Source: Acidobacteriota bacterium (lineage in GTDB: Bacteria; Acidobacteriota; Terriglobia; Bryobacterales; UBA6623). Taken from it: a stretch of DNA of 64,000 bases. Location: positions 806,001-870,000 of the forward strand of contig WGMB01000003.1 in the NCBI GenBank assembly GCA_016125275.1, read 5' to 3'. The position numbers were made by a program, and so were the translations under genes. Below the pieces are notes generated by a model. The model did no database searches, was not told the DNA's origin, and saw only the letters and a program-made list of their open reading frames with translations. This document shows positions 1 through 64,000 of the stretch, piece after piece; the stretch's first letter is position 1, and the number at the start of each line of letters is the position of its first letter.

Positions 1-151
1 GCCGGTCGATGTCATTGCGGGCCAGCTCCTCCACCACGTACTGCACGATCGGCTTCTTTGCGACCGGCAACATCTCCTTCGGCTGCGACTTGGTCGCGGG
101 CAGCAGACGCGTTCCCAAACCGGCGACCGGAACAACGGCGTTGCGAATCAA
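1..151 (-). CDS. galU: UTP-glucose-1-phosphate uridylyltransferase, N-terminal fragment
   Basis: Read on the minus strand, the first 50 codons give a nucleotidyltransferase N-terminus: [20 protein letters not shown] followed by SQPKEMLPV and [10 protein letters not shown]. The G-x-G-T-R-x-L-P-A-T-K stretch and the PKEMLP motif are the nucleotide-binding signature of GalU, which makes UDP-glucose from UTP and glucose-1-phosphate for envelope polysaccharides. The start is most likely the TTG at 151, because a GGAGG (163-167) sits 11 bases upstream and no ATG fits. The rest of the gene lies beyond the left edge. It is transcribed divergently from the HAD phosphatase. The family assignment is firm; the exact sugar substrate cannot be checked from 50 residues. 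Confidence 0.85.
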
Positions 152-223
152 TGGCGCTCGAACCTCCGTACGGGATTGAACAAGTACCCAGGGTACCAGC
201 CCGACGTTGCGACAATCAGTGCA

Positions 224-997
224 GTGAAAGCCCGAGCCGTGTTGTTCGATTTCGACTACACCGTCGCCGACTCCTCCGAGGGCATCGTCGACTGCTTCAA
301 CTATGCTCTCGGCCACATCGGCCTGCTGCCAGCGCCGGCCGAGCTGATCCGGCGCACCATCGGCCTGCCGCTCGAGGATTCCCTGGTGGCCGTAGCCGGC
401 GAGCCCTGGCGGCGCCACGCCCCGGCGTTCCGCAGCCACTGGCGGCGCCGCTCCGACCAAGTCATGGTCGCCGGCACCCGCCTGCTCGACCAAGCCGCCG
501 CCTCCATCGAGGCGCTCCACGACGCCGGCGTGCTCCTCGGCATCGTCTCCACCAAGTACCGCTGCCGCATCGAGGACGTGCTGCTGCGCGAGAATCTCCA
601 TCACCGCTTCGACGTGCTGCTGGGCGGCGACGACGTACGCGTCCCCAAGCCCGACCCGGAAGGGCTGCGTCTGGCGCTCGATCGCCTGCGCCTGGCGCCT
701 TCCGAGGCGATCTATGTGGGCGACAGCGTGGTGGACGGCGAGGCCGCCCACGCCGCCGGCGTGCCCTTCATCGGCGTGCTCACCGGCGTCACCACCGCCG
801 CCGAGCTCGCCCGCTGGAAGCCTCGGCGCATCCTGCCCTCGCTCGCCGCCCTGCCGACGCTGCTGGCCGCCGCCGCCGCCCGCCCCGAATCGAGAGCGAA
901 TGGGGCGGATGTACTCGACCGTCCCAACCCTCCAATTCAGCAGGGTTACAGCGGGAACCGTCGGGAAAGGGGCCGCGTCTTGCGCATTGACGAGTGA
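224..997 (+). CDS. HAD-superfamily phosphatase, phosphoglycolate phosphatase-like
   Basis: A 257-residue HAD hydrolase of the Gph/PGP type. Motif I is [12 protein letters not shown] (nucleophile and acid/base Asp), motif II is the IVSTKY serine/threonine region, the lysine of motif III is in PKPDPEG, and motif IV is [13 protein letters not shown]. The residues between motifs I and II fit an alpha-helical C1 cap. The substrate is unknown; phosphoglycolate or a sugar phosphate is the usual guess for this subfamily. The frame opens at a TTG at 176, but the GTG at 224 lies directly before the first beta strand and is preferred; neither has a strong ribosome site. The gene end overlaps the start of the FAD oxidoreductase, which suggests co-transcription. 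Confidence 0.8.
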
Positions 998-2249
998 AGT
1001 GAGATCGTCAACCACGCCTACCCCTGCCCGACACTGTTCCCTTCAAACTGACGTCGCCGTGATCGGCGGCGGGGCTTCCGGTTGCGCCGCCGCCGTTCGG
1101 CTGCGGCAGAGGGGGTTGCGCGTGGTCGTACTCGACCGCGAGCGCGGCTCGCCGTCTCGTTTCTGCGGCGAATTCCTCTCCGGCGAAGCCCGCGGCTCGC
1201 TCGACGCGCTGCGGGTGCGCCAGGCAATCGAAGCCGTTCAGCCCATCGCCGTCCGCCGCCTGGCGATGCACTCGCCCCGGGGACGCACCTTTCAGATGCC
1301 TCTGGACGGCGGCGGCTACGGCCTGTCCCGCCGGGAGCTCGACGCCGCCCTGCGCCGCGCCGTGGAAGCCGGCGGCGCCGACTACCGCGAAGGCGCGGGC
1401 GTCACGGCCGTCGAGGGTTCCCCCGCCGAAGGCTTCCACATCTCGGTCGGCTCTGAGCGCATCCGCGCCCGCGCCGTCGTGGGCGCTTGGGGCAAACGCA
1501 GCGCCCTCGACCGCACGCTCGACCGGCCCTTTCTGCGCCGCGCGAGCCCCTATGTGGGCGTCAAGATGCAGTACCGCCGGCCTGCCGTCGACGATGTCGT
1601 GCGGCTCTTCCTGTTTCCGGGGGGCTATTGCGGCTTCATCAACCTCGACGGAGACCGCGGCGCGGTGGCCGTGCTGGCGCACGCCGAGGTCCTGCGCGCC
1701 GCCGGCGGCAAGCCCGAGAGCCTGATCGCCTGGATTCGCAGCGTCAACCCGGCCCTCGACCGCCGCATCGGCGACGCCGAGCCCATCCCGGACAGCGTCC
1801 GAGCCATCGCGCAAACCCCTCTCACCCCCAAGGAGTCCGTCTCCGGAGGCGTCTTCCTTACCGGCGACGGCGCGGGCATGATCGCCCCCTTCCTGGGCCT
1901 GGGCGTGACCAACGCGTTGGCCTCCGGCATCGACGCCGCTGACGCCATCGCCTCCTGGCTCGACGGCGAACGGGAGTTTCAGAGCGCCGCCCGCCACTAC
2001 TCCGCGCGCCAGCGGGAGCGACTCGGGCTGGTGCAGCGCGGCAGCTTCGCCATCTCCTGGCTACTATGCCGCTCCGGGCTCGCCGAGCCGGTGCTGCAAC
2101 TGCTCGAGAACGTTCCCCTGGCCGGCCGCGCCATCTATCACGCCAGCCGCCGGCGAGCGTCCTCGGCCGAGGGACTCGGAGGGGCCGAGGCCGGGACAGC
2201 AGTTCGGGGTTGGCGGAGCGTCTCCCGATCTTCGGTTCTGGAAGAATAG
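987..2249 (+). CDS. FAD-dependent oxidoreductase, geranylgeranyl-reductase-like
   Basis: About 420 residues. The Rossmann motif [14 protein letters not shown] followed by VVVLDRE near the N-terminus binds FAD. The second FAD motif, [16 protein letters not shown], near residue 290 and the following [13 protein letters not shown] helix are typical of the geranylgeranyl reductase/halogenase-like group of flavoproteins that reduce isoprenoid double bonds or hydroxylate aromatic products. The substrate cannot be told from sequence. The open frame reaches far upstream inside the HAD gene in another frame; TTG at 987 or GTG at 999 are the plausible starts. It overlaps the HAD gene by about 11 bases and precedes the SDR by 23 bases, so the three may be one operon. 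Confidence 0.75.
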
Positions 2250-2272
2250 AGGGTCCGCCCCTTGGACCCCTC

Positions 2273-3031
2273 ATGCCCGACCAACCCGTAGCCCCCGAGG
2301 CCCCCGTCGCGCTCGTCACCGGCGCCAGCCGCGGCATCGGCCGCGCCATCGCCCTCGACCTCGCCCTCGACCACCGCGTGCTCGCCACCTACCGCGGCAG
2401 CGAAGACGCCGCGCGCTCCCTCCAGGCCGAAACCGGCTGCGCCCTCTTCCGCTGCGACATCGCCGACCGCGACGACCGCGACGCGCTGCTGGCCTACTGC
2501 TGGGAAACCTTCGGCCGCCTCGACCTGCTCGTCAACAACGCCGGCATGGCTCCCCGCGAGCGCGCCGACCTGCTCGAAGCCACCGAGGAGAGCTTCGATG
2601 AGGTGCTGGCGACCAACCTCAAGGGCCCCTACTTCCTCACCCAAGCCGCCGCCCGCCAGATGCGCGACCAAGGCTCGGGCCGCATCGTCTTCGTCACCTC
2701 CATCTCGGCCTACACCTCCTCCACCAATCGCGGCGAATACTGCGTCTCCAAAGCCGGCCTGAGCATGACCGTCGCCCTGTTCGCCGATCGCTTGGCCGAA
2801 TACGGCGTGGGCGTTTATGAAATCCGCCCCGGCATCATCCAGACCGACATGATCGCCAAGGTCAAAGGCAAATACGAGAAGCTCGCCGAAGAGGGCTTGT
2901 TGCCCCAAGGCCGCCTCGGCCTGCCGGAGGACATCGCCAAAGCCGTCCGCGCCATCGCCGAAGGCAGCCTCGACTACTCCACCGGCCAAGTGCTCGACGT
3001 GGACGGCGGCTTTCACCTGCGGCGGCTGTGA
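2273..3031 (+). CDS. short-chain dehydrogenase/reductase (3-ketoacyl-ACP-reductase-like)
   Basis: A classical SDR of 252 residues. It has the cofactor motif TGASRGIG near residue 16, the structural NNAG motif, the catalytic Ser in VTSISAY, the YxxxK pair in EYCVSK, the PG motif in IRPGIIQTDM and a C-terminal DVDGGFH close to the FabG pattern. It reduces a ketone or oxidises an alcohol with NAD(P)(H); a FabG-like role is possible, but the window carries a better FabG candidate at 31632. The ATG at 2273 starts immediately before the first strand; the open frame extends upstream but overlaps the flavoprotein gene. The tight spacing after the flavoprotein suggests the pair act on the same metabolite. 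Confidence 0.82.
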   Translation: MPDQPVAPEAPVALVTGASRGIGRAIALDLALDHRVLATYRGSEDAARSLQAETGCALFRCDIADRDDRDALLAYCWETFGRLDLLVNNAGMAPRERADLLEATEESFDEVLATNLKGPYFLTQAAARQMRDQGSGRIVFVTSISAYTSSTNRGEYCVSKAGLSMTVALFADRLAEYGVGVYEIRPGIIQTDMIAKVKGKYEKLAEEGLLPQGRLGLPEDIAKAVRAIAEGSLDYSTGQVLDVDGGFHLRRL

Positions 3032-3161
3032 AACGACTCAAAATGCTAGGGAGCCAACTCTGCTCGTCGTCGGGCTGCCGGTCTCCAACTTACCCATGCG
3101 AGTGGCGTGCCCCGATGAAGTAGGATAACGGCATTGCATCTGGCCACCGGTTCGGTGAATC

Positions 3162-3995
3162 ATGACGACCCCAGCCCCCAAGGCTTTTGCGGCCATAGTA
3201 TACGATTTCGACGGAACACTGGCCCGGGGGAACTTACCGGAGCACTCCTTTCTTCCTGGACTCAATTGCACCCCCGAGGAGTTCTGGGCTGAGGTGAAGC
3301 GCGAGGCTCGAAAGCATGACGCTGACGAGATCCTGGTCTACATGCAGCAAATGCTGCGGCGCGCTCGGGCCGCAGAGTGTTCGATCACTGCAGACACGCT
3401 GAAACAGCACGGCCGCGACGTTCCCCTCTTCGCCGGCCTCGACACTTGGTTTGATCGGATCTCAGCGCACGCGGCCTTAATCAATCTTCAGCTCGAGCAC
3501 TATGTAATCTCCTCCGGGCTCCGCGAGATGATCGAAGGTTGCGCGATTTATGGACAATTTGAAAATGTATTCGCATCGAAATTTGTATATGACGAATTGG
3601 GTGAGGCCGTCTGGCCAGGACTTGCAGTCAATTACACAAACAAAACTCAGTTTCTGTTTCGCATCAATAAAGGGGTCGACAATTCCTGGGACAACGAGAA
3701 AGTAAATCTCTGGCAGCCACACTCCAAGCGGAGGGTCCCATTCTCCCGAATGATATTCATCGGCGACGGCGAGACCGACATCCCATCTATGAAGATGGTC
3801 CGCCATCAGGGTGGTTATTCAATCGCCGTCTTCGACCCTAAGGCTTGGGCTGACTCCGAGGGTGGAGCCCAGAAGAAGCTTTACCGACTCATATCCGAGG
3901 ATCGGGCGAACTTCGTGGCTCCCGCGAATTACACGAATGGAAGTCAGTTGGACATAATCATCAAGGGCATCCTGGGGCGCTTCCCGCTGGACTAG
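3162..3995 (+). CDS. HAD-superfamily hydrolase, possibly horizontally acquired
   Basis: A 277-residue HAD-fold protein. Motif I is IVYDFDGTLARGN, the motif II serines lie in YVISSGLREM, and motif IV is MIFIGDGETDIPSMKM near residue 200. This arrangement resembles phosphoserine-phosphatase-like HAD proteins of unknown substrate. The start ATG follows a GTGAATC leader. What stands out is base composition: positions about 3480-3760 are clearly richer in A and T (for example AATTTGAAAATGTATTC) than every neighbour, and codon use there is relaxed (ATA, AAA, TTT). Together with the broken gene immediately downstream this suggests a recent arrival. Function is limited to 'phosphatase of the HAD class'. 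Confidence 0.75.
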   Translation: MTTPAPKAFAAIVYDFDGTLARGNLPEHSFLPGLNCTPEEFWAEVKREARKHDADEILVYMQQMLRRARAAECSITADTLKQHGRDVPLFAGLDTWFDRISAHAALINLQLEHYVISSGLREMIEGCAIYGQFENVFASKFVYDELGEAVWPGLAVNYTNKTQFLFRINKGVDNSWDNEKVNLWQPHSKRRVPFSRMIFIGDGETDIPSMKMVRHQGGYSIAVFDPKAWADSEGGAQKKLYRLISEDRANFVAPANYTNGSQLDIIIKGILGRFPLD

Positions 3996-4020
3996 TGGCA
4001 CTTCGGAGACTTTCCGAGCC

Positions 4021-4496
4021 ATGAACATCCACCTCGTTCAGTCCAACCTCGGCGCGCTGGCGCTGACGGCGTTTTTCTCCTCGACCCTCGCCCTCGCCGG
4101 CACGCATTTTTCCTATCCGCTGGCGGTCTTCAGCCACGACAAACACCCCAGCCCGCCACTGGCCGCATACGCCGGCGGCGACCTCGGGATCATTGTCCCC
4201 AGCTACGCCCGCTCCTATCTCTATACGGCCTATCGCTGGACCGAAGGCGTCCCGATGACGCCCGAAGAGCAGGCGACGTCAGCGTCGAAGCGATCGGCTA
4301 CTGGCACGATCCCGCGTGGCTCGCGGTCAGCTCCATGGACGTTTCTTATCGCGCAGGCGCGCTCTTGGATGGTCGTTTTCCGAGGACGATCTGGGGGAAG
4401 AATCACCGAGCCGACATCGAATGGGTCGAGAACGCCCTCCGGGATCCCGGTCGCCGAGAGGGCTATACTTTTTCCGTCGCCCGCTACCCGCGCTAG
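4021..4496 (+). pseudogene. frameshifted and truncated gene for a secreted protein of unknown function
   Basis: Frame 1 starts at ATG 4021 with a signal-peptide-like segment (ALTAFFSSTLALAG) and then a folded-looking sequence (YPLAVFSHDKHP, GIIVPSYARSYLYTAYRW, GVPMTPEEQA). At about 4273-4277 the sensible coding moves to frame 3, which continues as GDVSVEAIGYWHDPAWLAV, then RFPRTIWGKNHRADIEWVEN and ends at TAG 4494-4496. After the break, frame 1 becomes Arg/Ser/Pro-rich nonsense. One missing base around 4274 would explain this. I do not recognise the family. The remaining 158 codons look like only the front of a larger protein, so it is probably a dead remnant; a sequencing or assembly error cannot be excluded for the shift. 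Confidence 0.6.
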
Positions 4497-4570
4497 CCTC
4501 CAGGACCCCTGTACGAAGCTGGCGGCCCGCGCTTGCAGCCGGTTCCGGCAGGCCGCACAATGGCCGTACG

Positions 4571-6568
4571 ATGAGGCGCACAACTACTCTCTTCTTGGTC
4601 GCAATCGGCGTCCTCCAAGCCGCGCCCCCGCCATGCCTCACACCGCTCGCCGCCAACGAGCCGCTCTGCAATCCGGCCGCCTCGAGCTCCGAGTGGGGCG
4701 CCACCCATCGCGGCTCCTACGCGCAGGCCTCGTCGCCCTTTCCCGGCCCGCTCGCTGACCAGCCGGTGACCGCCGAGCACCTGGTCCTACCCGGCCCGCC
4801 CATCTCGCTCGACTTCACGTCCCCCTATCTCGACGGCGGCCGGGCCATCTGGTCCTCGCCGTTGACCCTGGAAGGCGTGGTCGCCAAGATCGACCACCGC
4901 ACCTTCCAGGTGATCGACCGCTACGTCCCCGCCGAGCGCGAGACGGACCCGCCGTCGTTCGCCATCGGCACGACCGGGGCCTACAACGTGGTCGACCGCG
5001 ACAACAATTTCATCACGGCGCGTTCGCGCTGGATCGAGGTCTTTCGCGACAAGATCCCCGGCGACCGTTTCTCTCCCATCCGCCTCGTCAAGCGGTTCTT
5101 TCTGCCCGATGCGTTCTTCTGCCGCGAGGACGACGTCCTGATCGGCCTGACCCTCACCTACGACGGCCGCTTGGCGTTCGCCACCAAACAGGGCGTGGTC
5201 GGAACGCTGCCGCGCAAGGCCTCTCAGATGAGCGCCGACGCCTTGCGCTCCCATTCCATCAACGCGGCGGCTTGCGGCGATCCCACGATCCCGGCGGAGG
5301 ATCTCGAAGGCGTCTCCAACAGCGTCGCCGCCGATGAGAACGGCGGCGTCTACGTCGTCACCAGCAAGGCTCTCTACCGCTTCGACGACGGCGACGACGC
5401 TCTCACTCTCGGCTGGCGCAGCGAGTACGAGACCGAGGTCGCGGAAGGCACCGTCCGCCTGGGAGAGGGTTCCGGCTCGACGCCCTCCCTGATGGGAACC
5501 CGGTACAGCGACGACCGCTTCGTCGTGATCACCGACGGCAAGAAGTTGATGAACCTCGTGCTGTACTGGCGGGACGAGATCCCCGGCGACTGGCAGCCGA
5601 TCGCGCCCGGCAAGGACCCGAGAATCGCCTGTGAGGTCCCCGTCACGTTCGGAGACCCTTCGGCCGAGGAGTCGCTCTCCGAGCAATCCGTGCTCGTCCG
5701 CGGCTACGGCGCGGTGGTGGTGAACAATCTGCTCGCCGACGACTCTGCGTTCGCATCGTTCCTGCCCATCTACCGCCGGGCCCTGAGCGCTCTGGCCGGC
5801 GGCGACCCGACGCAGGCGCCCTATGGCGTGGAGCGCATCGACTGGGACCCGGAAACCCGCACGTGCCAAACGAAATGGGTCAATTCCCAGATCAGCATTC
5901 CCAACGGCATCCCCGCCATGAGCGCCGCCACCGGCCTGATCTACGCCGTGGGCCAGCGCAACGGCGCCTGGGGGTTGGAGCGGATCGACTGGGAAACCGG
6001 CGCCTCGCGCGGGTTCGCGCCCAGCTCCATGCAGACCTGTTCGCTCGAAGCCGTGCTCTCCCTCAATCCTCTGCTGGGGATCGTGATCCTGGGCAAGCTC
6101 TTCGAGCTGCCGGCCAGTTGCGAGAACTCCTTCTACGCGGGCGCCGAGGTCGGCCCGGACGGCGCAGTCTACACCGGAACCTTCCAGGGCATCTCGAAAT
6201 TCTCGCCCGCCTCGGTCCCGGAGATCTCGGCGCTCGAGGAGGCCCGAGCGGGGATCGGGCAGGGCCTGGATCTCCTCGACCGGGCGCAGGCGCTGACCGT
6301 GGACGTCGACCGACTGGACGCCCTCGTGCGCGCGGCGCTCCAGCTCACGCTCACCCAAGGAGCCTTGCTCCGCGGCCAGTCCAACGGAGACATCGCGGCC
6401 GGCCCTGCCAACGACGCCTTCCTGCAAGTGGGCGCAGGGAGCGCGTTGCTACAACTCGCGGGCTGGTCGCTGGCGCTGGACGGCGCCCCCTCCCCGTGGC
6501 TCGACGACTGGCTCGAGGGCGCGCGCCAAGCCCTCCGCGATGCGGCGGAGAGCCTCCAAGGCCCGTAG
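4571..6568 (+). CDS. secreted propeller-like protein of unknown function
   Basis: 665 residues starting MRRTTTLFLVAIGVLQA, a short signal peptide followed by CLTPLAANEPLC. Across the middle there are loosely repeated strands separated by short turns (GTTGAYNVVDRDNN, LTLTYDGRLAFATKQG, SNSVAADENGGVYVVTSKALYRF, SAATGLIYAVGQRNGAW, AEVGPDGAVYTGTFQG), which resemble the blades of SMP-30/PQQ-like beta-propellers; Cys residues are spaced as if paired in the periplasm. The last 120 residues are alpha-helical (ISALEEARAGIGQGLDLLDRA). I do not recognise a named family. The open frame extends upstream to 4316, but that part lies in the broken gene and has no coding character, so ATG 4571 is chosen. Confidence 0.65.
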   Translation: MRRTTTLFLVAIGVLQAAPPPCLTPLAANEPLCNPAASSSEWGATHRGSYAQASSPFPGPLADQPVTAEHLVLPGPPISLDFTSPYLDGGRAIWSSPLTLEGVVAKIDHRTFQVIDRYVPAERETDPPSFAIGTTGAYNVVDRDNNFITARSRWIEVFRDKIPGDRFSPIRLVKRFFLPDAFFCREDDVLIGLTLTYDGRLAFATKQGVVGTLPRKASQMSADALRSHSINAAACGDPTIPAEDLEGVSNSVAADENGGVYVVTSKALYRFDDGDDALTLGWRSEYETEVAEGTVRLGEGSGSTPSLMGTRYSDDRFVVITDGKKLMNLVLYWRDEIPGDWQPIAPGKDPRIACEVPVTFGDPSAEESLSEQSVLVRGYGAVVVNNLLADDSAFASFLPIYRRALSALAGGDPTQAPYGVERIDWDPETRTCQTKWVNSQISIPNGIPAMSAATGLIYAVGQRNGAWGLERIDWETGASRGFAPSSMQTCSLEAVLSLNPLLGIVILGKLFELPASCENSFYAGAEVGPDGAVYTGTFQGISKFSPASVPEISALEEARAGIGQGLDLLDRAQALTVDVDRLDALVRAALQLTLTQGALLRGQSNGDIAAGPANDAFLQVGAGSALLQLAGWSLALDGAPSPWLDDWLEGARQALRDAAESLQGP

Positions 6569-6621
6569 GCCCGAGGGCCTTCTCGTTGACGCGCGGCCCC
6601 GAGCGGCTCGACGATGACTCC

Positions 6622-7218
6622 ATGGACTTCGAGCGCTTCGATTCCCGCACCGCCCTGATCATCGTCGACGTGCAGCAAGCCATCGAGACGCCGCGGCTGA
6701 GCGGCCGCAACAACCCGGAGCTGATCCCCAACCTCCAGCGCGCACTCGAACGCTGGCGCGCACTGGGCCGCCCGGTCTACTTCGTCGCCCACGATTCCGT
6801 GCACGCCGACTCCCCGTTCCGTCCGGGCCAGCCGGGCAACGACTTCCACCCCGCCCTGCTGCCGTTGGAAGGCGAGCCGGTGATCCGCAAGTCCACCAGC
6901 AGCGCCCTCATCGGAACCAATTTCGAGGCCCTGCTGCGCGAAGCCGGTCTGCGGAAGCTCGTCATCGGCGGCATCGAGACCAACAACTGCATCGAAGGCA
7001 CGGTGCGTTCAGCCGGCGATCTGGGGTTCGAGGTGTACGTGCTGGCGGACGGCACGGCGACCTGCCCCCGCACCGATCGCCGTGGACGCCGTTGGGAAGC
7101 CGAGGACATGCACCAGATCTCCCTGGCCAACATGGCCGCCGAGTACGCCACGGTGATCGAGACGGCGGACCTCCTCAGAGCCGCTCCGCTGAGCCAAGCG
7201 TCGCCGATCGCCGGCTGA
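6622..7218 (+). CDS. isochorismatase-family cysteine hydrolase
   Basis: 198 residues with the isochorismatase/nicotinamidase fold. The catalytic triad is visible: Asp in TALIIVDVQQA, Lys in EPVIRKSTSSA, and the nucleophilic Cys in GIETNNCIEGTVRSA. The family hydrolyses amide or vinyl-ether bonds in small molecules (nicotinamide, isochorismate, ureidomalonate and relatives); the substrate here is not defined by the motifs. A His-rich metal site typical of true nicotinamidases (DxHxxxH) is not obvious, arguing against PncA. ATG 6622 lies just before the first strand. It stands 53 bases after the propeller-like protein and may share its transcript. Confidence 0.82.
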   Translation: MDFERFDSRTALIIVDVQQAIETPRLSGRNNPELIPNLQRALERWRALGRPVYFVAHDSVHADSPFRPGQPGNDFHPALLPLEGEPVIRKSTSSALIGTNFEALLREAGLRKLVIGGIETNNCIEGTVRSAGDLGFEVYVLADGTATCPRTDRRGRRWEAEDMHQISLANMAAEYATVIETADLLRAAPLSQASPIAG

Positions 7219-7232
7219 GGCCGGCGCGGGGC

Positions 7233-7946
7233 CTAAGTTTGCGCAGTCTCCGGCGGGCCGGCGGGCAACGTCAGCAGCAGGCGCAGGCCGGCGTCAGATT
7301 GCTCAGCCTCGAGCCGGCCGCCCATGCGGACGACGGCCGAGTGGCAGGAGGCCAACCGCAGCTTGGGGTCGTGGGGCCGCTCGCCGATCTTGTAGAACGG
7401 CTCGAACACATTCCGCCGGTCGTCCTCGGCGAGCACGAGCCCGGGCGCGTCCAGCTCCAGCAGAGCCTCCCCCGCCCCGGAGCGCCGGACCGAGGCCGTC
7501 ACGGCTTGTCCGCCGGCCAGCCAGACCGCGGCTTCGAGCAGCCGCCCGCACACCTTGGTGAGCGCGGTGGGATCGGCCCAGGCGGCTACCTCTTCGTCGG
7601 CGACAACCGTCAGACTGTCGCCGGCCTCGCCAAGCGCTTCGTGGGCGCGGACGACGCACTGCGTCAGTGAGGATTTCTGCGCTTGCAACCGTTGACACCC
7701 GGCCAGCGCCAGATCCGTCAACCCTTCGAGCAGGCCGTTGAGCTCCTCGGCTCCCTCGATGATGTATCGCAGGTCCCGCTCGACATCGTCCGTCAGAGCG
7801 TCTCCCAGGTCTTCCCGCAGAAAGCCGGCGAAGGACGACATCCTCCGCACGGGCCCCTTCAAGTCGTGGGCGGCTCGGCGCACCAACTCTTCGGTTTCGT
7901 TCGCCGTCACTGTGTGAGTCTTATCGGCGCGCAAGGGCCGGCGCAT
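7233..7946 (-). CDS. histidine-kinase-like protein with degenerate ATPase domain
   Basis: 237 residues from ATG 7946, which has GGGAG six bases upstream; the open frame runs further to 8057 but that would enter the divergent kinase. A HisKA-type dimerisation helix with the phospho-accepting His is clear (VRRAAHDLKGPVRRM, about residue 28). The ATPase half is eroded: the N-box Asn is missing (VCGRLLEAAVWLAGG instead of a LxNAxK pattern), no DxGxG motif is visible, and the G2 box is replaced by LRLASCHSAVVRMGG, although FEPFYKIGER remains. It may act as a phosphotransfer or phosphatase partner of the adjacent kinase instead of as an active kinase; this is inference. Confidence 0.65.
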   Translation of the reverse strand: MRRPLRADKTHTVTANETEELVRRAAHDLKGPVRRMSSFAGFLREDLGDALTDDVERDLRYIIEGAEELNGLLEGLTDLALAGCQRLQAQKSSLTQCVVRAHEALGEAGDSLTVVADEEVAAWADPTALTKVCGRLLEAAVWLAGGQAVTASVRRSGAGEALLELDAPGLVLAEDDRRNVFEPFYKIGERPHDPKLRLASCHSAVVRMGGRLEAEQSDAGLRLLLTLPAGPPETAQT

Positions 7947-8017
7947 GAGAGACTCCCGAATCTCCCCGATTCGGCCGATATCAACAAAGGGGCGCAAACC
8001 TCTCAGATCCCGACGGG

Positions 8018-9538
8018 ATGGCAATGCCGACACAATCTGTTTCCAACCGCCAGCCAAACAGCCAACCGAACACAGAGTCCGCTTCCACGGCGGATTCTCT
8101 GGTCCTCTTCCAGAACGCTCCGTTGGCCATGGCGCTGGTCGAACGCAGCGGCCACATCGTGCGCTCCAATGAGCGCTTCAATCACCTTTTTGGATACGAG
8201 GGTCACGAGATCGAGGGACAGCCCATCGAGATCCTCGTCCCCAAGCCCTTCCGCACCGAGCATGAGATCCTCCGAGCAGCCTACTTCGACTACCCCACCA
8301 CCAGGCGGATGAGCCGTCGCCAGGACCTCAAGGGGGTTTCGAAGAAGGGTCAGTTGATTCCGGTGGAGATCGGGCTGACCACCGTCATGGTCGACGACGA
8401 GGCCATGGCGGTGGCCTGGGTGTTCGACCTCACTGAGCGGACCCGTCAGGACGAGCGCTTCCGCCTGGTCGTGGAGAGCTCGCCCAACGGAATCGTGCTG
8501 GTCGACCCGACCGGCAAGATCACCTTGTGCAACAAGCAGGCCTGCGAGTGCTTCGGCTATGAGCGCGAGGAGCTGATCGGCCTCTCGGTCGACGCGCTCG
8601 TCCCCGAGCACTCGACGATGAAGCATCGCGTCTACCGCCGCAGCTTCTCGGAACACCCGGCCCAGCGCCCGATGGGCCATGGACGCGACCTGTTCGGCCG
8701 CCGCAAGGATGGCTCCGAGTTTCCCCTCGAGATCGGTTTGACCCCGCTCGAGCAACCGGAGGGAACCTATACGATCGCCACCGTCATCGACATTTCGATG
8801 CGCAAGGAGGTCGAGAGGCGTCTGCGGCGCACCAATGAGGATCTAATGGAGTTCGCCCACAGCGCCTCGCACGACCTCAAGGCGCCCTTGGCGACGATCC
8901 GCGGAGTCGTCGACATCGCCCTCGACGACCTCCAAGAAGGCCGCATCAAGGAGGTGGACGGACTGCTACGGGATGTCCGCCGTAAGGCCGAGCAGCTTTC
9001 GGGCCTCGTCGAAGCGGTGCTCGAACTGGCGCGCGCAGACCGCGTGGAAGCCGAGCTGTCGCCGACGAGAATCGGCGAGTTAGCGACCGAGATCGCGCAG
9101 GAACGGGAGAGGGACTGCGAAGACGCCGGGGTCCTGCTGATCAGGGAGATCGAGCCCAAGATCACGATTCTGTCCAACCTCACGCGCCTGCGCATCATCA
9201 TCAGCAACCTGCTGGGTAACGCCATCAAGTACCGCGATCCGAACAAGGAAAGCCCCTTCGTAAAGCTCAGCGTTCGAGAAGCCCAAGACGCGGTCTACCT
9301 CGAAGTGCAGGACAACGGGTTGGGTATCCGCGAGAAAGACAAACCCAAGGTCTTTCAGATGTTCCAGCGCTTCCACGCGCAGCACGCCGAAGGGAGCGGT
9401 TTAGGGTTGGCCATGGTCCGCAAGCAAGTCGAGTGCCTAGGCGGCAAGATCAGCTTCGAGAGCGACTCCGGCGGCTCGACTTTCCGCGTCAGACTGCCCA
9501 GGGGATACACCCATGATTCGATCGATCCTCATCGTTGA
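8018..9538 (+). CDS. cytoplasmic PAS-PAS sensor histidine kinase
   Basis: 506 residues without membrane segments. Two PAS domains (about 30-140, LFQNAPLAMALVERSGHIV; and about 155-270, VVESSPNGIVLVDPTGKI) are followed by a HisKA helix with phospho-His in HSASHDLKAPLATIR (about 296) and an HATPase with N-box NLLGNAIKYRDP, G1 VQDNGLGI, F-box FQMFQRF and G2 GSGLGLAMVRKQ. All catalytic boxes are intact. It overlaps the response regulator by 26 bases, so the two are translated together and almost certainly form a phosphorelay. The PAS domains suggest a soluble signal, redox state or light/ligand through a cofactor, but no cofactor-binding Cys/His is diagnostic. Confidence 0.9.
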   Translation: MAMPTQSVSNRQPNSQPNTESASTADSLVLFQNAPLAMALVERSGHIVRSNERFNHLFGYEGHEIEGQPIEILVPKPFRTEHEILRAAYFDYPTTRRMSRRQDLKGVSKKGQLIPVEIGLTTVMVDDEAMAVAWVFDLTERTRQDERFRLVVESSPNGIVLVDPTGKITLCNKQACECFGYEREELIGLSVDALVPEHSTMKHRVYRRSFSEHPAQRPMGHGRDLFGRRKDGSEFPLEIGLTPLEQPEGTYTIATVIDISMRKEVERRLRRTNEDLMEFAHSASHDLKAPLATIRGVVDIALDDLQEGRIKEVDGLLRDVRRKAEQLSGLVEAVLELARADRVEAELSPTRIGELATEIAQERERDCEDAGVLLIREIEPKITILSNLTRLRIIISNLLGNAIKYRDPNKESPFVKLSVREAQDAVYLEVQDNGLGIREKDKPKVFQMFQRFHAQHAEGSGLGLAMVRKQVECLGGKISFESDSGGSTFRVRLPRGYTHDSIDPHR

Positions 9539-9938
9539 CGACGAATCGTCCGATCGCTATATCGCATCGCGCATGGTCCGCAAGGCCGGCCTCACGGCGG
9601 ACATCCACGAGTTCGCCAACGGCGAGGAGGCCCTCCAATTCATCCTGACCCGCGACGAGTTTCGACGGGCGTGTCCCTCGCCCTCGACGACGTTGCTGTT
9701 CGTGGACATCAACATGCCCCGCATGGGCGGGTTCGAGTTCATCGAACGCCTGGAGGCGGCCGTAGAGGGGGGCGTGGTGAACTCGGCGTGCGTGGCCCTG
9801 ATGGTCTTCAGCTCATCGCTGAGCCCGCTGGATCGCAAGCGGGCCCAATCGTTCCGGATCGTGAACGGCTACATCGTCAAACCGCTGTCTGTCGAGTCGG
9901 TACAGCAGGTCATCGAAGGCCTGACGGCCCAGGCTTGA
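9513..9938 (+). CDS. single-domain response regulator
   Basis: 141 residues that are only a receiver domain. The acidic pair is in ILIVDDESSDR, the phosphorylated Asp in LLFVDINMPRMGG (about residue 65), the switch Ser in MVFSSSLS and the Lys in GYIVKPLS. This layout (long insertion between strands 3 and 4, MVFSSS) is that of CheY/Rcp1-like regulators often paired with PAS or phytochrome kinases. With no output domain it must act by protein contact or pass phosphate on. It starts inside the end of the PAS kinase gene (26-base overlap), which fixes kinase and regulator as partners. Confidence 0.88.
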   Translation: MIRSILIVDDESSDRYIASRMVRKAGLTADIHEFANGEEALQFILTRDEFRRACPSPSTTLLFVDINMPRMGGFEFIERLEAAVEGGVVNSACVALMVFSSSLSPLDRKRAQSFRIVNGYIVKPLSVESVQQVIEGLTAQA

Positions 9939-9969
9939 CGCCGCACCGGCCCTGCCGCCCCGAGCCTTG

Positions 9970-9975
9970 TACTCT
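9970..9975 (+). promoter_or_regulatory. possible -10 element of a leaderless PepSY transcript
   Basis: TACTCT lies 7 bases before the ATG at 9983. A start point about 7 bases downstream of this hexamer would fall on or next to the start codon. No convincing -35 box. Weak on its own; see the finding on similar spacing elsewhere. Confidence 0.25.
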
Positions 9976-9982
9976 TGGGGAG

Positions 9983-11146
9983 ATGGGATTCTGGCGGCAA
10001 CCGGGATCGGCGCGATGGCGCCACTGGGCGTTTCGCATCCACCTCTGGACGGGGCTGCTGCTCGGCGCCTGGGCCTCGCTGATGGGCCTCTCCGGGGCCG
10101 CCCTGGTCTACAAGGACGAGATCGCCGCCGCGCTCGAACCGGCCGTGCGCCGCGTGGAGCCCGGGGAGCGCGTGCAAGGCCTGGACGAGGCGCTCGCGGA
10201 GGTCCGCAGGCGCAATCCCAACCACGAGATCGGCGGCGTGATCGGCCTCCACCGCGAGCGCGAATCGGCCTACGCCTGGATCGGCCGCACCAACGAGCGC
10301 CGCCAGTTCGTCGACCGTTTCAACGTGCACTTCAACCAGTACACCGGCCAGGTGCTGGGCGTGGAGCCGCGGGATGTGGGCCTGTTCGGCTGGCTCGAGG
10401 AGTTGCACTTCCATCTGCTGTTGGGGCAACAAGGTTCACGGATCAACGGCTCCCTGGCCGCCGGCCTGTTCGCGATGTGCCTGACCGGCTTGGTGATCTG
10501 GTGGCCCGGACGCGAGCGCTGGGCCGACGGCCTGCTCATCCGCTGGCGCTCTCGTTGGAAGCGGCTGCGCTTCGACCTGCATCGCGCCGTAGGCTTCTAT
10601 GCCGCCGGAGCGCTGGCGGTGATGGCTTTCACCGGCGGCTACTTCGGCTTCCCGCAGGACTACTGGAAGGCGCTGACCTGGCTGACGGGCGAGAAGTTCG
10701 AGGACTTCCAGGCGGCGCTGGCGTTTCCGAAGTCCACCGTCGTCGAGGGCGGACAGGCGACCTCTGTGCAGGAGGTCTACCGGAGAGGGGCGGCGCTGCT
10801 GCCGGCCGGATTCGTGGTCGACGGAATCATCCTACCCCGCGGCCGGGAAGCCGTTTTCAACGTGCGCGCCCGGCGGCGGGGGAATCCCGTCGTCGCCGGC
10901 TACTTCGGGTCGTACTTCGACCAGTACTCGGGCGAACTGCTGGGAACGGTCGGTTTGGAGGATCAGCCGTTGGCGCTGCGCGTCGCGCAGATGCTGAGCC
11001 CGATCCACTTCGGGCTTTGGGGCGGGGCGTGGTCCAAGGCGCTCTGGCTGGCGCTGGGCCTCACGCCGGCGACCCTCTGGTTGACCGGCCTGTGGATGTG
11101 GCTGGACCGCACGGTCAAGAACCGTTCGGCCGCCCTCAGGGAATGA
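9983..11146 (+). CDS. PepSY-associated transmembrane protein
   Basis: 387 residues with four membrane spans: RIHLWTGLLLGAWASLMGLSG near 20-40, SLAAGLFAMCLTGLVIWWP near 160, AVGFYAAGALAVMAFTGGYFG near 200 and LWLALGLTPATLWLTGLWMW near the C-terminus. The pattern of the first helix (HxWTGL), the VYKDEI after it and the two periplasmic loops match the PepSY_TM family. Such proteins are linked to periplasmic iron or flavin/haem reduction and to siderophore uptake loci. ATG 9983 follows GGGGAG closely. Its 3' end overlaps the convergent PQQ dehydrogenase gene by 11 bases, so readthrough would be antisense to that gene. Confidence 0.85.
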   Translation: MGFWRQPGSARWRHWAFRIHLWTGLLLGAWASLMGLSGAALVYKDEIAAALEPAVRRVEPGERVQGLDEALAEVRRRNPNHEIGGVIGLHRERESAYAWIGRTNERRQFVDRFNVHFNQYTGQVLGVEPRDVGLFGWLEELHFHLLLGQQGSRINGSLAAGLFAMCLTGLVIWWPGRERWADGLLIRWRSRWKRLRFDLHRAVGFYAAGALAVMAFTGGYFGFPQDYWKALTWLTGEKFEDFQAALAFPKSTVVEGGQATSVQEVYRRGAALLPAGFVVDGIILPRGREAVFNVRARRRGNPVVAGYFGSYFDQYSGELLGTVGLEDQPLALRVAQMLSPIHFGLWGGAWSKALWLALGLTPATLWLTGLWMWLDRTVKNRSAALRE

Positions 11147-12998
11147 TCATCTCGCCGGCGGCGGCCGGGTCGGCCGGCAAAGGCGTCTCTCCGGCCGCAG
11201 CCCCGTTGAGCTCCAGGATGTAGGCCACGGCGTCGGCATAGACCGAGGCCGCGAGCGAGTCCGGCGCCGAAGGCGGCATGGTGTGGGCGTGCGTCAGCAG
11301 CGCCCGCACAGTCTTGCCGGACCACTTTTCCTGAAAGTACTTACCCGCCAGCGGCGTCCCCATCGTGCCGTTGGTCAAGGTGTTGCCGTGGCAGACGGCG
11401 CAGTTGGCGTTGTAGGCGACTTTGCCCGAAGCGGCCTGCGCGGCCGTGAAGCGAGGCGGAGCGCCGCCGGCGCCGCCGGGTCCCGAGGAGGTCGTGGGCG
11501 CATCGCCGGCTTTGCTCAGCGCCTTCGGCTCGATCGGCGCCTCGGCCTCGCCCTCGTAGGTCAGGGCCAGAATCGCGCCCGGGTTCCGCATGTTCGTGGT
11601 GGCCCCGCCGCCGATGGCCTCGGCCAGCCCGCCCGAATCGGTCGCGATGTAGAGTGTCCGGCCGTCCGGGCTGACGGCGGTGTCTCGGTAGCGGTTCTCG
11701 GACTGGAAATGCCGGGTGATCGGCCCCACGGCCTTCTTCCCCGAAGCGTCGAGCTTCACCACGTAGATCGAGCCGCGCTTGAGCGTGGTCACCAGCAACG
11801 CCCGCTCCCAATCGGGCACGCCGGCTCCCTGGGCGCGGTAATACTCCACGCCGGAGATGCCGACCGTCGGCCAGCAGATGTAGTGGATGCCGTTGCACGC
11901 CGGGTCCTCGAAGTTGTAGCCGGTGGGCACGGTAAACAGCGTGGCGAGGGGCTCTTGGAAGCGCTTCTTGAACGCCGACTCCGGCTCGCGCGGCACGCTC
12001 GGGTGGATCGCCGCGTCGTTGAACTTGATCTGGGCGCACGGCGTGGAGGCTTCGGCCCAGCGGGCGTACTCGTAGGCCTTGTTGTCCCGCAGGCCGGCGA
12101 CGTGCGGCCAGCCGTAGTTGGCGCCCTTGCGCAGGACGTTGATCTCGTCGTCCGTTTTGGGGCCGTGCTCGGCGGCGTAGAGCAGGCCGTTGGGGCCGAA
12201 GTCGATGCCCTGGATGTTGCGGTGCCCGTAAGTGTAGACGTGGCTCCGCACGCCGGCCAGCTTGGGGTTGTCGGCGGGGATGGAGCCGTCGAGCTCCAGC
12301 CGCAGGGACTTGCCCACGTAGGCGGCGTAGTCCTTCCGCTCCACTTCCTGCCGGGTCGGCAGCCGCTGCGCCTCAATGGGCAGGCAGTAGTTGCCGAGTT
12401 GGTTGTGGCCCTGGTCGCCGATGGTCAGGTAGAGCTTGCGGTCCGGGCCGACCTTCAGGCGGCCGGCGTTGTGATCATTGCCGGCCGGCAGCCCGGCGAT
12501 CAGCTCGTGCGGGGCGGACAGCGCCCCGTCGGCGGCGTTGTAGGAGTAGCGGACGATCTTGCCGTAGAGGTAGCGGTAGGGGCTCTGCTCGTCCGGCACG
12601 TCGGGGTCCGGACCACGGTCCTTGTCCACGTAGGTGTAGTAGACATACACGAAGTCGGCGCCGGAGCCTTTGAGCAGATCGGGGTGCAAAGCCAGCCCCA
12701 ACAGGCCGTCCTGACCGCCGGGCGCGGACACCTCGTCGATCGTCACAGCGGTGCGCTTCTCGCCCGTGGCGGGGTCGATGCGCGTCACGCGCTTGCCCGA
12801 GCGCTCGGTCACCCAGAGCCGTCCGTCCGGCCCCCAGGTCACCTCCCAAGGATTGTCGAGGCCGACGGCCAACTCGGTTTGGCGAAAGATCTTGGAGCCC
12901 CGCACCACCGAGTCCGGCGAGTCCTGAGCGCGGACCGCAGCGGCAAGCAGGAGACAAAGAGAGGCCATGGCGGCGGCCCCGACGCAGCGTTTCATCAT
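11136..12998 (-). CDS. periplasmic PQQ-dependent sugar dehydrogenase fused to cytochrome c
   Basis: 620 residues. Signal peptide (MASLCLLLAAAVRAQ), then a six-bladed glucose/sorbosone dehydrogenase propeller (GLDNPWEVTWGPDGRLWVTER, GLLGLALHPD, GNDHNAGRLKVGPDRKLYLTIGDQG, YGHRNIQGIDF, AEHGPKTDDEIN). The NPWE, HNAG and GHRN-Q motifs are the PQQ and Ca-binding region of the GSDH family. After a Gly/Pro-rich linker (about 505-525) comes a monohaem cytochrome c domain with CAVCH near 545 and a Met ligand likely in HTMPPSA. It probably oxidises an aldose or related sugar and hands electrons to its own haem. The substrate is not predictable. Confidence 0.88.
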   Translation of the reverse strand: MMKRCVGAAAMASLCLLLAAAVRAQDSPDSVVRGSKIFRQTELAVGLDNPWEVTWGPDGRLWVTERSGKRVTRIDPATGEKRTAVTIDEVSAPGGQDGLLGLALHPDLLKGSGADFVYVYYTYVDKDRGPDPDVPDEQSPYRYLYGKIVRYSYNAADGALSAPHELIAGLPAGNDHNAGRLKVGPDRKLYLTIGDQGHNQLGNYCLPIEAQRLPTRQEVERKDYAAYVGKSLRLELDGSIPADNPKLAGVRSHVYTYGHRNIQGIDFGPNGLLYAAEHGPKTDDEINVLRKGANYGWPHVAGLRDNKAYEYARWAEASTPCAQIKFNDAAIHPSVPREPESAFKKRFQEPLATLFTVPTGYNFEDPACNGIHYICWPTVGISGVEYYRAQGAGVPDWERALLVTTLKRGSIYVVKLDASGKKAVGPITRHFQSENRYRDTAVSPDGRTLYIATDSGGLAEAIGGGATTNMRNPGAILALTYEGEAEAPIEPKALSKAGDAPTTSSGPGGAGGAPPRFTAAQAASGKVAYNANCAVCHGNTLTNGTMGTPLAGKYFQEKWSGKTVRALLTHAHTMPPSAPDSLAASVYADAVAYILELNGAAAGETPLPADPAAAGEMIIP

Positions 12999-13129
12999 GG
13001 AAGGGCTCGAGGTCGACGACCGCGTCGCCTCTTCGCTCAGTGTACGCCGTCTCGCGGGGCCCTAACGCCCCCGGCGGGCTTGAGCCGGCGATCGAAGGGT
13101 GCTACCCTTCCGGCGGAGATCACGCCCTG

Positions 13130-13915
13130 ATGCGGACTTCGGCCCTCGGCGCCTTGCTGGTTCTGGCGCTCGGCGTCTTGCCGGCGCAAGAGCGCTCTCG
13201 ACGCAACCCCTACACCTCGCCCGACGACGTGGCCGCCGGCGCCCGCCTGTACCGGCCGCTGTGCTCGAACTGCCACGGCCAGCAGGGGCAGGGCTGGCCC
13301 GGCTTCACGCCCAACTTTGCCGGCGAGCTGCACTACGCCACCTCCGACGCCGCCCTGTTCGACCTCCTCCAGACCGGCATCGCCGGTACGGACATGCCGG
13401 CCTTCACCTTCTCGGAGCGCCAGAGCTGGCAGGTCGTCGCCTACGTCCGGACGTTCGCTAACCGGCTCGACCCCGCCGCGGGCGACCCGGCCCAGGGCTC
13501 GGCGACGTTTCGCGAGCAGGGCTGCATCCGCTGCCACCGCATCGGCGACGAGGGCGGCCGCCAAGGCCCGGACCTGCGAGCCGCCGCGGCGATTCGTTCG
13601 GCCGCTGAGCTGCGCCGGTCCATCCTCGACCCCAACGAGAGCGTGCATCCGCACTACTTCCGGGTCCGCGCCACGACCAACGACGGGCGCCGTCTGGAGG
13701 GCCTGCGGCTTAACGAGGACGCCTTCTCGCTGCAACTGCTCGCGCCCGACGGCCGCCTGCTCGCGCTCGATAAGGCCGCGCTGCGCAACTTGGAGACCGT
13801 GACTGATTCGCCGATGCCCTCGTACCGAGACCGCTTGAGCCAAGCCGATCTCGACAACCTGATCGCCTACCTGGCCTCGCTGGCGCACGGCGAGCCATCG
13901 CAGGGAGAAGACTGA
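13130..13915 (+). CDS. secreted dihaem cytochrome c, electron acceptor for the PQQ dehydrogenase
   Basis: 261 residues from ATG 13130, which begins a clean signal peptide (MRTSALGALLVLALGVLPAQ); the frame is open upstream to 13040 but without one. Two haem sites are present: CSNCH near residue 46 and CIRCH near 127, each followed by a cytochrome c class I body with Met (GTDMPAF; and a putative heme-domain C-terminal part of the kind attached to membrane-bound dehydrogenases, SILDPNESVHPHYFRV). Its stop overlaps the start of the quinoprotein gene by one base (TGATG), so the two are translationally coupled and the cytochrome very likely accepts electrons from that enzyme. Confidence 0.9.
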   Translation: MRTSALGALLVLALGVLPAQERSRRNPYTSPDDVAAGARLYRPLCSNCHGQQGQGWPGFTPNFAGELHYATSDAALFDLLQTGIAGTDMPAFTFSERQSWQVVAYVRTFANRLDPAAGDPAQGSATFREQGCIRCHRIGDEGGRQGPDLRAAAAIRSAAELRRSILDPNESVHPHYFRVRATTNDGRRLEGLRLNEDAFSLQLLAPDGRLLALDKAALRNLETVTDSPMPSYRDRLSQADLDNLIAYLASLAHGEPSQGED

Positions 13916-15525
13916 TGAGACGCGGACTCCTTTTGGCGCCGGCCCTGCTGCTGACCGGCCTGCTGCACGCTCAGGTGAGCTTCGAGCGCATCGTCGAGTC
14001 CGAGCGGAAGCCGGCCGACTGGCCGACCTACTCGGGCTCCTACGACGGCCGGCACTTTCGCACGCTGGATCAGATCACCCGCGCCAACGTCGATCGGCTC
14101 GAGCTGGCTTGGGTCTACCAAGGCTCCTCCACGCACACCTGGCAGGCGACGCCGCTGGTGGCGGACGGGGTGATGTACTTTACCGAAGGCCCCAACAACA
14201 CCGTCGCCGTGGACGCCGCCACCGGCCGCGAGTTCTGGAAGAGCGAGCATAAGCTGCCGGCCCGTGTGAACGTCTGCTGCGGACGCGTCAACCGCGGCGT
14301 GGCGCTGCTCGACGACAAGGTCTACATGGGGACGCTCGACGGCTACCTCAAAGCCCTCGACGCCGCCACCGGCCGCGTGGTCTGGGAGAAGAAGATCGTC
14401 GACAACGGCGAAGGCTACGCGCTCACCATGGCGCCGCTGGCCGTCAAGGACAAGATCCTGATCGGGCCGGCCGGCGGCGAGTACGGCATCCGAGGCTTCC
14501 TCGACGCCTACGACGCGGCCACCGGCGAACGCGCTTGGCGCTTCAACACCGTGCCCGGTCCGGGCGAGAAAGGCCACGAGACTTGGGAGAACGACGCCTG
14601 GAAGACCGGCGGCGGATCGGCCTGGCTGACCGGCAGCTACGACCCCGAGCTCGACCTCATCTACTGGGGCGTCGGCAATCCCAGCCCGGACTGGAACGCC
14701 TCCGTGCGCCCCGGAGACAACCTCTACACCGACTCCGTCGTGGCTCTGGACGCCGACACCGGGGAGCTGCGCTGGCACTTCCAGTTCACGCCGCACGACG
14801 AGTGGGACTGGGACGCCGTGCAGGTGCCCGTGCTAGCCGACATGGAGATCGACGGCAAGGCCCGCAAGCTGCTGCTGTGGGGCAATCGCAACGGCTTCTT
14901 CTACGTCCTCGACCGCACGGACGGGAGCTTTCTGCTGGGCAAGCCCTTCACCAAGCAGACCTGGGCCGAGGGGCTCGACGCCACGGGGCGGCCGATCAAG
15001 ATTCCCGGCCAAGGCCCCAGCGAGCAGGGAGCCAAGGTCTACCCCAGCGTGCAAGGCGGCACCAACTGGTACGCGCCGGTCTTCAGCCCCCGCACGGAGC
15101 TGTTCTATCTGACGGCCTGGATCGACTACTGGGGCTTGTTCTACACCGGCGAGCCGGTCTACACCGCCGGCAACCGCTACGATGGCAGCGCCGTCGCCCG
15201 CGTCTACCCCGACGCCATGGAGGAGAAGGACCCCGGCTACGGAGCCATCCGCGCCATCGATCCGCGGACGGGAGAGCGCAAGTGGGAGTTCAAGACCACC
15301 GAAGTCTCCGAGAGCGGCCTGCTGGCGACCTCCACGGACCTGCTGTTCTCCGGCAGCATCGAGGGGAACTTCTTCGCCATCGACGCCACCGACGGCAAGC
15401 TGCTGTGGCGGGTTCGGCTGGGAGGCCGCGTGGCCAGCTCGCCGATCACCTACATGGTCGGCGGACGCCAGTACATCGCCGTCAGCTCGGGGGACTCCCT
15501 GTTCGCCTTCACGCTGCGTCAGTAG
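13915..15525 (+). CDS. PQQ-dependent alcohol dehydrogenase with lanthanide-type active site
   Basis: 536 residues, signal peptide MRRGLLLAPALLLTGLLHAQ, then an eight-bladed quinoprotein propeller with tryptophan-docking repeats (AATGRVVWEKK, AATGERAWRF, DTGELRWHF, RTGERKWEF). PQQ-site features are complete: adjacent Cys-Cys at 121-122, Glu 189 in GPAGGEYG, Asn 255 in GVGNPSPDWN and catalytic Asp 298 in TPHDEWDWDAV. The residue two after the catalytic Asp is also Asp (D298-W299-D300); in XoxF-type enzymes this extra Asp coordinates a lanthanide, while Ca-dependent MxaF has Ala. It therefore probably oxidises an alcohol or aldehyde in the periplasm using a rare-earth metal. It is coupled to the upstream dihaem cytochrome. 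Confidence 0.9.
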   Translation: MRRGLLLAPALLLTGLLHAQVSFERIVESERKPADWPTYSGSYDGRHFRTLDQITRANVDRLELAWVYQGSSTHTWQATPLVADGVMYFTEGPNNTVAVDAATGREFWKSEHKLPARVNVCCGRVNRGVALLDDKVYMGTLDGYLKALDAATGRVVWEKKIVDNGEGYALTMAPLAVKDKILIGPAGGEYGIRGFLDAYDAATGERAWRFNTVPGPGEKGHETWENDAWKTGGGSAWLTGSYDPELDLIYWGVGNPSPDWNASVRPGDNLYTDSVVALDADTGELRWHFQFTPHDEWDWDAVQVPVLADMEIDGKARKLLLWGNRNGFFYVLDRTDGSFLLGKPFTKQTWAEGLDATGRPIKIPGQGPSEQGAKVYPSVQGGTNWYAPVFSPRTELFYLTAWIDYWGLFYTGEPVYTAGNRYDGSAVARVYPDAMEEKDPGYGAIRAIDPRTGERKWEFKTTEVSESGLLATSTDLLFSGSIEGNFFAIDATDGKLLWRVRLGGRVASSPITYMVGGRQYIAVSSGDSLFAFTLRQ

Positions 15526-15534
15526 CCGACGCGC

Positions 15535-16191
15535 TCAGGGCCGGGCGGCGCGCTGCTCGCGCAGGCGGTCCAGACGGCGCAGCGCGGGCTTGATCTCCAG
15601 CATGCGAGCGGCGCCGTCGCCGCCGCTGGTGGCCTGCGAGCCCCAACCGTACCAGGCGTCGACGGCTCGCTCGCGCAACCACTCGAAGACCGCCGGGTTC
15701 GGCGCCGCGGCGGCCCGCTCGGCCAGTTCCGTCAGCGCTGCGGCCACCCTCGGCGCAGGCCCCTCGTCGACCCACCGCAGTTGCTCGGCCGCCTCCTCGA
15801 ACCGCCCTCGGAACGCCAGCGCCCAGACCCTTTCGAGAGCCTCGTCCCAGCGGCCCGCGGCCCGCACCGGCTCGGCCGCCGGCGGTGGGGGCTCGAGCGC
15901 CGCGACGGCCGCAGCCTGTTCCGCCGGATCGGGGACGGCCTCGCCGACCGCAAAGTACTCGCGCATGCGGCCGTTGCCGGGGCCTTCGGAGGCGCGCAGA
16001 TCGAACGAGAAAACCTCCGCTGCCCCGTCGCGCTCCCACTCCAGGCGGATGCGCTGCGCGCCCCAGTCGAGGGACATCCTTCGCAGCACGGGCGTCTCGC
16101 CGGCCGGGCAGGCCGCCCCGTCCGCGTCGCGGAAGGCCTTCAGCACGGTCAGCCGGTGGTCGGCGCGGAGATGGTCGATCGTGCAGCCCAT
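15535..16191 (-). CDS. protein of unknown function
   Basis: 218 residues, no signal peptide or membrane span. The N-terminal half is strand-rich (MSLDWGAQRIRLEWERDG, EVFSFDLRAS); the centre has a Pro/Ala linker (LEPPPPAAEPVRAAGRWDEA); the C-terminal half is helical with a motif WLRERAVDAWYGWGSQA. I do not recognise the family. It lies 10 bases after the small membrane protein gene, last in a three-gene minus-strand set (17193 to 15535) whose members are all unknown, so the three probably work together. It ends 9 bases from the convergent PQQ dehydrogenase. Confidence 0.65.
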   Translation of the reverse strand: MGCTIDHLRADHRLTVLKAFRDADGAACPAGETPVLRRMSLDWGAQRIRLEWERDGAAEVFSFDLRASEGPGNGRMREYFAVGEAVPDPAEQAAAVAALEPPPPAAEPVRAAGRWDEALERVWALAFRGRFEEAAEQLRWVDEGPAPRVAAALTELAERAAAAPNPAVFEWLRERAVDAWYGWGSQATSGGDGAARMLEIKPALRRLDRLREQRAARP

Positions 16192-16201
16192 CGCTCTTCC
16201 C

Positions 16202-16789
16202 TCAACGTTTGAACGCAGTCGCCAACCCCAGCGCCAACCCTCCCACCGTCGCCAGGGTCATCACCAGAGCGACGCCGATCGGGATCGAAGCCAGCAACGT
16301 CAGGCACCAGGCCGTCACGGGCCGCATGCGAAACCAAGCGGCGAACCCCGGGCTCTCGCCCATGCGGATCAGCGCGCCGAACACCGCCACGCCCACGGCC
16401 GAAACCGCCCCGGCGGACAGAAAGCCGATCATGTAGGCGGCGTCCTGCCCCTTGGCGCCTTCGCCGAAACCTTCCACGATGCGATAGCTGAAGATCGCCG
16501 TGCCCACGAACGACGCCGCCACGGCGCGGCCCAGCCACCACCACGACGCCGCGCCCGGCGCCAATCCGGTCAAGAACACCGCCGCCACGGCCAACAGCGG
16601 CAGCAGCATCGAGAGCTGCTCCATCAGGCGCAGATCGCGTCCCTCCCCCGACGCGTGCCGGGCGCAGACCACGTACACGCCGGCGGTGACCGCGGCCATC
16701 ACGGCTTCCGGGCCGACCAGCATCGACAGGGCTCTGCTCATGGCGCTGAACTCCGGCCCCTGCGCCGCCTTGCTTAGTCCTGCGGCCAC
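16202..16789 (-). CDS. integral membrane protein of unknown function
   Basis: 195 residues, or 179 if the internal ATG (MSRALSML) is used. At least four hydrophobic helices are evident: MLVGPEAVMAAVTAGVYVVC, LSMLLPLLAVAAVFLTGLAP, AAYMIGFLSAGAVSAVGVAVFG and AWCLTLLASIPIGVALVM. No conserved motif is recognised. The first codons overlap the end of the upstream gene by 16 bases, and the next gene follows after 10 bases, so it is the middle gene of an apparent operon. Confidence 0.65.
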   Translation of the reverse strand: MAAGLSKAAQGPEFSAMSRALSMLVGPEAVMAAVTAGVYVVCARHASGEGRDLRLMEQLSMLLPLLAVAAVFLTGLAPGAASWWWLGRAVAASFVGTAIFSYRIVEGFGEGAKGQDAAYMIGFLSAGAVSAVGVAVFGALIRMGESPGFAAWFRMRPVTAWCLTLLASIPIGVALVMTLATVGGLALGLATAFKR

Positions 16790-17193
16790 GGGAAGGTGAC
16801 CGACTTGGCCTCGCCGGCCGAGCCGTCCGCCTTGCGAAGCTGAACCAGCATCTCGATCTCGGAGGCCTGTCCGTCAGCCACATGCACGCGGAACTGGATG
16901 TTGCGCGGATCGCTGGGGCTGGGGTCGAAGCTGTAGCCCCACTGGAACCAGGGCTTGCCCTGCGCCCCGGCCGCACGGGCCTGGTTGCGGATCATGTCCG
17001 GCTCGAAGACCGCGCCGGCGGTCTGCGACGAGGAGATCCGGACCCGCCAGCCGTAGCTGTCGACCTCCTTGTAGGCGACGAAGGCGTAGTCACAGTTGAG
17101 CACGGCGTCATAGGCGTCCACATAGCCCAGCGTTTCGTACTGGCGGGAGGAGTCGCTGGCCGGGGCTTCGATGAGTTGTCTGGCTGTGTTCAT
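16774..17193 (-). CDS. small soluble protein of unknown function
   Basis: 139 residues. The sequence is compact and mixed (YETLGYVDAYDAVLNCDYAFVAYKEVDSYGW, split into strands) with aromatic pairs WFQWGYSFDP and an acidic end. It has no signal peptide or repeats and I do not recognise it. The start ATG 17193 is followed at once by NTARQLIEAP. It leads a three-gene set with a membrane protein and another unknown; the overlap with the membrane protein gene implies coupled translation. Confidence 0.65.
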   Translation of the reverse strand: MNTARQLIEAPASDSSRQYETLGYVDAYDAVLNCDYAFVAYKEVDSYGWRVRISSSQTAGAVFEPDMIRNQARAAGAQGKPWFQWGYSFDPSPSDPRNIQFRVHVADGQASEIEMLVQLRKADGSAGEAKSVTFPWPQD

Positions 17194-17410
17194 GGGGTTT
17201 CCGATGGGACTGAACAGTCTCTAGCAGCGGCAGAGTAGCGGAGGTCGGCGGCTCTCCGCAATCCCCTTTTCGAGGACCGTCGAGGGCGCCTTCGTCCTGT
17301 CACCCAGTGCGGCCAAACCGGCCCGAATGCGACGCCGCCCAAGAGAGAAATATTTGCCCGCGCGTCTCCGCCGACCGATCGCGCACGGTGGCATACTCCA
17401 AAGGGTCCTC

Positions 17411-18469
17411 ATGCAGATCGTCGGCAATATCAGCCTGGCCCTGGCGGCGCTCCTCTACTTCGTCCCGTTGCAGATGGTGCTCCAGGAAGGGGCGACCCGG
17501 CGCAATGACGGCGGTCATTTCTGGGCTGCTGCTTTCGTCCTGGCGCCGCTGTGGCTGCTGGCCGCCGGCGGTCTGGAGGCGGCCGTATGGCGAGGCGGTC
17601 TCGACTGGACCGGCCGCGGCCGAGGCTGGCAGACGGCCGGCGTGCTGCTGGTCTGCCTCGCTCTGGCCGTGCTCACGCTGTTCAGCTACCTGGGCAAGCT
17701 CGGCGGCCCCGAAGAAATGCCCTGGGCGGCGCGACCTTTCGCCGGCTGGGCCGTGCTCGCGTTTCCGCTGGTTACGCTCCTGTTCGGGCTGCTCACGCTG
17801 AATCCGGGACTGTCGGAGAAGATTCCGGCCCTGGCCTACCGCGCGCCCATGGCGGCCGTGGCCGCCGCCGGCGTGTTCGCCTGCCTCGGGATGGCCTTGG
17901 AGGGCGTCTCCGCCTTGCAGGCCGAGCAGACTCGGCGAGTGCAGCGCGAGATCGCCCGCGCGGACGCCCGCGACCGCGAGTATCTGGGCCGAGTGGAAGC
18001 GCTCGACCCCGTCGCCGACTTTCCCGAACTGCTGGGCTTCACCCGCCGCTTCGAGGCGGACTCGATCCGCGAGATCGCCACCGCCAAGGTCGAGTCGCGG
18101 CCGGACTTCCCCGAAGCTTTGGCCGACGCCCTGCAGAACGGCTGGCCGGACTCCGGGCTGTCCTACCTGGAGGCCCGCCCGGCGACGGCGGAACGCAAAG
18201 CCGCCTTGGCGCAGCCTGTCCTGGCCGCCATCCGGGCCCTGACCGGCATGACCCGCGACGAAATCAAGCGCACCCACACGTTCATCCCGCAACAGTTCGA
18301 CCGCCAAGCGACCCTCATCATCACCGCCGCTGACGCGTTCCAGGGCCAAGGCGTCGACTACGTCCCGGCCGTCCGGGAGTACCGCCAAGCGCTCGATGTG
18401 GAGGAGACCCGCAACGTGCGCCTGGACGCCCGCGCGACGCTCGACGCCTGGCTCGCCAAACAGCGATGA
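17411..18469 (+). CDS. membrane protein with long soluble C-terminal domain, unknown function
   Basis: 352 residues from ATG 17411, preceded by AAGGG at seven bases; the frame is open to 17327 but the extension is Arg-rich without character. Four hydrophobic segments occupy the first 165 residues (GNISLALAALLYFVPLQMVL, FVLAPLWLLAAGGLEAAVW, AGVLLVCLALAVLTLFSYLG, AVLAFPLVTLLFGLLTL), then MAAVAAAGVFACLGMALEG. The last 170 residues are charged and helical and contain DPVADFPELLGFTRRF. No family recognised. It is divergent from the three-gene set at 17193 and 45 bases upstream of the HEAT-like gene. Confidence 0.65.
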   Translation: MQIVGNISLALAALLYFVPLQMVLQEGATRRNDGGHFWAAAFVLAPLWLLAAGGLEAAVWRGGLDWTGRGRGWQTAGVLLVCLALAVLTLFSYLGKLGGPEEMPWAARPFAGWAVLAFPLVTLLFGLLTLNPGLSEKIPALAYRAPMAAVAAAGVFACLGMALEGVSALQAEQTRRVQREIARADARDREYLGRVEALDPVADFPELLGFTRRFEADSIREIATAKVESRPDFPEALADALQNGWPDSGLSYLEARPATAERKAALAQPVLAAIRALTGMTRDEIKRTHTFIPQQFDRQATLIITAADAFQGQGVDYVPAVREYRQALDVEETRNVRLDARATLDAWLAKQR

Positions 18470-18513
18470 CGGGCTTCGCCGCGGAATGACGCAATTGCAG
18501 CTCGGAGGTTCTC

Positions 18514-19563
18514 ATGCCCATTCGCCCGGAAGACCAAGCGGACATCGACGCGATGCCGCCCGCCTTGCGTGAGTTGATCGAGGCCGAGCTGGCCGCTGGC
18601 AACGATGTGGTCGAAGTCGGCCACTCCTTCCCCGCCCCGCCGGTGGGTTGCTACGTCCAACTCGCCCGTCCGGTGCAGTCGCGCCCCCGGGCCTCGAGCG
18701 AAGGCGTGAGCTTTTACGACCGCAACACCTCGCGGTACTCCGGCGAATACACCGACCCGAAGCGTTGGTACTTCGTGCTGGAGCCTCCGCACGCGCCGGA
18801 GCCCGAACCGGACATGGACGCCATTCGCGCCGCTGCGAGCGCTTCGGCCGCGACGGTTGCCGCCACGCACGTCCCGGTTGCGGCAGCCCCACCGGCGCCG
18901 CCGCCCGTCGAAGCCGCCCCAAGGGCAACAGCGGCCGGCTCGACGTCTCTGCTGGAGCGGTTTCGCCGCAGCATGACGATGGACTACGAGAAGTTCCACG
19001 ACGGCGTGGGCTACGATCTCGACCTGCTCGACGAGGCTTCGCCGGAGGAGCGCGGCCAGATCGAGCGTCTGCTGCTGAGCCGAGGCGTCCAGGACTGGCG
19101 GGACGTGGAGGCCTTGGCCGCCCTGGACACGCCGAAAGCCCAAGCCAAGCTGCGTGAAGCGCTGCAAGAAGGCGACTCCCAGATCCAGGTTGCGGTCCTG
19201 AACTACGCCCCGGAGCTGGCCGGCGCGGACGACCGCACGGCCGCCCTGGTCGCCGCTCTGGAAACCGCGGAATTCTACGGCGGCCTCACCCAAGCAATGA
19301 CGGAGGCGGAGGAGTTCCATCCGCCCGCCGTCGTGGACGCGCTGTTTCGCGGCGTCCTGCGACGCAGCGGCGAGATCGCCACGAACTTCGCGGCCTTGCT
19401 GATGTACGTACACGACAAGGCCGAGGAGCCGTTCGACTGGGAGTTGCGCCCCTTCTTCCTGGAGTTCAACACCGACGACATGGCTGAGCGCCGGCGCTGG
19501 TTCCTAGAGCTGTGCGACCGCCTCGAGGTCGACGCGGAGCAGCTCCTGGCGCGGCTGGAGTAG
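18514..19563 (+). CDS. soluble HEAT-like repeat protein of unknown function
   Basis: 349 residues. The N-terminal 100 residues form a small domain (MPPALRELIEAELAAGNDVV, FPAPPVGCYVQLARPV, RYSGEYTDPKRWYFVLEPP). An Ala/Pro linker (about 105-145) leads to a helical C-terminal domain with paired helices resembling HEAT repeats (WRDVEALAALDTPKAQAKL, IQVAVLNYAPELAGADD, FHPPAVVDALFRGVLRRSGE, TNFAALLMYVHDKAEEPFDW). HEAT-type scaffolds bind partner proteins; some relatives I recall sit near effector or toxin loci, but nothing like that is visible here. GAGG precedes ATG 18514. Its 3' end abuts the convergent CRTAC1 gene with 15 bases between. Confidence 0.65.
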   Translation: MPIRPEDQADIDAMPPALRELIEAELAAGNDVVEVGHSFPAPPVGCYVQLARPVQSRPRASSEGVSFYDRNTSRYSGEYTDPKRWYFVLEPPHAPEPEPDMDAIRAAASASAATVAATHVPVAAAPPAPPPVEAAPRATAAGSTSLLERFRRSMTMDYEKFHDGVGYDLDLLDEASPEERGQIERLLLSRGVQDWRDVEALAALDTPKAQAKLREALQEGDSQIQVAVLNYAPELAGADDRTAALVAALETAEFYGGLTQAMTEAEEFHPPAVVDALFRGVLRRSGEIATNFAALLMYVHDKAEEPFDWELRPFFLEFNTDDMAERRRWFLELCDRLEVDAEQLLARLE

Positions 19564-19578
19564 GCGCACGCGAGGCGG

Positions 19579-21909
19579 TTACTCGTCCGGCTCGCGCACC
19601 TGGATCTCGCGGTTGAGCTCCGGCGCGGAGAGCGTCTGGCTGCGTCCGCTGGGCCAGCGGATGCGCACCGCCCGCGGCGCGTCGCAGGCCCCCAAGCCGA
19701 CGTGCAGCGGGCCGTGGCTCGATGAGGCGTAGCTGCCGCCGGACTGGTTCTCCAGCACGCGTCCATCGACCTCCACCCGCGCGCCCAGGCCGTCGCGATT
19801 GCTCACGACGCCTCGCAGGCGCAGCCGCAGCCAACAGCCGGCCGGCTCGGTTTCGTTGCGCCACAGCTCGGGCCTTCCGCCCAGCGTCGTCGCCACGGCG
19901 TCCAGCCGGCCGTCCTGGTCCAGGTCCGCCACGGCCAGCCCCCTGTGGGCGGCGCGTCGGTCCGCCAAGCCGGCCGCGGCCGAGCCATCCACGAACGTCC
20001 CGTCGCCGAGGCCCAGCCAGAGCGCGTTCGGCTGCTGGTAGGCGTCGGAGGAGAACCGCTCCACGTTGTCCATCACGTGACCGCCGGCGGCAAACACGTC
20101 CGCCGCCCCGTCATTGTTGAAGTCCGCCAGGGCGACGCCCCAGCCGCCCAGCCGGCGGCTGAGCCCGCCGATGCGGCTAGCGTACGTGCGGTCCAGAAAG
20201 AGGCCCTCGCCCTCGTTGTGGAAGTGCGGAAAGGTCTCGCCCGGCAGGGCCGTGAACAGCAGGTCCGGACGGCCGTCGCCGTCCACGTCGCCGAAGGCCG
20301 AGCCCATGGCGGACACCGCCTTGCCGTCGTCCTTCAACGCCACGCCCGCCGTCAGGCCCGCCTCGCGAAAGCCGTTGCGCCCCTCGTTGACGAACAGGAA
20401 GTTCGGGACGGCGTCGTTGGGAACGAAGACGTCCGGGTCGCCGTCGTCGTCGACATCAGCGACGGCCACCGACATGGCCTTGCCGGGGCGGGAGCCCACG
20501 CCGCTCGCCCGCGTCACGTCCTCGAAGGTCCCGTCGCCTCGGTTGCGGTACAGGCGATTCGGCTGCGGCTCGAAAAACTTGGGGTGGCAGTAGGTTCTTA
20601 CGCCGCTGCGGCTGTCCTGGCAGACCGGCGCGGAGGCCGCGTCCCACTGCAGATAGTTGGCGACGAAGAGGTCGAGCAGGCCGTCGCGGTCGTAGTCGAA
20701 CCAAGCCGCCCCGATCGACCACGCCCCATCGGCCAAACCGGCCGCCGCCGAGACCTCGTCGAAGCGACCGTCGCCCCGGTTGCGGTAGAGCCGGCCGCGG
20801 CCGACACCGGCGACGAAAAGATCGACGTCGCCGTCGTTGTCGTAGTCGGCCGCGGCGGCGCCGATCGAGAACCCCTCCCCGGCCAAGCCGCTGCGCTCGG
20901 TCACGTCCTCGAAGCGCAGTCCGCCCCGGTTGCGGTACAGCCGGTTGGCGTATTGCGGACCGGTCTTCTCGAGCGAAGGCGTCGCGGCCCCATTGGCGAA
21001 GAACAGGTCGAGCAGGCCGTCGCCGTCGGCGTCGAAAATCGCCACGCCGCCCGCCATCGTCTCCGGCAGGTGCTTCTCCGGCGTCGGGCTGTTCGCGAGG
21101 ACGACGTCGAGCCCGGCCTCCTCGGCTCGCTCGACGAACCGGACGGCCTGTGGTCGCGCCGCCTCCGAGGCCTCCCGCGCCCCCGCCGCACCATCCTCCG
21201 CCGGGAGCGCCCGCAGTCTCTCCAGCAGCGCCTTGGACTGAGGATGCCTCGAAGCCTTCCGCAGCTCGGCGATGGCGGCGTCGCGGCGGTCGAGCGCGAC
21301 CAGGGCCAAGGCTCTCTGGTAGCGGACCTCCCGGGAATCCGGCGCCTCGCGCAGAGTCTCCAAGGCTTCGCTCGGCCGTCCCAGCCGCAGCAGCGCGGCG
21401 GCGGCCTTGGCGGGGGCGTCGGCGTGGCTCCCGGCCCCTCGGTAGAAGCGCAGGGCGGCCTCGTCGTCGCCGCGCTCCTCCTCGATCAAGCCGGCCAGGT
21501 AGTCCGCCCGCTGCGGCTCCGCGCCTTGCGAACGGGCGATCTCCAGGCTCTCGGCGGCCTGGTCGAAGCGGCTCTGCAGGTAGAGCGTTCGCGCCAGCGA
21601 CAGCCGCGTCGAGCCGTCGTCGGGCCGCCTCCGCAGGGCTTCGTCAAACACCTTTTCGGCCTGTGCGGCGTCGCCGCTCTGCTCCAAGCTCAGGCCCAGC
21701 AGCAACAGCGCCTCATAGTCCGCCGGCCTGGCGTCCAGGTGGCGCAGCAGCAGCTTGGCCGCTTCGTGGAACTCCTTGCGGCGGTACAGAGCCTGCGCCG
21801 CCGCAAGGTCGTCCTGCGCGGCTGGGCTGGGCCGGCCGGCCCAGCCCGCCAGAGCCGCGCCCAGCAGCAGGCTAGCGACCCATGGGCTGGAGCGGCGAAC
21901 CCTCGGCAT
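19579..21909 (-). CDS. CRTAC1-family secreted protein: TPR, FG-GAP/VCBS propeller and ASPIC/UnbV domain
   Basis: 776 residues. A signal-like N-terminus (VASLLLGAALAGWAGRPSPA) is followed by TPR helices (about 30-230: LYRRKEFHEAAKLLLRHLDA, FDEALRRRPDDGSTRLSLAR). An FG-GAP/VCBS propeller of repeated Ca-binding loops spans about 260-690 (DADGDGLLDLFFANG, DYDNDGDVDLFVAG, DYDRDGLLDLFVANY, DVDDDGDPDVFVPND, DVDGDGRPDLLFTA, DFNNDGAADVFAAGG, DLDQDGRLDAVATT). The ASPIC/UnbV module closes the protein (LGARVEVDGRV, VRIRWPSGRSQTL). Such proteins are exported and bind partners or carbohydrate. Its start overlaps the multihaem cytochrome by 38 bases, so they are co-translated and probably act together at the cell surface. 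Confidence 0.9.
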   Translation of the reverse strand: MPRVRRSSPWVASLLLGAALAGWAGRPSPAAQDDLAAAQALYRRKEFHEAAKLLLRHLDARPADYEALLLLGLSLEQSGDAAQAEKVFDEALRRRPDDGSTRLSLARTLYLQSRFDQAAESLEIARSQGAEPQRADYLAGLIEEERGDDEAALRFYRGAGSHADAPAKAAAALLRLGRPSEALETLREAPDSREVRYQRALALVALDRRDAAIAELRKASRHPQSKALLERLRALPAEDGAAGAREASEAARPQAVRFVERAEEAGLDVVLANSPTPEKHLPETMAGGVAIFDADGDGLLDLFFANGAATPSLEKTGPQYANRLYRNRGGLRFEDVTERSGLAGEGFSIGAAAADYDNDGDVDLFVAGVGRGRLYRNRGDGRFDEVSAAAGLADGAWSIGAAWFDYDRDGLLDLFVANYLQWDAASAPVCQDSRSGVRTYCHPKFFEPQPNRLYRNRGDGTFEDVTRASGVGSRPGKAMSVAVADVDDDGDPDVFVPNDAVPNFLFVNEGRNGFREAGLTAGVALKDDGKAVSAMGSAFGDVDGDGRPDLLFTALPGETFPHFHNEGEGLFLDRTYASRIGGLSRRLGGWGVALADFNNDGAADVFAAGGHVMDNVERFSSDAYQQPNALWLGLGDGTFVDGSAAAGLADRRAAHRGLAVADLDQDGRLDAVATTLGGRPELWRNETEPAGCWLRLRLRGVVSNRDGLGARVEVDGRVLENQSGGSYASSSHGPLHVGLGACDAPRAVRIRWPSGRSQTLSAPELNREIQVREPDE

Positions 21910-22894
21910 AGACCCCTATCCAGTGATTGGTGAATTGCAGATTCGGCTGCGGCCGAACCCCCGGCATGTGGCACGCCACGCAATCGCCGCGCTCGCCGTC
22001 GCCCTCGTGCGCCCCTGGGTGGCATTGCAGGCAGACGGCGCGGTAGCTTCCGCCGCCCGTCTTGACCAGCGGATCGTGCGGGCTGTGGCAACTGACGCAG
22101 GAGAGGCTTCCGGCGCCGCCCTCGAAGCACGCGCTCTGCGCCAGGTATACCGGCGCGTGCCGCACGTTCCAGGGGTCGCCCCAGTCGGCGGCCTGCGAAG
22201 GGTCCGGGCGACGGTGGCACGCCCCGCAGCGCTCGGAGATGGCCGCCGGCGAGACCTTGCCCGAGAACTCCGGCGCGCCCCCCCGCAGATGCTCCGCGCC
22301 GGGACCGTGGCAGGCCTCGCAGCGCACGCCCGCCTCGGTCAGCCGCGCCCGGCCGTCCGCGCCAAAGGCCGCCGGGCCGGTGGAATGGCACTCGAAACAG
22401 CCTCGGATGCCGCCGGCGCCCTCGATGCGGTAGGTCAAACCCACGGCCTCGCCCAGCGAGCCCGGCGCGGCGATGTGGCCGGGCGTCGGGCCGAGCCGGC
22501 CCACGGACGCGAAAAACGTAAGACCGTGCTCCAAGTAGTAGTCGCCTTCCAGGTGCGAAACGAAAGTGACGCCCTGTCCGCCCGCGCCGAAGGCCCAGTC
22601 CGCCGCCATGTCCGAGCTTTCCCCGCCCCCCAGCATTCGAACCCGCAAGCCGCCTTGGGCGCGGTAGAAGCGGGCCACGAAACCCGGCGCGCGCTCCACG
22701 TTGCCTAGCTTGGCCACGGCCCCCGCCAGGGGATGCTCTCCGGCCGCCCACAACGAGGCGGCGTGGGCGCTGCCGGCCTGACGCTGCCAGATCTCCGCGT
22801 GGCAGCCTTGGCAGGCCTGCGAGCCCACGTATCCGTCGGCCCCCGCGGCGCTCGCGGCGAGCCATAGCAGCAGCGCCGCACAGCGAACCGACAT
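21872..22894 (-). CDS. secreted heptahaem cytochrome c
   Basis: 340 residues from ATG 22894, which starts a signal peptide (MSVRCAALLLWLAASAAGA). Seven CxxCH haem sites: CQGCH 28-32, CFECH 166-170, CEACH 192-196, CGACH 223-227, CVSCH 266-270, CLQCH 288-292 and CVACH 305-309. Distal His candidates include GSAHAAS and the HLEGDYYLEHG region. The arrangement is like cytochrome c554/NrfA-related multihaem proteins, but no substrate-binding motif (for example CxxCK) is seen, so it is likely an electron conduit. The open frame reaches 23476 but the extra part is antisense to the receptor gene. It overlaps the CRTAC1 gene by 38 bases. Confidence 0.9.
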   Translation of the reverse strand: MSVRCAALLLWLAASAAGADGYVGSQACQGCHAEIWQRQAGSAHAASLWAAGEHPLAGAVAKLGNVERAPGFVARFYRAQGGLRVRMLGGGESSDMAADWAFGAGGQGVTFVSHLEGDYYLEHGLTFFASVGRLGPTPGHIAAPGSLGEAVGLTYRIEGAGGIRGCFECHSTGPAAFGADGRARLTEAGVRCEACHGPGAEHLRGGAPEFSGKVSPAAISERCGACHRRPDPSQAADWGDPWNVRHAPVYLAQSACFEGGAGSLSCVSCHSPHDPLVKTGGGSYRAVCLQCHPGAHEGDGERGDCVACHMPGVRPQPNLQFTNHWIGVYAEGSPLQPMGR

Positions 22895-22914
22895 GGGTGC
22901 ATTGTAAACGGCAA

Positions 22915-22946
22915 GGTCCGCCGCGGCGAAGTCGCCGCGGCGGACC
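22915..22946 (-). terminator. strong hairpin after the first tandem receptor
   Basis: A perfect 15-base inverted repeat (22915-22929 and 22932-22946, arms GGTCCGCCGCGGCGA and its complement) lies 28 bases after the receptor stop and 20 bases before the cytochrome start. There is no clear T-run, so termination may be partial or the hairpin may act as an mRNA-stability element. Confidence 0.55.
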
Positions 22947-22974
22947 CAGCGCGTCAGGGAGAGAGATCCAGCCG

Positions 22975-25900
22975 CTACCAGAGAATCTTCATGCCGAGCT
23001 GGATGTTGCGCGGCCCGTACTGCGTGCCGGTGATCCGGCCGAAGTTGCCTGCCGCGAAGTTGGTGACGGGGTTGCCGAACACCACTCGGTTGAGCGGGTT
23101 GGCGACCTCGAAGCGGAACTGGTGAGAGATCCGCTCCGTGATGTTGGTGTTCTTGAACAGCGCGAAGGACTCTTCCATGTACATCGGTCCCCGCACGTTG
23201 CTCAGGTAGCGCGGCGCCGAGCCGTACTGCCCTTCCGCCGGCAGCGCGAAGGCCGAGGCGTTCAGGTAGATATCCTTGGCCGGGTCGAAGTCGCCCATGG
23301 CGACGTCGCTGCGGACGCCGTCGGCGTTGACCAGGTCCGGACGCAGGCCGCCGTTGAAGTACGGCAGCGTGTTGTTGGCGGTGATGCCCAGGCGGGTGCC
23401 GCTCTGGTAGGAGTGCACGCCGGCCAGGCTCCAGCCGCCGAGGATCGCGTTGCTCGCGCCGCCGGAGCTCATCCACTTCTTGCCCTTCCCGAACGGCAGC
23501 TCATAGTTGTAGCTGAAGGTCAGGATGTGCGGGCGGTCGGTGGGGTGGAAGCTCTTTTCGCGCTTGTAGGAGCTCTGCGCGCCGATGAAGTCGTCGAACA
23601 TGCGGCCGTCGGTCTTGAACCGCGAGAACGTATAGGCGAACGTCCCGGTCAAGCCGTTGCGCAGACGCTTGTCGATCTTCGACTGCAGCGAGTGGTAGCT
23701 CGAGTTGGCGTACGTCGAGCCGTAGATGCTCAGGTCGCCGAACTGCGGGTAGGGCCGCAAGGCCTGGGCGACCGTGCCGCGCGCTCCCCACAACTGGGAG
23801 AAGCCCGCGAACGGCTCCACTACGCCGTACTGCCGCGCCAAGTCCGAGTTGACGTTGGCGCGCAGCACGTTGAGCGGGAGCTGCGTGGCCGCGTCCGGAA
23901 TCTGGTTCACCGCCTGGCTCTCATACAGGTGGGTGCCCTTGTTGCCGACGTAGCCCACGCTGACGCCGATGTCGTCACGGAACTGCCGCTCGAACATGAT
24001 GTTCCACTGCGCCTTGGTGGGCAGGCTGTACTGATCCCGCAACACGACCGTGCCGTTCTGCCCGTTCGACTGCGTCGACGAGAAGTTCGGCGGAGCCGCG
24101 AAATTCTGCGGGAAGCCGTTGTCCCAGTTGAAGGCCGGGGTGACGCCGCTGTTGCCGGTGGCGAAGTTGGCGGTCGTGGCGTAGCCGGTCTGCGGTAGGC
24201 CCAGGCCCTGGTTGATGTAGTTGGAGTTGAAGATGCCGGCCGCGGCGCGGATCACCGTCTTCTCCTGCAGGCGATAGGCGAAGCCGAAACGCGGCGCGGG
24301 GTTCACCCACAGCGTGTCGAGCAAGCGGTTGCCGAAGCCCTGGTCGCCGCCGAAGATCAGCGCGCCCGGCAAACCGGAAGCCGCGTCGTTGGGCGTGTGC
24401 AGGTCGATGTAGGACAGGCGGCCCTTGGGGTCGCCGTGCGGCACGATGATCTCCCAGCGCAGGCCCATCTCGAGGGTCAGCTTGGGGGTCACCTTGTAGG
24501 TGTCGTTGATGAACATGCCCCACACCGCATAGCGGCCGTTGGCCTGGTCGGCGCGGAAGTACGACGAAGCGTTGTTGACCTCGCCGAGCAAGAAGCTCGC
24601 CCAGGCGTCGCCGGTGTTGCCGAACGACTGCGGGTTGCCGGTGCCGTTGCTGCGGAACCGGAAGTCGCCGGCGCCGGTGCCCTGGCTGTCGTAGTCGTCG
24701 TCATGCCGCTGGACCTCGAAGCCCACCTTGAGCTCGTGCTTGCCGCGGATCATGGTCAACGTATCCAGGAACGTGTAGGTGTCGTTGTGGTAGTCGCCGG
24801 CGATGTTGTCACCGTACCGGGTGTACCCCTGGGTGTCGAACTGGATCGTCGGGAAGTTGTCGAACTGCAGGCCGGTGAGGCCGAGCATGCCGCCGTTGGG
24901 CTGCGTCCAGCCCTGGTTGATCGCCAGGCTGTTGTTGGGGTTGAAGAAGCGCGAGAAGCCAAAACCGAGCCGGTTGTAAGTGGTCGGGTTGATGGTGCTG
25001 TCCAGGTTGGAGTGAATGACCTTGGTCTTCACGATCTGGAAGTTGTAGTTCATCAGCGCCGTGGTGTCGCCCACCGGGATCAGCCGCGACGGGCCGGGGC
25101 TCTTGATCGACGGCCGGCCGGTGCTCGAGATCGTCGTCGACCAGCGATGGTTGCTCGTGAAGTCGTGGTTGAACTTCATCGCCTGGTGCCGCTGCGTCGT
25201 GCTCGGGCTCGCCAACGGGGCCACGCTGTTCTGGGTGACGCCGGGCAACTCCGGCTTGGGGTGGTAGGGCAACATCACCGAGGTGACGCGGCTCCAGCGC
25301 GACTGCGGAATGATCTGGTTCGGGAACGGGTTGCGCGAGTACGAGCCGTCGGCGTTCTGCACCGTCGTCGCCGGATCGTAGATCGTGTTCGGCAGCTCGC
25401 CGAAGTCGCCCGTCTGCATGTTCGCCGTCGGGATCGTGTTCAATCCCGTCAACTGGCCGCCGCGCAGGTAGAACTCGTTGTAGGAGTAGAACCAGAACGT
25501 CTTGTTGCGGCCGTCGTAGACCTTCGGGATGTAGACCGGGCCGCCGCCGGTGACGCCCCACTCGTTCTGCCGCACCGGCGCCTTGCTCGAATTGAAGAAG
25601 CCGCGGGCGTCGAGCTTGTCGTTGCGGAAGAATTCCCAGCCGGAGCCGTGGAACTCGTTGGTGCCGCTCTTGAGCGTGAAGCTGGTGATCGCGCCGAGCG
25701 CGTGCGAGTACTCGGCCGAATAGTTGTTGGTGATCAGCTTGAACTCGCCGATCGAATCCACCGGCGGGTTGACCTCGCCGTCGTTGGACAAGTCGCCGCG
25801 GCTCAACGAGATGCCGTCGTAGTACGTCTGGTCCTGGAAGGACCCGCCGCCGGAGACCGACTTGTTCCAGGTGCTGGTGCCGGAGACGCCCGGCGAGAGC

Positions 25901-26379
25901 TTGATGAAGCTCGAAGGGTTGCGGATGCCGCCGCCCAGGGTGAGGGGCAGTTGCAGGAAGCGCTTGGACTCGACGACGAGGCCGACGTCGGTCTTCTCGG
26001 TCTGGATCAGAGGCGCCGCAACGCCGCTGACGGTCACGGTTTCCGTCACCGCGCCCAGCTCCAGGGCGATGTCCACGGTCGTGACCTGGTTGATCTGCAC
26101 TTGGACCTGCGGGCGCTCATAGCCCTGAAATCCTTCGGCCGTGGCGCGCAGGGAATAGACGCCGACGGGCAGGTTGGGGAAGCGATAGATGCCGCTCTCG
26201 TTCGACTGAGCGTGCTGGACGGCGTTGGTCGCCGTGTTGGTCACCGTGATCTCGGCTCCCGGAACGGCAGCGCCGCTGGAATCGAGCGCGAGCCCGGTGA
26301 TGGATCCGCCCGTTGCCTGTCCGAAAACGACGGACGCAAAGAGCAGAAATGCAGAAGCATACCGACAGATAATCGGCAA
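22975..26379 (-). CDS. Oar-like TonB-dependent receptor (tandem copy 1)
   Basis: 1134 residues. Signal peptide (ICRYASAFLLFASVVFGQ), a carboxypeptidase-regulatory-like domain (about 22-105: GSITGLALDSSGAAVPGAEI, GIYRFPNLPVGVYSLRATAEG), a plug region (about 115-330: VTETVTVSGVAAPLIQTE, GEFKLITNNYSAEY, TLKSGTNEFHGS) and an outer-membrane beta-barrel ending in aromatic strands (RNIQLGMKILW). Such receptors import or bind large substrates in the outer membrane. The start is TTG 26379 with GGAGG six bases upstream; this gives exactly the length of the tandem copy. The neighbouring paralogue (26827-30231) is nearly identical. Promoter and terminator candidates flank it. Confidence 0.92.
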   Translation of the reverse strand: MPIICRYASAFLLFASVVFGQATGGSITGLALDSSGAAVPGAEITVTNTATNAVQHAQSNESGIYRFPNLPVGVYSLRATAEGFQGYERPQVQVQINQVTTVDIALELGAVTETVTVSGVAAPLIQTEKTDVGLVVESKRFLQLPLTLGGGIRNPSSFIKLSPGVSGTSTWNKSVSGGGSFQDQTYYDGISLSRGDLSNDGEVNPPVDSIGEFKLITNNYSAEYSHALGAITSFTLKSGTNEFHGSGWEFFRNDKLDARGFFNSSKAPVRQNEWGVTGGGPVYIPKVYDGRNKTFWFYSYNEFYLRGGQLTGLNTIPTANMQTGDFGELPNTIYDPATTVQNADGSYSRNPFPNQIIPQSRWSRVTSVMLPYHPKPELPGVTQNSVAPLASPSTTQRHQAMKFNHDFTSNHRWSTTISSTGRPSIKSPGPSRLIPVGDTTALMNYNFQIVKTKVIHSNLDSTINPTTYNRLGFGFSRFFNPNNSLAINQGWTQPNGGMLGLTGLQFDNFPTIQFDTQGYTRYGDNIAGDYHNDTYTFLDTLTMIRGKHELKVGFEVQRHDDDYDSQGTGAGDFRFRSNGTGNPQSFGNTGDAWASFLLGEVNNASSYFRADQANGRYAVWGMFINDTYKVTPKLTLEMGLRWEIIVPHGDPKGRLSYIDLHTPNDAASGLPGALIFGGDQGFGNRLLDTLWVNPAPRFGFAYRLQEKTVIRAAAGIFNSNYINQGLGLPQTGYATTANFATGNSGVTPAFNWDNGFPQNFAAPPNFSSTQSNGQNGTVVLRDQYSLPTKAQWNIMFERQFRDDIGVSVGYVGNKGTHLYESQAVNQIPDAATQLPLNVLRANVNSDLARQYGVVEPFAGFSQLWGARGTVAQALRPYPQFGDLSIYGSTYANSSYHSLQSKIDKRLRNGLTGTFAYTFSRFKTDGRMFDDFIGAQSSYKREKSFHPTDRPHILTFSYNYELPFGKGKKWMSSGGASNAILGGWSLAGVHSYQSGTRLGITANNTLPYFNGGLRPDLVNADGVRSDVAMGDFDPAKDIYLNASAFALPAEGQYGSAPRYLSNVRGPMYMEESFALFKNTNITERISHQFRFEVANPLNRVVFGNPVTNFAAGNFGRITGTQYGPRNIQLGMKILW

Positions 26380-26461
26380 AGTGAACCTCCAAAAGGAGCC
26401 GGGGAGACGTGCCGGCGCCGCTGTCAGGCGAGAAAAGGAGCCACGAGACCCCTAGGTCGCC

Positions 26462-26491
26462 AGCCTAAACCCGGGCCGGAATTCCAGTCAA
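26462..26491 (-). promoter_or_regulatory. candidate sigma70-type promoter of receptor copy 1
   Basis: Reading the minus strand: TTGACT (26486-26491), an 18-base spacer, TAGGCT (26462-26467). It lies about 80 bases upstream of the TTG start. The same -35 and spacer length occur before copy 2. Two direct repeats GAATTCCA overlap the -35 and could be an operator. Confidence 0.5.
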
Positions 26492-26763
26492 CGAATTCCA
26501 CCTGAATTTGCGCGTTCAGTGCGAATATGGATGAAACCCTACGACGGGTCCATGGGGGCGAATCCGGGATGCCATTTGCGTCGGGCGAACCCTTTGAGTC
26601 CGCTTCTTTCCAGCCGCGGCCCATAAAACAGAACGTTTTCCAGGAGCCCCAGGAATCTTTCGTCATCCCACGCTTTCGTGCTATCGATTCCCGAGAGGAT
26701 TGACCGAATGCAACGAGAATGAATGCGCTTTCTTTTGACTCCGGAAACAATTTCGTTTCCAAA

Positions 26764-26800
26764 CGAAGAAAAGCCCGCCGCAGCAACGGCTGCGGCGGGC
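26764..26800 (-). terminator. Rho-independent terminator of receptor copy 2
   Basis: Minus strand: 12-base GC stem (arms 26773-26784 and 26789-26800, GCCCGCCGCAGC and complement), loop CGTT, followed by TTTTCTTC. It lies 26 bases after the stop codon. Confidence 0.85.
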
Positions 26801-26826
26801 GATAGCCCGAAGGCGGGTTCCGGCGG

Positions 26827-29800
26827 TTACCAGAGCAGCTTCATGCCGAACTGGATGTTCCGCGGAGTGTACTGCGTGCCGGTAATGCGGCCGAAGTTGC
26901 CCGCCGCGAAGTTCGTGACGGGGTTGCCGAACACCACCCGGTTGAGCGGGTTGGCGACCTCGAAGCGGAATTGGTGGGTGATCCGTTCGGTGATCTTGGT
27001 GTTCTTGAACAGCGCGAACGACTCCTCCAGGTACATCGGGCCTCGCACGTTGCTCAGATAGCGCGGCGACGAACCGTACTGCCCTTCCGCAGGCAGCGCA
27101 AAGGCCGCCTTGTTGAGGTAGATGTCGGTGGCCGGGTCGAAGGCGCCCATGGTCACGTCGCTGCGGATGGAGTCCGGGCTCACCAGGTCCGGACGCAACC
27201 CGCCGTTGAAGTACGGCAGCGTGTTGTTGCCGGTCACCGACAGCCGCGACCCGCTCTGGTAGGAGTGCACGCCCGCCGCCGTCCAACCGCCGAGCAGGAC
27301 GTTGGCGACGCCGCCGGCGTTGAGCCAGCGCTTGCCCTCGCCGAACGGCAGCTCATAGTTGTAGCTGAAGGTCAGCACGTGCGGCCGGTCGGTGGGGTGG
27401 AAGCTCCGCTCGCGCTGGTAGTAGCTCTGGGAGTTGACGAAACCGTCGAACATGCGGCCGTCGGTCTTGAAGCGCGAGAACGTGTAGGCGAACGTCCCCG
27501 TCAGACCGTTGCGGTAGCGCTTGTTGATCTTCGTCTGCAGCGAGTGATAGCTCGAGTTGGCGTACGTCGAGCCGTAGATGCTCAGGCTACCGAACTGCGG
27601 GTACGGCCGCAGCGCCTGGGCGACCGTGCCGCGCGCTCCCCAGAGCTGGGAGAAGCCCGCGAACGGCTCCACCACGCCATACTGGCGCGCCAGGTCCGAG
27701 TTCACGTCCGCCCGCAGCACGTTGAGCGGGAGCTGCGTGGCCGCGTCCGGAATCTGGTTGATGTTCTGGCTCTCGTACAAGTGAGTGCCCTTGTTGCCGA
27801 CGTAGCCGATGCTGACGCCGATGTCGTCGCGGAACTGCCGCTCGAACATCAGGTTCCACTGCGCCTTGGTCGGCAAGCTGTAGTCGTCGCGTAGGACCAC
27901 CGTGCCGTTCTGGCCGTTGGACTGCGTCGGCGAGAAGTTCGGCGGCGCCTGGAAGTTCTGCGGGAAGCCGTTGTCCCAGTTGAACGCCGGCGTCACGCCG
28001 TTGTTGCCGGTGGCGAAGCTCGCCGTCGTGGCGTAGCCGGTCTGCGGCAGGCCCAGGCCCTGGTTGATGTAGTTGGAGTTGAAGATGCCCACGGCCGCCC
28101 GAATCACCGTCTTCTCCTGCAACTTATAGGCGAAGCCGAAGCGCGGCGCCGGGTTCACCCACAGCGTATTGAGCAGGCGGTTGCCGAAGCCCTGGTCGCC
28201 GCCGAAGATCAGCGCGCCCGGCAGCCCCGAGGCCGAGTCGTTCGGCGTGTGCAGATCGATGTAGGACAAGCGGCCCTTGGGGTCGCCGTGCGGCACGATG
28301 ATCTCCCACCGCAGCCCCATGTCGATGGTCAGCTTCGGGGTGACCTTGAAGCTGTCGTTGATGAACATGCCCCACACCGCGTAGCGGCCGTTCGCCTGGT
28401 CGGCGCGGAAATAAGACGAGGCATTGTCCACCTGACCGAGCAGAAAGCTCGCCCAAGCGTCGCCGGTGGCGCCGAAGGCCTGGGGATTCCCGGTCCCGTT
28501 GCTCTTGAAGTGAAAGTCGCCGGCGCCGGTGCCCTGGCTGTCGTAGTCGTCGTCGTGCCGCTGCACCTCGAAGCCCATCTTGAGCTCGTGCTTGCCGCGG
28601 ATCATCGTCAGCGTATCCAGGAAGGTATAGGTGTCGGCGTGGTAGTCGCCGGCGATGTTGTCGCCGTAGCGCGTGTAGCCCTGGGTGTCGAACTGGATCG
28701 TCGGGAAGTTGTCGAACTGCAAACCCAGCAGCCCCAGCATGCCGCCGTTCGGCTGCGTCCAGCCCTGGTTGATCGCCAAGCTGTTGTTCGGGTTGAAGAA
28801 CCGCGAGAAGCCGAAGCCCAGCCGGTTGTAGGTGGTCGGGTTGATGGTGCTGTCCAGGTTCGAGTGGATCACCTTCGTCTTGACGACCTGATAGTTGTAG
28901 TTCATCAAGGCGGTCGTATCGCCCACCGGGATCAGCCGCGACGGGCCGGGGCTCTTGATCGACGGCCGGCCGGTGCTCGAGATCGTCGTCGACCAGCGGT
29001 GGTTGCTCGTGAAGTCGTGGTTGAACTTCATCGCCTGGTGCCGCTGCGTCACGCTGGGGCTGGCCAGCGGCGCGATGCTGTTCTGGGTCACGCCGGGCAA
29101 CTCGGGCTTGGGATGGTACGGCAGCATCACCGAGGTCACGCGGCTCCAGCGTGATTCGGGAATGATCTGGTTCGGGAACGGGTCGCGCGAGTACGAGCCG
29201 TCGCCGTTCTGCACCGTCGTGGACGGGTCATAGATCGTGTTCGGCAGCTCGCCGAAGTCGCCCGTCTGCATGTTCGCCGTCGGAATCGTGTTCAGCCCGC
29301 TGAGCTGCCCGCCGCGGCGATAGAACTCGTTGTAGGAGTAAAACCAGAACGTCTTGTTGCGACCGTCGTAGACCTTCGGAATGAAGACCGGACCGCCGCC
29401 GGTAACGCCCCATTCGTTCTGCCGCACCGGCGCCTTCTCCGAATTAAAGAAGCCGCGGGCGTCGAGCTTGTCGTTGCGGAAGAACTCCCAGGCCGAGCCG
29501 TGAAAGTCGTTGGTTCCGCTCTTGAGCGTAAAGCTGGTGATCGCGCCCAGCGCGTGCGAATACTCGGCCGAATAGTTGTTGGTGATCAGCTTGAACTCGC
29601 CGATCGAATCCACCGGCGGGTTGACCTCGCCGTCGTTGGACAAGTCGCCGCGGCTCAACGAGATGCCGTCGTAGTAGACCTGATCCTGGAAGGACCCGCC
29701 GCCGGAGACCGACTTGTTCCAGGTGCTGGTGCCCGAAACGCCCGGCGCCAGCTTGATGAAGCTCGAAGGGTTGCGGATGCCGCCGCCCAACGTCAGCGGC

Positions 29801-30231
29801 AGGTTCAAGAAGCGTTTGGATTCGACGACGATGCCGACGTCGGTCTGCTCGGTCTGGATCAACGGAGCGGCAACGCCGCTGACCGTAATCGTCTCGGTGA
29901 CCGCGCCGAGCTCGAAGGCCAGATCCACGGTGGTCACCTGGTTGATCTGCACCTCCACTTGGGGGCGTTCGTAGGCCTGAAAGCCTTCCGCCGTACCGCG
30001 CAGCGCGTAGACTCCGACGGCGAGGCTGGGGAAGCGGTAGATGCCGCTCTCATTCGACTGCGTCGTCTGGGTGACGTTGGTAGCGACGTTCTTGACCGTG
30101 ATCGTGGCGCCAGGGATGGCCGAACCGGTCGAATCAATGGCGAGCCCGGAAATCGAGCCGCCGCCCGCCTGACCAAAGGCGAGAGAACAAAAAACGAGAC
30201 AGGCGCCGAAAATCCGGCAGAGCTGAAGCAA
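26827..30231 (-). CDS. Oar-like TonB-dependent receptor (tandem copy 2)
   Basis: 1134 residues from TTG 30231 (GGAGG six bases upstream), the same length as the downstream copy. Signal peptide (LCRIFGACLVFCSLAFGQ), carboxypeptidase-regulatory domain (GSISGLAIDSTGSAIPGATI), plug and beta-barrel ending RNIQFGMKLLW. By eye about nine residues in ten match copy 1, and blocks over 100 bases long are identical at DNA level in the plug and early barrel. Differences concentrate in the signal peptide, the regulatory domain and parts of the C-terminal barrel (for example FVNSQSYYQRERS against FIGAQSSYKREKS). It has its own promoter and a strong terminator, so the copies are separately transcribed. The ligand is unknown. 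Confidence 0.92.
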   Translation of the reverse strand: MLQLCRIFGACLVFCSLAFGQAGGGSISGLAIDSTGSAIPGATITVKNVATNVTQTTQSNESGIYRFPSLAVGVYALRGTAEGFQAYERPQVEVQINQVTTVDLAFELGAVTETITVSGVAAPLIQTEQTDVGIVVESKRFLNLPLTLGGGIRNPSSFIKLAPGVSGTSTWNKSVSGGGSFQDQVYYDGISLSRGDLSNDGEVNPPVDSIGEFKLITNNYSAEYSHALGAITSFTLKSGTNDFHGSAWEFFRNDKLDARGFFNSEKAPVRQNEWGVTGGGPVFIPKVYDGRNKTFWFYSYNEFYRRGGQLSGLNTIPTANMQTGDFGELPNTIYDPSTTVQNGDGSYSRDPFPNQIIPESRWSRVTSVMLPYHPKPELPGVTQNSIAPLASPSVTQRHQAMKFNHDFTSNHRWSTTISSTGRPSIKSPGPSRLIPVGDTTALMNYNYQVVKTKVIHSNLDSTINPTTYNRLGFGFSRFFNPNNSLAINQGWTQPNGGMLGLLGLQFDNFPTIQFDTQGYTRYGDNIAGDYHADTYTFLDTLTMIRGKHELKMGFEVQRHDDDYDSQGTGAGDFHFKSNGTGNPQAFGATGDAWASFLLGQVDNASSYFRADQANGRYAVWGMFINDSFKVTPKLTIDMGLRWEIIVPHGDPKGRLSYIDLHTPNDSASGLPGALIFGGDQGFGNRLLNTLWVNPAPRFGFAYKLQEKTVIRAAVGIFNSNYINQGLGLPQTGYATTASFATGNNGVTPAFNWDNGFPQNFQAPPNFSPTQSNGQNGTVVLRDDYSLPTKAQWNLMFERQFRDDIGVSIGYVGNKGTHLYESQNINQIPDAATQLPLNVLRADVNSDLARQYGVVEPFAGFSQLWGARGTVAQALRPYPQFGSLSIYGSTYANSSYHSLQTKINKRYRNGLTGTFAYTFSRFKTDGRMFDGFVNSQSYYQRERSFHPTDRPHVLTFSYNYELPFGEGKRWLNAGGVANVLLGGWTAAGVHSYQSGSRLSVTGNNTLPYFNGGLRPDLVSPDSIRSDVTMGAFDPATDIYLNKAAFALPAEGQYGSSPRYLSNVRGPMYLEESFALFKNTKITERITHQFRFEVANPLNRVVFGNPVTNFAAGNFGRITGTQYTPRNIQFGMKLLW

Positions 30232-30311
30232 GATGCACCTCCAGGGGGGCGGAGAAGGCAGAACGCCCTGAAACAATCTGACTTGGAATGGGCGTCCCTA
30301 GACCCCCGGGA

Positions 30312-30341
30312 ATCGTACCCCTGTTCTCATGGATTTGTCAA
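30312..30341 (-). promoter_or_regulatory. sigma70-type promoter of receptor copy 2
   Basis: Minus strand: perfect -35 TTGACA (30336-30341), 18-base spacer, -10 TACGAT (30312-30317), about 80 bases before the TTG start. This is the best promoter match I see in the window. Confidence 0.65.
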
Positions 30342-30361
30342 TCGATAACACAGGTATCGAT
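30341..30361. promoter_or_regulatory. inverted repeat next to the receptor promoter, operator candidate
   Basis: ATCGATA (30341-30347), 7-base spacer, TATCGAT (30355-30361). The left arm touches the -35 hexamer of the receptor promoter, a position typical for repressors or activators. No matching repeat stands before copy 1. Confidence 0.45.
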
Positions 30362-30652
30362 AGCCCATCCCACGGATTCCTCCGGAATTTTCTAGGCCCC
30401 CGACTTGGACCACAACATGTCTAAAACAAATGACATACACAAATCGTGAGCGAAGCGAAGAGGCCAGAGGCGACGCCGTGGAGAACGCACTCACCGGAGG
30501 GATCTCAGCCAGCGCATACCCGAACTACAAGCGGTTACATCAAGGAGTTTCTCTCCAACGAACTGGCAGTTCTCTATATCCCAATCTTTTGGACCAAGAC
30601 CCTCCGGAACGGCGGGTCATCCGAGCGAGACCGCCTTCCCCTTCGACCCGTG

Positions 30653-30683
30653 GAGCCCTCCGACCCGGCTTGCGGGCTCTTTT
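30653..30683 (+). terminator. weak hairpin plus T-run upstream of fabD
   Basis: GAGCCC (30653-30658), 15-base loop, GGGCTC (30674-30679), then TTTT (30680-30683). It ends 25 bases before the fabD start, so it may shield fabD from upstream transcription or act as a leader structure. Six base pairs is short. Confidence 0.35.
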
Positions 30684-30708
30684 CCCGAACGACTACGCTG
30701 GAAGGTTT

Positions 30709-31635
30709 ATGTCCAAGACGGCATGGCTCTTTCCGGGGCAGGGCTCCCAATCGCCGGGCATGGGGCGCGACTTGGCGGAGACGTCTCCGGCGGCCCGCGC
30801 CGTCTTCGAGGCGGCTGACGACGCCCTCGGCTTTCCGCTCTCCCAGCTCTGTTTCGAGGGCCCCAAGGAAGAGCTCACCCTCACCGAGAACACGCAGCCC
30901 GCGATCCTCACGGTGTCCATCGCAGCGCTGGCGGCTCTGCGCGAGCGAGGCCTGCCGGAAGCGGACTTCGTGGCTGGCCACAGCCTGGGAGAGTACTCCG
31001 CGGCGGTCGCCGCCGGCGCGATGGACTTCCGTGACGCAGTGCAACTGGTGCGCAAGCGCGGCCGCTACATGCAAGAGGCCGTGCCGCCGGGCGTCGGCGC
31101 CATGGCGGCGATCCTGGGCTTGTCGCCCGATCAGGTGGCCGAAATCTGCAAGCAGGCCGCCGAAGGCCAGATCGTCAGCCCCGCCAACATCAATTCGCCG
31201 CTGCAGATCGTGATCGCCGGCGACGCCGCCGCGGTCGAGCGCGCCCAGGAGCTCGCCCGCCAGGCCGGCGCCAAGCGCGTGGTGGCCCTGGCCGTGAGCG
31301 CGCCCTTCCACTGCGCCCTCATGGAGCCGGCCCAGCGCTGCCTGGGCCTGGATCTCGAGAAGACGGCGATCGCCGACGCGCGCATTCCGCTGGTCAACAA
31401 CTTCGCCGCCGAGAGCGTGGTCGCCGCCGAGGAGATTCGCCGCGGACTGTTCCAACAGGTTCCGAACCCGGTACGCTGGGAAGAGTCGGTTCGCCGTCTC
31501 GCGGCCGAAGGCGTCACTCGATTCCTGGAGATCGGCCCGGGCAAGGTTCTGCTCGGCTTGTTGCGGGGCATCGATCGCAGCCTGGAAGGCGCCGCGGTCG
31601 GCGATGCCGAAAGCCTGGAGAAAGCTCTCTCATGA
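30709..31635 (+). CDS. fabD: malonyl-CoA:ACP transacylase
   Basis: 308 residues. It loads malonyl groups from CoA onto acyl carrier protein for type II fatty acid synthesis in the cytoplasm. Visible signature: AWLFPGQGSQSPGMG at the N-terminus (oxyanion Gln), nucleophile Ser in FVAGHSLGEYSA (about 91), the Arg in RKRGRYMQEAVP, catalytic His in VSAPFHCALM (about 200) and GPGKVLLGL near the end. Length is normal for FabD. ATG 30709 has GAAGG at five bases. Its stop overlaps the next gene by four bases (ATGA), giving a fabD-fabG pair; acpP, fabH and fabF are not next to it in this window. Confidence 0.95.
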   Translation: MSKTAWLFPGQGSQSPGMGRDLAETSPAARAVFEAADDALGFPLSQLCFEGPKEELTLTENTQPAILTVSIAALAALRERGLPEADFVAGHSLGEYSAAVAAGAMDFRDAVQLVRKRGRYMQEAVPPGVGAMAAILGLSPDQVAEICKQAAEGQIVSPANINSPLQIVIAGDAAAVERAQELARQAGAKRVVALAVSAPFHCALMEPAQRCLGLDLEKTAIADARIPLVNNFAAESVVAAEEIRRGLFQQVPNPVRWEESVRRLAAEGVTRFLEIGPGKVLLGLLRGIDRSLEGAAVGDAESLEKALS

Positions 31636-32384
31636 CCGCCAGCGCACCCAAGACCCGCGTCGCTCTCGTCACAGGGGCCAGCCAAGGCATCGGCCGCGCC
31701 TGCGCTCTCGATCTGGCTTCGGCCGGTTACCGCGTCATCATCGCGGCCCGCTCGGCCGACAAGCTCGCTGAGCTGGCCGAGGAGATCCGCGCGAGCGGGG
31801 CTGAAGCGCACCCCGTAGCGCTCGACCTCAGCGACGCCGCCTCCATCGCCGCCGCCGCCAAAGCCGCCGAGGAAGCCGCCGGCGGCCCCATCGACATCCT
31901 GGTGAACAACGCCGGCGTCACGCGCGACGGCCTCGCCATGCGCATGTCCGCCGAAGCCTGGAACGAGGTCATCCAGACCAACCTCACCGGCGCCTTTCTG
32001 CTCACCCAAGCCGTGATGCGCGGCATGATCAAGCAACGCTGGGGCCGCATCATCAACATCTCGTCGGTGGTGGGCCAGTCCGGCAATCCCGGACAGGCCA
32101 ACTACGTGGCATCAAAAGCCGGCTTGATCGGTTTGACGAAGTCGCTGGCTCTCGAGCTGGCCGGCCGCAACGTCACCGTCAACGCCGTGGCGCCGGGCTT
32201 CATCGAAACGGCCATGACGGCTGCGCTGAGCGAGCAACAGCGAGCGGCGATTCTCGACAAGATCCCGCTCGGGCGCATCGGCGCGGCGGAAGACGTGGCG
32301 GCGGCAGTGCGCTATTTGGCGTCGGACCAAGCCGGCTACGTCACCGGCCACGTGCTCAACGTCAACGGCGGCATGTACGTCTAG
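31632..32384 (+). CDS. fabG: 3-oxoacyl-ACP reductase
   Basis: 250 residues, NADPH-dependent reductase of the elongation cycle. Cofactor motif TGASQGIG (about 15-22), NNAGVTRDGLAMRM (typical FabG wording), catalytic Ser in INISSVVG, YxxxK in NYVASKAGLIG, PGFIETAMT and the C-terminal GHVLNVNGGMYV are all classic FabG. The start ATG overlaps the fabD stop, so translation is coupled. The 3' end overlaps the convergent small membrane gene by four bases. Confidence 0.95.
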   Translation: MTASAPKTRVALVTGASQGIGRACALDLASAGYRVIIAARSADKLAELAEEIRASGAEAHPVALDLSDAASIAAAAKAAEEAAGGPIDILVNNAGVTRDGLAMRMSAEAWNEVIQTNLTGAFLLTQAVMRGMIKQRWGRIINISSVVGQSGNPGQANYVASKAGLIGLTKSLALELAGRNVTVNAVAPGFIETAMTAALSEQQRAAILDKIPLGRIGAAEDVAAAVRYLASDQAGYVTGHVLNVNGGMYV

Positions 32385-32716
32385 CCGCGCGCCGAGCCGG
32401 AACCGCGCAACTCCCGCAGCACCCTGGCGACGGCCGTCGCCATAGCCACCGTCGGAGAGATCGCCGCAGCCTCCTGCGGGCTGCCCAGCCCGGGCGCCGC
32501 AGCCAGAACGCCCACCAGGCTGCCCAGCAGCGTCAGCCCGGCGATGAGCCACAGATTCTTCGGACGCAGGCCCATCGCCCGCGCGATCGTCACGCTCGAC
32601 AGGCCGATGGCCGGACTCACGGCCAACGCCGCCCACGGCGACAGCAAGGCGCTGCCGCACAGTGCGACCGCAACGACGGCGACGTAGCCGAGGCTCAACC
32701 AACGGGCGCTGCTCAC
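32381..32716 (-). CDS. small membrane protein of unknown function
   Basis: 111 residues starting with GTG. Three hydrophobic stretches: LGYVAVVAVALCGSALLSPW, ALAVSPAIGLSSVTIARA and LWLIAGLTLLGSLVGVLAAAP, followed by a helical tail (TVAMATAVARVLREL). No recognised motif; size and lay-out resemble small integral membrane proteins of unknown role. It is convergent with fabG and 69 bases downstream of the ASPIC protein gene on the same strand. Confidence 0.55.
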   Translation of the reverse strand: MSSARWLSLGYVAVVAVALCGSALLSPWAALAVSPAIGLSSVTIARAMGLRPKNLWLIAGLTLLGSLVGVLAAAPGLGSPQEAAAISPTVAMATAVARVLRELRGSGSARG

Positions 32717-32785
32717 CGGGGAACGTCCAACTCTCGACTGTAGCGCGATTGCCGGATGGACTCGACCGCCCGATCGCCTGCGAGG

Positions 32786-34063
32786 CTACTCCTCCAGCAG
32801 CTCGACCGGAGCGCCCTCGCGGACGCGGTAGGCCTTGCCCGTCCGCAAGCCCTGTGCGAGTTGGCCGCGGCCGCTGGGCCACACGATCCGGAGCTGATCG
32901 ACGGTCGTTTCCGCCCCCAAGCCGAAGTGCAGGTCGCCCGAGCCCGCCTGCCGGCGGCTCTGCCTGCGTCCGCCCGCCACCAGCGTCACCGCCGCGCCGG
33001 CAGTCGCGCCGTCCCAGCCCTCGAGCCGCAACGTCAAGAAGCCGCCCGGCGCCCGCGAGGAATAGACGTGCAGGTCGCCCTCGGCCGAGCGGGCGATGAT
33101 CTCCGGGCGGCGGTCGCCGTCAAGGTCGGCCTCGGCCAGCGCCGCCGCCGCCACTTCCCAGGCGCCGGCGGGCTCGAAGCGTCCGCGCCCGTCGGCGTTC
33201 CGAAACAAGGCCACCCGATCCCGCTGGGCGAGCGCCAGGTCCAGGTCGCCGTCGAAGTCCGCGTCGAACAGCAACGCGTCTCCCAGGCCGCGCCCGTCGG
33301 TCGGAAGCGGTTCGGCGACGAAGCTCCCGTCCGGGGCTCGGCGGTTGAGCGTCGGCGGGGCGTCGTTGGCGGATTCGACCAGGTCCGCGTCGCCGTCGCC
33401 GTCGATGTCGCCCGCGGCCCAGGCCGCCCGCCGCGAGCCGCTCGCCCGTCCGCCCGTTCCAACCGGCGTGAGGGCTCGCCCGCCCGGCCCCAGCCGTTGC
33501 GAGGCGCCCTGCCCACAGGTCAGAATCGCCTCGTCGGGGAGCAGCAGCACGCCTCGCAGGTCGCAACCGGCGGCGCTCACGGGCTCGCGCGGCTCGAGGT
33601 CCTCCACCGCGTACGCGCGCAGCCCCTCCGGCGCCGCCAGGTACAGCAACGGCTCCGGCCCGAGCACCGAGACGCCGACCTCGCAGGCGCGGAAATCCCC
33701 GCGCAGCGTCCCGCCTGCGAAGTACAGCCCGAACGGGCCGGAGGCGAATGCCCGAGCCGGCCGCCCGGGCGGCCCCTGGGCCGCACAAACGTCCGTCCCG
33801 ACGCCGGGAACCAGATCCAGCGCCACTTGCTGAAACCCCTGGGAACCTCGATTCTTGAGCGCAGCGGCGGGGGACGACGCCGGCCGCCGGTCCGCCAGCA
33901 GCAGGTCGAAATCGCCGTCGCCATCCAGGTCCGCCGCAGTCAGCGCGCGGCCGGGAATCGCAAACGCGGCGAGCCCGAGCTCCGCCGTCCTCTCGGTCCA
34001 CTCGAACGAAACAACCTGCGCGCTCGCCGAGCAGGCGAGGCAGAGAATCCACAACCAACGCAC
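32786..34063 (-). CDS. secreted FG-GAP/VCBS protein with ASPIC/UnbV end
   Basis: 425 residues starting at GTG 34063 with a signal peptide (LWILCLACSASAQ). Ca-binding FG-GAP-type loops recur (AADLDGDGDFDLLLAD, AGDIDGDGDADLVESAND, DADFDGDLDLALAQRD, ADLDGDRRPEIIARS), and the C-terminus has the ASPIC/UnbV pattern (GAAVTLVAGGRRQSRR, DQLRIVWPSGRGQLAQG). It is a short relative of the CRTAC1 protein at 19579, lacking the TPR part. Cys pairs (RACEV, GCDLRG, LTCGQG) suggest disulphides. It is divergent from the giant Ig-like protein across a 200-base gap. Confidence 0.82.
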   Translation of the reverse strand: MRWLWILCLACSASAQVVSFEWTERTAELGLAAFAIPGRALTAADLDGDGDFDLLLADRRPASSPAAALKNRGSQGFQQVALDLVPGVGTDVCAAQGPPGRPARAFASGPFGLYFAGGTLRGDFRACEVGVSVLGPEPLLYLAAPEGLRAYAVEDLEPREPVSAAGCDLRGVLLLPDEAILTCGQGASQRLGPGGRALTPVGTGGRASGSRRAAWAAGDIDGDGDADLVESANDAPPTLNRRAPDGSFVAEPLPTDGRGLGDALLFDADFDGDLDLALAQRDRVALFRNADGRGRFEPAGAWEVAAAALAEADLDGDRRPEIIARSAEGDLHVYSSRAPGGFLTLRLEGWDGATAGAAVTLVAGGRRQSRRQAGSGDLHFGLGAETTVDQLRIVWPSGRGQLAQGLRTGKAYRVREGAPVELLEE

Positions 34064-34263
34064 TTAAGGGGAAAACCCTAGCAGGCCGAAAGCGCCCGCC
34101 GCAAGCAGTCCGCCCCCCCGGCGCCGGACGAGATCGCTACACTGTCACTGAAACTCTCGGCGCCGAGTCTCTTGGCGTTGAAAACTTTGGCCGTCGTCTT
34201 GCTCCTAGCAGCCGCGCGGCCTGCGGGCGCCCGCCTGTTGTCCCCGTTGGTCGACGAGATCCC

Positions 34264-37200
34264 ATGCGTTATTTCCTGTCCCTGCTCCTGACGCTCTGCG
34301 CCCTGCCCCTGACCGCGCCCGCGGCGGACCTGCTGTTCGCCTTCGACGGCGATGCGGCGGTCGCGCGCGTCTATGACGCCGCCACGCTCACGCTGCTCTC
34401 CACGCCGCAAGTCCCTGCCGGCGCTCGGTTTGCAGTCGGCCGACCGGCGCCTTCGGGCAGTGGCTTCGACCGCATCTACTTGATCGGGGACGGTGGCGTG
34501 GAGGTTCTCGACGGCGCCTTCCAGAGTCTCGGGAGCATCGCGGTGGAAGGCTCGCCGGCGCCTCTGCAGCCGGCCGCGCTCAGCGCCGACGGACGGTTTC
34601 TGGTACTGGCCGCGGGCTCCAAGGCGTATCGCATCGACACGTCCGACGGCTCGATCGACACGATCGCCGAGACCGGCCGGGACTTGGCCGGGGTCGCGCT
34701 GCCGGCAGATTCCGGCTACGCCTTCCTGCTGGCCTCTGACCGGCGGACGGTGTTTCGCATGAACGTCTCGACCGGAGCGCTCGACGGACCGACGACGGCC
34801 TTGCCGGCGTTCGTCCAGGCGCTCCAGGCCGGACGAGCGACGGCGGAAGGCGGCTTGGCCGGGTTTGACCTCGGCAAGCTGTCCGACGCCTTCTTCGCAG
34901 CCGGAGAGCGGCCGAGCCGGGTTGTGGGAACCCGCTCCGCCGCCTCCGGCCTCGCCGAGCCCTCGGCCGCCTCGCCCGACGGCCGCGTCGAGTGGCGCAT
35001 GGCCGGCAACGGGTCCCTGCAGCGAGTGGACGTCACGGGCCAAACGGCAGCCCTCGAGACGCCTTCGGCCGGAACCACCGCGCTGGCCCTGCTCTCCGGG
35101 CCGGTAGTGGAACAAACCGGCCCGCAGCTCGAGAAGGTCGGAGGCGACGGCCAGATCGTGCTCGCCGGCAACCCCTTCACGCTGCAAGTGCAGGGCAGCG
35201 GTGGCGTCATCGGCGGGTTGCCGCTGGGCGTCTCCGTTTCGCCGTCGCTGGCAACGTGCAATGCGCCGGCGCTGAGTGGCGTGACCACCATCAACTGCAC
35301 GGCCTCGGTCTCGGTCCCGGCGTCGACCCAGGTTTCCATCACCGTCAGCGGCCTCGGCAACCCGGTGGTCTTCTCGGTGGTGGTCGTGCCGCAAGGCCTG
35401 TCGGACAGTCTGTCGATCGTGGCCGGCAACAACCAGAACGTCGCCACCGGCGCTTCGTTCTCGCTCTCGGTACGGTCGGTCAAGGGCGGCGTGCCCTTCT
35501 CGGGCGGCACGATCTCGGTGGCCTCGATCAGCCCGGGCGTGGCGACCTGCCCGACGTCGAGGACCGCTTCCCTGCTCGGCGAGGCGACCTTCGACTGCAC
35601 CGCGGACTTCGTCTCGGTGTTCACGCCGGTGACCATCCAACTCACCGACGGCGCCAACGTCGCCAACTTCCAGCTCAACGTGATCGCGGGGGGAGGCCCC
35701 AGCGGCGGGCTCGCCAAGGTCAGCGCCGATCCCTCCACGGCGGCGGAAGGCACGAGCTTCACCCTCACCGTGGAAGCCAAGATCGACGGCACGCCGCAGG
35801 TCGGGCTGCAAGTCAACGTCAACGCCGCCAGCGCGGCCATCACCTGCCCGGCGAACGCCACCACCAACCAGAGCGGCCAGGCCGCCATCATCTGCCAGGC
35901 GAACCAGGTCAACCAAGACACCACCACGACGGTCACGGTGAGCGAGGGCGGCCGTTCGGTGACCTTTACCGTCACCGTCGCCAACCAGGACCAGAGCGAC
36001 GGGTTGCGGATCGTCTCCGGCAACGGCCAAATCGTCACCCAGAACACCCAGTTCCCGCAGCCGCTCGTCGTCAGCGCCCGCATCAACGGCGTGCCGCAGA
36101 ATGGCCTCAAGCTGACCGTCCAGAGCAGCAACAACGCCGTCTTCTGCACGGATCAGCTGTTGACCGACGAAAACGGCCTCGGCCAGATCGTCTGCAACGC
36201 CGGCGCGGTCAGCAGCTTCACGACCGTGCAGATCCTGGTGTCGGACGACAACGGCCGCGTGCTGCCCGAACCCTTTACGGCCACGGTCTCGCCCACGCCG
36301 GTCGGCATCGCCACCGACATCGAGTTGCTGACGACCGGCCCATTGATCGGGACCGTGGGCGAGGAGGCGCCGACGGGCATCCGCGTGCGCGCCGTCAACG
36401 ACTCCAACGAGCCCGTGCCCGGCGCCACCATCTTCTTCCGCTCCAGCGCGGACCTGTCCTTCAGCCCAGCCGTGGTGACCTCCAACGTCAGCGGCGAGGC
36501 CGTCACGACCGTCACCTTCGGCTGCCCTTCGCGCACCGGAACCATCCAGATCGGCCTGACCGCCGTCTCCACCGAGGCCACCCTGGACTTCCAGGCCAAC
36601 AACGGCCCCTTGGCGCAGTTGCAGGTTTTGCAAGGCGACGGCCAGAGCGGCTCGCCGGGCGTTCGCATGGGGCAGGCGCTGCTGGTCCGCACGGCGGACG
36701 TCTGCGGCAACCCCGTGCCGAACACCGCGGTCGCCTGGGGCGTCAATCCGCCCGAAGCCGCCGCGCTCGAGGTCGTCGGCCAAGTCTCCAACGGCCAGGG
36801 GCAAGCCTCCGCGCTGGTGCGGCCCACGGCTCGCGGCGGCCCGTTCCAGGTGCTGGTGGCGGCCCAGTCTGACAGCTCCATCCAGGCGACGTTCAACCTC
36901 ACGGTCACGAACATCCCCACCTTCTTCCGCTCCGTCTCCGGAAACGCCCAAACCGTGGCCGCCGGAGCCGTGACGGCCGAACCGGTCGTGGTGGAAGTGC
37001 TCAACGAGCAGAGCCAGCCGGTGGCCGGCGTCAACGTCAGCTTCAGCGTGCTCGAGGGCGGGGTGACCATCGAGTCCCAAACCGGCGCGACCAACGCCAT
37101 GGGCCGCTCGTCGGCCTTCATCCGGGCGGGCTCCACGCTGGGGCCGGCCAAGGTGCGCGCGACGGCCTTGGGGCTGGCGGTGGACTTTTTGGTCAGCGTG

Positions 37201-37944
37201 CTCGGGGCCCAGCCGGTGCTCACCACCGACGGCTTCGTCAACGCGGCCAGCTTCCGGCCGGGGCTGAGCCCGGGTTCGGCCGCGTCGATCTTCGCGGTCA
37301 ACATCACCGGCGACGTGCAGGGCATCGCCGCCACGCCGTATGATCCGGCCAGCGGCTTCCCGACCGTCTTCCGCGGCGTCCAAGTGCTCGTCAACGGCGT
37401 CGCCGCCCCCATCCTGGCGCTGGTCAACATCAACGGACAGGAACAGGTGAACATCCAGGTCCCGTTCCAGACCAGCGGCAACTTCGCCACCGTCACCGTC
37501 ATCAACAACAGCTCGCAGAGCAGCATCCCCGGGGTCCCGGTCTTCAGCCCGCAGCCGGGGATCTTTGAAGTCACAGACACCGGCGGCTCGCGTTTCGCCG
37601 CAGCGCTGCACGTGGACTACTCGCTGGTCTCGCCCACCAACCCGGCGCGTCCGGGCGAAGCCGTGCAGCTCTTCCTAACCGGCATGGGGCGGCTGGAGCC
37701 GGCAGTGGCCACCAACGTAGCGGGACCGGTTCCCCCGGCGCTCACCGTGGCCGACCCGACGGTCACGCTCGACGGAACGGTGCAGGAGGTCCTGGGGTCG
37801 TTCTACGCGCCCCAGTTGATCTCGGTCTACCAGGTCAACTTCATCGTGGGCGCAGCGGCGCAGCCCGGCAACCGCGCCTTGCAGGTGGAGTTGAGCGGAG
37901 TGGGCTCGAAGATCGTCGTGCTGCCGGTCGGCGCAGCGCAATAA
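34264..37944 (+). CDS. giant secreted Ig-like repeat protein with Solibacter-type C-terminal domain
   Basis: 1226 residues. Signal peptide (MRYFLSLLLTLCALPLTAPA), a propeller-like N-terminal part (about 22-280: DLLFAFDGDAAVARVYDAAT), then at least six bacterial Ig-like (Big) repeats (about 285-990) with recurring wording such as VSGNGQIV, LTVEAKIDGTPQVGLQVNV, PANATTNQSGQAAIIC, GNPVPNTAVAW. Residues about 992-1226 form the Solibacter C-terminal domain (GFVNAASFRPGLSPGSAASIF, VQVLVNGVAAPILAL, NPARPGEAVQLFLTGMG, ISVYQVNFIV), probably a surface-retention or sorting module. Likely an adhesin-like surface protein. A very long minus-strand frame overlaps it but is a codon-bias shadow. Confidence 0.88.
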   Translation: MRYFLSLLLTLCALPLTAPAADLLFAFDGDAAVARVYDAATLTLLSTPQVPAGARFAVGRPAPSGSGFDRIYLIGDGGVEVLDGAFQSLGSIAVEGSPAPLQPAALSADGRFLVLAAGSKAYRIDTSDGSIDTIAETGRDLAGVALPADSGYAFLLASDRRTVFRMNVSTGALDGPTTALPAFVQALQAGRATAEGGLAGFDLGKLSDAFFAAGERPSRVVGTRSAASGLAEPSAASPDGRVEWRMAGNGSLQRVDVTGQTAALETPSAGTTALALLSGPVVEQTGPQLEKVGGDGQIVLAGNPFTLQVQGSGGVIGGLPLGVSVSPSLATCNAPALSGVTTINCTASVSVPASTQVSITVSGLGNPVVFSVVVVPQGLSDSLSIVAGNNQNVATGASFSLSVRSVKGGVPFSGGTISVASISPGVATCPTSRTASLLGEATFDCTADFVSVFTPVTIQLTDGANVANFQLNVIAGGGPSGGLAKVSADPSTAAEGTSFTLTVEAKIDGTPQVGLQVNVNAASAAITCPANATTNQSGQAAIICQANQVNQDTTTTVTVSEGGRSVTFTVTVANQDQSDGLRIVSGNGQIVTQNTQFPQPLVVSARINGVPQNGLKLTVQSSNNAVFCTDQLLTDENGLGQIVCNAGAVSSFTTVQILVSDDNGRVLPEPFTATVSPTPVGIATDIELLTTGPLIGTVGEEAPTGIRVRAVNDSNEPVPGATIFFRSSADLSFSPAVVTSNVSGEAVTTVTFGCPSRTGTIQIGLTAVSTEATLDFQANNGPLAQLQVLQGDGQSGSPGVRMGQALLVRTADVCGNPVPNTAVAWGVNPPEAAALEVVGQVSNGQGQASALVRPTARGGPFQVLVAAQSDSSIQATFNLTVTNIPTFFRSVSGNAQTVAAGAVTAEPVVVEVLNEQSQPVAGVNVSFSVLEGGVTIESQTGATNAMGRSSAFIRAGSTLGPAKVRATALGLAVDFLVSVLGAQPVLTTDGFVNAASFRPGLSPGSAASIFAVNITGDVQGIAATPYDPASGFPTVFRGVQVLVNGVAAPILALVNINGQEQVNIQVPFQTSGNFATVTVINNSSQSSIPGVPVFSPQPGIFEVTDTGGSRFAAALHVDYSLVSPTNPARPGEAVQLFLTGMGRLEPAVATNVAGPVPPALTVADPTVTLDGTVQEVLGSFYAPQLISVYQVNFIVGAAAQPGNRALQVELSGVGSKIVVLPVGAAQ

Positions 37945-37957
37945 ACTGGCGCCGGCG

Positions 37958-37984
37958 GACGCGGGCCTGAGTCAGGCCCGCGTC
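37958..37984. terminator. hairpin between convergent genes
   Basis: A 13-base inverted repeat (37958-37970 and 37972-37984, GACGCGGGCCTGA and complement) sits between the stop of the giant protein and the end of the mannonate-dehydratase-like gene, overlapping the latter's last codons. No T-run in either direction; bidirectional termination is plausible. Confidence 0.5.
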
Positions 37985-39048
37985 TCCAGCGCCTGCAACA
38001 CCGCCTTGATGTACCCAAACCCGTACGCAAACGCCTGCTTGTAGCCCGGATCATCCGGGTGCGGCGGCATATGGTCCGGCATCAGCATGTACGGATAATC
38101 CACTTCATACAGGGTTTCCGCCAACAGCGGCATGCTCATGTCTCCGTTGTCGGGGTAGGTCTCGTAGAAGTCGTCGCGCCGGCCCACGATGTTGCGGAAG
38201 TGGATGTTGAAGATCTTCTTCCGCTCGCCGAACGAACGGATCACCGGGGGCAGCTCCTCGGCCGGGTTCTGGAGCATCTCCGCCGTCGTCCCCAGGCACA
38301 GGTTCAGCCCGTGGTACGGGCTCTCCTGGATCGAGATGAGCCGCTCCAGCCCCTCCACCGTGCCCAGCACGCGGTCCACGCCCTTGTAGCCGGACTTCGG
38401 CACGCCGGGGTCGTGCGGGTGGCACATGGCGCGGATCTTGTACTCGTTGCATACCGGAATCATCCGGTCCAGGTACCAGGTGATGCGCTCCCAGAACGTA
38501 TCGGCGTCCACGCTTCCCACGCCCGGCTCGGGCGGGTCGTTCTTGACCTGCTCGAACTTCCAAGTGCTGTAGGACGAGCCGCCGCGGCCGGGCGTCTTGC
38601 CCGAGCGCACGTTGAACAGCACCCGCAGGTTGTACTTGAAGGCCGGAACGCCGGCCGAGGCGCAGGCCTGGACGAGCTTGTGCAGATAGGCCATCTCGCG
38701 CTCGCGCTCCGGGTCCTTACCCAGCAGAATCGCCGCCGCCGGGGCCCCGGCCAGCAGCGGCGGCACGGCGATGTCGAGGCTCACGCCTTCCTTGGCACAC
38801 TGCTCCTTGGCGCGCGCCAGGTCATCGGCCAGCGTCGCCTCCGCAGCGCCGGTCGGCCAGCCGGCGATGTGCTCCACGCCGTGCCGCTTGAAGTACTGCA
38901 GGTGTTCACGCCCGAGGTCTCCCCCGCGCTGACTGCCCACGTGCATACGGACGGGCCGCTTGGGCGTCTGGGCGCGGGCGGCGGTGAGAAAGGAGCGTCG
39001 GTCGAGCGGCACGCCCAGATAGGAACACAGCAAGGCGTTTGCGGTCAA
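37972..39048 (-). CDS. exported mannonate dehydratase-like TIM-barrel protein
   Basis: 358 residues. The body resembles UxuA, which dehydrates D-mannonate to 2-dehydro-3-deoxygluconate: FKRHGVEHIAGWPTGAAE, SYSTWKFEQ, IRAMCHPHDPGVP (His and Asp at the metal site), NLCLGTTAEM, KKIFNIHFRNIVG (His), YMLMPDHMPPHPDDPG. These Cys/His/Asp residues match the UxuA metal site region. Unusually the N-terminus carries a twin-arginine-like signal (LDRRSFLTAARAQ), so the protein may work in the periplasm. Start is TTG 39048, or GTG 39012 directly before the RR motif. It is divergent from the DUF1501 gene with 50 bases between. Confidence 0.78.
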   Translation of the reverse strand: MTANALLCSYLGVPLDRRSFLTAARAQTPKRPVRMHVGSQRGGDLGREHLQYFKRHGVEHIAGWPTGAAEATLADDLARAKEQCAKEGVSLDIAVPPLLAGAPAAAILLGKDPEREREMAYLHKLVQACASAGVPAFKYNLRVLFNVRSGKTPGRGGSSYSTWKFEQVKNDPPEPGVGSVDADTFWERITWYLDRMIPVCNEYKIRAMCHPHDPGVPKSGYKGVDRVLGTVEGLERLISIQESPYHGLNLCLGTTAEMLQNPAEELPPVIRSFGERKKIFNIHFRNIVGRRDDFYETYPDNGDMSMPLLAETLYEVDYPYMLMPDHMPPHPDDPGYKQAFAYGFGYIKAVLQALETRA

Positions 39049-39098
39049 CGCCTTGGGTTGGGGTCTGGTATGCTGATCGCGACCGACCGGTCCGGCCC

Positions 39099-40463
39099 AT
39101 GCTCACTCGTCGCGAAACCCTCAAAATGCTCGGCGCCGGCTTCGGCGTCGTCGGGATGGCCGACGGCCTGCACGCCGCCTCGACCCAGCAGCCGCACTTC
39201 GCGCCCAGAGCCAAGCACGTCATCTTTCTGTACCTGAACGGCGGACTGTCGCACGTGGACAGCTTCGACCCCAAGCCCGAGCTCACGCGGCTCGACGGCC
39301 GGCCCATGCCCGGGCCGAAGGTGAAGACCGACCGCGCCTCGGGCGGCCTGATGAAGTCGCCGTTCGAGTTCCGCCCGGGAGGCCGGAGCGGCGTCGAGGT
39401 CAGCGACCTGTTCCCCAAGATCCGCGAGTCCATCGACGATTTCTGCGTCATCCGCTCGATGCAGTCCGACAGCGTCAACCACCTGCCGTCGATGCTGATG
39501 ATGAACACCGGGCACGCGCTGCGCGGCGGCTCCCGGCCGTCGTTCGGCTCGTGGGTGGTCTACGGGCTGGGCTCGGAGAACCAGAATCTGCCCGGCTACG
39601 TGGTGCTCTGCCCCGGCACGCCCACCGGCGGACCGCGGCTGTGGTCCTCGGCCTTCCTGCCGACCAAGTACGAAGGCGCCTACATCAAGTCCGACGCGCC
39701 GTCGCCCGAGGAGCTCATCCAAGACCTCACGAACAAGCGCCTCGGCCGCGGCCAGCAGGAGCGGCAGCTCGAGCTGCTCTCCAAGCTCGACTCCTCGTTC
39801 CTGGCGCGAACCAGCCACGACCCGGCGCTCGAGGCCAACATCCAATCCATGGAAGTCGCCTTCCGGATGCAGACCGAGGCCCCGGAGGTTTTCGACATCT
39901 CCAAGGAGCCCGCCCACGTCCAAGCGCGCTACGGCGACGGCGAGTTCGGCCGCGGCTGTCTGATGGCGCTGCGACTGGTGGAGTCCGGCGTGCGCATCGT
40001 GCAGGTCTACTACGGCAACGGCCAGCCGTGGGACAGCCACGACGACATCATGGTCCACAAGCGCCACGCCCGGCTCTCGGACGGTCCGATCGCCAGTCTG
40101 GTGGCCGATCTCAAGGAGCGCGGCCTGCTCGACGAGACGCTGATCATCGTCGGCAGCGAGTTCGGCCGCACGCCGATGATCCAGAACTCCGGCACCGAGA
40201 AGGTCGGCCGCGGACGGGACCACAACCCGCCGGGGTACTCGATTTTGCTGGCCGGCGGCGGCATTCGGGGCGGCTCGGCCTACGGCGCCACGGACGACTT
40301 CGGCTACAAGGCGGTGGAGAACATCGTCACGCCGCACGACCTGCACGCAACGTCCCTGCACTTGCTGGGTCTCGACCACACCAAGCTGACTTACCGCTAC
40401 TCGGGCCGGGACTACCGGCTGACCGACGTGCACGGCAACGTGCTGACGGACCTGCTGGCCTAG
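39099..40463 (+). CDS. DUF1501 protein with twin-arginine signal
   Basis: 454 residues. The N-terminus MLTRRETLKMLGAGFGVVGM is a twin-arginine signal. The body follows the DUF1501 pattern of sulfatase-like exported proteins: HVIFLYLNGGLSHVDSFDPKP, IRSMQSDSVNH, YVVLCPGTPTGGP, GNGQPWDSHDDI, IIVGSEFGRTP and DHNPPGYSILLAGGG. The conserved His/Asp residues recall the alkaline phosphatase/sulfatase fold, but the usual nucleophile is not evident; function unknown. These proteins are abundant in Planctomycetes and Acidobacteria and usually travel with a DUF1549/DUF1553 partner, which is absent here. The 3' end overlaps lnt by four bases on the opposite strand. Confidence 0.88.
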   Translation: MLTRRETLKMLGAGFGVVGMADGLHAASTQQPHFAPRAKHVIFLYLNGGLSHVDSFDPKPELTRLDGRPMPGPKVKTDRASGGLMKSPFEFRPGGRSGVEVSDLFPKIRESIDDFCVIRSMQSDSVNHLPSMLMMNTGHALRGGSRPSFGSWVVYGLGSENQNLPGYVVLCPGTPTGGPRLWSSAFLPTKYEGAYIKSDAPSPEELIQDLTNKRLGRGQQERQLELLSKLDSSFLARTSHDPALEANIQSMEVAFRMQTEAPEVFDISKEPAHVQARYGDGEFGRGCLMALRLVESGVRIVQVYYGNGQPWDSHDDIMVHKRHARLSDGPIASLVADLKERGLLDETLIIVGSEFGRTPMIQNSGTEKVGRGRDHNPPGYSILLAGGGIRGGSAYGATDDFGYKAVENIVTPHDLHATSLHLLGLDHTKLTYRYSGRDYRLTDVHGNVLTDLLA

Positions 40464-41941
40464 CTCTTCCTGCTGAACCAGAGAAGCGCCGGCGTCGTCG
40501 CCAGGCACAAGTACCAGAACCACTCGCCGTACAGCGCGAACCACGTCATTTCGTCGGAATAGTCGAACTTGCTGTTGAGCACGCCCGGCTCGAACGAGGG
40601 CAGCGGCGTGGTGATCTGTCCGGCGCGGTTGATGACCGTGGTGATGCCGTCGGAGGTGGCCCGCAGAATCCAGCGCTGGTTCTCGATGGCGCGCATGCGG
40701 GCGATCAGCAGGTGCTGGTAGCGGGCCGCGGTGCGTCCGTACCAACTGTCGTTGGAGATGTTCACCAGGACTTCCGCGCCCTGGGCGACGAACTGCCGCA
40801 CGCCGCGTGCAAAGACGTTCTCGTAGCAGATGTAGGCCCCGATCTTGTGGCCGTTGGCCTCGGCCACCACGACCTTGTCGCCGGGCAGAAAGTTGCCCGC
40901 CTGCATCGTGATCTTGTTGATGAACAAGGAGAACGGCCAAGGCACGAACTCGCCGAAGGGCACCAGATGCATCTTCGAGTAGTAGGCCAGCAGCTCGCCG
41001 TCGGGCGCGATCAGGATGGCGCTGTTGAGCGGCCGCTTCTCGCCGTCCTCCTCGCGGAAGGTCACGCTGTTGAACAGGAACGGGGCGTTGACCTTGCGGG
41101 CCACCAGCTCCACCAGCATCCGCTGCGGCTCGGAGTCGAAGTAGTACAGCGGCACCGAGTACTCCGGCCACACCAGCAGCTCCGGCGTGGTCGGGTCGGC
41201 CGTCGACATCCGCAGCATCTCGCGGTAGTGCTCGCCGGCGCGCTGCGAGGTCCAGTTGCCCGAGAGCAGCTCGTCCGGATGCACCGCCGGCTGCACCAGC
41301 CGCACCTCATGCGAGCCGACCTCGTCCTCGGGCAAAGCGGGCAGCAGCGGCAGCAGGGCCAGCGGCGCCAGCCAAGCCAGTTGCTTGCGCGGCCGGCGCA
41401 ACAGCACCAGGGCGAGCGCTACGTTCATCATCGCCAACGCGAACGACAGCCCGTAGACGCCGGTGTACGGCGCCAAGGGGGCCAGCACGGTCATCGCCGC
41501 GGCGGCATTGCCCAGGTGCAGCCAGGTGAAGGCCAGGTACTGGTGCGTGCCCTCGATCGCCACCCACAGCGCCGCGATCGCCGGGGTCGCCCAGCTCCGC
41601 CGCAGCAGCGGACCCGCCAACAGGCCGAACACGCCCAGGTGCAAGCCCTTGACCACGGAGAACGCCGCAAAGATCGCCGCCGCCCCCACCGCCGGCACGC
41701 CGCTGTAGTCGTGCATTACGCCGTAGATCCAGTAGCAGGAGCCGCCCCAGAAAATCGTCCCCGCCAGCCAGCCCAGCAGAAACCGTCGTTTGCGCGAAGG
41801 CCCGCCGAGGGCGTCGGCGCGAGCCAACGCCAGCAGCAACGGCGCGATCGACAGCGCCGCCAGGTAATAGATGGAGAAACGGGGAAATGTGAGGACCTGC
41901 AGCGCTCCGCTGAGCGCCGCCAGGGCCGCCGCGGCGATCAT
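40460..41941 (-). CDS. lnt: apolipoprotein N-acyltransferase
   Basis: 493 residues. It transfers the third acyl chain to the N-terminal Cys of lipoproteins in the inner membrane. Five or six N-terminal membrane spans (about 1-200) with WGGSCYWIYGVMHDYSG and FTWLHLGN loops, a nitrilase-like periplasmic domain and a C-terminal anchor (WYLCLATTPALLWF). The catalytic triad is present: Glu in LLVWPEYSVP, Lys in YSKMHLVPFGEF and Cys in AYICYENVF. The start ATG overlaps the lipA stop by four bases, so translation is coupled to lipoate synthase. It is the last gene of a minus-strand block beginning at nfeD. Confidence 0.93.
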   Translation of the reverse strand: MIAAAALAALSGALQVLTFPRFSIYYLAALSIAPLLLALARADALGGPSRKRRFLLGWLAGTIFWGGSCYWIYGVMHDYSGVPAVGAAAIFAAFSVVKGLHLGVFGLLAGPLLRRSWATPAIAALWVAIEGTHQYLAFTWLHLGNAAAAMTVLAPLAPYTGVYGLSFALAMMNVALALVLLRRPRKQLAWLAPLALLPLLPALPEDEVGSHEVRLVQPAVHPDELLSGNWTSQRAGEHYREMLRMSTADPTTPELLVWPEYSVPLYYFDSEPQRMLVELVARKVNAPFLFNSVTFREEDGEKRPLNSAILIAPDGELLAYYSKMHLVPFGEFVPWPFSLFINKITMQAGNFLPGDKVVVAEANGHKIGAYICYENVFARGVRQFVAQGAEVLVNISNDSWYGRTAARYQHLLIARMRAIENQRWILRATSDGITTVINRAGQITTPLPSFEPGVLNSKFDYSDEMTWFALYGEWFWYLCLATTPALLWFSRKS

Positions 41942-42831
41942 CGCGCGCCGTGCTCCACTTGCTCGGCCATGTAGGAGCTGCGCACCAGCGGCCCGCTGAA
42001 CACGGCTCGAAAGCCCATCGCCTCGCCGGCCTCGCGGTACGCCTCGAACTGTTCCGGCCGCACGAACTCCTCCACGGGCAGGCGATGCGCCCGCGGCTGC
42101 AAGTACTGGCCGATCGTGGCGACGTCGGTCGCGGCGGAGCGCAAATCCGCCAGCAGCTCCAGGACCTCCGCCGGCGTTTCGCCCAGCCCCACCATCAGCC
42201 CGGACTTGGTGAGCGTCTCCGGGCGGCGCTGCTTGGCGAAGGCCAGCACGTCGAGCGACTGGCGGTAGTCGGCCTGCGGCCGCACCCGCCGGTAGAGCCG
42301 TCCCACGGTCTCCATGTTGTGGTTGAAGACGTGCGGTCCGGCGTCGAGAACCCGCGCCACGGCGTCGAAGTCGCCGCAGAAATCAGGCGTCAGCACCTCG
42401 ACCTGCGCTTCGGGCAGGGCCTCTCGGACGGCTCGCACCGTGGCCGCGAAATGCGCCGAGCCGCCGTCGGGCAAGTCGTCGCGATTGACGCTCGTGATGA
42501 CCACATAACGCAGCCCCATCTCCGCGGCCATCTCGGCCACGTGCTCGGGCTCTTGGGGATCGAGAGACCCCGGCGCGCCCTGGGGAACAGCGCAGAAGCC
42601 GCAGCGGCGGGTGCAAATGTCGCCCAGGATCATGAACGTCGCCGCCTTGCGGCTGAAGCATTCATGGATGTTCGGGCAGCGGGCGGACTCGCAGACGGTA
42701 TGCAGGCGGCGCTTGCGCAGCTCCACCTTCAGCTCGTGCATCGCCGGAAAGTCGACGCGGCTCTTGCGCAGCCACTCGGGGAGACGTTCAGCGGGACGCC
42801 GCACGCCGGGCGCAATCTGGACCAGATCCAT
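41938..42831 (-). CDS. lipA: lipoyl synthase
   Basis: 297 residues, radical-SAM enzyme inserting sulfur into octanoyl-protein. The auxiliary cluster motif is CESARCPNIHEC (C-x4-C-x5-C) near residue 46, the radical-SAM motif is CTRRCGFC near residue 73, and VITSVNRDDLPDGG, FNHNMETVGRLYRRVRP and KSGLMVGLGE are LipA hallmarks. Length is normal. It lies 18 bases after the SPOR gene and overlaps lnt by four bases. No lipB (octanoyltransferase) is in the window. Confidence 0.96.
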   Translation of the reverse strand: MDLVQIAPGVRRPAERLPEWLRKSRVDFPAMHELKVELRKRRLHTVCESARCPNIHECFSRKAATFMILGDICTRRCGFCAVPQGAPGSLDPQEPEHVAEMAAEMGLRYVVITSVNRDDLPDGGSAHFAATVRAVREALPEAQVEVLTPDFCGDFDAVARVLDAGPHVFNHNMETVGRLYRRVRPQADYRQSLDVLAFAKQRRPETLTKSGLMVGLGETPAEVLELLADLRSAATDVATIGQYLQPRAHRLPVEEFVRPEQFEAYREAGEAMGFRAVFSGPLVRSSYMAEQVEHGAR

Positions 42832-42849
42832 TGGGGGCTTTGCAGAACG

Positions 42850-43566
42850 CTACTGCTTACGCAGCATCGTATCAAAGCCGTCGCTCTTGAGCCGTGTGCG
42901 AAAGTCCTTGGCGGCCTCCGCGCTGGCGAACGGACCCACCAGCACGCGGTACCAGCCGTCGCCCTTGGCGTTGCTCACCTTGGCCGGGTAGCCCTTTTCC
43001 TTGAGCGTTCCGGAGAGCATTTCGGCATCCTTGGGCACGCGAAGCGCGGCCACCTGCAGGTGATACTCTCCGCCGGCCGCGGTCGCCGCAGCAGGCTTGG
43101 CGGCCGCCGGCGTCGGCGTCGGCTTCTTGGGCTCCGGCTTCTTGGCTTCCGCCTTCGGTTGCGGCTTGGGCTCGGGTTTCGGCGCAACCGGCGCCGGAGC
43201 GGCCTTCGCCATCGTCGGCTTCGGCTTGTCCTCGGCCAGACCGGCCAGATCCGGAGCGGCGCGCTCGATGTCGGCGCGGGTCGACTCCTTCACGGATTCC
43301 TTGGGCGACTCCTTGACCGACGCCGCCTCCGGAATCGTGGGCGGCTCCTTGAGCAGGGACTCCGGGAAGCTGCGGTCGTCCAAGGGCTCCGGGGACGGAT
43401 CGGCCGACGCCAGCGACGGCGCGGGACCGCTCTGCTCCCCATGTCCGTATCCGACTGTATACCCCACCGAGAAGAAGGCGGCGAAGAACAACACCACCAC
43501 AAAGAACAAGCTCAAGAGCTGCTTGTTCCCCAAGACGAGCTCTACGTCCTCATCATGTCGGGCCAT
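42850..43566 (-). CDS. SPOR-domain cell-division-type membrane protein
   Basis: 238 residues. One membrane span near the N-terminus (LSLFFVVVLFFAAFFSVGYTVGYG), a long Pro/Lys/Ala-rich linker (PKPEPKPQPKAEAKKPEPKK style, about 110-155) and a C-terminal SPOR domain (about 165-238: YHLQVAALRVPKDAEML, YPAKVSNAKGDGWYRVLVGPF, AKDFRTRLKSDGF) that binds denuded peptidoglycan. The layout is that of FtsN/DamX-like septal proteins. ATG 43566 has no strong ribosome site, and a possible promoter ends just before it. Confidence 0.85.
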   Translation of the reverse strand: MARHDEDVELVLGNKQLLSLFFVVVLFFAAFFSVGYTVGYGHGEQSGPAPSLASADPSPEPLDDRSFPESLLKEPPTIPEAASVKESPKESVKESTRADIERAAPDLAGLAEDKPKPTMAKAAPAPVAPKPEPKPQPKAEAKKPEPKKPTPTPAAAKPAAATAAGGEYHLQVAALRVPKDAEMLSGTLKEKGYPAKVSNAKGDGWYRVLVGPFASAEAAKDFRTRLKSDGFDTMLRKQ

Positions 43567-43573
43567 CGACTCT

Positions 43574-43602
43574 ATATTCTACTCTGCCCACTTGAACGTA
43601 AA
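43574..43602 (-). promoter_or_regulatory. candidate promoter of the SPOR-lipA-lnt genes
   Basis: Minus strand: TTTACG (43597-43602), 17-base spacer, GAATAT (43574-43579). The expected start point lies at or next to ATG 43566, so the transcript could be leaderless. The surrounding stretch is unusually A/T-rich for this genome. Confidence 0.35.
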
Positions 43603-43642
43603 GCAATAAAAATGTACTGAGAATAGGACTCAGGCTCCAGTA

Positions 43643-44449
43643 CTACTCATGTCGTGTGGAATCCCTGGCCGACGGGCTCGCGGACGGCTGGGTCTCAGGC
43701 AGGGTTTGCGCCCATTTCGCCAATCCTTGGAACAGATCGATCGGAATGGGGAACATGATGGTCGTATTCTTCTCGGCGCCGATTTCCGTCAACGTCTGCA
43801 AATACCGCAGAGTGACGGAAGTCGGTTCGGAAGCCAGTTGCCGGCCGGCTTGGCTGAGCTTCTCGGAAGCCTGCAACTCGCCGTCGGCGTGGATGACCTT
43901 GGCGCGGCGTTCGCGCTCGGCCTCGGCTTGCCGGGCGATGGCTCGAATCATCTGCTCGGGCAGATCGACGTGCTTGACCTCGACGGCCTGGATCTTGATC
44001 CCCCAAGGCTCGGTCTGTTCGTCCAGAATCTCCTGCAGGCGCGCGTTGAGCTTTTCGCGCTGGCTGAGCAGCTCGTCGAGCTCGGCCTCGCCCAAAATTG
44101 CCCGCAGCCGGGTCTGGGCCAACTGCGAGGTGGCGTAAACGAAGTCCTCCACCTCCACCACGGCCTTGCGCGGCTCCATCACCCGGAAGAAGACCACGGC
44201 GCTGACCTTGACGGTCACGTTGTCGCGGGTGACCACGTCCTGCGGCGGCACGTCCATGGTGGCCACGCGCAGCGAGATCCGTACGATTTTGTCAATCGGA
44301 GCGAAGATCAGCACCAAGCCCGGCCCCTTGGAGTCGGGCAGCAGGCGTCCCAGCCGGAACACCACCCCGCGCTCGTACTCCTTGAGGACCTTCACGCAGT
44401 TGAGCAGATAGATCCCCACGATCAAGATGAATAGCCAGCCTGCGCCCAT
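43643..44449 (-). CDS. SPFH/band-7 membrane protein, slipin type
   Basis: 268 residues from ATG 44449, which has the strong ribosome site AGGAGGAG; the frame is open upstream to 44491. One N-terminal membrane segment (GWLFILIVGIYLLNCV), then an SPFH domain with slipin wording (EYERGVVFRLGRLLP, GPGLVLIFAPIDKIVRISLR, DVPPQDVVTRDNVTVKVSAVVFF, TSQLAQTRLRAILGEAELDELL, GIKIQAVEVKHVDLPE, QAEAERERRAKVI). Slipins oligomerise in membrane microdomains. It follows nfeD by 13 bases; the NfeD-SPFH pair is a classic conserved operon in which the protease regulates the slipin. Confidence 0.92.
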   Translation of the reverse strand: MGAGWLFILIVGIYLLNCVKVLKEYERGVVFRLGRLLPDSKGPGLVLIFAPIDKIVRISLRVATMDVPPQDVVTRDNVTVKVSAVVFFRVMEPRKAVVEVEDFVYATSQLAQTRLRAILGEAELDELLSQREKLNARLQEILDEQTEPWGIKIQAVEVKHVDLPEQMIRAIARQAEAERERRAKVIHADGELQASEKLSQAGRQLASEPTSVTLRYLQTLTEIGAEKNTTIMFPIPIDLFQGLAKWAQTLPETQPSASPSARDSTRHE

Positions 44450-44462
44450 CTTCTCCTCCTCT

Positions 44463-45791
44463 CTAAACCGTTCGAGGCTCGCCCGGCCCAACGTCCGGCG
44501 CCGCCTCCACTTGCACGCGCAGCCCGTCGACGGCGACCACGCGAACTCTTGCGCCGGCCGCGATCGGCGTCGCCGCGCTGGCGCTCCACAACTCGCCGTG
44601 CACGAACACCTGGCCCTTGGCGGCGACCTCCGTCTTGGCCACGCCGACCTCGCCGACCATTCCTTCGGACCCGGTCGAGACCTTGTATTTGAACGAACGC
44701 ACGGCCAACTGCAGCAGAAACACCGTGATCGCCGCGAACGGCACGGCCACGGCGATCGCCGTTCCCCAGCCGATCGACAGCTCGGGGATGCTCGTATCGA
44801 TCAACATCACCGCCCCCAACACCATCGCCACCGCGCCGGCGACGGTCAGCAGACCGCCGGAAACCACGAAGGCCTCGGCGACCAGACACGCCACGCCCAG
44901 GATCAGCAGTCCGGCGCCGGCCCAGTTGATCGGCAGCAGCGAGAGGGCCATCGCCCCGACCAGCGTCAGCAGCGCGCCGATGACGCCCGGCGCCACCAAG
45001 CCGGGATGGGTGAACTCCACGTAAATTCCCAGCACGCCCAGCGCCATCAGGATGAACGCCAGGCTGGGGTCGATCAGCGGCAGCAGAATCCGCTGCCGCA
45101 GGTTGAGCTCATAGGGAATCACCTGCGCGCCGGCGGTCTCGAGCGTCGTCTGCGAGCCGTCGAAGCGCAGCACGGTCCGGCCGTTGAGCTGTTCGAGCAG
45201 CGACGGAATATCGTCAGCGATGATCTCGATCAGGTTCGACTCGAGGGCTTCCTGCTCGGTGAAGGCCCGGCTCGCCAGCACGGCTTCCTCGGCGAGCTCG
45301 ACGTTGCGACCGCGCTTGTCGACGATGGACCGGATGCGGGCGGCGGTGTCATTCTCCACCTTGCGCATCATGATCTCGTCCATCTCGCCGCCCAGCGCCA
45401 CCGGATGCGCCGCGCCGGTATTCGTGCCGGAAGCCATCGCCGCCACATCGCCGGAGACCAGGATCATGAAGCCGGCCGAGGCCGCCTTGCCGCCGCGCGG
45501 TCCGACCCAGCAGACCACCGGAACCGGCGAGGCCACAATGGCTTGGATGATCTCCTCGGTCGCCGTCAGCAGACCGCCGGGCGTGTTCAGGCGCACGACG
45601 ACGGCGGCGGCGTGATCCTTGTCGGCCTGTGCCAGGCCCGATCGAACGATCTCCGCCGACAGCGGATGGATCACGTGGTCGAGGTCCACCCGAATCACGC
45701 GCGGCGTCTGCGGGAATGCCGGAGGAACAGCGAAGGCGAACAGCGTCGCGAGCGCGAGCGGGAGCGGAAATCGAGGGGTTCGGCGGTCCAT
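44463..45791 (-). CDS. NfeD-family membrane serine protease (ClpP-class)
   Basis: 442 residues. Signal peptide (LALATLFAFAVPPAFP), a ClpP/crotonase-like protease domain (about 30-230) with oxyanion RLNTPGGLLTATEEI, WVGPRGGKAASAGFMI (catalytic Ser in ASAG) and a catalytic Lys probably in the RSIVDKRGRNVE helix, then four or more membrane spans (SLAFILMALGVLGIYVEF, GALLTLVGAMALSLLP, GLLILGVACLVAEAFVV, AVAMVLGAVMLID) and a C-terminal OB-fold NfeD domain (GMVGEVGVAKTEV, GQVFVHGELWSA). This is the long NfeD form. It heads the block with the slipin. Confidence 0.92.
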   Translation of the reverse strand: MDRRTPRFPLPLALATLFAFAVPPAFPQTPRVIRVDLDHVIHPLSAEIVRSGLAQADKDHAAAVVVRLNTPGGLLTATEEIIQAIVASPVPVVCWVGPRGGKAASAGFMILVSGDVAAMASGTNTGAAHPVALGGEMDEIMMRKVENDTAARIRSIVDKRGRNVELAEEAVLASRAFTEQEALESNLIEIIADDIPSLLEQLNGRTVLRFDGSQTTLETAGAQVIPYELNLRQRILLPLIDPSLAFILMALGVLGIYVEFTHPGLVAPGVIGALLTLVGAMALSLLPINWAGAGLLILGVACLVAEAFVVSGGLLTVAGAVAMVLGAVMLIDTSIPELSIGWGTAIAVAVPFAAITVFLLQLAVRSFKYKVSTGSEGMVGEVGVAKTEVAAKGQVFVHGELWSASAATPIAAGARVRVVAVDGLRVQVEAAPDVGPGEPRTV

Positions 45792-45850
45792 TCGAGACCG
45801 CCCTCAGTATAACTGTGCGCGGCGGACGCCGAAGCGGCGCCGTGGATGGA

Positions 45851-45856
45851 TATAAT
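45851..45856 (+). promoter_or_regulatory. possible -10 box of the cupin gene
   Basis: Consensus TATAAT in an otherwise GC-rich gap, 68 bases before ATG 45924. No good -35 at 16-18 bases. On the opposite strand TATACT (45806-45811) stands 14 bases before the nfeD start. Confidence 0.35.
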
Positions 45857-45923
45857 TGAAGATTCGGACCTTGGGGGCCGGCGGAGCGAATGGGGTTCGC
45901 CGCCGGGGGCCGACGAAGAGCTG

Positions 45924-46295
45924 ATGCGGAAGCGCCACTGGGACACGATCGAGCACGAACGCATGACGCCCGGCATCGGGCGGCGCGTCGTGCACTCGAG
46001 CCGCATGACCACGGCCCGCATCTACATGGAGAAAGACGCCGTCGTGCCGTGGCACTCGCATGACAACGAGCAGATGAGCCACGTGCTCGAAGGCCGGCTG
46101 CTGTTCGAGTTCCCCGACGGCTCGTTGGAAGCCGGCCCGGGCGATGTCGTCGAGATTCCGCCCGATGAGCCGCACCGCGTGGTGGCGCTCGAGAATTCGG
46201 TCGCCATGGACGTCTTCGCGCCCGTTCGCGAGGACTGGGTGCGCGGCGACGACGCCTATTTGCGGAACCCTGACAGCAGCGACGCGCGTAAGTAG
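45924..46295 (+). CDS. small cupin-domain protein
   Basis: 123 residues from ATG 45924; the frame is open from 45846 but that start would place the TATAAT inside the gene. A single cupin barrel: motif 1 VVPWHSHDNEQMSHVLEGRL (His-x-His and Glu metal ligands) and motif 2 LEAGPGDVVEIPPDEPHRVVAL (His). The Phe-Pro-x-Gly loop ends motif 1. Such proteins bind a metal and may act as small enzymes or sensors; no substrate can be assigned. It stands alone between nfeD (divergent) and the giant protein gene. Confidence 0.8.
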   Translation: MRKRHWDTIEHERMTPGIGRRVVHSSRMTTARIYMEKDAVVPWHSHDNEQMSHVLEGRLLFEFPDGSLEAGPGDVVEIPPDEPHRVVALENSVAMDVFAPVREDWVRGDDAYLRNPDSSDARK

Positions 46296-46399
46296 AAAGT
46301 GGGCCTCTCAAGGGCGCGCGCCGTTGCGCCGCGCGGAGATATCTCGCACGAGTTGAAGTTCCAACGCCCGCCCGCCCCCGAAGACCTCTGATCCAAGCG

Positions 46400-49300
46400 A
46401 TGACCACGAAGAGCTTTTCCGCCAGGAATCTGTCGAGCCTGTTCGCCCTGCTGGCGCTGGGCCTGTCCGCCCCGCCGTCTCCGGCCCAACAGGAAGACCC
46501 CGCGCCGCAAGCCAAGGTTTGGGTGAACCACCAGGCCGCCCGGCTGGTGATCGGCCAGTCCAGCTTTACGCGGCAGGACCCCACGCCCACGCGCAGCTCC
46601 ATCGGCGGCGCCGGCGGCGTGGCCATCGGGGGCAACCGCCTGTTCGTCGCCGACGGGAACCGCATCGGCGCGGGCCCCATCGGCAACCGCGTGCTGGTCT
46701 ACAACAACCTCTCGGACTTCGTGCCGGTGCCGGAGGCGACCCTGCCGCAAGACGGCGACTGCCCGGCCTGCGTGGGTTTGGCCGACGTCGTGCTTGGTCA
46801 ATCGAATTTCGAGACCATCGACGCCGCCGCCGGCGGCGGCATGAAGGCGCCCTCGGCGGTGGCCAGCGACGGCCAGGTGCTGGCCGTGGCGGATACGAAC
46901 AACAACCGCGTGCTGCTGTGGCTCAGCATTCCCAGCTCCAACGGCGTCGCGCCGAACGTGATCCTGGGTCAGCCGGACAACAAGACCGTCACCCCGAAGA
47001 CCTCCCGCGACGGCATGCGCGGCCCCCAGGGCGTGTGGATCGGCGAGGGCAAGCTCTTCGTCGCCGACACCCAGAACTCGCGCATCCTCATCTGGAACCA
47101 GATTCCGCAACAGAACGGCGCGCAGCCGGACGTCGTCATCGGCCAGCCGGACTTCGACACCCGCCCCGAGCCGGATCTGACCCAGTCGGACTACGGCCCG
47201 ACGGCCAAGCGGCTCTACGATCCCATCGGCGTCTCCACCGCCAACGGCAAAATGTTCGTCGCCGACCTCGGCTTCGATCGGGTCCTGATCTACAACACGA
47301 TCCCGACCTCGAACGACCCGGCCGCGGACGTGGTCCTCGGCCAGCCTGACTTCGAGACCACCGGCTTCTTCGATCACGATGACGACACGACCACGGCGGC
47401 GATCCGGCGCGCGGTCTACCAGATGTGCGAGCCGCTGGGGCCGTTCGCCGACGACGGCAGCACCACCCCCGACGACTACATCTACCCCGATCCGATCGAC
47501 CGCACCGACCCCGAAGATCCCGTCACCCGCTACCCCAAGCGCTGCGAGTACACGCTGAACTTCCCGCGCGCGGTGATCTCCGACGGCCAGCGTCTATTCA
47601 TCGCCGATAGCGGCAACGACCGCATCCTGGTCTACAACGAGATCCCGACCGAGAGCGGGACCGCCGCCGACATCGTGATCGGCCAGCCCAACTTCATCGC
47701 CATGACCGATTCGGTCGGGCCGGGCAACGTGCGCTCGCCCACGGCGATGGCCCTCGATGACAACAACAACCTCTACGTAGCCGACCCCTACGTCCGGCGC
47801 GTGCTGGTGTTCAGCCCCGGCGTGAAGATGGTCGACGACGAAGGCATCCGCAACGGCGCCAGCTTCGCGATCTACGCCAACGGCTACGTGCAGTGGGAAG
47901 GCGCCACCACCGACGACGGCCAGCTCGTCCAGCTCGACATCTCCGGCCGCCATTACGAGATGACCACCGCGAAGGGCGAGACCGGCGAGAGCGTGCGCAA
48001 CAAGATGCTGCAGGCGATCCAGGACGACGAGTACAGCCTCGTCACCGCAACGCCGGAGAACGGCCTCGGCACCTTCTCCAAGGCCGGCATCCGCTTCGGC
48101 GGCACGGTCCGCAGCGGCGAGTCGGTGACGTTGCAGGTGGGCGATATCAAGTACGAGTTCGTGACCAACGACTTCGACGCCGAGCAGGGCCCCTACATCC
48201 TCGTCGACCGCTTCAAGTACCTGATCGACCACGCCGAGACCGAGCTGCCCTACATCGCCACGCGTTCGGAATCCGAGCTCGAGGTGCTGGTGCTGACGGC
48301 CAAGAAGGCCGGCCCGGAGCTCAACGGCACGCCGTTTGCGATCTACGCCGCCGCGGACACCCAGCTCACCGTCGAGTACGCCCCGTCGGACCCGGTCGTG
48401 TTTTCCGGCGGCGCCTTCCCGGCGCGCATCCGCCTGACGGCCAAGTTCGAGGGCCGGCCGGGCAACGCCGTCACCATCGACAACCAGCTCGGCGGCGCCG
48501 GCATCACCACCAGCACCTCCGGCGCACGCCTGGAGTTTGGCAGCGACGCCCGGCAGTTGCCGGCCGGCACCTTCGCGGCGATCTTCGGCGAAGGCTTCTC
48601 GGACCAGGTCTACACCGCCGGGGTCGACGAGAACGGCCTCCTGCCGACGCGGCTGGGCGGCGTGGAAGTCTATACCAACGGCGTGCGGTCGCCGATCTAC
48701 GCCGTCACCCCGAACCAGATCAACTATCAGGTGCCGTGGGAAGTAGCCGGCCAGGGCGTGAGCACATGGGTGCGCCGCGTCTTCGACGACGGCTCCGTGC
48801 GCGTCTCCATCGCCCGCGCCAACGACGTCACGCGCGCCGCCCCCGGCGTGTTCACCTACCCCGGCAACGAGCCGCGCCAGGCCGTCGCGTTGCACGGTCA
48901 GGGCACGGCCGAGGGCTCCGTGGCGCTGTCACTGGGCACCGGCGTGACCTCCGGCTCGACGCAGGAGCAAACGGAGACCGTCGACGCCGGCGCCACGGTG
49001 ACCATCACCATCAACGGCCGCACGTACGCCTATACGACTCAGACCGACGACACTCTCGAAGCCGTCCGCGACCGGCTGATCGAGCTCATCAACAACGGCA
49101 ATGATCCCGATGCGGTGGCCGAGGCCGGTCGGCAGGGCTTCTTCTCCGCCCGCGCGACCGTCGACCTCGCGGGTACGCCTGCAGCCGGCGACGTGGTGAC
49201 GATCACGATCGGTTCCGACCCGGCGCGCGAGTATTCCTACACCGTGCAGGAAGACGACACGTTGACGGTCATCCGCAACGTGCTGGTGCAGCGCATCAAC

Positions 49301-50011
49301 GGCGGCTTGGGCGACCGCGAAGTGACCGCGCGCGTTCTGGACGTCATCGGCGCCGTCGAATTCCAGGTCGTCGCGCGCTCCCTCGGCGAAGACGGCAACC
49401 TGATCGCCTTCGCCGTTGACGCCTCCAGCGGGGCGGGCGTGGACGTGACCACCAACGTCGAGGACGGCTTCCTGATCGGCGGACAGACGCCGCCCGTCGT
49501 CATCATCCGCGCCCGGGCCTCGGGCCGCGACGGCAACTCGGTGACTTACACGGCCGAATCGAGCGACCTCACGATCATCTCGGCCACGGCGCGCACGGCC
49601 ACTCTGTGCTGCGGCAACGACCCGTTTACGCCCATCACCACGGACAATCCCGCCGTGCCGGGCGAGCACGTCATCGTCTACGCCTCCGGGCTCGGCCTGA
49701 CGTCCCCGCTGCCGAAGGACGCCGGCCTGCAAACCGGTCAGGTCACGCCGGAGTCCCAGCTCTTCACGGTCCCCGCCGTCGCTGACGACTTCGTCTCCTC
49801 TCGGATCGGAGGCCGCACCGCCACGGTGGAGTTCGTGGGGCTGGCGCCGGGCATGGTGGGGGTCTACCAGGTCAATCTGATCCTCAACGAGCAACTGCCC
49901 GACGACCCGTTGACCCCGGTGACGGTGGAGCAGGGCTTCTACATCAGCAACGCGGCCACGATTCCGGTGAAGAACCTGACGCCGCGCGATCCTGACACGA
50001 CCGTCCAGTAG
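46400..50011 (+). CDS. giant secreted NHL-repeat protein with twice-interrupted Solibacter C-terminal domain
   Basis: 1203 residues. Signal peptide (SSLFALLALGLSAPPSPAQ), then NHL-type blades (about 35-475) each with a recurring phrase: NRLFVADG, QVLAVADTNNNRVLLW, GKLFVADTQNSRILIW, GKMFVADLGFDRVLIY, QRLFIADSGNDRILVY, NNLYVADPYVRRVLVF, each followed by VVLGQPDF-type text. The Solibacter C-terminal domain starts at IRNGASFAIY (about 482), resumes at LPAGTFAAIFGEGFSD (about 719) through APGVFTYPGNEP (about 825), and resumes again at VPGEHVIVYASGLGLTSP (about 1086) through VGVYQVNLIL. The two interruptions (about 490-715 and 850-1080) are copies of one module. Probably a surface protein. Confidence 0.87.
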   Translation: MTTKSFSARNLSSLFALLALGLSAPPSPAQQEDPAPQAKVWVNHQAARLVIGQSSFTRQDPTPTRSSIGGAGGVAIGGNRLFVADGNRIGAGPIGNRVLVYNNLSDFVPVPEATLPQDGDCPACVGLADVVLGQSNFETIDAAAGGGMKAPSAVASDGQVLAVADTNNNRVLLWLSIPSSNGVAPNVILGQPDNKTVTPKTSRDGMRGPQGVWIGEGKLFVADTQNSRILIWNQIPQQNGAQPDVVIGQPDFDTRPEPDLTQSDYGPTAKRLYDPIGVSTANGKMFVADLGFDRVLIYNTIPTSNDPAADVVLGQPDFETTGFFDHDDDTTTAAIRRAVYQMCEPLGPFADDGSTTPDDYIYPDPIDRTDPEDPVTRYPKRCEYTLNFPRAVISDGQRLFIADSGNDRILVYNEIPTESGTAADIVIGQPNFIAMTDSVGPGNVRSPTAMALDDNNNLYVADPYVRRVLVFSPGVKMVDDEGIRNGASFAIYANGYVQWEGATTDDGQLVQLDISGRHYEMTTAKGETGESVRNKMLQAIQDDEYSLVTATPENGLGTFSKAGIRFGGTVRSGESVTLQVGDIKYEFVTNDFDAEQGPYILVDRFKYLIDHAETELPYIATRSESELEVLVLTAKKAGPELNGTPFAIYAAADTQLTVEYAPSDPVVFSGGAFPARIRLTAKFEGRPGNAVTIDNQLGGAGITTSTSGARLEFGSDARQLPAGTFAAIFGEGFSDQVYTAGVDENGLLPTRLGGVEVYTNGVRSPIYAVTPNQINYQVPWEVAGQGVSTWVRRVFDDGSVRVSIARANDVTRAAPGVFTYPGNEPRQAVALHGQGTAEGSVALSLGTGVTSGSTQEQTETVDAGATVTITINGRTYAYTTQTDDTLEAVRDRLIELINNGNDPDAVAEAGRQGFFSARATVDLAGTPAAGDVVTITIGSDPAREYSYTVQEDDTLTVIRNVLVQRINGGLGDREVTARVLDVIGAVEFQVVARSLGEDGNLIAFAVDASSGAGVDVTTNVEDGFLIGGQTPPVVIIRARASGRDGNSVTYTAESSDLTIISATARTATLCCGNDPFTPITTDNPAVPGEHVIVYASGLGLTSPLPKDAGLQTGQVTPESQLFTVPAVADDFVSSRIGGRTATVEFVGLAPGMVGVYQVNLILNEQLPDDPLTPVTVEQGFYISNAATIPVKNLTPRDPDTTVQ

Positions 50012-50020
50012 GGCGGCCGG

Positions 50021-51538
50021 CTAGGGCCGGAAGATCTCTTCCGGCATCGTTCGAATCTCTGGCGCCGCGCTCGGCCGAAAGCCGAGTTGCGGCGCCAGAT
50101 CATTTTCCAGGTCGACGCCGGGGGCGATCTCGATCAGCTCGATCTCGCGCTCGCCCAGCCGAAACACCGCCGCCTCGGTCACGTACAGCACCTGCTGGCC
50201 GGTCCGCCGGGCGTAGTCGGCGCTGAAGGTGATCTGCGCCACCTCGTCCACCAGCTTCGGCTTGCCGCGCCGCACATAGCGCACCCGCCTGTCGTCGATC
50301 TCCACCTCGGCGCGCACTGACAGGGCTCCGCAGAAGACGACCTTGCGCGCCTTCTGCGAAATGTCGATAAAGCCGCCCACGCCCACGATCTTGCCGCCGA
50401 GCTGGCTAACGTTGACGTTGCCTGCGCGGTCGATCTGCAGGAACCCCAAGTAGGTCTGGTCCACCCCGCGTCCCTGGTAGAAGTCGAACATGTGGCCCGT
50501 CTCCACGATGGCGTCGGCGTTCCACACCGCGCCGAACTCGAGGCCGGGCGCCGGCACGCCGCCGAACTGACCGTGCTCGATGGTCGTCTGGATCCGGCCG
50601 GCCAAGCCCTGCTCGCGGGCCACGGCCACCACGCCGTCGGGCAAGCCGAAGCCCACGTTGATCACCGCGCCGTCCTCGAGTTCCATCGCCGCCCGCCGCG
50701 CAATCGCCTTGCGCAGCCCAAACGGGAAATCCTCGAAATCGGTCTTGCGGGCGTCGCCGCAGTAGGTCGGGTCGAAGTCGGTCTGGAACGTCTGACCCAG
50801 GCTCGGGTCCAGCACCAGCGCGTCGACGAAGCAGCCGGGCGTGCGGACGTCCCGCGGGTGGATCGAGCCGGCTGGGACGATCTCGCGCACCACGGCCAGC
50901 GTCAGCCCGCCGGAGGCCTTGGCGGCTTGGGCCATGGCGCAGTTGTGCCAGGGCGCCGGCGCACCGTTCATCGCCAGGTTGCCGTCGGTATCCGCCGTCC
51001 AGGCGCCCAGCAGCGCCACGTTGACCGGGATCGTCGGGTAGAACAGCCACTCCTTGCCGTCCCGCTCGACCAGCTCCACCAAATCCTGCCGAGCCCGCGC
51101 GTTGAGCTTTCCGCCTTGCAGGCGCGGATCCACGAAGGTCTGCAGCCCCACGTGCGTCATCCAGCCCGGGCTGCCGGCGGCGGCGGCGTGGTAGAGCTGC
51201 ACGATCACGCCGGCGGGCAGGCAGTAGGCCTCGAAGGCGTCCTCCTCGGCCAGCCGCGCCATGGTCGGGGCCAGCGACCAGTGGCCGCCCACCACCCGCC
51301 GAATCATCCCCGGCTCGGCCACATGCTCCAGGCCGCGGTCCTTCTGGTTGCCGACGCCGAAGGGGTGGAAGAACGTCAGCTCGGTCGGCGAGCCGGAGCC
51401 CCGGAAGCGGTCGCCCAGCGCCTCGAGCAACAGGTCCGGCAGCGCATGGCCAGCGCCGGCCCCGCCGACGGCTATGGTGGCCCCGGAAGGGATCAGGGCG
51501 ACGGCCTCGGCGGCCGAGAGCTGCGGTTTCTGCGGCAA
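50021..51538 (-). CDS. acyl-CoA:carboxylate CoA-transferase
   Basis: 505 residues, a fused alpha-beta CoA-transferase of the acetate/propionate CoA-transferase (YdiF/Pct) class. N-terminal half: VALIPSGATIAVGGAGAGHALP and FFHPFGVGNQ; C-terminal half: GAVINVGFGLPDGVVAVAREQG and the catalytic Glu in TTIEHGQFGGVPAP, then GGFIDISQKARKVVFCG and APGVDLENDLAPQL. The Glu forms the covalent CoA thioester. It lies 14 bases after the glycosyltransferase gene and 3' of the ketosynthase, so it may supply or recover acyl-CoA for that pathway. The natural acid partner is not predictable. Confidence 0.87.
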   Translation of the reverse strand: MPQKPQLSAAEAVALIPSGATIAVGGAGAGHALPDLLLEALGDRFRGSGSPTELTFFHPFGVGNQKDRGLEHVAEPGMIRRVVGGHWSLAPTMARLAEEDAFEAYCLPAGVIVQLYHAAAAGSPGWMTHVGLQTFVDPRLQGGKLNARARQDLVELVERDGKEWLFYPTIPVNVALLGAWTADTDGNLAMNGAPAPWHNCAMAQAAKASGGLTLAVVREIVPAGSIHPRDVRTPGCFVDALVLDPSLGQTFQTDFDPTYCGDARKTDFEDFPFGLRKAIARRAAMELEDGAVINVGFGLPDGVVAVAREQGLAGRIQTTIEHGQFGGVPAPGLEFGAVWNADAIVETGHMFDFYQGRGVDQTYLGFLQIDRAGNVNVSQLGGKIVGVGGFIDISQKARKVVFCGALSVRAEVEIDDRRVRYVRRGKPKLVDEVAQITFSADYARRTGQQVLYVTEAAVFRLGEREIELIEIAPGVDLENDLAPQLGFRPSAAPEIRTMPEEIFRP

Positions 51539-51552
51539 CCCAAGAGGATAGC

Positions 51553-52839
51553 CTAAAGGGCTTCGATCAGCTCACAGGTCTGCCCCAAGGCGTCCTGCGC
51601 GGCGATCGCCTCTCGCCAGCGCCGGCAGGCCGCTTGCACCGAGGGCGTCTCGAGCAGCCAGCGCAGCCGCTCGGCGGCGCGGCGCGGGCTGTAGAAGATG
51701 GGGAACAGCGTGCGGCCCACCCCCAGCCGATGCAGCCGGGCGGCGTTGTCCGGCTGATCGAAGCTGTACGGCGCGACCAGATGCGGGATGCCCGCCGCCA
51801 GCGCCTGCGAGGCCGTGCCGATGCCGCCGTGGTAGACCAGCGCCGCCGCGCGCGGCAGCACCCGGCTCAGCGGCACGTACTCGAAGTACCGCATGGTCTC
51901 CGGCAGCGGCTGCGGAATCTGCTCGGGGAAGTGCGACAGCAGAATGCCCCGCCGCCCCAGCAGCCGACAAACCTCCACCGAGGCCTCGAAGAAGCGCCGC
52001 GCCTGGCTCATCGCCGTGCCCGGCGTGAACACGATCGGCGCATCGCCGCCCGCCAGAAACTCCTCGAGCCCCTCCGGCAGCGGGCGCTGGTCCGCTTCGT
52101 CGAACCGTGGAAACCCCGTGGCGCGCGCCGTCTCCGGCCAGTCCGGCTGCGGCTCGCCGTACCAGGGCGGGAACAGGCCGATGGTGCGGTCTGGCGAGTG
52201 CACCCAATCGTGAAACGGACGCCGGATCGCCTCCAACCCGAACTCGGCGCGGAAGGCGTTGGTCGGCCTTTGCAGCACGGGGTCGAAGAACAGCATGTCC
52301 GCCGTCCAGTAGATCGCCCGCCGCAACAGCCGCCCCAGGGGGGCCCAGCGGCTCAATGGCTCCAGAGGCAGGCCCGGCGAATCCAGCTCACTGCGGAACA
52401 GCACCGGCTGCAGGTCCAGCGTCGCCAGCGGCAGGTCGAAGACCTCGTTGGCGATGCGGGCGCCGAAGGCCGTCACCGGAGCGATCAGGATGGTTTCGGG
52501 CCGCCGCAACCGCTCGATCAGCTCGAAGGTGGGCCGCATGTAGGGCAGGATCAGCGATTCGCCCAGGATGCGTACGCCGTGGCGCGGCAGCCACATCTTG
52601 GGGTTCTCGATGACGTCCAGAAAGTCCTGCTCGGCGCCGATGGCGTGGAACGCCAGCCCGTTCGAGCGCACCAGCTCCTCGTAGAGCGGATTGGCGATGA
52701 AGTCGACGGCGTGGCCGCGATCCTGCAAGGCCCGCGCGACCCCCAGAATCGGATGCACGTCCCCAAAGCTCCCCAACGCGACGGCGACGATGTGGCGGGG
52801 CCCTGCGACGATGGGACGCGAAACGGCGGCGCTAGGCAT
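51553..52839 (-). CDS. UGT-type glycosyltransferase, rhamnosyltransferase-like
   Basis: 428 residues, GT-B fold of glycosyltransferase family 1. N-terminal acceptor domain: HIVAVALGSFGDVHPILGVA and ALQDRGHAVDFIANP; C-terminal donor domain: APIVFTPGTAMSQARRFF, LVYHGGIGTASQALAAGIPH and VAPYSFDQPDNAARL. The HGGxGT and DQPxNA motifs bind the nucleotide sugar. The wording of the N- and C-domains is close to rhamnolipid-type RhlB and macrolide glycosyltransferases that decorate lipids or polyketides. It sits between ketosynthase (21 bases) and CoA-transferase (14 bases), which suggests it glycosylates the ketosynthase product. Confidence 0.87.
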   Translation of the reverse strand: MPSAAVSRPIVAGPRHIVAVALGSFGDVHPILGVARALQDRGHAVDFIANPLYEELVRSNGLAFHAIGAEQDFLDVIENPKMWLPRHGVRILGESLILPYMRPTFELIERLRRPETILIAPVTAFGARIANEVFDLPLATLDLQPVLFRSELDSPGLPLEPLSRWAPLGRLLRRAIYWTADMLFFDPVLQRPTNAFRAEFGLEAIRRPFHDWVHSPDRTIGLFPPWYGEPQPDWPETARATGFPRFDEADQRPLPEGLEEFLAGGDAPIVFTPGTAMSQARRFFEASVEVCRLLGRRGILLSHFPEQIPQPLPETMRYFEYVPLSRVLPRAAALVYHGGIGTASQALAAGIPHLVAPYSFDQPDNAARLHRLGVGRTLFPIFYSPRRAAERLRWLLETPSVQAACRRWREAIAAQDALGQTCELIEAL

Positions 52840-52860
52840 GGCGTCGCGGCCGCGACCGGC

Positions 52861-54132
52861 CTACGCGGCCGGGGAGCCCGCCAGACCGAGGTTGCGCAGG
52901 ACGATGGCCGAGTTCTTGCTGCCGAAACCGATGCAATTACAGACAGCGTACTCGATCTGAGCGCGCCGCCCGACGTCTGTAACATAGTCGAGATTACATT
53001 CCGGGTCCGGCTCGTCGAGGTTGATCGTCGGCGGCAACACGCCGTCGCGCATCGCCAGCAGAGTGGCCGCCATACCGGCCGAGCCGGAGGCCCCTTGTGG
53101 GTGGCCGATCAGCGACTTCAGCGCCGAGCCGCACAGCCGGTCGGCGTGCGAGCCGAAGCAGACCCGCACGGCCTGCGTCTCCACGCGGTCGTTGAGCTCG
53201 GTCGAGGTGCCGTGGAAGTTGACGTAGTCGACGTCCTGCTTCTCGATGCCGGCCGCCTCGATCGCCATGCCCATCGCCCGCGCCGGCTCTTCCCCGCCCT
53301 CCTCCAGGCGCACCCGGTGGAAGGCCTCGCAGGTCGAGCCGTAGCCGGCGATCTCGCCGTAGATCTTGGCGCCGCGCTCGCGGGCGCGGTCATAGTCCTC
53401 CAGCGTAAAGAACCAGCCGCCCTCGGCGATCACGAAGCCGGAGCGATCCTTCGAAAACGGCCGCGAGGCGCGCTCGGGGGCGTGGTTCCAATTCCGCGTC
53501 ATGATCCGCATCAGATCGAAGCCGCGCAGGATCAGGTATGACAGCGGCGCGTCCACGCCGCCCGCCAGCGCCACGTCCACGCGGCCCGAGCGCACGTGCT
53601 CGGAGGCGTAGAAGATCGCGTCGGTCGAGGAGGTGCAGCCGGTCGAAACCAGGTGGCTCATGCCGCGAGTTCCGAAGGCCATCGAGATCTCGCTGGCCAA
53701 GCTGCCGATAGTGGAGGTCGGAATCGTGTAGACGCTGACCTCCTTCTCGCGGTTGTCGTAGTAGAGGCGATACTGGTCCTCGGTGAAGACCTGGCTGCCC
53801 CCGCCCGAGCCCACCAGCACGCCGATGCGCTGGAGCTGCTCGGTGGGCATCTGACGCGTGTCCAGCCCGGCGTCCTGCAAGGCCTCGGCGGCGGCGGCGC
53901 GGCCCAGGGCCACACAGCGGCCCACGTGCTTGCGGTATTTGGGGTCGATCCAGGCGTCTTCGTCGAAGCCTACGATCTCCCCCGCAACACGCACGTTCAG
54001 GTCGTCGAGCGGGAACGACTGGATCTGCCGAACGCCGCTGCGCCCGTGCTTGACGGAATCCCAAAAAGCTTCCCGACCTTGGCCGTTGGGTGCGACGGCT
54101 CCGATACCCGTGATGACAACGCGGCGATTCAT
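52861..54132 (-). CDS. beta-ketoacyl synthase (KAS II / type II polyketide ketosynthase-like)
   Basis: 423 residues of the thiolase fold. It opens RRVVITGIGAVAPNGQG; the catalytic Cys is in LVSTGCTSSTDAI (about 166), the two His in VNFHGTSTELND (about 305) and SLIGHPQGASGSAG (about 343), and the conserved Lys precedes the second His. RPFSKDRSGFVIAEG is the usual KAS II segment. The TGCTS wording around the Cys is more like type II polyketide ketosynthase alpha subunits than FabF (TACAS). No acyl carrier protein or chain-length factor is adjacent. It leads a tightly packed operon with a glycosyltransferase and a CoA-transferase and is divergent from a membrane protein. Confidence 0.9.
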   Translation of the reverse strand: MNRRVVITGIGAVAPNGQGREAFWDSVKHGRSGVRQIQSFPLDDLNVRVAGEIVGFDEDAWIDPKYRKHVGRCVALGRAAAAEALQDAGLDTRQMPTEQLQRIGVLVGSGGGSQVFTEDQYRLYYDNREKEVSVYTIPTSTIGSLASEISMAFGTRGMSHLVSTGCTSSTDAIFYASEHVRSGRVDVALAGGVDAPLSYLILRGFDLMRIMTRNWNHAPERASRPFSKDRSGFVIAEGGWFFTLEDYDRARERGAKIYGEIAGYGSTCEAFHRVRLEEGGEEPARAMGMAIEAAGIEKQDVDYVNFHGTSTELNDRVETQAVRVCFGSHADRLCGSALKSLIGHPQGASGSAGMAATLLAMRDGVLPPTINLDEPDPECNLDYVTDVGRRAQIEYAVCNCIGFGSKNSAIVLRNLGLAGSPAA

Positions 54133-54183
54133 GGCAAAGATCGCTATGGTAGCGTAGCCGAAACGACTGTTTCACCGATTGTT

Positions 54184-55266
54184 ATGCCGCCGGACGCGAA
54201 AGAGGATTTTTCCGGCCGCTCCCTGGGGGGCGTGACGGCCACCGCCGTGGCTCTGGGAGCGGTTTCGGGGCTCATCGGGCTGAGCTATCACGCGCTCGAC
54301 GGATTGCTGCGCGGCGAGGGCCCCTGGCGCTACATGAACCTGTTCGGTGCGACATTCCTCGCACACGGAACACTGTCGCGGCGGCTGTCGCCGGCGACGG
54401 CGGCCGGAGCGGCCGGCTTCGTGCTCATGTCCGCCGCCCTGAGCGTGGCGATGAGCGTGGCGCTGCGCGGCTGGCTGAACAAGCCGCACCGCTACCGTTG
54501 GGGATCGGCGCTGCTGACCCTGTGCTGGTACTACGTCTCGTTCCGCTTCGTCTGGCGCGAGCTCAACCCCGCCCTGGTGCTGCGCCAGCCCTTTCCGGGA
54601 ACGCTGATCGGCTACCTGATCGTCGGCTTCTCGATCGGCCTGCTGCCCCGGGCGCTCCCCGCGGCTCCGGCAAGAGGCTCAGGCGCGAAGCCGCCGGAAC
54701 AGGAGCATGGCGAGCCCGGGGACGACGACGGCGGCGGCAAAGGCCAGCAGGAAGGAGTTGGCCTCGAGAGCCAGGGCGCCGACCCCGGCGTAGACGAACC
54801 CGATGGCGAAGTTCGCCAGGGTGGTGAGCAGCAAGAAGCGCCGGAAGTCCATGCCGGCGACGCCGGCGAAGACGACCGAAGCCTCGGCGAGCACCGGCAC
54901 GGCGCGGCAGGCGACCAGAGCCCAGCCCCCCCAGCGCTGGAAAGCGGATTGCGCCCGCAGCAGCTCGGCTTCCCCGACGAAGCGCCGCGTGAAGCGCCGA
55001 GCGGGCTTGGCGCCGAGCCCGTAGCCGACCACGGCCCCGACCGTCATGCCGACGCCGGTCGCCAGGGTTCCCCCAGCCACGCCGAGCAGGTAGCCGGCGG
55101 CGGTGCTGACGAGGCTGGAGGGGATGGGCAACAAGACGTCCACGGCCAACAAGCCGGCGAGCGCCAAGCCGAGGCCGCCGCGGGAGGAGTCGTCGGCGAG
55201 CAGCGCCTCGACCCAAGCCGTGATCGGCTCTTCCCAGATCACGAAGGGAACCAGGATCAGCGCTAG
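54184..55266 (+). CDS. membrane protein whose reading frame runs on antisense to the DedA-type gene
   Basis: ATG 54184 starts a protein-like sequence with four hydrophobic segments in about 154 residues (GGVTATAVALGAVSGLIGLSY, AAGAAGFVLMSAALSVAMSV, GSALLTLCWYYVSF, PGTLIGYLIVGFSIGLLP). After SIGLLPRALPAAPA the frame has no stop until 55266 and turns into a Gly/Glu/Gln-rich sequence that is the antisense of the VTT-domain gene. The convincing part is 54184-54650; the stop has probably been lost or a small indel shifted the frame at about 54650. No family recognised. It is divergent from the ketosynthase gene (51 bases apart), so it could belong to that pathway, for example as a transporter component. 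Confidence 0.45.
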   Translation: MPPDAKEDFSGRSLGGVTATAVALGAVSGLIGLSYHALDGLLRGEGPWRYMNLFGATFLAHGTLSRRLSPATAAGAAGFVLMSAALSVAMSVALRGWLNKPHRYRWGSALLTLCWYYVSFRFVWRELNPALVLRQPFPGTLIGYLIVGFSIGLLPRALPAAPARGSGAKPPEQEHGEPGDDDGGGKGQQEGVGLESQGADPGVDEPDGEVRQGGEQQEAPEVHAGDAGEDDRSLGEHRHGAAGDQSPAPPALESGLRPQQLGFPDEAPREAPSGLGAEPVADHGPDRHADAGRQGSPSHAEQVAGGGADEAGGDGQQDVHGQQAGERQAEAAAGGVVGEQRLDPSRDRLFPDHEGNQDQR

Positions 55267-55308
55267 CGCAAGCAGCGTCAGCAGCGTCCAGCGGACTGCG
55301 GCGGCCAT
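54679..55308 (-). CDS. DedA/VTT-domain membrane protein
   Basis: 209 residues of the SNARE-associated (VTT) family. Hydrophobic helices: LLTLLALALILVPFVIW, GLALAGLLAVDVLLPIPSSLV, LATGVGMTVGAVVGYGLG, FLLLTTLANFAIGFVYAG and SFLLAFAAAVVVPGLAML. The re-entrant loop with Pro (LLPIPSSLVSTAAGYLLG) and the later cytoplasmic Arg motif (VACRAVPVLAEASVVFAG) are DedA hallmarks. DedA proteins flip undecaprenyl-phosphate or phospholipids across the inner membrane and support envelope homeostasis. It is convergent with, and overlaps, the preceding membrane protein frame. ATG 55308 has no ribosome site but a TAGCAT hexamer lies 7 bases before it. Confidence 0.85.
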   Translation of the reverse strand: MAAAVRWTLLTLLALALILVPFVIWEEPITAWVEALLADDSSRGGLGLALAGLLAVDVLLPIPSSLVSTAAGYLLGVAGGTLATGVGMTVGAVVGYGLGAKPARRFTRRFVGEAELLRAQSAFQRWGGWALVACRAVPVLAEASVVFAGVAGMDFRRFLLLTTLANFAIGFVYAGVGALALEANSFLLAFAAAVVVPGLAMLLFRRLRA

Positions 55309-55315
55309 CGAGGCG

Positions 55316-55321
55316 ATGCTA
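55316..55321 (-). promoter_or_regulatory. possible -10 element of a leaderless DedA-type transcript
   Basis: Minus strand TAGCAT, exactly 7 bases before ATG 55308, with no Shine-Dalgarno in between. No clear -35. Confidence 0.3.
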
Positions 55322-55363
55322 GCAGGATGGGCGCGCCGCGCGGCGTCCGGCGAGTCCCGTCAG

Positions 55364-55399
55364 AAAAAGGCCGGGGGCCGGACGCAGTGTCCGGCCCCC
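55364..55399 (-). terminator. Rho-independent terminator of the third receptor
   Basis: Minus strand: perfect 11-base stem (55389-55399 with 55373-55383, GGGGGCCGGAC), 5-base loop, then GGCCTTTTTC. It starts 25 bases after the receptor stop. Confidence 0.88.
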
Positions 55400-55423
55400 A
55401 GGTTGTTTCGAAGCCCTCGTCGC

Positions 55424-58400
55424 TCAGAACGAGAGGCGCAGGCCCATCTGCATCTGACGGGGGTTGCCCACCGTCGACGTGATGATGCCGGCGCTCGGGT
55501 TGCCGATCGAGCCGTTCGGCAGGCCGAACTGCGGCGTGTTGAAGATGTTGAACGTCTCGGCGCGGAACTGCAGGTTGAACTTTTCGGTCAACCCGAAGTC
55601 CTTGAACAGCGAGAAGTCCAGGTTCGTCCGGCCGGGTCCGCGCAGAATGTTGCGGCCGGCGTTGCCGAAGGTGTAGATGGTCGGCTGGCCCCAGGCCGCG
55701 CCCTGCGTGTTGAAGGACGTGTCGAACCAGTGGGCGCGATCCGGGTTGTCCAGCTTCGCGCTGTGCATCAGGTCCGGGCGGCTGCCGCCGGCGTTGGAAA
55801 CCGACGAAGCCAGCGTGGGCGTGAACGGCAGGCCCGACTGGATGGTCAGAATGCCGTTCACCTTCCAGCCGCCGAGGGCGTAGTTGGCGACCTTGTTGTT
55901 GAAGTCGATCTTCTGGCCCTTGCCGATCGGCAGCGTGTAGTTGGTGGAGTAGACCACGCGGTGCTTGATGTCGAAGCCGCTGGTGGCGCGATCGGCCGCA
56001 CGGTTGCGAATGTCCTGCGGGAACGGACCGTTGTCCGCGCCGCCGAAGGCGTTCCCCGTCGTGTCGATCGAGTGCGAGTAGGTGTACGACGCCAAGAAGC
56101 CCAGATTCTCGGAGAAGCGGCGCTCCAACGAGGTCTGCAGGGCATTGTAGTTCGAGTTGGCGTCAGTCGTGTTGTAGGTCACGTCCACGACGTTCGGAGC
56201 GATGTCGCGCAGCGGACGCCGCGGTCCCGGCGCGCCCGGACCCGGCGTGGGCTGGTTGTAGTTCCACGTCAAGTCGAGCCGCGAGTTGATGTTGGCCACG
56301 TAGCCGATCTTCCAGACCATCTTGTGCGCCAACTGCTGCTGCAACTGGATGTTGAGCTGCTGCGCGTAGCCGGTCTTGAAGTCGTTGGCGACGGCGACCA
56401 GGCTGCCGACCGGGTTGTTCGCCACGGTGGCGAAGTCCAGGTTCGGGATCGGGTCCAGACCGTCCTGCACCAGCCGCGGGTCGGCCGAGAACTGGTTGAT
56501 GCTGGCCGCGTTGATCGGCCCGAACGGCAACTGGCGGTGGCGACGCATCACCACGGCTTCGCTGCCGGACTTGTTGTAGAACACGCCGTAGCCGCCGCGC
56601 AGCACGGTGCCTTCGCGCAGCCGATAGGCGAAGCCGAAGCGCGGCGCGAAGTTGTTGGGATCGGGCCGCACCTGGGTGTTCGCGTTGGTGTTGAAGCCGG
56701 CGATCAGCAGAGTGCCGGTGGTGACGTCAAAGTTCGTCCACTGGTTGTCCCGCTCCCGCACGCGCGTGTCGTACTCGTAGCGGATGCCCATGTTGAACGT
56801 CAGGCGGTCGCTGACCTTCCAGTCATCCTGCATGTAGTAGCTGTACTCGCCGACCTGGATGTGCGGAAAGACCAGCGTGAAGTCCTGCTCGATGACCGAA
56901 GCGGCGCCGAGCAGAAAGCTCGCCATGCCGTCGCCGGTGGCGCCGGGGTTGTTGTGGTTGCGCGAGAAGGTGCGGTCGAAGTTGAACCGGCCGTTGCCGC
57001 GGTTGGTCTGGAACTGCCGCAGGGTGCGCTGCGCCAGCTCGAAGCCGAACTTCAGCGTGTGGCGCCCGCGGATGTTGGTCATACGGATCGCCGGGTGGTA
57101 GGTGTTCTCGGTGCGGATGATCGGCAGCGAGCGGGTCTGGCCGATACCGGAGTACCCGCCGGGCGAGAAGATCGGAATGCCGTCCGACATCGGTCCCTGG
57201 TTGGCATTCTTCACGCCGAGCTCCTCGCCGAGCTTCGCGCCTTCCACCGCGCCCTCTTGCGTGAAGTTCAGATCGAAGCGGTTGAAGCCCAGGCGAGCTT
57301 CCATCACCCAGGTGGGCGTGAACGTATGCACCCAGTTGCCGACCACGTTGTAAGCCTTCAGGGCGGAGTCGCCGGCGAAGGTGTTCTCGTTACCCAGTGC
57401 GACCGGGGTGGTCATCCCTGGAACCGTCGTGACCGGGAACGTCGAGGGCCGCGTGGTGACCGTGTCCTGACGCGAGAAGCGGCCGAAGATGGCGTTCTTC
57501 TCGTTCATGTTGAAGTCAATGCGGCCGTCGCCCTGGTTCCACGCTTGCTTATCCTTCGGCGTGTTCAGGTAGTTGTTGACGACGCCGGCGCTGGTCGGCA
57601 TCGGGTAGGCCTGCGCCAACCGGCCGGTGACGTCGTCAAAGCGCGTCACCGGGATGATCCGGTTCGGAAACGGGCTGTTGGTGTAGCCGCTGGCCGTGCC
57701 GGCGGTGGCGACGGTGGTGGTCGGATCGTAGATGTCGCGCAGCTCGGAGAAGTCGCCGTTGCGCATCAACGCCGTCGGAACCGTGCCGACCTGAGCGTTC
57801 TCCTGGCGGCGGCGGAACCCTTCGTAGTTGGTGAAGAAGAACAGCTTGTTGGGAACGATCTTGCCGCCGAAGGCCGCGCCGAACTGGTTCTGGCGGAAGG
57901 CCGGCTTGGGATTGTTGCCGTTGGCGAAATAGTTGCGGGCGTCGAGCGCGTTGTTGCGCAAGAACTCATAGGCCGCGCCGTGCCACTGGTTGGAGCCGGA
58001 CTTGGTGATGACGTTCACAGTCGCGCCCGCGTTGCGGCCCTGGTCGGCGGCGAACAGGTTCGTCTGCATCTTGAACTCGCGCACGGACTCCACCGAGGGC
58101 CGCAGCGTGATCGAGAGCGTCAGGCGCTCGTTGTTGTCAGCGCCGTCCATGAGGAAGTTGTTCGAGCCTTCGCGGTTGCCGTTGGCGAAGACTTCCGAGC
58201 CGGGACGCAGGTCGTCCGGCCGGCTGCCCGACATGATCGTGCCACCCGCGCCAAAGCCGACGCCAGTGACGCCGGGCGCCAGAATGGCGAGTTGCACGAA
58301 GTTGCGGCCGTTGAGCGGCAGGTCGACGATCGCCTTGGTCTCGATCACCTGGCCGATGCTCGACGAATCGGATTCGATTAGCGGAGCGGCCTCGGTGACC

Positions 58401-58753
58401 TCGATCGTGTCCACCACATTGCCGACTTCGAGTTGAAAATCGATACGAGCCGTCTGGTTGACTTCGAGCCGGACGCCCTCGCGGACAACGGCGCGGAACC
58501 CTTCCTTGTTGACGGCGATGGAGTAGAGACCGGGAGGCAGCGCGGGAATGGTGTAGTCGCCCTGCTCTCCGGAAAGAGTCGAGCGCTCGGCGCCCGTCTC
58601 GACATTGGAGACGCTGATCTCAGCGCCCGGAACGACCGCGCCCGTCGCATCCACGACTTGACCGGTCAACTGCGAAGAGGCCTGCGAGTAGGCCTGCGGA
58701 ACGAGCCAAGCCAGCGACAGAGCCAGCACGGCACAACGCAAACGTTGCGTCAT
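55424..58753 (-). CDS. Oar-like TonB-dependent receptor (third, divergent)
   Basis: 1109 residues from ATG 58753 (AAGGGGG six bases upstream). Signal peptide (AVLALSLAWLVPQAYSQ), carboxypeptidase-regulatory domain (SQLTGQVVDATGAVVPGAEI, GDYTIPALPPGLYSIAVNKEG), plug (VVDTIEVTEAAPLIESDSSS, DLPLNGRNFVQLAILAPGVTG, FKMQTNLFAADQGRNAG) and beta-barrel ending RQMQMGLRLSF. Same architecture as the tandem receptors but with low resemblance outside the N-terminal domain, and it uses the more common DLPLNGRN plug wording that the tandem pair has replaced by QLPLTLGGG. It probably handles a different ligand. It has its own leader hairpin and terminator and no obvious partner genes. Confidence 0.92.
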   Translation of the reverse strand: MTQRLRCAVLALSLAWLVPQAYSQASSQLTGQVVDATGAVVPGAEISVSNVETGAERSTLSGEQGDYTIPALPPGLYSIAVNKEGFRAVVREGVRLEVNQTARIDFQLEVGNVVDTIEVTEAAPLIESDSSSIGQVIETKAIVDLPLNGRNFVQLAILAPGVTGVGFGAGGTIMSGSRPDDLRPGSEVFANGNREGSNNFLMDGADNNERLTLSITLRPSVESVREFKMQTNLFAADQGRNAGATVNVITKSGSNQWHGAAYEFLRNNALDARNYFANGNNPKPAFRQNQFGAAFGGKIVPNKLFFFTNYEGFRRRQENAQVGTVPTALMRNGDFSELRDIYDPTTTVATAGTASGYTNSPFPNRIIPVTRFDDVTGRLAQAYPMPTSAGVVNNYLNTPKDKQAWNQGDGRIDFNMNEKNAIFGRFSRQDTVTTRPSTFPVTTVPGMTTPVALGNENTFAGDSALKAYNVVGNWVHTFTPTWVMEARLGFNRFDLNFTQEGAVEGAKLGEELGVKNANQGPMSDGIPIFSPGGYSGIGQTRSLPIIRTENTYHPAIRMTNIRGRHTLKFGFELAQRTLRQFQTNRGNGRFNFDRTFSRNHNNPGATGDGMASFLLGAASVIEQDFTLVFPHIQVGEYSYYMQDDWKVSDRLTFNMGIRYEYDTRVRERDNQWTNFDVTTGTLLIAGFNTNANTQVRPDPNNFAPRFGFAYRLREGTVLRGGYGVFYNKSGSEAVVMRRHRQLPFGPINAASINQFSADPRLVQDGLDPIPNLDFATVANNPVGSLVAVANDFKTGYAQQLNIQLQQQLAHKMVWKIGYVANINSRLDLTWNYNQPTPGPGAPGPRRPLRDIAPNVVDVTYNTTDANSNYNALQTSLERRFSENLGFLASYTYSHSIDTTGNAFGGADNGPFPQDIRNRAADRATSGFDIKHRVVYSTNYTLPIGKGQKIDFNNKVANYALGGWKVNGILTIQSGLPFTPTLASSVSNAGGSRPDLMHSAKLDNPDRAHWFDTSFNTQGAAWGQPTIYTFGNAGRNILRGPGRTNLDFSLFKDFGLTEKFNLQFRAETFNIFNTPQFGLPNGSIGNPSAGIITSTVGNPRQMQMGLRLSF

Positions 58754-58784
58754 AGGGAACCCCCTTGGAACCTAATACTTACCC

Positions 58785-58816
58785 GTGGCGCGGCGCAATT
58801 CGGGGCGTCGCGCCAC
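58785..58816 (-). promoter_or_regulatory. leader hairpin of the third receptor
   Basis: Imperfect 12-base inverted repeat (GTGGCGCGGCGC against GCGTCGCGCCAC, 11 of 12 pairs) 32 bases before the receptor start. It may lie in the 5' untranslated leader; no riboswitch class recognised. Confidence 0.35.
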
Positions 58817-58999
58817 ATCTAGAACAGGATACGAACGAAACGGCGATTTTGATCCCCTGAATTTGGGGGCCCGCCGTACCCGATTTATACGGTTACGTTA
58901 GCATTTCAGGGGCTTCCGCCGCACAACGATTCAATTTTGGAATGGGTCGCGAGGATTGGCCTGGAAAAAGCCCCTCCACGTCCCGATCCCTCGAAATCG

Positions 59000-60373
59000 T
59001 TAGTGGGAATCGGCGCCGTCGCGAGGCAGGGTGACGACAACTTCCGAGCCCTTGCCGGGCTCGCTGCGGACCGCGATGTCGCCGCCCTGTTCGCGCACCG
59101 CCTGACGGGCCGTGAACAGCCCCCAATGGCCGCCCACGACCTTACCGTCGCGGACGTGGAAGGCCGGCTCGAACAGCTCTCGCTGGGCCGCTGCGTCCAG
59201 GCCGCGGCCCTGGTCGCTCACGCGCACCTCCACGGCGCCGTTGCTGCAGGTCGCCCGCAGTTCCACGGTCGAGTCGGGGTCGCTGGCCTGCACGGCGTTC
59301 TGCAGCAGCTTGGCGAAGACCGCGCTCATCTGTTGCGGCCGCAGCGTCACCTTGGGCAGCCGTTCGCACTGCAGGTCGATGCGCACGCGGTCCTTCACGT
59401 CGGGTTCGACCATCGAGGTCACGTCACGCAGCAGTTGCTCCAGATCCACCGGGTGCGCCTCGGCGCGGTCCAGGTTGGTAAAGCGCTGCATGCGGCGCAC
59501 GGCCTCCTCGAGCTGCCCGGCCGCCCCGCGGGCGTTGCGGAACAGATCCTCGGCCAGCCCCTGCAACCGTACGTCGTCCACGCCGCCACGCCGTTTGGAC
59601 ACCTTTTCGAGCGAGTCGATGGCGCTCTCCAGCACGCCGAGCGGCGAGTTGAGCTGATGGCTCAGGGTGGCGGCGAACTTGCCCAAGGCCGCGGCGTTGT
59701 CGGAAACCAGCAGGCGCGACTGCGCCTCCATCTCGGAGCGATGCGAGCGGTAGGTCTCCAGCACGCGCTGGTAGTTCAGCGCGGCCAAGCCGGTGCACAG
59801 CAGCGCGATCAGGTCCAAGCCGGCGTACAGGTGCAACGAGACGCCGGGAATGTAGCCCCGCTCGGCGGCCAGGTGAGCCAATCCGAAGTTCGCGCCATTG
59901 AGGCCGGCGGCCAGCAACAGGATCTGCCAAGGCTTGGCCGGCGTGGCCACCACCGTCACCAGCAGCACCAGCACGATGTGCAGCGACGAAGCCATCAGCG
60001 CCAGATTGGGCTGCGGCGCCGCGTAGAGCTCGCTGCCGGTAAGGATCACGCCCGAAAACAGCGCCCACAGCAGCGCCAGCGCGCGCGCATGGCTGCGCCC
60101 CCAAGGCCACTTGGCGATCGACATCGCCAACAAGCCCACGAACGGGAACACCGTCAGCGACCACAGGCCCCGCCGCCCTTGCGGCTCCACGAGTTCGGTG
60201 ATCGAGTGGAAGAGCACGGCGACGACCGGCACGACCAGATTGATCCAGCCGATCGTCCACAAGGCCCTTACGCTCAAGCGGTCGATCTCGGCGCGAAAAG
60301 CCGGGTCCTTCTCCGCCGCGCCGGGAAAGACGGCTCCGAAGCCGCGCCGGAGGAGTTGAAGAATGAGCGTCAC
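59000..60373 (-). CDS. membrane sensor histidine kinase
   Basis: 457 residues from GTG 60373. Six hydrophobic segments in the first 215 residues (ALWTIGWINLVVPVVAVLF, LTVFPFVGLLAMSIA, ALALLWALFSGVILTG, LHIVLVLLVTVVATP, ILLLAAGLNGANFGLA, LDLIALLCTGLAALNY) form a sensor resembling 6TM kinase inputs. The HisKA His is in ATLSHQLNSPLGVLES (about 256) and the HATPase has KLLQNAVQASDP (N-box), VSDQGRGLD (G1) and GGHWGLFTARQAV, a G2 box with reduced glycines. No response regulator is adjacent, so it is an orphan kinase. Its 3' end is free; the glutaredoxin-like gene is divergent 55 bases away. Confidence 0.85.
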   Translation of the reverse strand: MTLILQLLRRGFGAVFPGAAEKDPAFRAEIDRLSVRALWTIGWINLVVPVVAVLFHSITELVEPQGRRGLWSLTVFPFVGLLAMSIAKWPWGRSHARALALLWALFSGVILTGSELYAAPQPNLALMASSLHIVLVLLVTVVATPAKPWQILLLAAGLNGANFGLAHLAAERGYIPGVSLHLYAGLDLIALLCTGLAALNYQRVLETYRSHRSEMEAQSRLLVSDNAAALGKFAATLSHQLNSPLGVLESAIDSLEKVSKRRGGVDDVRLQGLAEDLFRNARGAAGQLEEAVRRMQRFTNLDRAEAHPVDLEQLLRDVTSMVEPDVKDRVRIDLQCERLPKVTLRPQQMSAVFAKLLQNAVQASDPDSTVELRATCSNGAVEVRVSDQGRGLDAAAQRELFEPAFHVRDGKVVGGHWGLFTARQAVREQGGDIAVRSEPGKGSEVVVTLPRDGADSH

Positions 60374-60428
60374 CGTCGAGGGCCGCAGGACCTGCGCATC
60401 GCGGCCAGGCGTGCCACGATGGGATGAG

Positions 60429-60635
60429 ATGGTCTCTCCTGTTACACTCTACACCCGGCCGGGATGCGGCCTTTGTGAAGAAATGAAAAGGGAGCTGGAG
60501 GCCCGCGGGCACCGCGTGGAGCCGGTCAACATCGACCTGGACCCGGCGCTCAAAGCGCTCTACGGGCGAGACATCCCCGTCGCCGTCCAAGACGGTCGGG
60601 AGATCGCGCGCCATCGCCTCGCGCCCAAGGCCTAG
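60429..60635 (+). CDS. small glutaredoxin-like thioredoxin-fold protein
   Basis: 68 residues from ATG 60429; the open frame extends to 60363 without character. The sequence VTLYTRPGCGLCEEMKREL carries a CxxC redox pair (C-G-L-C) at the end of strand 1, and GRDIPVAVQDGREI supplies the cis-Pro turn of a thioredoxin fold. It is shorter than true glutaredoxins and belongs with the DUF836/glutaredoxin-like proteins that reduce disulphides or glutathionylated targets. The last four bases overlap the convergent small membrane gene. Confidence 0.85.
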   Translation: MVSPVTLYTRPGCGLCEEMKRELEARGHRVEPVNIDLDPALKALYGRDIPVAVQDGREIARHRLAPKA

Positions 60636-60982
60636 TATTCCGGGTGCCGCTCGTAGACCGGCTTCGGCTTGGGACGCTCACGCGTAGCCCACAGCAGCCC
60701 GGCTCCGGCCCCGAACAGACCCGCCGACCATCCCAGCAGCGGCGACATGTAGTACAGGTTGCTACGGTCGACCATCCACAGAATTTCGGCCAGATATCCC
60801 AGCCCCAGCAGGGCCGCCACGGTGTAGCCGCTGCGGCGCGAGCTGGCGGTGAGCCAAGCCGCCACGGCCCCGAGCAGAATCAGGCCGCCCGTAACGACGC
60901 CGGCTTGCAGATGGAACCCCATCTGCCACCAACTCAGGAGGCCGATACAGGCGACGACGACGAACTTCGCAAAGACCTTCAA
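60632..60982 (-). CDS. small membrane protein of unknown function
   Basis: 116 residues starting with TTG 60982, with GGGATGAAATGAG upstream. Four hydrophobic stretches: FAKFVVVACIGLLSWWQMGF, VVTGGLILLGAVAAWLTA, VAALLGLGYLAEILWM and LGWSAGLFGAGAGLLWA, then a basic tail. No motif recognised. It is convergent with the glutaredoxin-like gene and 61 bases divergent from the aldo/keto reductase. Confidence 0.6.
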   Translation of the reverse strand: MKVFAKFVVVACIGLLSWWQMGFHLQAGVVTGGLILLGAVAAWLTASSRRSGYTVAALLGLGYLAEILWMVDRSNLYYMSPLLGWSAGLFGAGAGLLWATRERPKPKPVYERHPEY

Positions 60983-61031
60983 CTCATTTCATCCCTGGGC
61001 GCTACTCACTTCTTCCCGACGTGCCATCCGA

Positions 61032-61037
61032 TACAAT
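61032..61037 (+). promoter_or_regulatory. possible -10 element of a leaderless aldo/keto reductase transcript
   Basis: TACAAT ends 6 bases before ATG 61044, the spacing expected if transcription starts on the start codon. No Shine-Dalgarno and no clear -35. Confidence 0.35.
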
Positions 61038-61043
61038 GGCCGC

Positions 61044-62195
61044 ATGCTTTCCGACCCGAATCGCCGCGAGTTCCTGCACTTGTCGGCCTCCGGAGCGCTG
61101 TTGAGCGCGCTGGCGTGCAAGGCGGATCCGGCGCCGGACAACGCCGTCGGCGAGTGGCGCAACAGGCGCCCTGGTATGTCTTATCGGCGCCTGGGACGCA
61201 CGGACTTCATGATCTCGGAGATCATCTGCGGCGGCAATACGATCTCCCCGACCAACTACGACCACGTAATCACGGCTTTCGAGCTGGGCCTGAACTACTT
61301 TGACACCGCCATCCAGTACGGTCGCGGCAAGAGTGAAGCCGGCTACGCGCAGGCCCTCAAGGCCGTCGGCCGGGACAATGTTTTCTTGACCTCCAAGGCC
61401 AGCCCCTGGCTCGACGATCGCAACGACGCCTTGCAGAAGGTCTACGAATCGCTCCCCGACAGCGAGAAGAAGAAGATCGACGACGCCGTCCGCGAGAAGA
61501 TCGAGGAACGCCACGCTCTCGACGAAGATTACCTGTGCAATTACTTCGACTCGCAGCGCGCGCAGGTCGAGAAATCCGTGCGCGCGAACCTCGTCGAGGA
61601 GCGTTTTGGGGACAAGGTCCAGCGGCCGAAAAAGCTCAAGCAGGCCATGATCGACCACGTGGAGGACAGCCTGCGCCGGCTCGAAACTGACCACTTGGAC
61701 ATCGTGATGTGCCCCCACGCGGCCAGCACCTACGCCGAGACGCAGTCGCACGAGCTCTTCGAGGGCTTCGAGCAGCTCAAGCAAGCCGGCAAGGTGCGGC
61801 ACTTGGGCGTGTCGGCCCACAACGACCCCGCCGCCGTACTCGAAGGCGCGGTGGACTCCGGCGTCTATTCGGCGGCGATGGTGGCCTACAACATCGTCAA
61901 CAAGGACTACCTGCAATCGGCCCTGACGAAGGCCAGCAAGGCCGACCTCGGCGTGATCGCCATGAAGGTCGCCCGCCCGGTCAACCATGGCCGCAACAAC
62001 GGCAAACCGAATGATCCCCGGCGGGTGGCGATGATCGAGCAGCACAACCCGACCGAGGGCCTGCACGTGGCCCAGAAGTGCTACCTATGGGCTCTGGAGG
62101 ACTACCGCATCGCGGCCTGCAACTCCGAGATGATCAACCTCGAGCTGGTCGAGCAGAACGTGCCGCTGGCCTTCAAGAAGAGCCTGGGCGCCTAG
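61044..62195 (+). CDS. exported aldo/keto reductase
   Basis: 383 residues. The N-terminus (NRREFLHLSASGALLSALAC) has a twin-arginine-like motif, and the Cys after LSALA could be a lipobox, so the enzyme is probably exported. The (beta/alpha)8 aldo/keto reductase core follows: MSYRRLGRTDFMISEIICGG, ELGLNYFDTAIQYGRGKSE (catalytic Asp and Tyr), VFLTSKASPW (Lys), LDIVMCPHAAS (His position), GKVRHLGVSAHN. An insertion of about 85 charged residues (about 130-215) separates strands 3 and 4. Such exported AKRs occur in Acidobacteria and Planctomycetes with sugar-oxidation genes. ATG 61044 is chosen because it begins the signal. It overlaps the convergent DUF3891 gene by four bases. Confidence 0.85.
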   Translation: MLSDPNRREFLHLSASGALLSALACKADPAPDNAVGEWRNRRPGMSYRRLGRTDFMISEIICGGNTISPTNYDHVITAFELGLNYFDTAIQYGRGKSEAGYAQALKAVGRDNVFLTSKASPWLDDRNDALQKVYESLPDSEKKKIDDAVREKIEERHALDEDYLCNYFDSQRAQVEKSVRANLVEERFGDKVQRPKKLKQAMIDHVEDSLRRLETDHLDIVMCPHAASTYAETQSHELFEGFEQLKQAGKVRHLGVSAHNDPAAVLEGAVDSGVYSAAMVAYNIVNKDYLQSALTKASKADLGVIAMKVARPVNHGRNNGKPNDPRRVAMIEQHNPTEGLHVAQKCYLWALEDYRIAACNSEMINLELVEQNVPLAFKKSLGA

Positions 62196-63061
62196 CGCTG
62201 GGCCGTCAGCTCGATCGGCCGGGCTCGCCGCGGCAGCCCGTAGCGCCGCTCGGCGTAGTCGATCGGCGTCTCCTCGTCTCGGACCGCCGTCTCCCAGCAG
62301 GCGACGCACAACGGGTCTTGATCGAACGGATAGGGATCGAGGGCGTAGCGGTCGTCGCCCAGCGGCCGCAGCTCCAGGTCGACGCGATCGTCCCAGCCCG
62401 CCCGCGGCGCGCCGAGCATTCTGCGCGGCTCCGGGGTCCGCGCGCACAGCAGCAGCGAGAGGGCGTCCACGATCTGCAGCAGGCGGACCGACGACCGCAG
62501 GATCGCCGGTTCCAGCGCCTCCCGCCCGAAAGGCTCCTCCCGCAGTTTCTCCAAACAGCGCTCTTCCGCCGCCCGCAACCCTTCCAGGAAACGCACGATC
62601 GCACGGCCCTCGGCTGAGTCAGCCTCCTTGGGGGGAACGGCGGCGGTCAACAGCGGAAAGCGAAAGGCGGGGTCGGAGTGCGGATCGACCTGCGCCGCGT
62701 AGAGCCAGTAGGCGTGCCGGCCGATCAGCAGCGCCGCCCACGGCCGCTGCTCGGCGAAGCGCGCCACGCCGCGCTGCCAGCGGATGAAGTGGTCGTCGCC
62801 GTGGGCTTCCAGAAAGTGTAGCGGCAGGCCGTCGCGCGGGTCGATGCGCGGGTCGGCCTCCCACTCCCACCAGCCGTTGTCGTGCTCGGCAATGCCGAAC
62901 AGCGTCTGCCGCCGCAGCTGCTCCGGCTCCCGGCACGGCCCCCAGGCTTCCGGCCGCGCGAACGAGGCGTTGCCCCAATGCGCCGCCAGCGCGCCGCTCA
63001 GGGCGGCGTGGTCGGGCTGCGCGATGAGCCGGACCTCGCCGCCGCTGCGGTGTTTGAGCAT
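62192..63061 (-). CDS. DUF3891-family protein
   Basis: 289 residues, soluble. The pattern LIAQPDHAALSGALAAHWGN at the N-terminus, GIAEHDNGWWEWE in the middle and ALLIGRHAYWLY further on match the DUF3891 family, whose conserved His/Asp residues suggest a metal-dependent HD-like helical fold, although no activity is established. It follows the xylose-isomerase-like gene by 13 bases and overlaps the aldo/keto reductase on the other strand by four bases. The gene order suggests a link to sugar metabolism; this is inference. Confidence 0.78.
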   Translation of the reverse strand: MLKHRSGGEVRLIAQPDHAALSGALAAHWGNASFARPEAWGPCREPEQLRRQTLFGIAEHDNGWWEWEADPRIDPRDGLPLHFLEAHGDDHFIRWQRGVARFAEQRPWAALLIGRHAYWLYAAQVDPHSDPAFRFPLLTAAVPPKEADSAEGRAIVRFLEGLRAAEERCLEKLREEPFGREALEPAILRSSVRLLQIVDALSLLLCARTPEPRRMLGAPRAGWDDRVDLELRPLGDDRYALDPYPFDQDPLCVACWETAVRDEETPIDYAERRYGLPRRARPIELTAQR

Positions 63062-63074
63062 CGGCCCGGAAGCC

Positions 63075-64000
63075 TCAGACCGAGAAGGTGCGGCCCTTGT
63101 GCTGCCCGATCAGGATCTGGAAGATCCGGTGCGAGATCAGCTCGTGCAGCGACAGCAACTCCTTGTTGGCCTCGACGATCGACTGCAGGTCGCCGCCCGT
63201 GGCGCCGCCGCCCGCCTTCAGCGCCGCGGTCGCCTCGTTGAGCACGGAGTCCTCGGCGACCTCGCCGGCGATCTCCCACAGGGTGATGAAGCGGTCGACG
63301 GCGGTGGGGAAGCTCACCTTCCAGACGCCGTAGTTCGACGTCGTCCGCGGCGGCTTGTAGTCCAGATTGAAGGGGCCTTCGTAGCCGTGCGTGCGCAGCA
63401 GCACCAGCACGTTCAGCCAATCGAGCGGATTGACCAAGCCCACGCCCAGGTCCACGTCATGCTTGAGCGGGTAGCCGTCGTTGATGTCGAAGTGCCACAG
63501 CTTGCCCGCCAGCAGGGCCCTCGCCAGCACGGCCCGCACCGCCCCGCCCCACATCAGCTCGTGCAGGTACTCGGGGTTCAGGCCCACCATCTCGGGATGC
63601 GTCAGCAGGCCGGAGCCGATGAAGGCCATCATGGCGTCCGAGGTCGGCAGAATGATCTGCGCCTGCGGCTCGAAGGGCTTGGCCTCCAGGCAATGCTTCA
63701 GCGTCGGCCGCCCCTTCTGCTGGGCGACCTCGATGTCGCGCTCGCAGGCGGCGTTGAGGCCGTCGGCGAACCAGCGCAGCGTCTGGGTCTCCTCGATGGC
63801 GCCCTGCACCATGTAGCCCAGCGTGCCGGGCCAGTAGACGGCGAACTGCGCGCCCAGCTCGTGGCCGATCTCCACGGTGTTGCGCAGACGCTTGGCGGCG
63901 TACTCGCGCACCTCCGGCGCCTCGGCCGCCGCGCTGCCGGCGAACACAGGGTGATGGAAGGTCTCGCAGGTGACCATCGAGCACTTCACGCCGTTCTGCT
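63075..64000 (-). CDS. xylose-isomerase-like sugar isomerase, cut by the window edge
   Basis: At least 308 residues; the frame runs off the right edge, and the internal GTG near 63989 is not a real start because NGVKCSMVTCETFHHPVF continues the barrel. The metal-site residues of the XylA family are all visible: Glu in HCLEAKPFEPQ, Glu and His in VGLNPEYLHELMW, Asp in LWHFDINDG, the DxD-type pair in LKHDVDLG and Asp in FNLDYKPPR. It thus converts an aldose to a ketose with divalent metals. The sequence is clearly diverged from housekeeping XylA, so the sugar may differ. It precedes the DUF3891 gene by 13 bases. Confidence 0.82.
   Translation of the reverse strand, partial: QNGVKCSMVTCETFHHPVFAGSAAAEAPEVREYAAKRLRNTVEIGHELGAQFAVYWPGTLGYMVQGAIEETQTLRWFADGLNAACERDIEVAQQKGRPTLKHCLEAKPFEPQAQIILPTSDAMMAFIGSGLLTHPEMVGLNPEYLHELMWGGAVRAVLARALLAGKLWHFDINDGYPLKHDVDLGVGLVNPLDWLNVLVLLRTHGYEGPFNLDYKPPRTTSNYGVWKVSFPTAVDRFITLWEIAGEVAEDSVLNEATAALKAGGGATGGDLQSIVEANKELLSLHELISHRIFQILIGQHKGRTFSV

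Follow-up and report, generated by a model that had tools for sequence, protein, structure and literature searches.

A near-consensus promoter and an adjoining ATCGATA dyad as candidate operator upstream of one of two tandem receptor-like genes in an Acidobacteriota bacterium

When two neighbouring genes encode almost the same surface receptor, the question arises whether both are expressed together or whether each answers to its own control region. This question is posed by a tandem pair of genes, both on the minus strand, in a 64-kb window (C14:806001-870000; the whole stretch of DNA that was analysed) of the 7.55-Mb, 20-contig assembly of an Acidobacteriota bacterium.

Twin receptor genes with separate promoters

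The genes and gene borders at this locus are as follows.

22975..26379, minus strand: receptor copy 1 (the twin), 1134 amino acids, probable TTG start
26773..26800, minus strand: terminator-like hairpin between copy 2 and copy 1, 12-pair stem (11 G-C), followed by TTTTCTTCGT
26827..30231, minus strand: receptor copy 2, TonB-dependent-receptor-like outer membrane protein, 1134 amino acids, probable TTG start at 30231
30238..30242, minus strand: ribosome-binding site GGAGG of copy 2, as read in the sequence
30709..31635, plus strand: fabD-like divergent neighbour with an acyltransferase domain (PF00698, matched on the open reading frame 30430-31635; start placed by eye)
31632-32384: fabG-like short-chain dehydrogenase (PF00106), after the fabD-like gene

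Both receptor proteins contain a CarboxypepD_reg domain (PF13620) and an OMP_b-brl_4 domain (PF25183), that is, the regulatory-like N-terminal domain and the outer-membrane beta-barrel that characterize a TonB-dependent receptor. A Plug domain (PF07715) was not among the five Pfam families matched at E 0.001 in either copy, and the genes are therefore named receptor-like. The start of copy 2 at 30231 agrees with the codon comparison with copy 1, which is gapless from there; the probable TTG start of copy 1 is likewise preceded by GGAGG. The two copies, initially annotated as near-identical, share 89% of their residues (over 1131 residues) and 87% of their DNA, so that this description holds only approximately. 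At E 1e-200, none of the family's 17 other genomes yielded a close orthologue of the pair that would allow footprinting. Receptor relatives in other genomes were at most 31% identical over the 79 loci compared, 78 of which carry names of Acidobacteria or of acidobacterial groups and genera, and one that of Verrucomicrobia. Open reading frames with multihaem cytochrome-like motifs (PF14522) and FG-GAP/ASPIC-UnbV proteins (PF07593) were also seen near the receptors (21872-23476, 19579-21909, and 32786-34063). No Rfam family reached its gathering score within the 64-kb window.

The hairpin at 26773-26800 is the strongest terminator-like site among those listed, a class that is not in excess (9 found versus 8.4 expected). 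Given this hairpin between the twins, at which we infer that transcription ends, each copy probably needs its own promoter. The promoter elements of the two copies, and the repeats next to them, are the following.

30312..30317, minus strand: -10 hexamer TACGAT of copy 2, 18-bp spacer
30336..30341, minus strand: -35 hexamer TTGACA of copy 2
30341..30361, no strand assigned: operator-like dyad ATCGATA-N7-TATCGAT of copy 2, arms 30341-30347 and 30355-30361, loop of 7 nt
30371..30390, minus strand: AAATTCCGGAGGAATCCGTG, a weak match by alignment to AAATTCAGGTGGAATTCGTT of the twin
26462..26467, minus strand: -10 hexamer TAGGCT of copy 1, 18-bp spacer
26486..26491, minus strand: -35 hexamer TTGACT of copy 1
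26478..26499, no strand assigned: dyad GGAATTC-GTTGACTG-GAATTCC of copy 1, arms 26499-26493 and 26484-26478, N8 loop, centred on the -35

The copy 2 promoter lies in the divergent intergenic space facing the fabD-like gene. It matches a simple sigma-70-like consensus at 10 of 12 positions, the best score in the window, so that TTGACA-18-TACGAT was rightly annotated, base for base, as the strongest promoter match there. A score of 9 out of 12 was reached by three sites window-wide, and the same three lie in 24000-36000, where 0.5 were expected. Compared with the consensus of sigma-70 (RpoD-type) promoters, TTGACA-N17-TATAAT, the copy 2 promoter has a perfect -35, a -10 of the form TAnnnT, and an 18-bp spacer (within the 16-18 bp of a near-consensus site of this type), but its -10, TACGAT, matches at only four of six positions. 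The inverted repeat had been said to touch this -35; letters and coordinates are exact, and the overlap is a single base, 30341. Another inverted repeat, ATGTC-N10-GACAT (30417-30436), stands in A/T-rich DNA of the space that separates copy 2 from the fabD-like gene and possibly belongs to the fabD promoter region.

For the twin, the annotated elements, TTGACT-18-TAGGCT and two copies of GAATTCCA over the -35, were all retrieved. The latter are direct repeats as described, and they also form a perfect inverted repeat around the -35, which had been missed. The shared promoter geometry proposed for the twins is borne out by the 18-bp spacers of both promoters and by -10 hexamers whose ends lie 80 and 82 bp upstream of the start codons. 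Similarly, the twins do differ in their operator-like repeats, distinct 7-bp dyads standing beside the -35 in copy 2 and around it in copy 1. The remaining upstream DNA is barely alignable, the pairing of AAATTCCGGAGGAATCCGTG with AAATTCAGGTGGAATTCGTT having a local score of 14.0 versus 11.5 +/- 1.7 in resamples (p ~0.1; p ~0.04 for the last 200 bp). Throughout, the resamples used for promoter, motif, dyad, and alignment statistics were first-order Markov resamples. Among 19 comparisons of the upstream regions of neighbouring receptors, the alignment reached p 0.05 or better in eight and fell short of this level in 11, indicating that the promoter difference of these twins is not exceptional. 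That the twins have separate promoters with different dyads is well supported by the sequence, and their separate regulation is likewise well grounded; the alternate expression proposed for the two receptors would be a prediction that goes further.

A promoter class shared by many receptor genes, and the A/T-rich DNA upstream of it

The promoter of copy 2 is not special to its gene, as promoters of its class occur at about one quarter of the 90 receptor paralogues examined. These 90 are the listed matches that begin within the first 38 receptor residues; later fragments and matches without an N-terminus were left aside, and distant members are missing, so that the genome contains at least 90. 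Start codons were picked by a simple script, so that individual ones may be misplaced. Of the 90 upstream regions, searched over the 300 bp that precede the start, 13 contained a perfect TTGACA followed at 16-19 bp by TAnnnT, and 22 contained a -35 with at least five of six matches, versus 0 and 2 on the opposite strand, 0 and 1 in reversed sequence, and means of 0.03 and 1.63 in resamples. Genome-wide, TTGACA-N17/18-TANNNT occurred at 53 sites (7 for the reversed control), 14 of them no farther than 600 bp from a receptor start and the other 39 elsewhere. The copy 2 promoter hence appears to be an ordinary near-consensus, sigma-70-like receptor promoter, with a predicted transcription start near 30305. 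In the part of the report on Candidatus Solibacter usitatus that was available (PMC3174227), expanded TonB-dependent receptor families are described, and both that genome and the present one are large acidobacterial genomes with groups of receptor paralogues; the words 'promoter' and 'gene conversion' occur 0 times in that part, which does not treat receptor promoters.

Two further patterns in promoter regions were noted. AGGGGT/ACCCCT occurred in 38 of the 90 receptor upstream regions (12.4 expected); it was set aside as a receptor motif, as 11 of its 33 forward instances resemble ribosome-binding sites, standing 10-20 bp ahead of the start codon. Two non-receptor promoters, L180 (C6:207.8 kb) and L203 (C14:1014.5 kb), share TTGACAGGCTAGGAGAGC as well as a CTAGGAGA / TCTCCTAG dyad that runs from the spacer to beyond the -10 and is perhaps a shared operator.

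The DNA just upstream of the -35 also sets receptor promoters apart. Ten of 23 receptor promoters, including that of copy 1 but not that of copy 2, have GAATT or AATTC in the 30 bp that precede the -35, versus 0 of 39 other TTGACA promoters, and the A/T fraction of the 20 bp upstream of the -35 was 0.52 versus 0.38 (p 2e-4), in a comparison that is not exactly like with like, as the 23 allow one -35 mismatch in a 400-bp range and the 39 are all perfect TTGACA. Both the excess of GAATT/AATTC and the A/T-rich upstream DNA are consistent with strong receptor promoters that carry an UP-like element. The GAATTC repeats of copy 1 may therefore act as such an element in addition to any operator role, which qualifies their annotation as a distinct operator: a different dyad does stand at the -35, and it is a candidate UP-like element as well. 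A twin-like element of the form GAATTCSKTTGACN-N16-18-TANNNT was rejected, as it has one genomic site, at the receptor at C14:224.7 kb, and misfits copy 1, where the gap is one base shorter.

The same A/T richness underlies the main alternative for copy 2, namely that the promoter is real and the dyad a chance pattern in an A/T-rich, UP-like stretch, both copies being constitutive, with UP elements and without a specific operator. This alternative is a serious one, to which we nevertheless give a good deal less than an even chance. As a 7-bp dyad, the repeat is ordinary in the window, which contains 77 perfect 7-bp dyads with loops of 3-10, versus 62, 73, 75, 81, and 82 in five resamples. For the 64 bp that surround the -35, the probability of such a dyad amounts to 3.3% in copy 2 and 3.7% in copy 1. 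These two are the only ones among the 23 receptor promoters with a 7-bp dyad at the -35, which is not an excess over that set (2 versus 0.58 expected, p 0.1). What speaks against a chance pattern is the recurrence of this particular dyad sequence, which in this genome returns only before receptors and, within one mismatch, surpasses permuted dyads of the same composition, as set out below.

Recurrence of the ATCGATA dyad and candidate regulators

A search of the genome for ATCGATA-7-TATCGAT had been proposed with the initial annotation. The exact form proved unique, ATCGATA-N4-12-TATCGAT occurring only at copy 2, and the looser form TATCGATA-N4-9-TATCG was retrieved at three sites in 7.55 Mb, namely at copy 2, at a receptor at C14:541 kb, and at a receptor at C2:33 kb. 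All three sites lie 120-130 bp before a receptor start and in the same orientation; the two sister receptors, which share TATCGATA-N6/7-TATCG with copy 2, are both distantly related receptor genes. The dyad, an inverted repeat at a promoter with 7/7 matching arm positions and a loop of 7, thus recurs at genes of like function above chance, in small numbers, as this evidence rests on three sites. The C2:33 kb site has no recognisable TTGACA-type -35 in the promoter scan. The sister receptor there (L047 / L218) lies downstream of a plsX-like gene (PF02504), and two of the three dyad receptors adjoin fatty-acid synthesis genes (plsX-like; fabD-/fabG-like), perhaps by chance.

As the looser dyad was first noticed within the receptor set, and the test that leaves out the focal gene was designed after the sister sites had been seen, the following counts are to be read accordingly. 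With the focal gene left out, the original arms, and loops of 5-8, two of 89 upstream regions matched within one mismatch, a number reached by none of 200 permuted dyads, and eight matched within three mismatches (mean 1.6), a number reached by one of 200. Restricting the loops to 6-8 gave 2 and 6 of 89, the latter, at three mismatches, again reached by one of 200 permuted dyads. When one base of the second arm was left free and the focal gene was counted, 3, 3, 6, and 21 of the 90 regions matched within 0, 1, 2, and 3 mismatches, versus maxima of 0, 1, 3, and 20 among 40 permuted dyads, 0, 0, 0, and 5 in reversed sequence, and 0, 0, 1, and 5 in the 39 non-receptor promoters. Within the window, the exact dyad pattern had four matches within three mismatches (0.42 expected). 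The half-site TATCGATA alone occurs 17 times in 7.55 Mb, three times in receptor upstream regions and twice within the first 20 receptor codons. At eight of the other 12 sites, the scanned neighbour proteins belonged to varied families, with no receptor among them; of the remaining four, two lie on C20 (open frames listed) and two on C3 (sequence only).

Outside this genome, the association with receptors was not seen, which favours a chance pattern. Among 256 other genomes of the order, 38 contain the looser dyad (N6-7), at 45 sites in all (reversed control 18), and one of them likewise has three. The loci of 30 of these sites were examined for likeness to 17 receptors of the present genome; three sites fall inside a receptor, two behind one, and none in front of one, although for 3 of the 30 a receptor may have escaped notice because the contig stops within 160 bp downstream. 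The family's 17 other genomes have no site of the looser dyad with N5-8 (reversed control 3). The dyad is thus not conserved across related genomes, and, if it is an operator, it would belong to this lineage only.

Weighing the recurrence in this genome against its absence elsewhere, we give about an even chance to the reading that copy 2 has a near-consensus receptor promoter with the dyad as the likely operator of a small, lineage-specific set of receptors. Copy 2 would then combine a sigma-70-like, housekeeping-type promoter with a transcription-factor site at the upstream edge of the -35, the dyad spanning approximately -36 to -56 from the predicted start near 30305. The dimer-type pattern ATCGATA-N6/7-TATCGNT, common to copy 2, C14:541 kb, and C2:33 kb, would probably define a small, species-specific receptor regulon. 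Copy 1, which has no ATCGATA dyad and has its own dyad on the -35, would be cut off from copy 2 transcription by the hairpin, and we infer that each copy is most likely transcribed alone, in answer to a different signal. For the sign of the control, repression lifted by a ligand is slightly favoured over activation, given how near the copy 2 promoter comes to consensus. In being a short inverted repeat at a -35 and in concerning few, functionally related genes, the ATCGATA dyad resembles the ligand-responsive operator dyads found at transporter promoters (e.g., those of TetR and IclR), but it differs in sequence from the GTTCCG-type dyads beside an IclR gene in this genome.

For the protein that would bind the dyad, an IclR-family regulator was a first candidate. 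All five IclR_C matches in the genome lie directly beside receptor genes (three divergent, two on the same strand), at C18:202 kb, C14:540 kb, C1:458 kb, C8:193 kb, and C9:130 kb (L234-L238, L239, L246, L250, L252, L253). One of them (PF01614, PF09339; longest open frame) begins 21 bp from the TATCGATA of C14:541 kb and is divergent from that receptor, so that the dyad could be its operator, through which it would act in trans on copy 2. This assignment is improbable and has largely been rejected, because related loci point to another dyad. Indeed, the closest IclR-receptor pairs, at C1:458 kb and in genome G003 (regulators 50-51% identical), share, as judged by eye, GTTCCG-N5-CGGAAC-like sites, of which C1:458 kb has two before the receptor, and the 541-kb locus itself carries a related TTTCGCAATGTGGAAC near the start codon (likeness by eye). 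The ATCGATA dyad does not resemble these shared sites. The GTTCCG-N5-CGGAAC dyads, in turn, resemble the IclR motif class GKTYCRYW3-4RYGRAMC given in the available part of a published study (PMC13273656).

Alternatively, the functional site at copy 2 could be a shorter near-palindrome, TTATCGATTGACAA, which fully overlaps the -35 and would be read by a TetR-type repressor. It is one base off TTATCGATTGATAA, given as the operator of FhtR (TetR family) of Enterococcus faecalis in the accessible part of PMC7858072. That species is very distant from the present bacterium, however, the TTGACAA half is absent at both sister sites, and, measured against a perfect TTATC-N4-GATAA at all sites, TTATCGATTGACAA has one mismatch and is missing at the two sister sites; this possibility is accordingly the least probable of those considered. 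The string TATCGAT also occurs in the available part of PMC9342713, as part of a primer.

Acidobacteria are abundant in soil. Which of its at least 90 receptor paralogues the present bacterium expresses, and by what choice, seems little studied, a literature search only partly aimed at this subject having found no title on receptor promoters of Acidobacteria. Together, the promoter class, the dyad of three receptors, and the five IclR genes beside receptors make this choice testable gene by gene.

Divergence of the twins

The coding parts of the twins have a dS of 0.45, unevenly spread along the gene. Fourfold sites differ at 46% in the first 150 codons and at 26% in the rest (Fisher p 6e-4, the border having been set after the profile was seen), and 28 identical fourfold sites follow one another in codons 166-226 (p 0.01). 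Similarly, ten comparisons of neighbouring receptors with full sequence were made, nine of them tandem (three within a single triplet) and one head-to-head (L022/L024); in all ten, the first 100 codons exceeded the body mean in synonymous difference, without always being the highest single window. This pattern suggests that gene conversion acts on the barrels and leaves promoters and 5' ends free to diverge; weaker codon selection at the 5' end may also account for the raised divergence there. Extended to the repertoire of the 90 paralogues examined, many of which stand in tandem twins, conversion would keep the barrels alike, while promoters, operators, and N-terminal ends drift, and the ATCGATA dyad would be one entry in a private regulatory code specific to each receptor. 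As a general account this is rather unlikely; if true, each twin would be a pore that could almost replace the other but obeys a signal of its own. The neighbour sets with raised 5' divergence are the present pair (22975-30231), L004/L005, L006/L007, L010/L011, L013/L016/L020, L014/L019, L025/L028, and L022/L024.

Follow-up and report, generated by a model that had tools for sequence, protein, structure and literature searches.

Gene and protein architecture

The window, that is the whole stretch of DNA analysed here, comprises 64,000 nucleotides of an Acidobacteriota genome and contains at 46400-50011 (+) an intact open reading frame for a protein of 1203 residues, whose GC content at codon positions 1, 2 and 3 (0.64/0.48/0.92) follows the pattern of a real gene. 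A signal-peptide-like N-terminus is followed by an NHL-type beta-propeller and by a C-terminal Soli_cterm domain (hereafter the host), which is interrupted by two related modules, A and B, at sites A and B (Table 1). Judging from its sequence, this NHL-propeller protein is probably exported via Sec. Its propeller shares 42-54% identity with homologues from across the order and from three further families of the class; for the propeller homologues of those three families, 39-46% was measured. Full-length orthologues in its own family share about 45-58% identity with it. A small cupin-like open reading frame lies immediately upstream (window positions 45846-46295); by eye, a similar one precedes the orthologue at locus L147, and dprA/topA-like genes follow the orthologues of family f3. 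As a clue to function, this gene neighbourhood, upstream and downstream, was inspected by eye and set aside as uninformative.

Table 1 Coordinates (window positions) of the features of the 1203-residue protein and of the comparison protein.
Feature	Coordinates	Strand	Residues and evidence
Signal-peptide-like N-terminus	46400..46489	+	Residues 1-30, MTTKSFSARNLSSLFALLALGLSAPPSPAQ; judged from sequence alone, without a signal-peptide predictor
NHL-type beta-propeller	46511..47815	+	About residues 38-472; repeated IGQPDF / ADTxNNRVLxW motifs; PF01436 NHL E 1.9e-12
Detached N-terminal host motif	47843..47866	+	Residues 482-489, IRNGASF region; alignment A1
Module A at site A	47873..48529	+	Residues 492-710; unit 2 nested in unit 1
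Module A outer unit 1, first part	47873..48082	+	Residues 492-561, strand-strand-helix (secondary structure of the model); vs first half of unit 2A E 1.7e-11
Module A inner unit 2, complete	48083..48391	+	Residues 562-664; unit 2A vs unit 2B E 5.8e-24
Module A outer unit 1, closing part	48392..48529	+	Residues 665-710, RLTAKFEGRPGNAVT; vs second half of unit 2A E 1.4e-6
Soli_cterm half 1	48554..48913	+	Residues 719-838; host HMM positions 11-125, E 1.9e-21
Module B at site B	48914..49606	+	Residues 839-1069; unit 2 nested in unit 1
Module B outer unit 1, first part	48914..49147	+	Residues 839-916; profile vs unit 2B E 3.9e-16
Module B inner unit 2, complete	49148..49453	+	Residues 917-1018; profile comparison, unit HMM
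Module B outer unit 1, closing part	49454..49606	+	Residues 1019-1069, IIRARASGRDGNSVT; vs second half of unit 2B E 4.4e-5
Adjacent Cys-Cys, module B / half 2 junction	49607..49612	+	Residues 1070-1071; invariant in alignments A1 and A4
Soli_cterm half 2	49616..49969	+	Residues 1073-1190; host HMM positions 118-226, E 6.9e-21
Uninterrupted Soli_cterm, comparison protein 34264-37944	37237..37929	+	Residues 992-1222; TIGR03437 positions 2-224 in one stretch; host HMM positions 2-225, E 9.4e-42

The Soli_cterm host is built of two homologous halves

Soli_cterm (TIGR03437) is a C-terminal paralogous domain of Acidobacteriota; the literature searched held no mention of TIGR03437. The model matches the 1203-residue protein far above its cut-off (127.7 bits against 29.05), not as one contiguous domain of about 225 positions but in two stretches, to which a detached motif is added: NGASF at residues 485-489, whose equivalent in uninterrupted hosts immediately precedes vaPGeivsiFG. 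The division of this domain into three pieces, which a first-pass annotation had proposed, is thus borne out, with pieces at 482-489, 719-838 and 1073-1190. For the host HMM, 30 Soli_cterm domains without interruption were taken from the genome under study; it places half 1 at 719-839 and half 2 at 1073-1190. The annotation's wording of one domain interrupted twice is to be softened, since the host consists of two mutually homologous halves (hhalign, E 7e-14), both probably Ig-like. Sites A and B are equivalent, each lying immediately before strand 1 of its host half, and because they precede homologous halves in this way, the modules of the 1203-residue protein resemble insertions between repeats more closely than interruptions of a single compact fold.

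Such a geometry also suits a plainer account, in which the modules are two extra domains strung like beads in the linkers before Ig-like halves and the host is unremarkable, and the single compact units found at these sites in family f3 (see below) speak for it as well. It fits less well with the separation of the N-terminal NAASF motif from half 1 by module A, or with family f93, where units lie inside half 2 (host positions 156-159 / 155-177, a point differing from sites A and B) and the rest of the host is complete. Moreover, among about 100 Soli_cterm matches in the 7.55 Mb genome, the 1203-residue protein is the only one split by inserts into two strong pieces, whereas strong matches elsewhere in that genome are contiguous. 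We therefore regard the linker account as rather unlikely.

The protein called a sister at 34264-37944 does carry an uninterrupted host domain; its N-terminal part, however, consists of Big_1 Ig repeats without a propeller, so that the kinship is confined to the C-terminal domain. An unbroken host is the norm both in this genome and among NHL paralogues, five of which show one in the part of the sequence covered. In the 1203-residue protein, the host ends at residue 1190, near the C-terminus, and in 26 of 30 sampled proteins of the same genome only 0-5 residues separate the end of Soli_cterm from the stop codon, a placement that suggests a role in anchoring or sorting.

Where module B meets half 2, two adjacent cysteines are invariant in the order-wide alignment A4. 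One selection step for f3 proteins had demanded a CC.N motif, and for this reason the pair was rechecked on six loci left out of the selection for A4. Five of the six hold it and one does not; the f3 locus L138 reads SGAN at this point, and the pair is also missing from the outgroup f93 protein L193. A vicinal disulfide at residues 1070-1071 is possible.

Each module is a unit inserted into a unit of the same family

The proposal that the two interruptions are copies of one module with the same internal order was confirmed. BLASTP aligns modules A and B with 27% identity over 204 residues (E 2e-12), and profile-profile comparison with 18 orthologues each, the test by which the first-pass annotation had wished to be judged, returned a significant match (probability 99.9, E 9e-34, 190 columns); taken together, these results show that the likeness is not due to chance. 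The module does occur at two points of the host, as had been noted, but the true nesting lies within the module itself, where unit 2 sits inside unit 1. The 'closing' RLTAKFEGRPGNAVT piece, previously read as a separate unit, is instead the second half of unit 1 according to profile matches and the unit HMM: since the closing part matches the second half of the inner unit, it completes the outer unit around unit 2. In module B, head and tail of the outer unit, once joined, match the inner unit at E 8.4e-19. A unit HMM derived from f1 inner units only recovers the same arrangement in two f2 proteins, with a head (positions 3-57), a complete unit (3-98) and a tail (65-99) following each other consecutively. 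By sequence comparison, each module, some 220-230 residues long, is a unit of about 100 residues in whose middle another member of that unit family is inserted.

Predicted structure and relatives of the unit

Residues 470-1203 were modelled with AlphaFold2 from 54 sequences (pLDDT 87.9, pTM 0.71), with host halves and modules both at high confidence and with the units of the modules predicted as strand-strand-helix-strand-strand. An earlier run on 18 family sequences had returned pLDDT values under 50 for a large part of the host, which was cured by an alignment with 38 further f2 and f3 sequences.

The best domain-level Foldseek matches were to 8erm (P. aeruginosa FliC D2/D3; probability 1.00, E 5.9e-6 and 1.4e-5), where the rmsd over the D2/D3 pair is high and the likeness covers the fold, apart from the two-lobe arrangement. 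Phage tail sheaths 8fqc and 8kee were matched at 3.5-4.0 Å. Multi-Ig proteins (complement, macroglobulins) appeared in the whole-model search at high rmsd and were discarded as noise. A match to 4hw6 (BACOVA_00264) had a probability of 1.00 over 122 columns; we take this protein to combine an NHL propeller with IPT/TIG domains, and unlike the protein described here it is without sheath-like units.

At the sequence level, the tail sheath profile PHROG 165 matches 21 of 21 units, over profile positions of about 108-202 (best 1.6e-10), and a PDB profile search matched sheath 9hz7 across the whole unit (E 3.1e-4). In the same type of search, MpAFP RII and the TOP7/OR designs matched just a short hairpin or a plain strand-strand-helix pattern, and were rejected. 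The unit aligns to residues 98-197 of the Milano sheath, in which residues 91-203 of gp20 form an external extension domain inserted in the body domain (PMC10811340). The likeness to the contractile phage tail sheath (Milano gp20, PHROG 165, PF17481) hence extends over the full length of the unit, and the Milano extension domain is likewise inserted in another domain and faces outward, as the units here would. Unlike a sheath, the 1203-residue protein is without body and handshake domains, no sheath match being found outside its units, and the unit is self-nested and resides in a probably secreted propeller protein.

The flagellin parallel concerns topology. In PAO1 FliC, the chain runs through D3 (243-353) and then comes back to complete D2, the two domains sharing a strand within one bilobal body (8ERM), and in PAK flagellin the outer domain is about 90 residues smaller (PMC10256154). 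The insertion of D3 midway through D2, with return of the chain, resembles the nested units of the modules, and the difference in size between the PAK and PAO1 outer domains parallels that between the single units of f3 and the nested ones. By contrast, the shared-strand bilobal body is a feature of PAO1 and counts as a difference, the D0/D1 helical core is missing (no flagellin N or C domain was found in the 1203-residue protein), and the link in sequence runs only through weak matches to PF07196 Flagellin_IN (best E 0.0035, below cut-off). PF17481 Phage_sheath_domII likewise stayed below its gathering cut-off (best E 0.003, in 3 of 21 units), and with both scores at this level the unit is to be read as a relative of those domains, and the protein as neither a sheath nor a flagellin. 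Profile matches thus make the unit a relative of the phage sheath extension domain, and its predicted model resembles flagellin D2/D3.

Distribution and alternative insertions in related families

Each of the 18 genomes searched in the own family encodes one full-length orthologue with both modules at identical points. Most of the sequence depth of the analysis comes from one family. Both f2 proteins carry nested modules, and all 60 fetched f3 proteins have exactly one plain unit per site at both sites. Two f3 proteins are longer, L122 (1172 residues) and L127 (1390 residues), and L122 shows an extra host-half match (positions 4-115) beyond the usual C-terminus. The unit was present in 195 of 200 genomes of the order, which to judge from named paralogue matches is probably Bryobacterales. 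In a phylum-wide draw of 396 genomes, the module HMM matched in seven: three belonged to the order, and the other four, from outside the order, gave weak matches. The full protein was recovered at E 1e-30 in the order only. A module search found no copies elsewhere in the same genome; with the more sensitive unit profile, a single protein there, of 902 residues and without a propeller, proved to carry two plain units (C6:83950-85332; L107, L109). Proteins of about 1000 residues in other genomes also gave weak unit matches, and these may represent porter domains of transporters.

In a tree of 72 units, every positional group except unit 1A forms a single clade. The f3 unit at site B clusters with unit 1B, the outer one of module B (support 97/94), which identifies the outer unit as the one shared at this site. 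For site A and for the order of events, AU tests rejected no alternative grouping, so that nesting may have come before or after copying to the two sites, and the inner unit may have been gained in f1/f2 or lost in f3. The modules have been inherited vertically at fixed sites.

Outside the order, three other families of the class (f93, f90 and f96) possess propeller homologues that retain the host and bear other inserts. Six f93 proteins (L193, L195, L196, L201, L202 and L203) contain 2, 3, 4, 4, 6 and 6 tandem units, respectively, inside half 2, and these 25 units form a clade of their own (SH-aLRT 97), pointing to local amplification. The f90 protein has one unit and FN3-like sequence, and the f96 protein FN3-like sequence and other small repeats; in these two single-genome families (f96 and f90; L192, L194) the FN3-like stretches, assigned by eye, or other small repeats occupy site A as well as the interior of half 2. 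All decorated proteins form one clade of the propeller tree (100/99), in which groups follow taxonomy, and the uninterrupted NHL paralogues form another. The varied inserts within this single clade indicate that the same scaffold has been decorated repeatedly.

The first-pass annotation had suspected a mobile or adhesive unit; an adhesive role is possible. A mobile unit would be a DNA or protein element that spreads itself from one protein or site to another. Although the unit family occupies three sites of one host family and one unrelated protein in the same genome, its sites are fixed within the order (in 18 of 18 genomes of the own family), nearly each positional unit is its own lineage, the 902-residue protein is its sole other location in the genome, and local tandem growth accounts for the f93 units. 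The idea is accordingly very improbable.

Repeat-driven internal duplication might also have produced neutral ornament, units tolerated without a function. The f93 arrays of 2-6 units and the low identity between copies are compatible with this, but sites and unit numbers are kept throughout the 18 family genomes and the 60 f3 proteins, where identity is about 50% or lower, and glycines and aspartates are invariant and the Cys-Cys nearly so; we consider neutrality unlikely, somewhat more so than the linker account.

Discussion

We consider it likely that the locus encodes a secreted NHL propeller whose C-terminal Soli_cterm scaffold carries lineage-specific protruding domains. A single-copy and probably Sec-exported propeller protein would end in a two-half scaffold which, in its own family, would hold one module ahead of each half, with unit 2 inside unit 1. 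The protein would be located outside the cytoplasm, where the units may protrude and, by analogy with the outer domains of flagellins and sheaths, alter its size, reach or binding. Repeated insertion may have been tolerated by the scaffold because the host loops are exposed.

The presence of the same unit in other places and numbers on the same scaffold in related species makes this scaffold resemble a display stand. A bolder version, which we advance tentatively and hold to be somewhat less probable than not, is that the Soli_cterm region of one orthologous propeller family could be a natural display scaffold, into at least three loops of which lineages across the class would have independently plugged units of the sheath-extension or flagellin-outer type, be they single, nested in themselves or tandem, and other small beta domains, under selection for changing surface interaction.

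It is uncommon for a domain to sit inside its own copy and for the nested pair to occupy two equivalent positions in a further domain. Since simpler and alternative stages survive in related families, the stepwise growth of nested domains is open to study here. The findings point to Soli_cterm as an insertion-tolerant scaffold. Flagellins and phage sheaths use the fold to which the unit belongs for their outward-facing parts, which furthermore yields a prediction open to testing for this probably secreted soil Acidobacteriota protein, one that is widely conserved.
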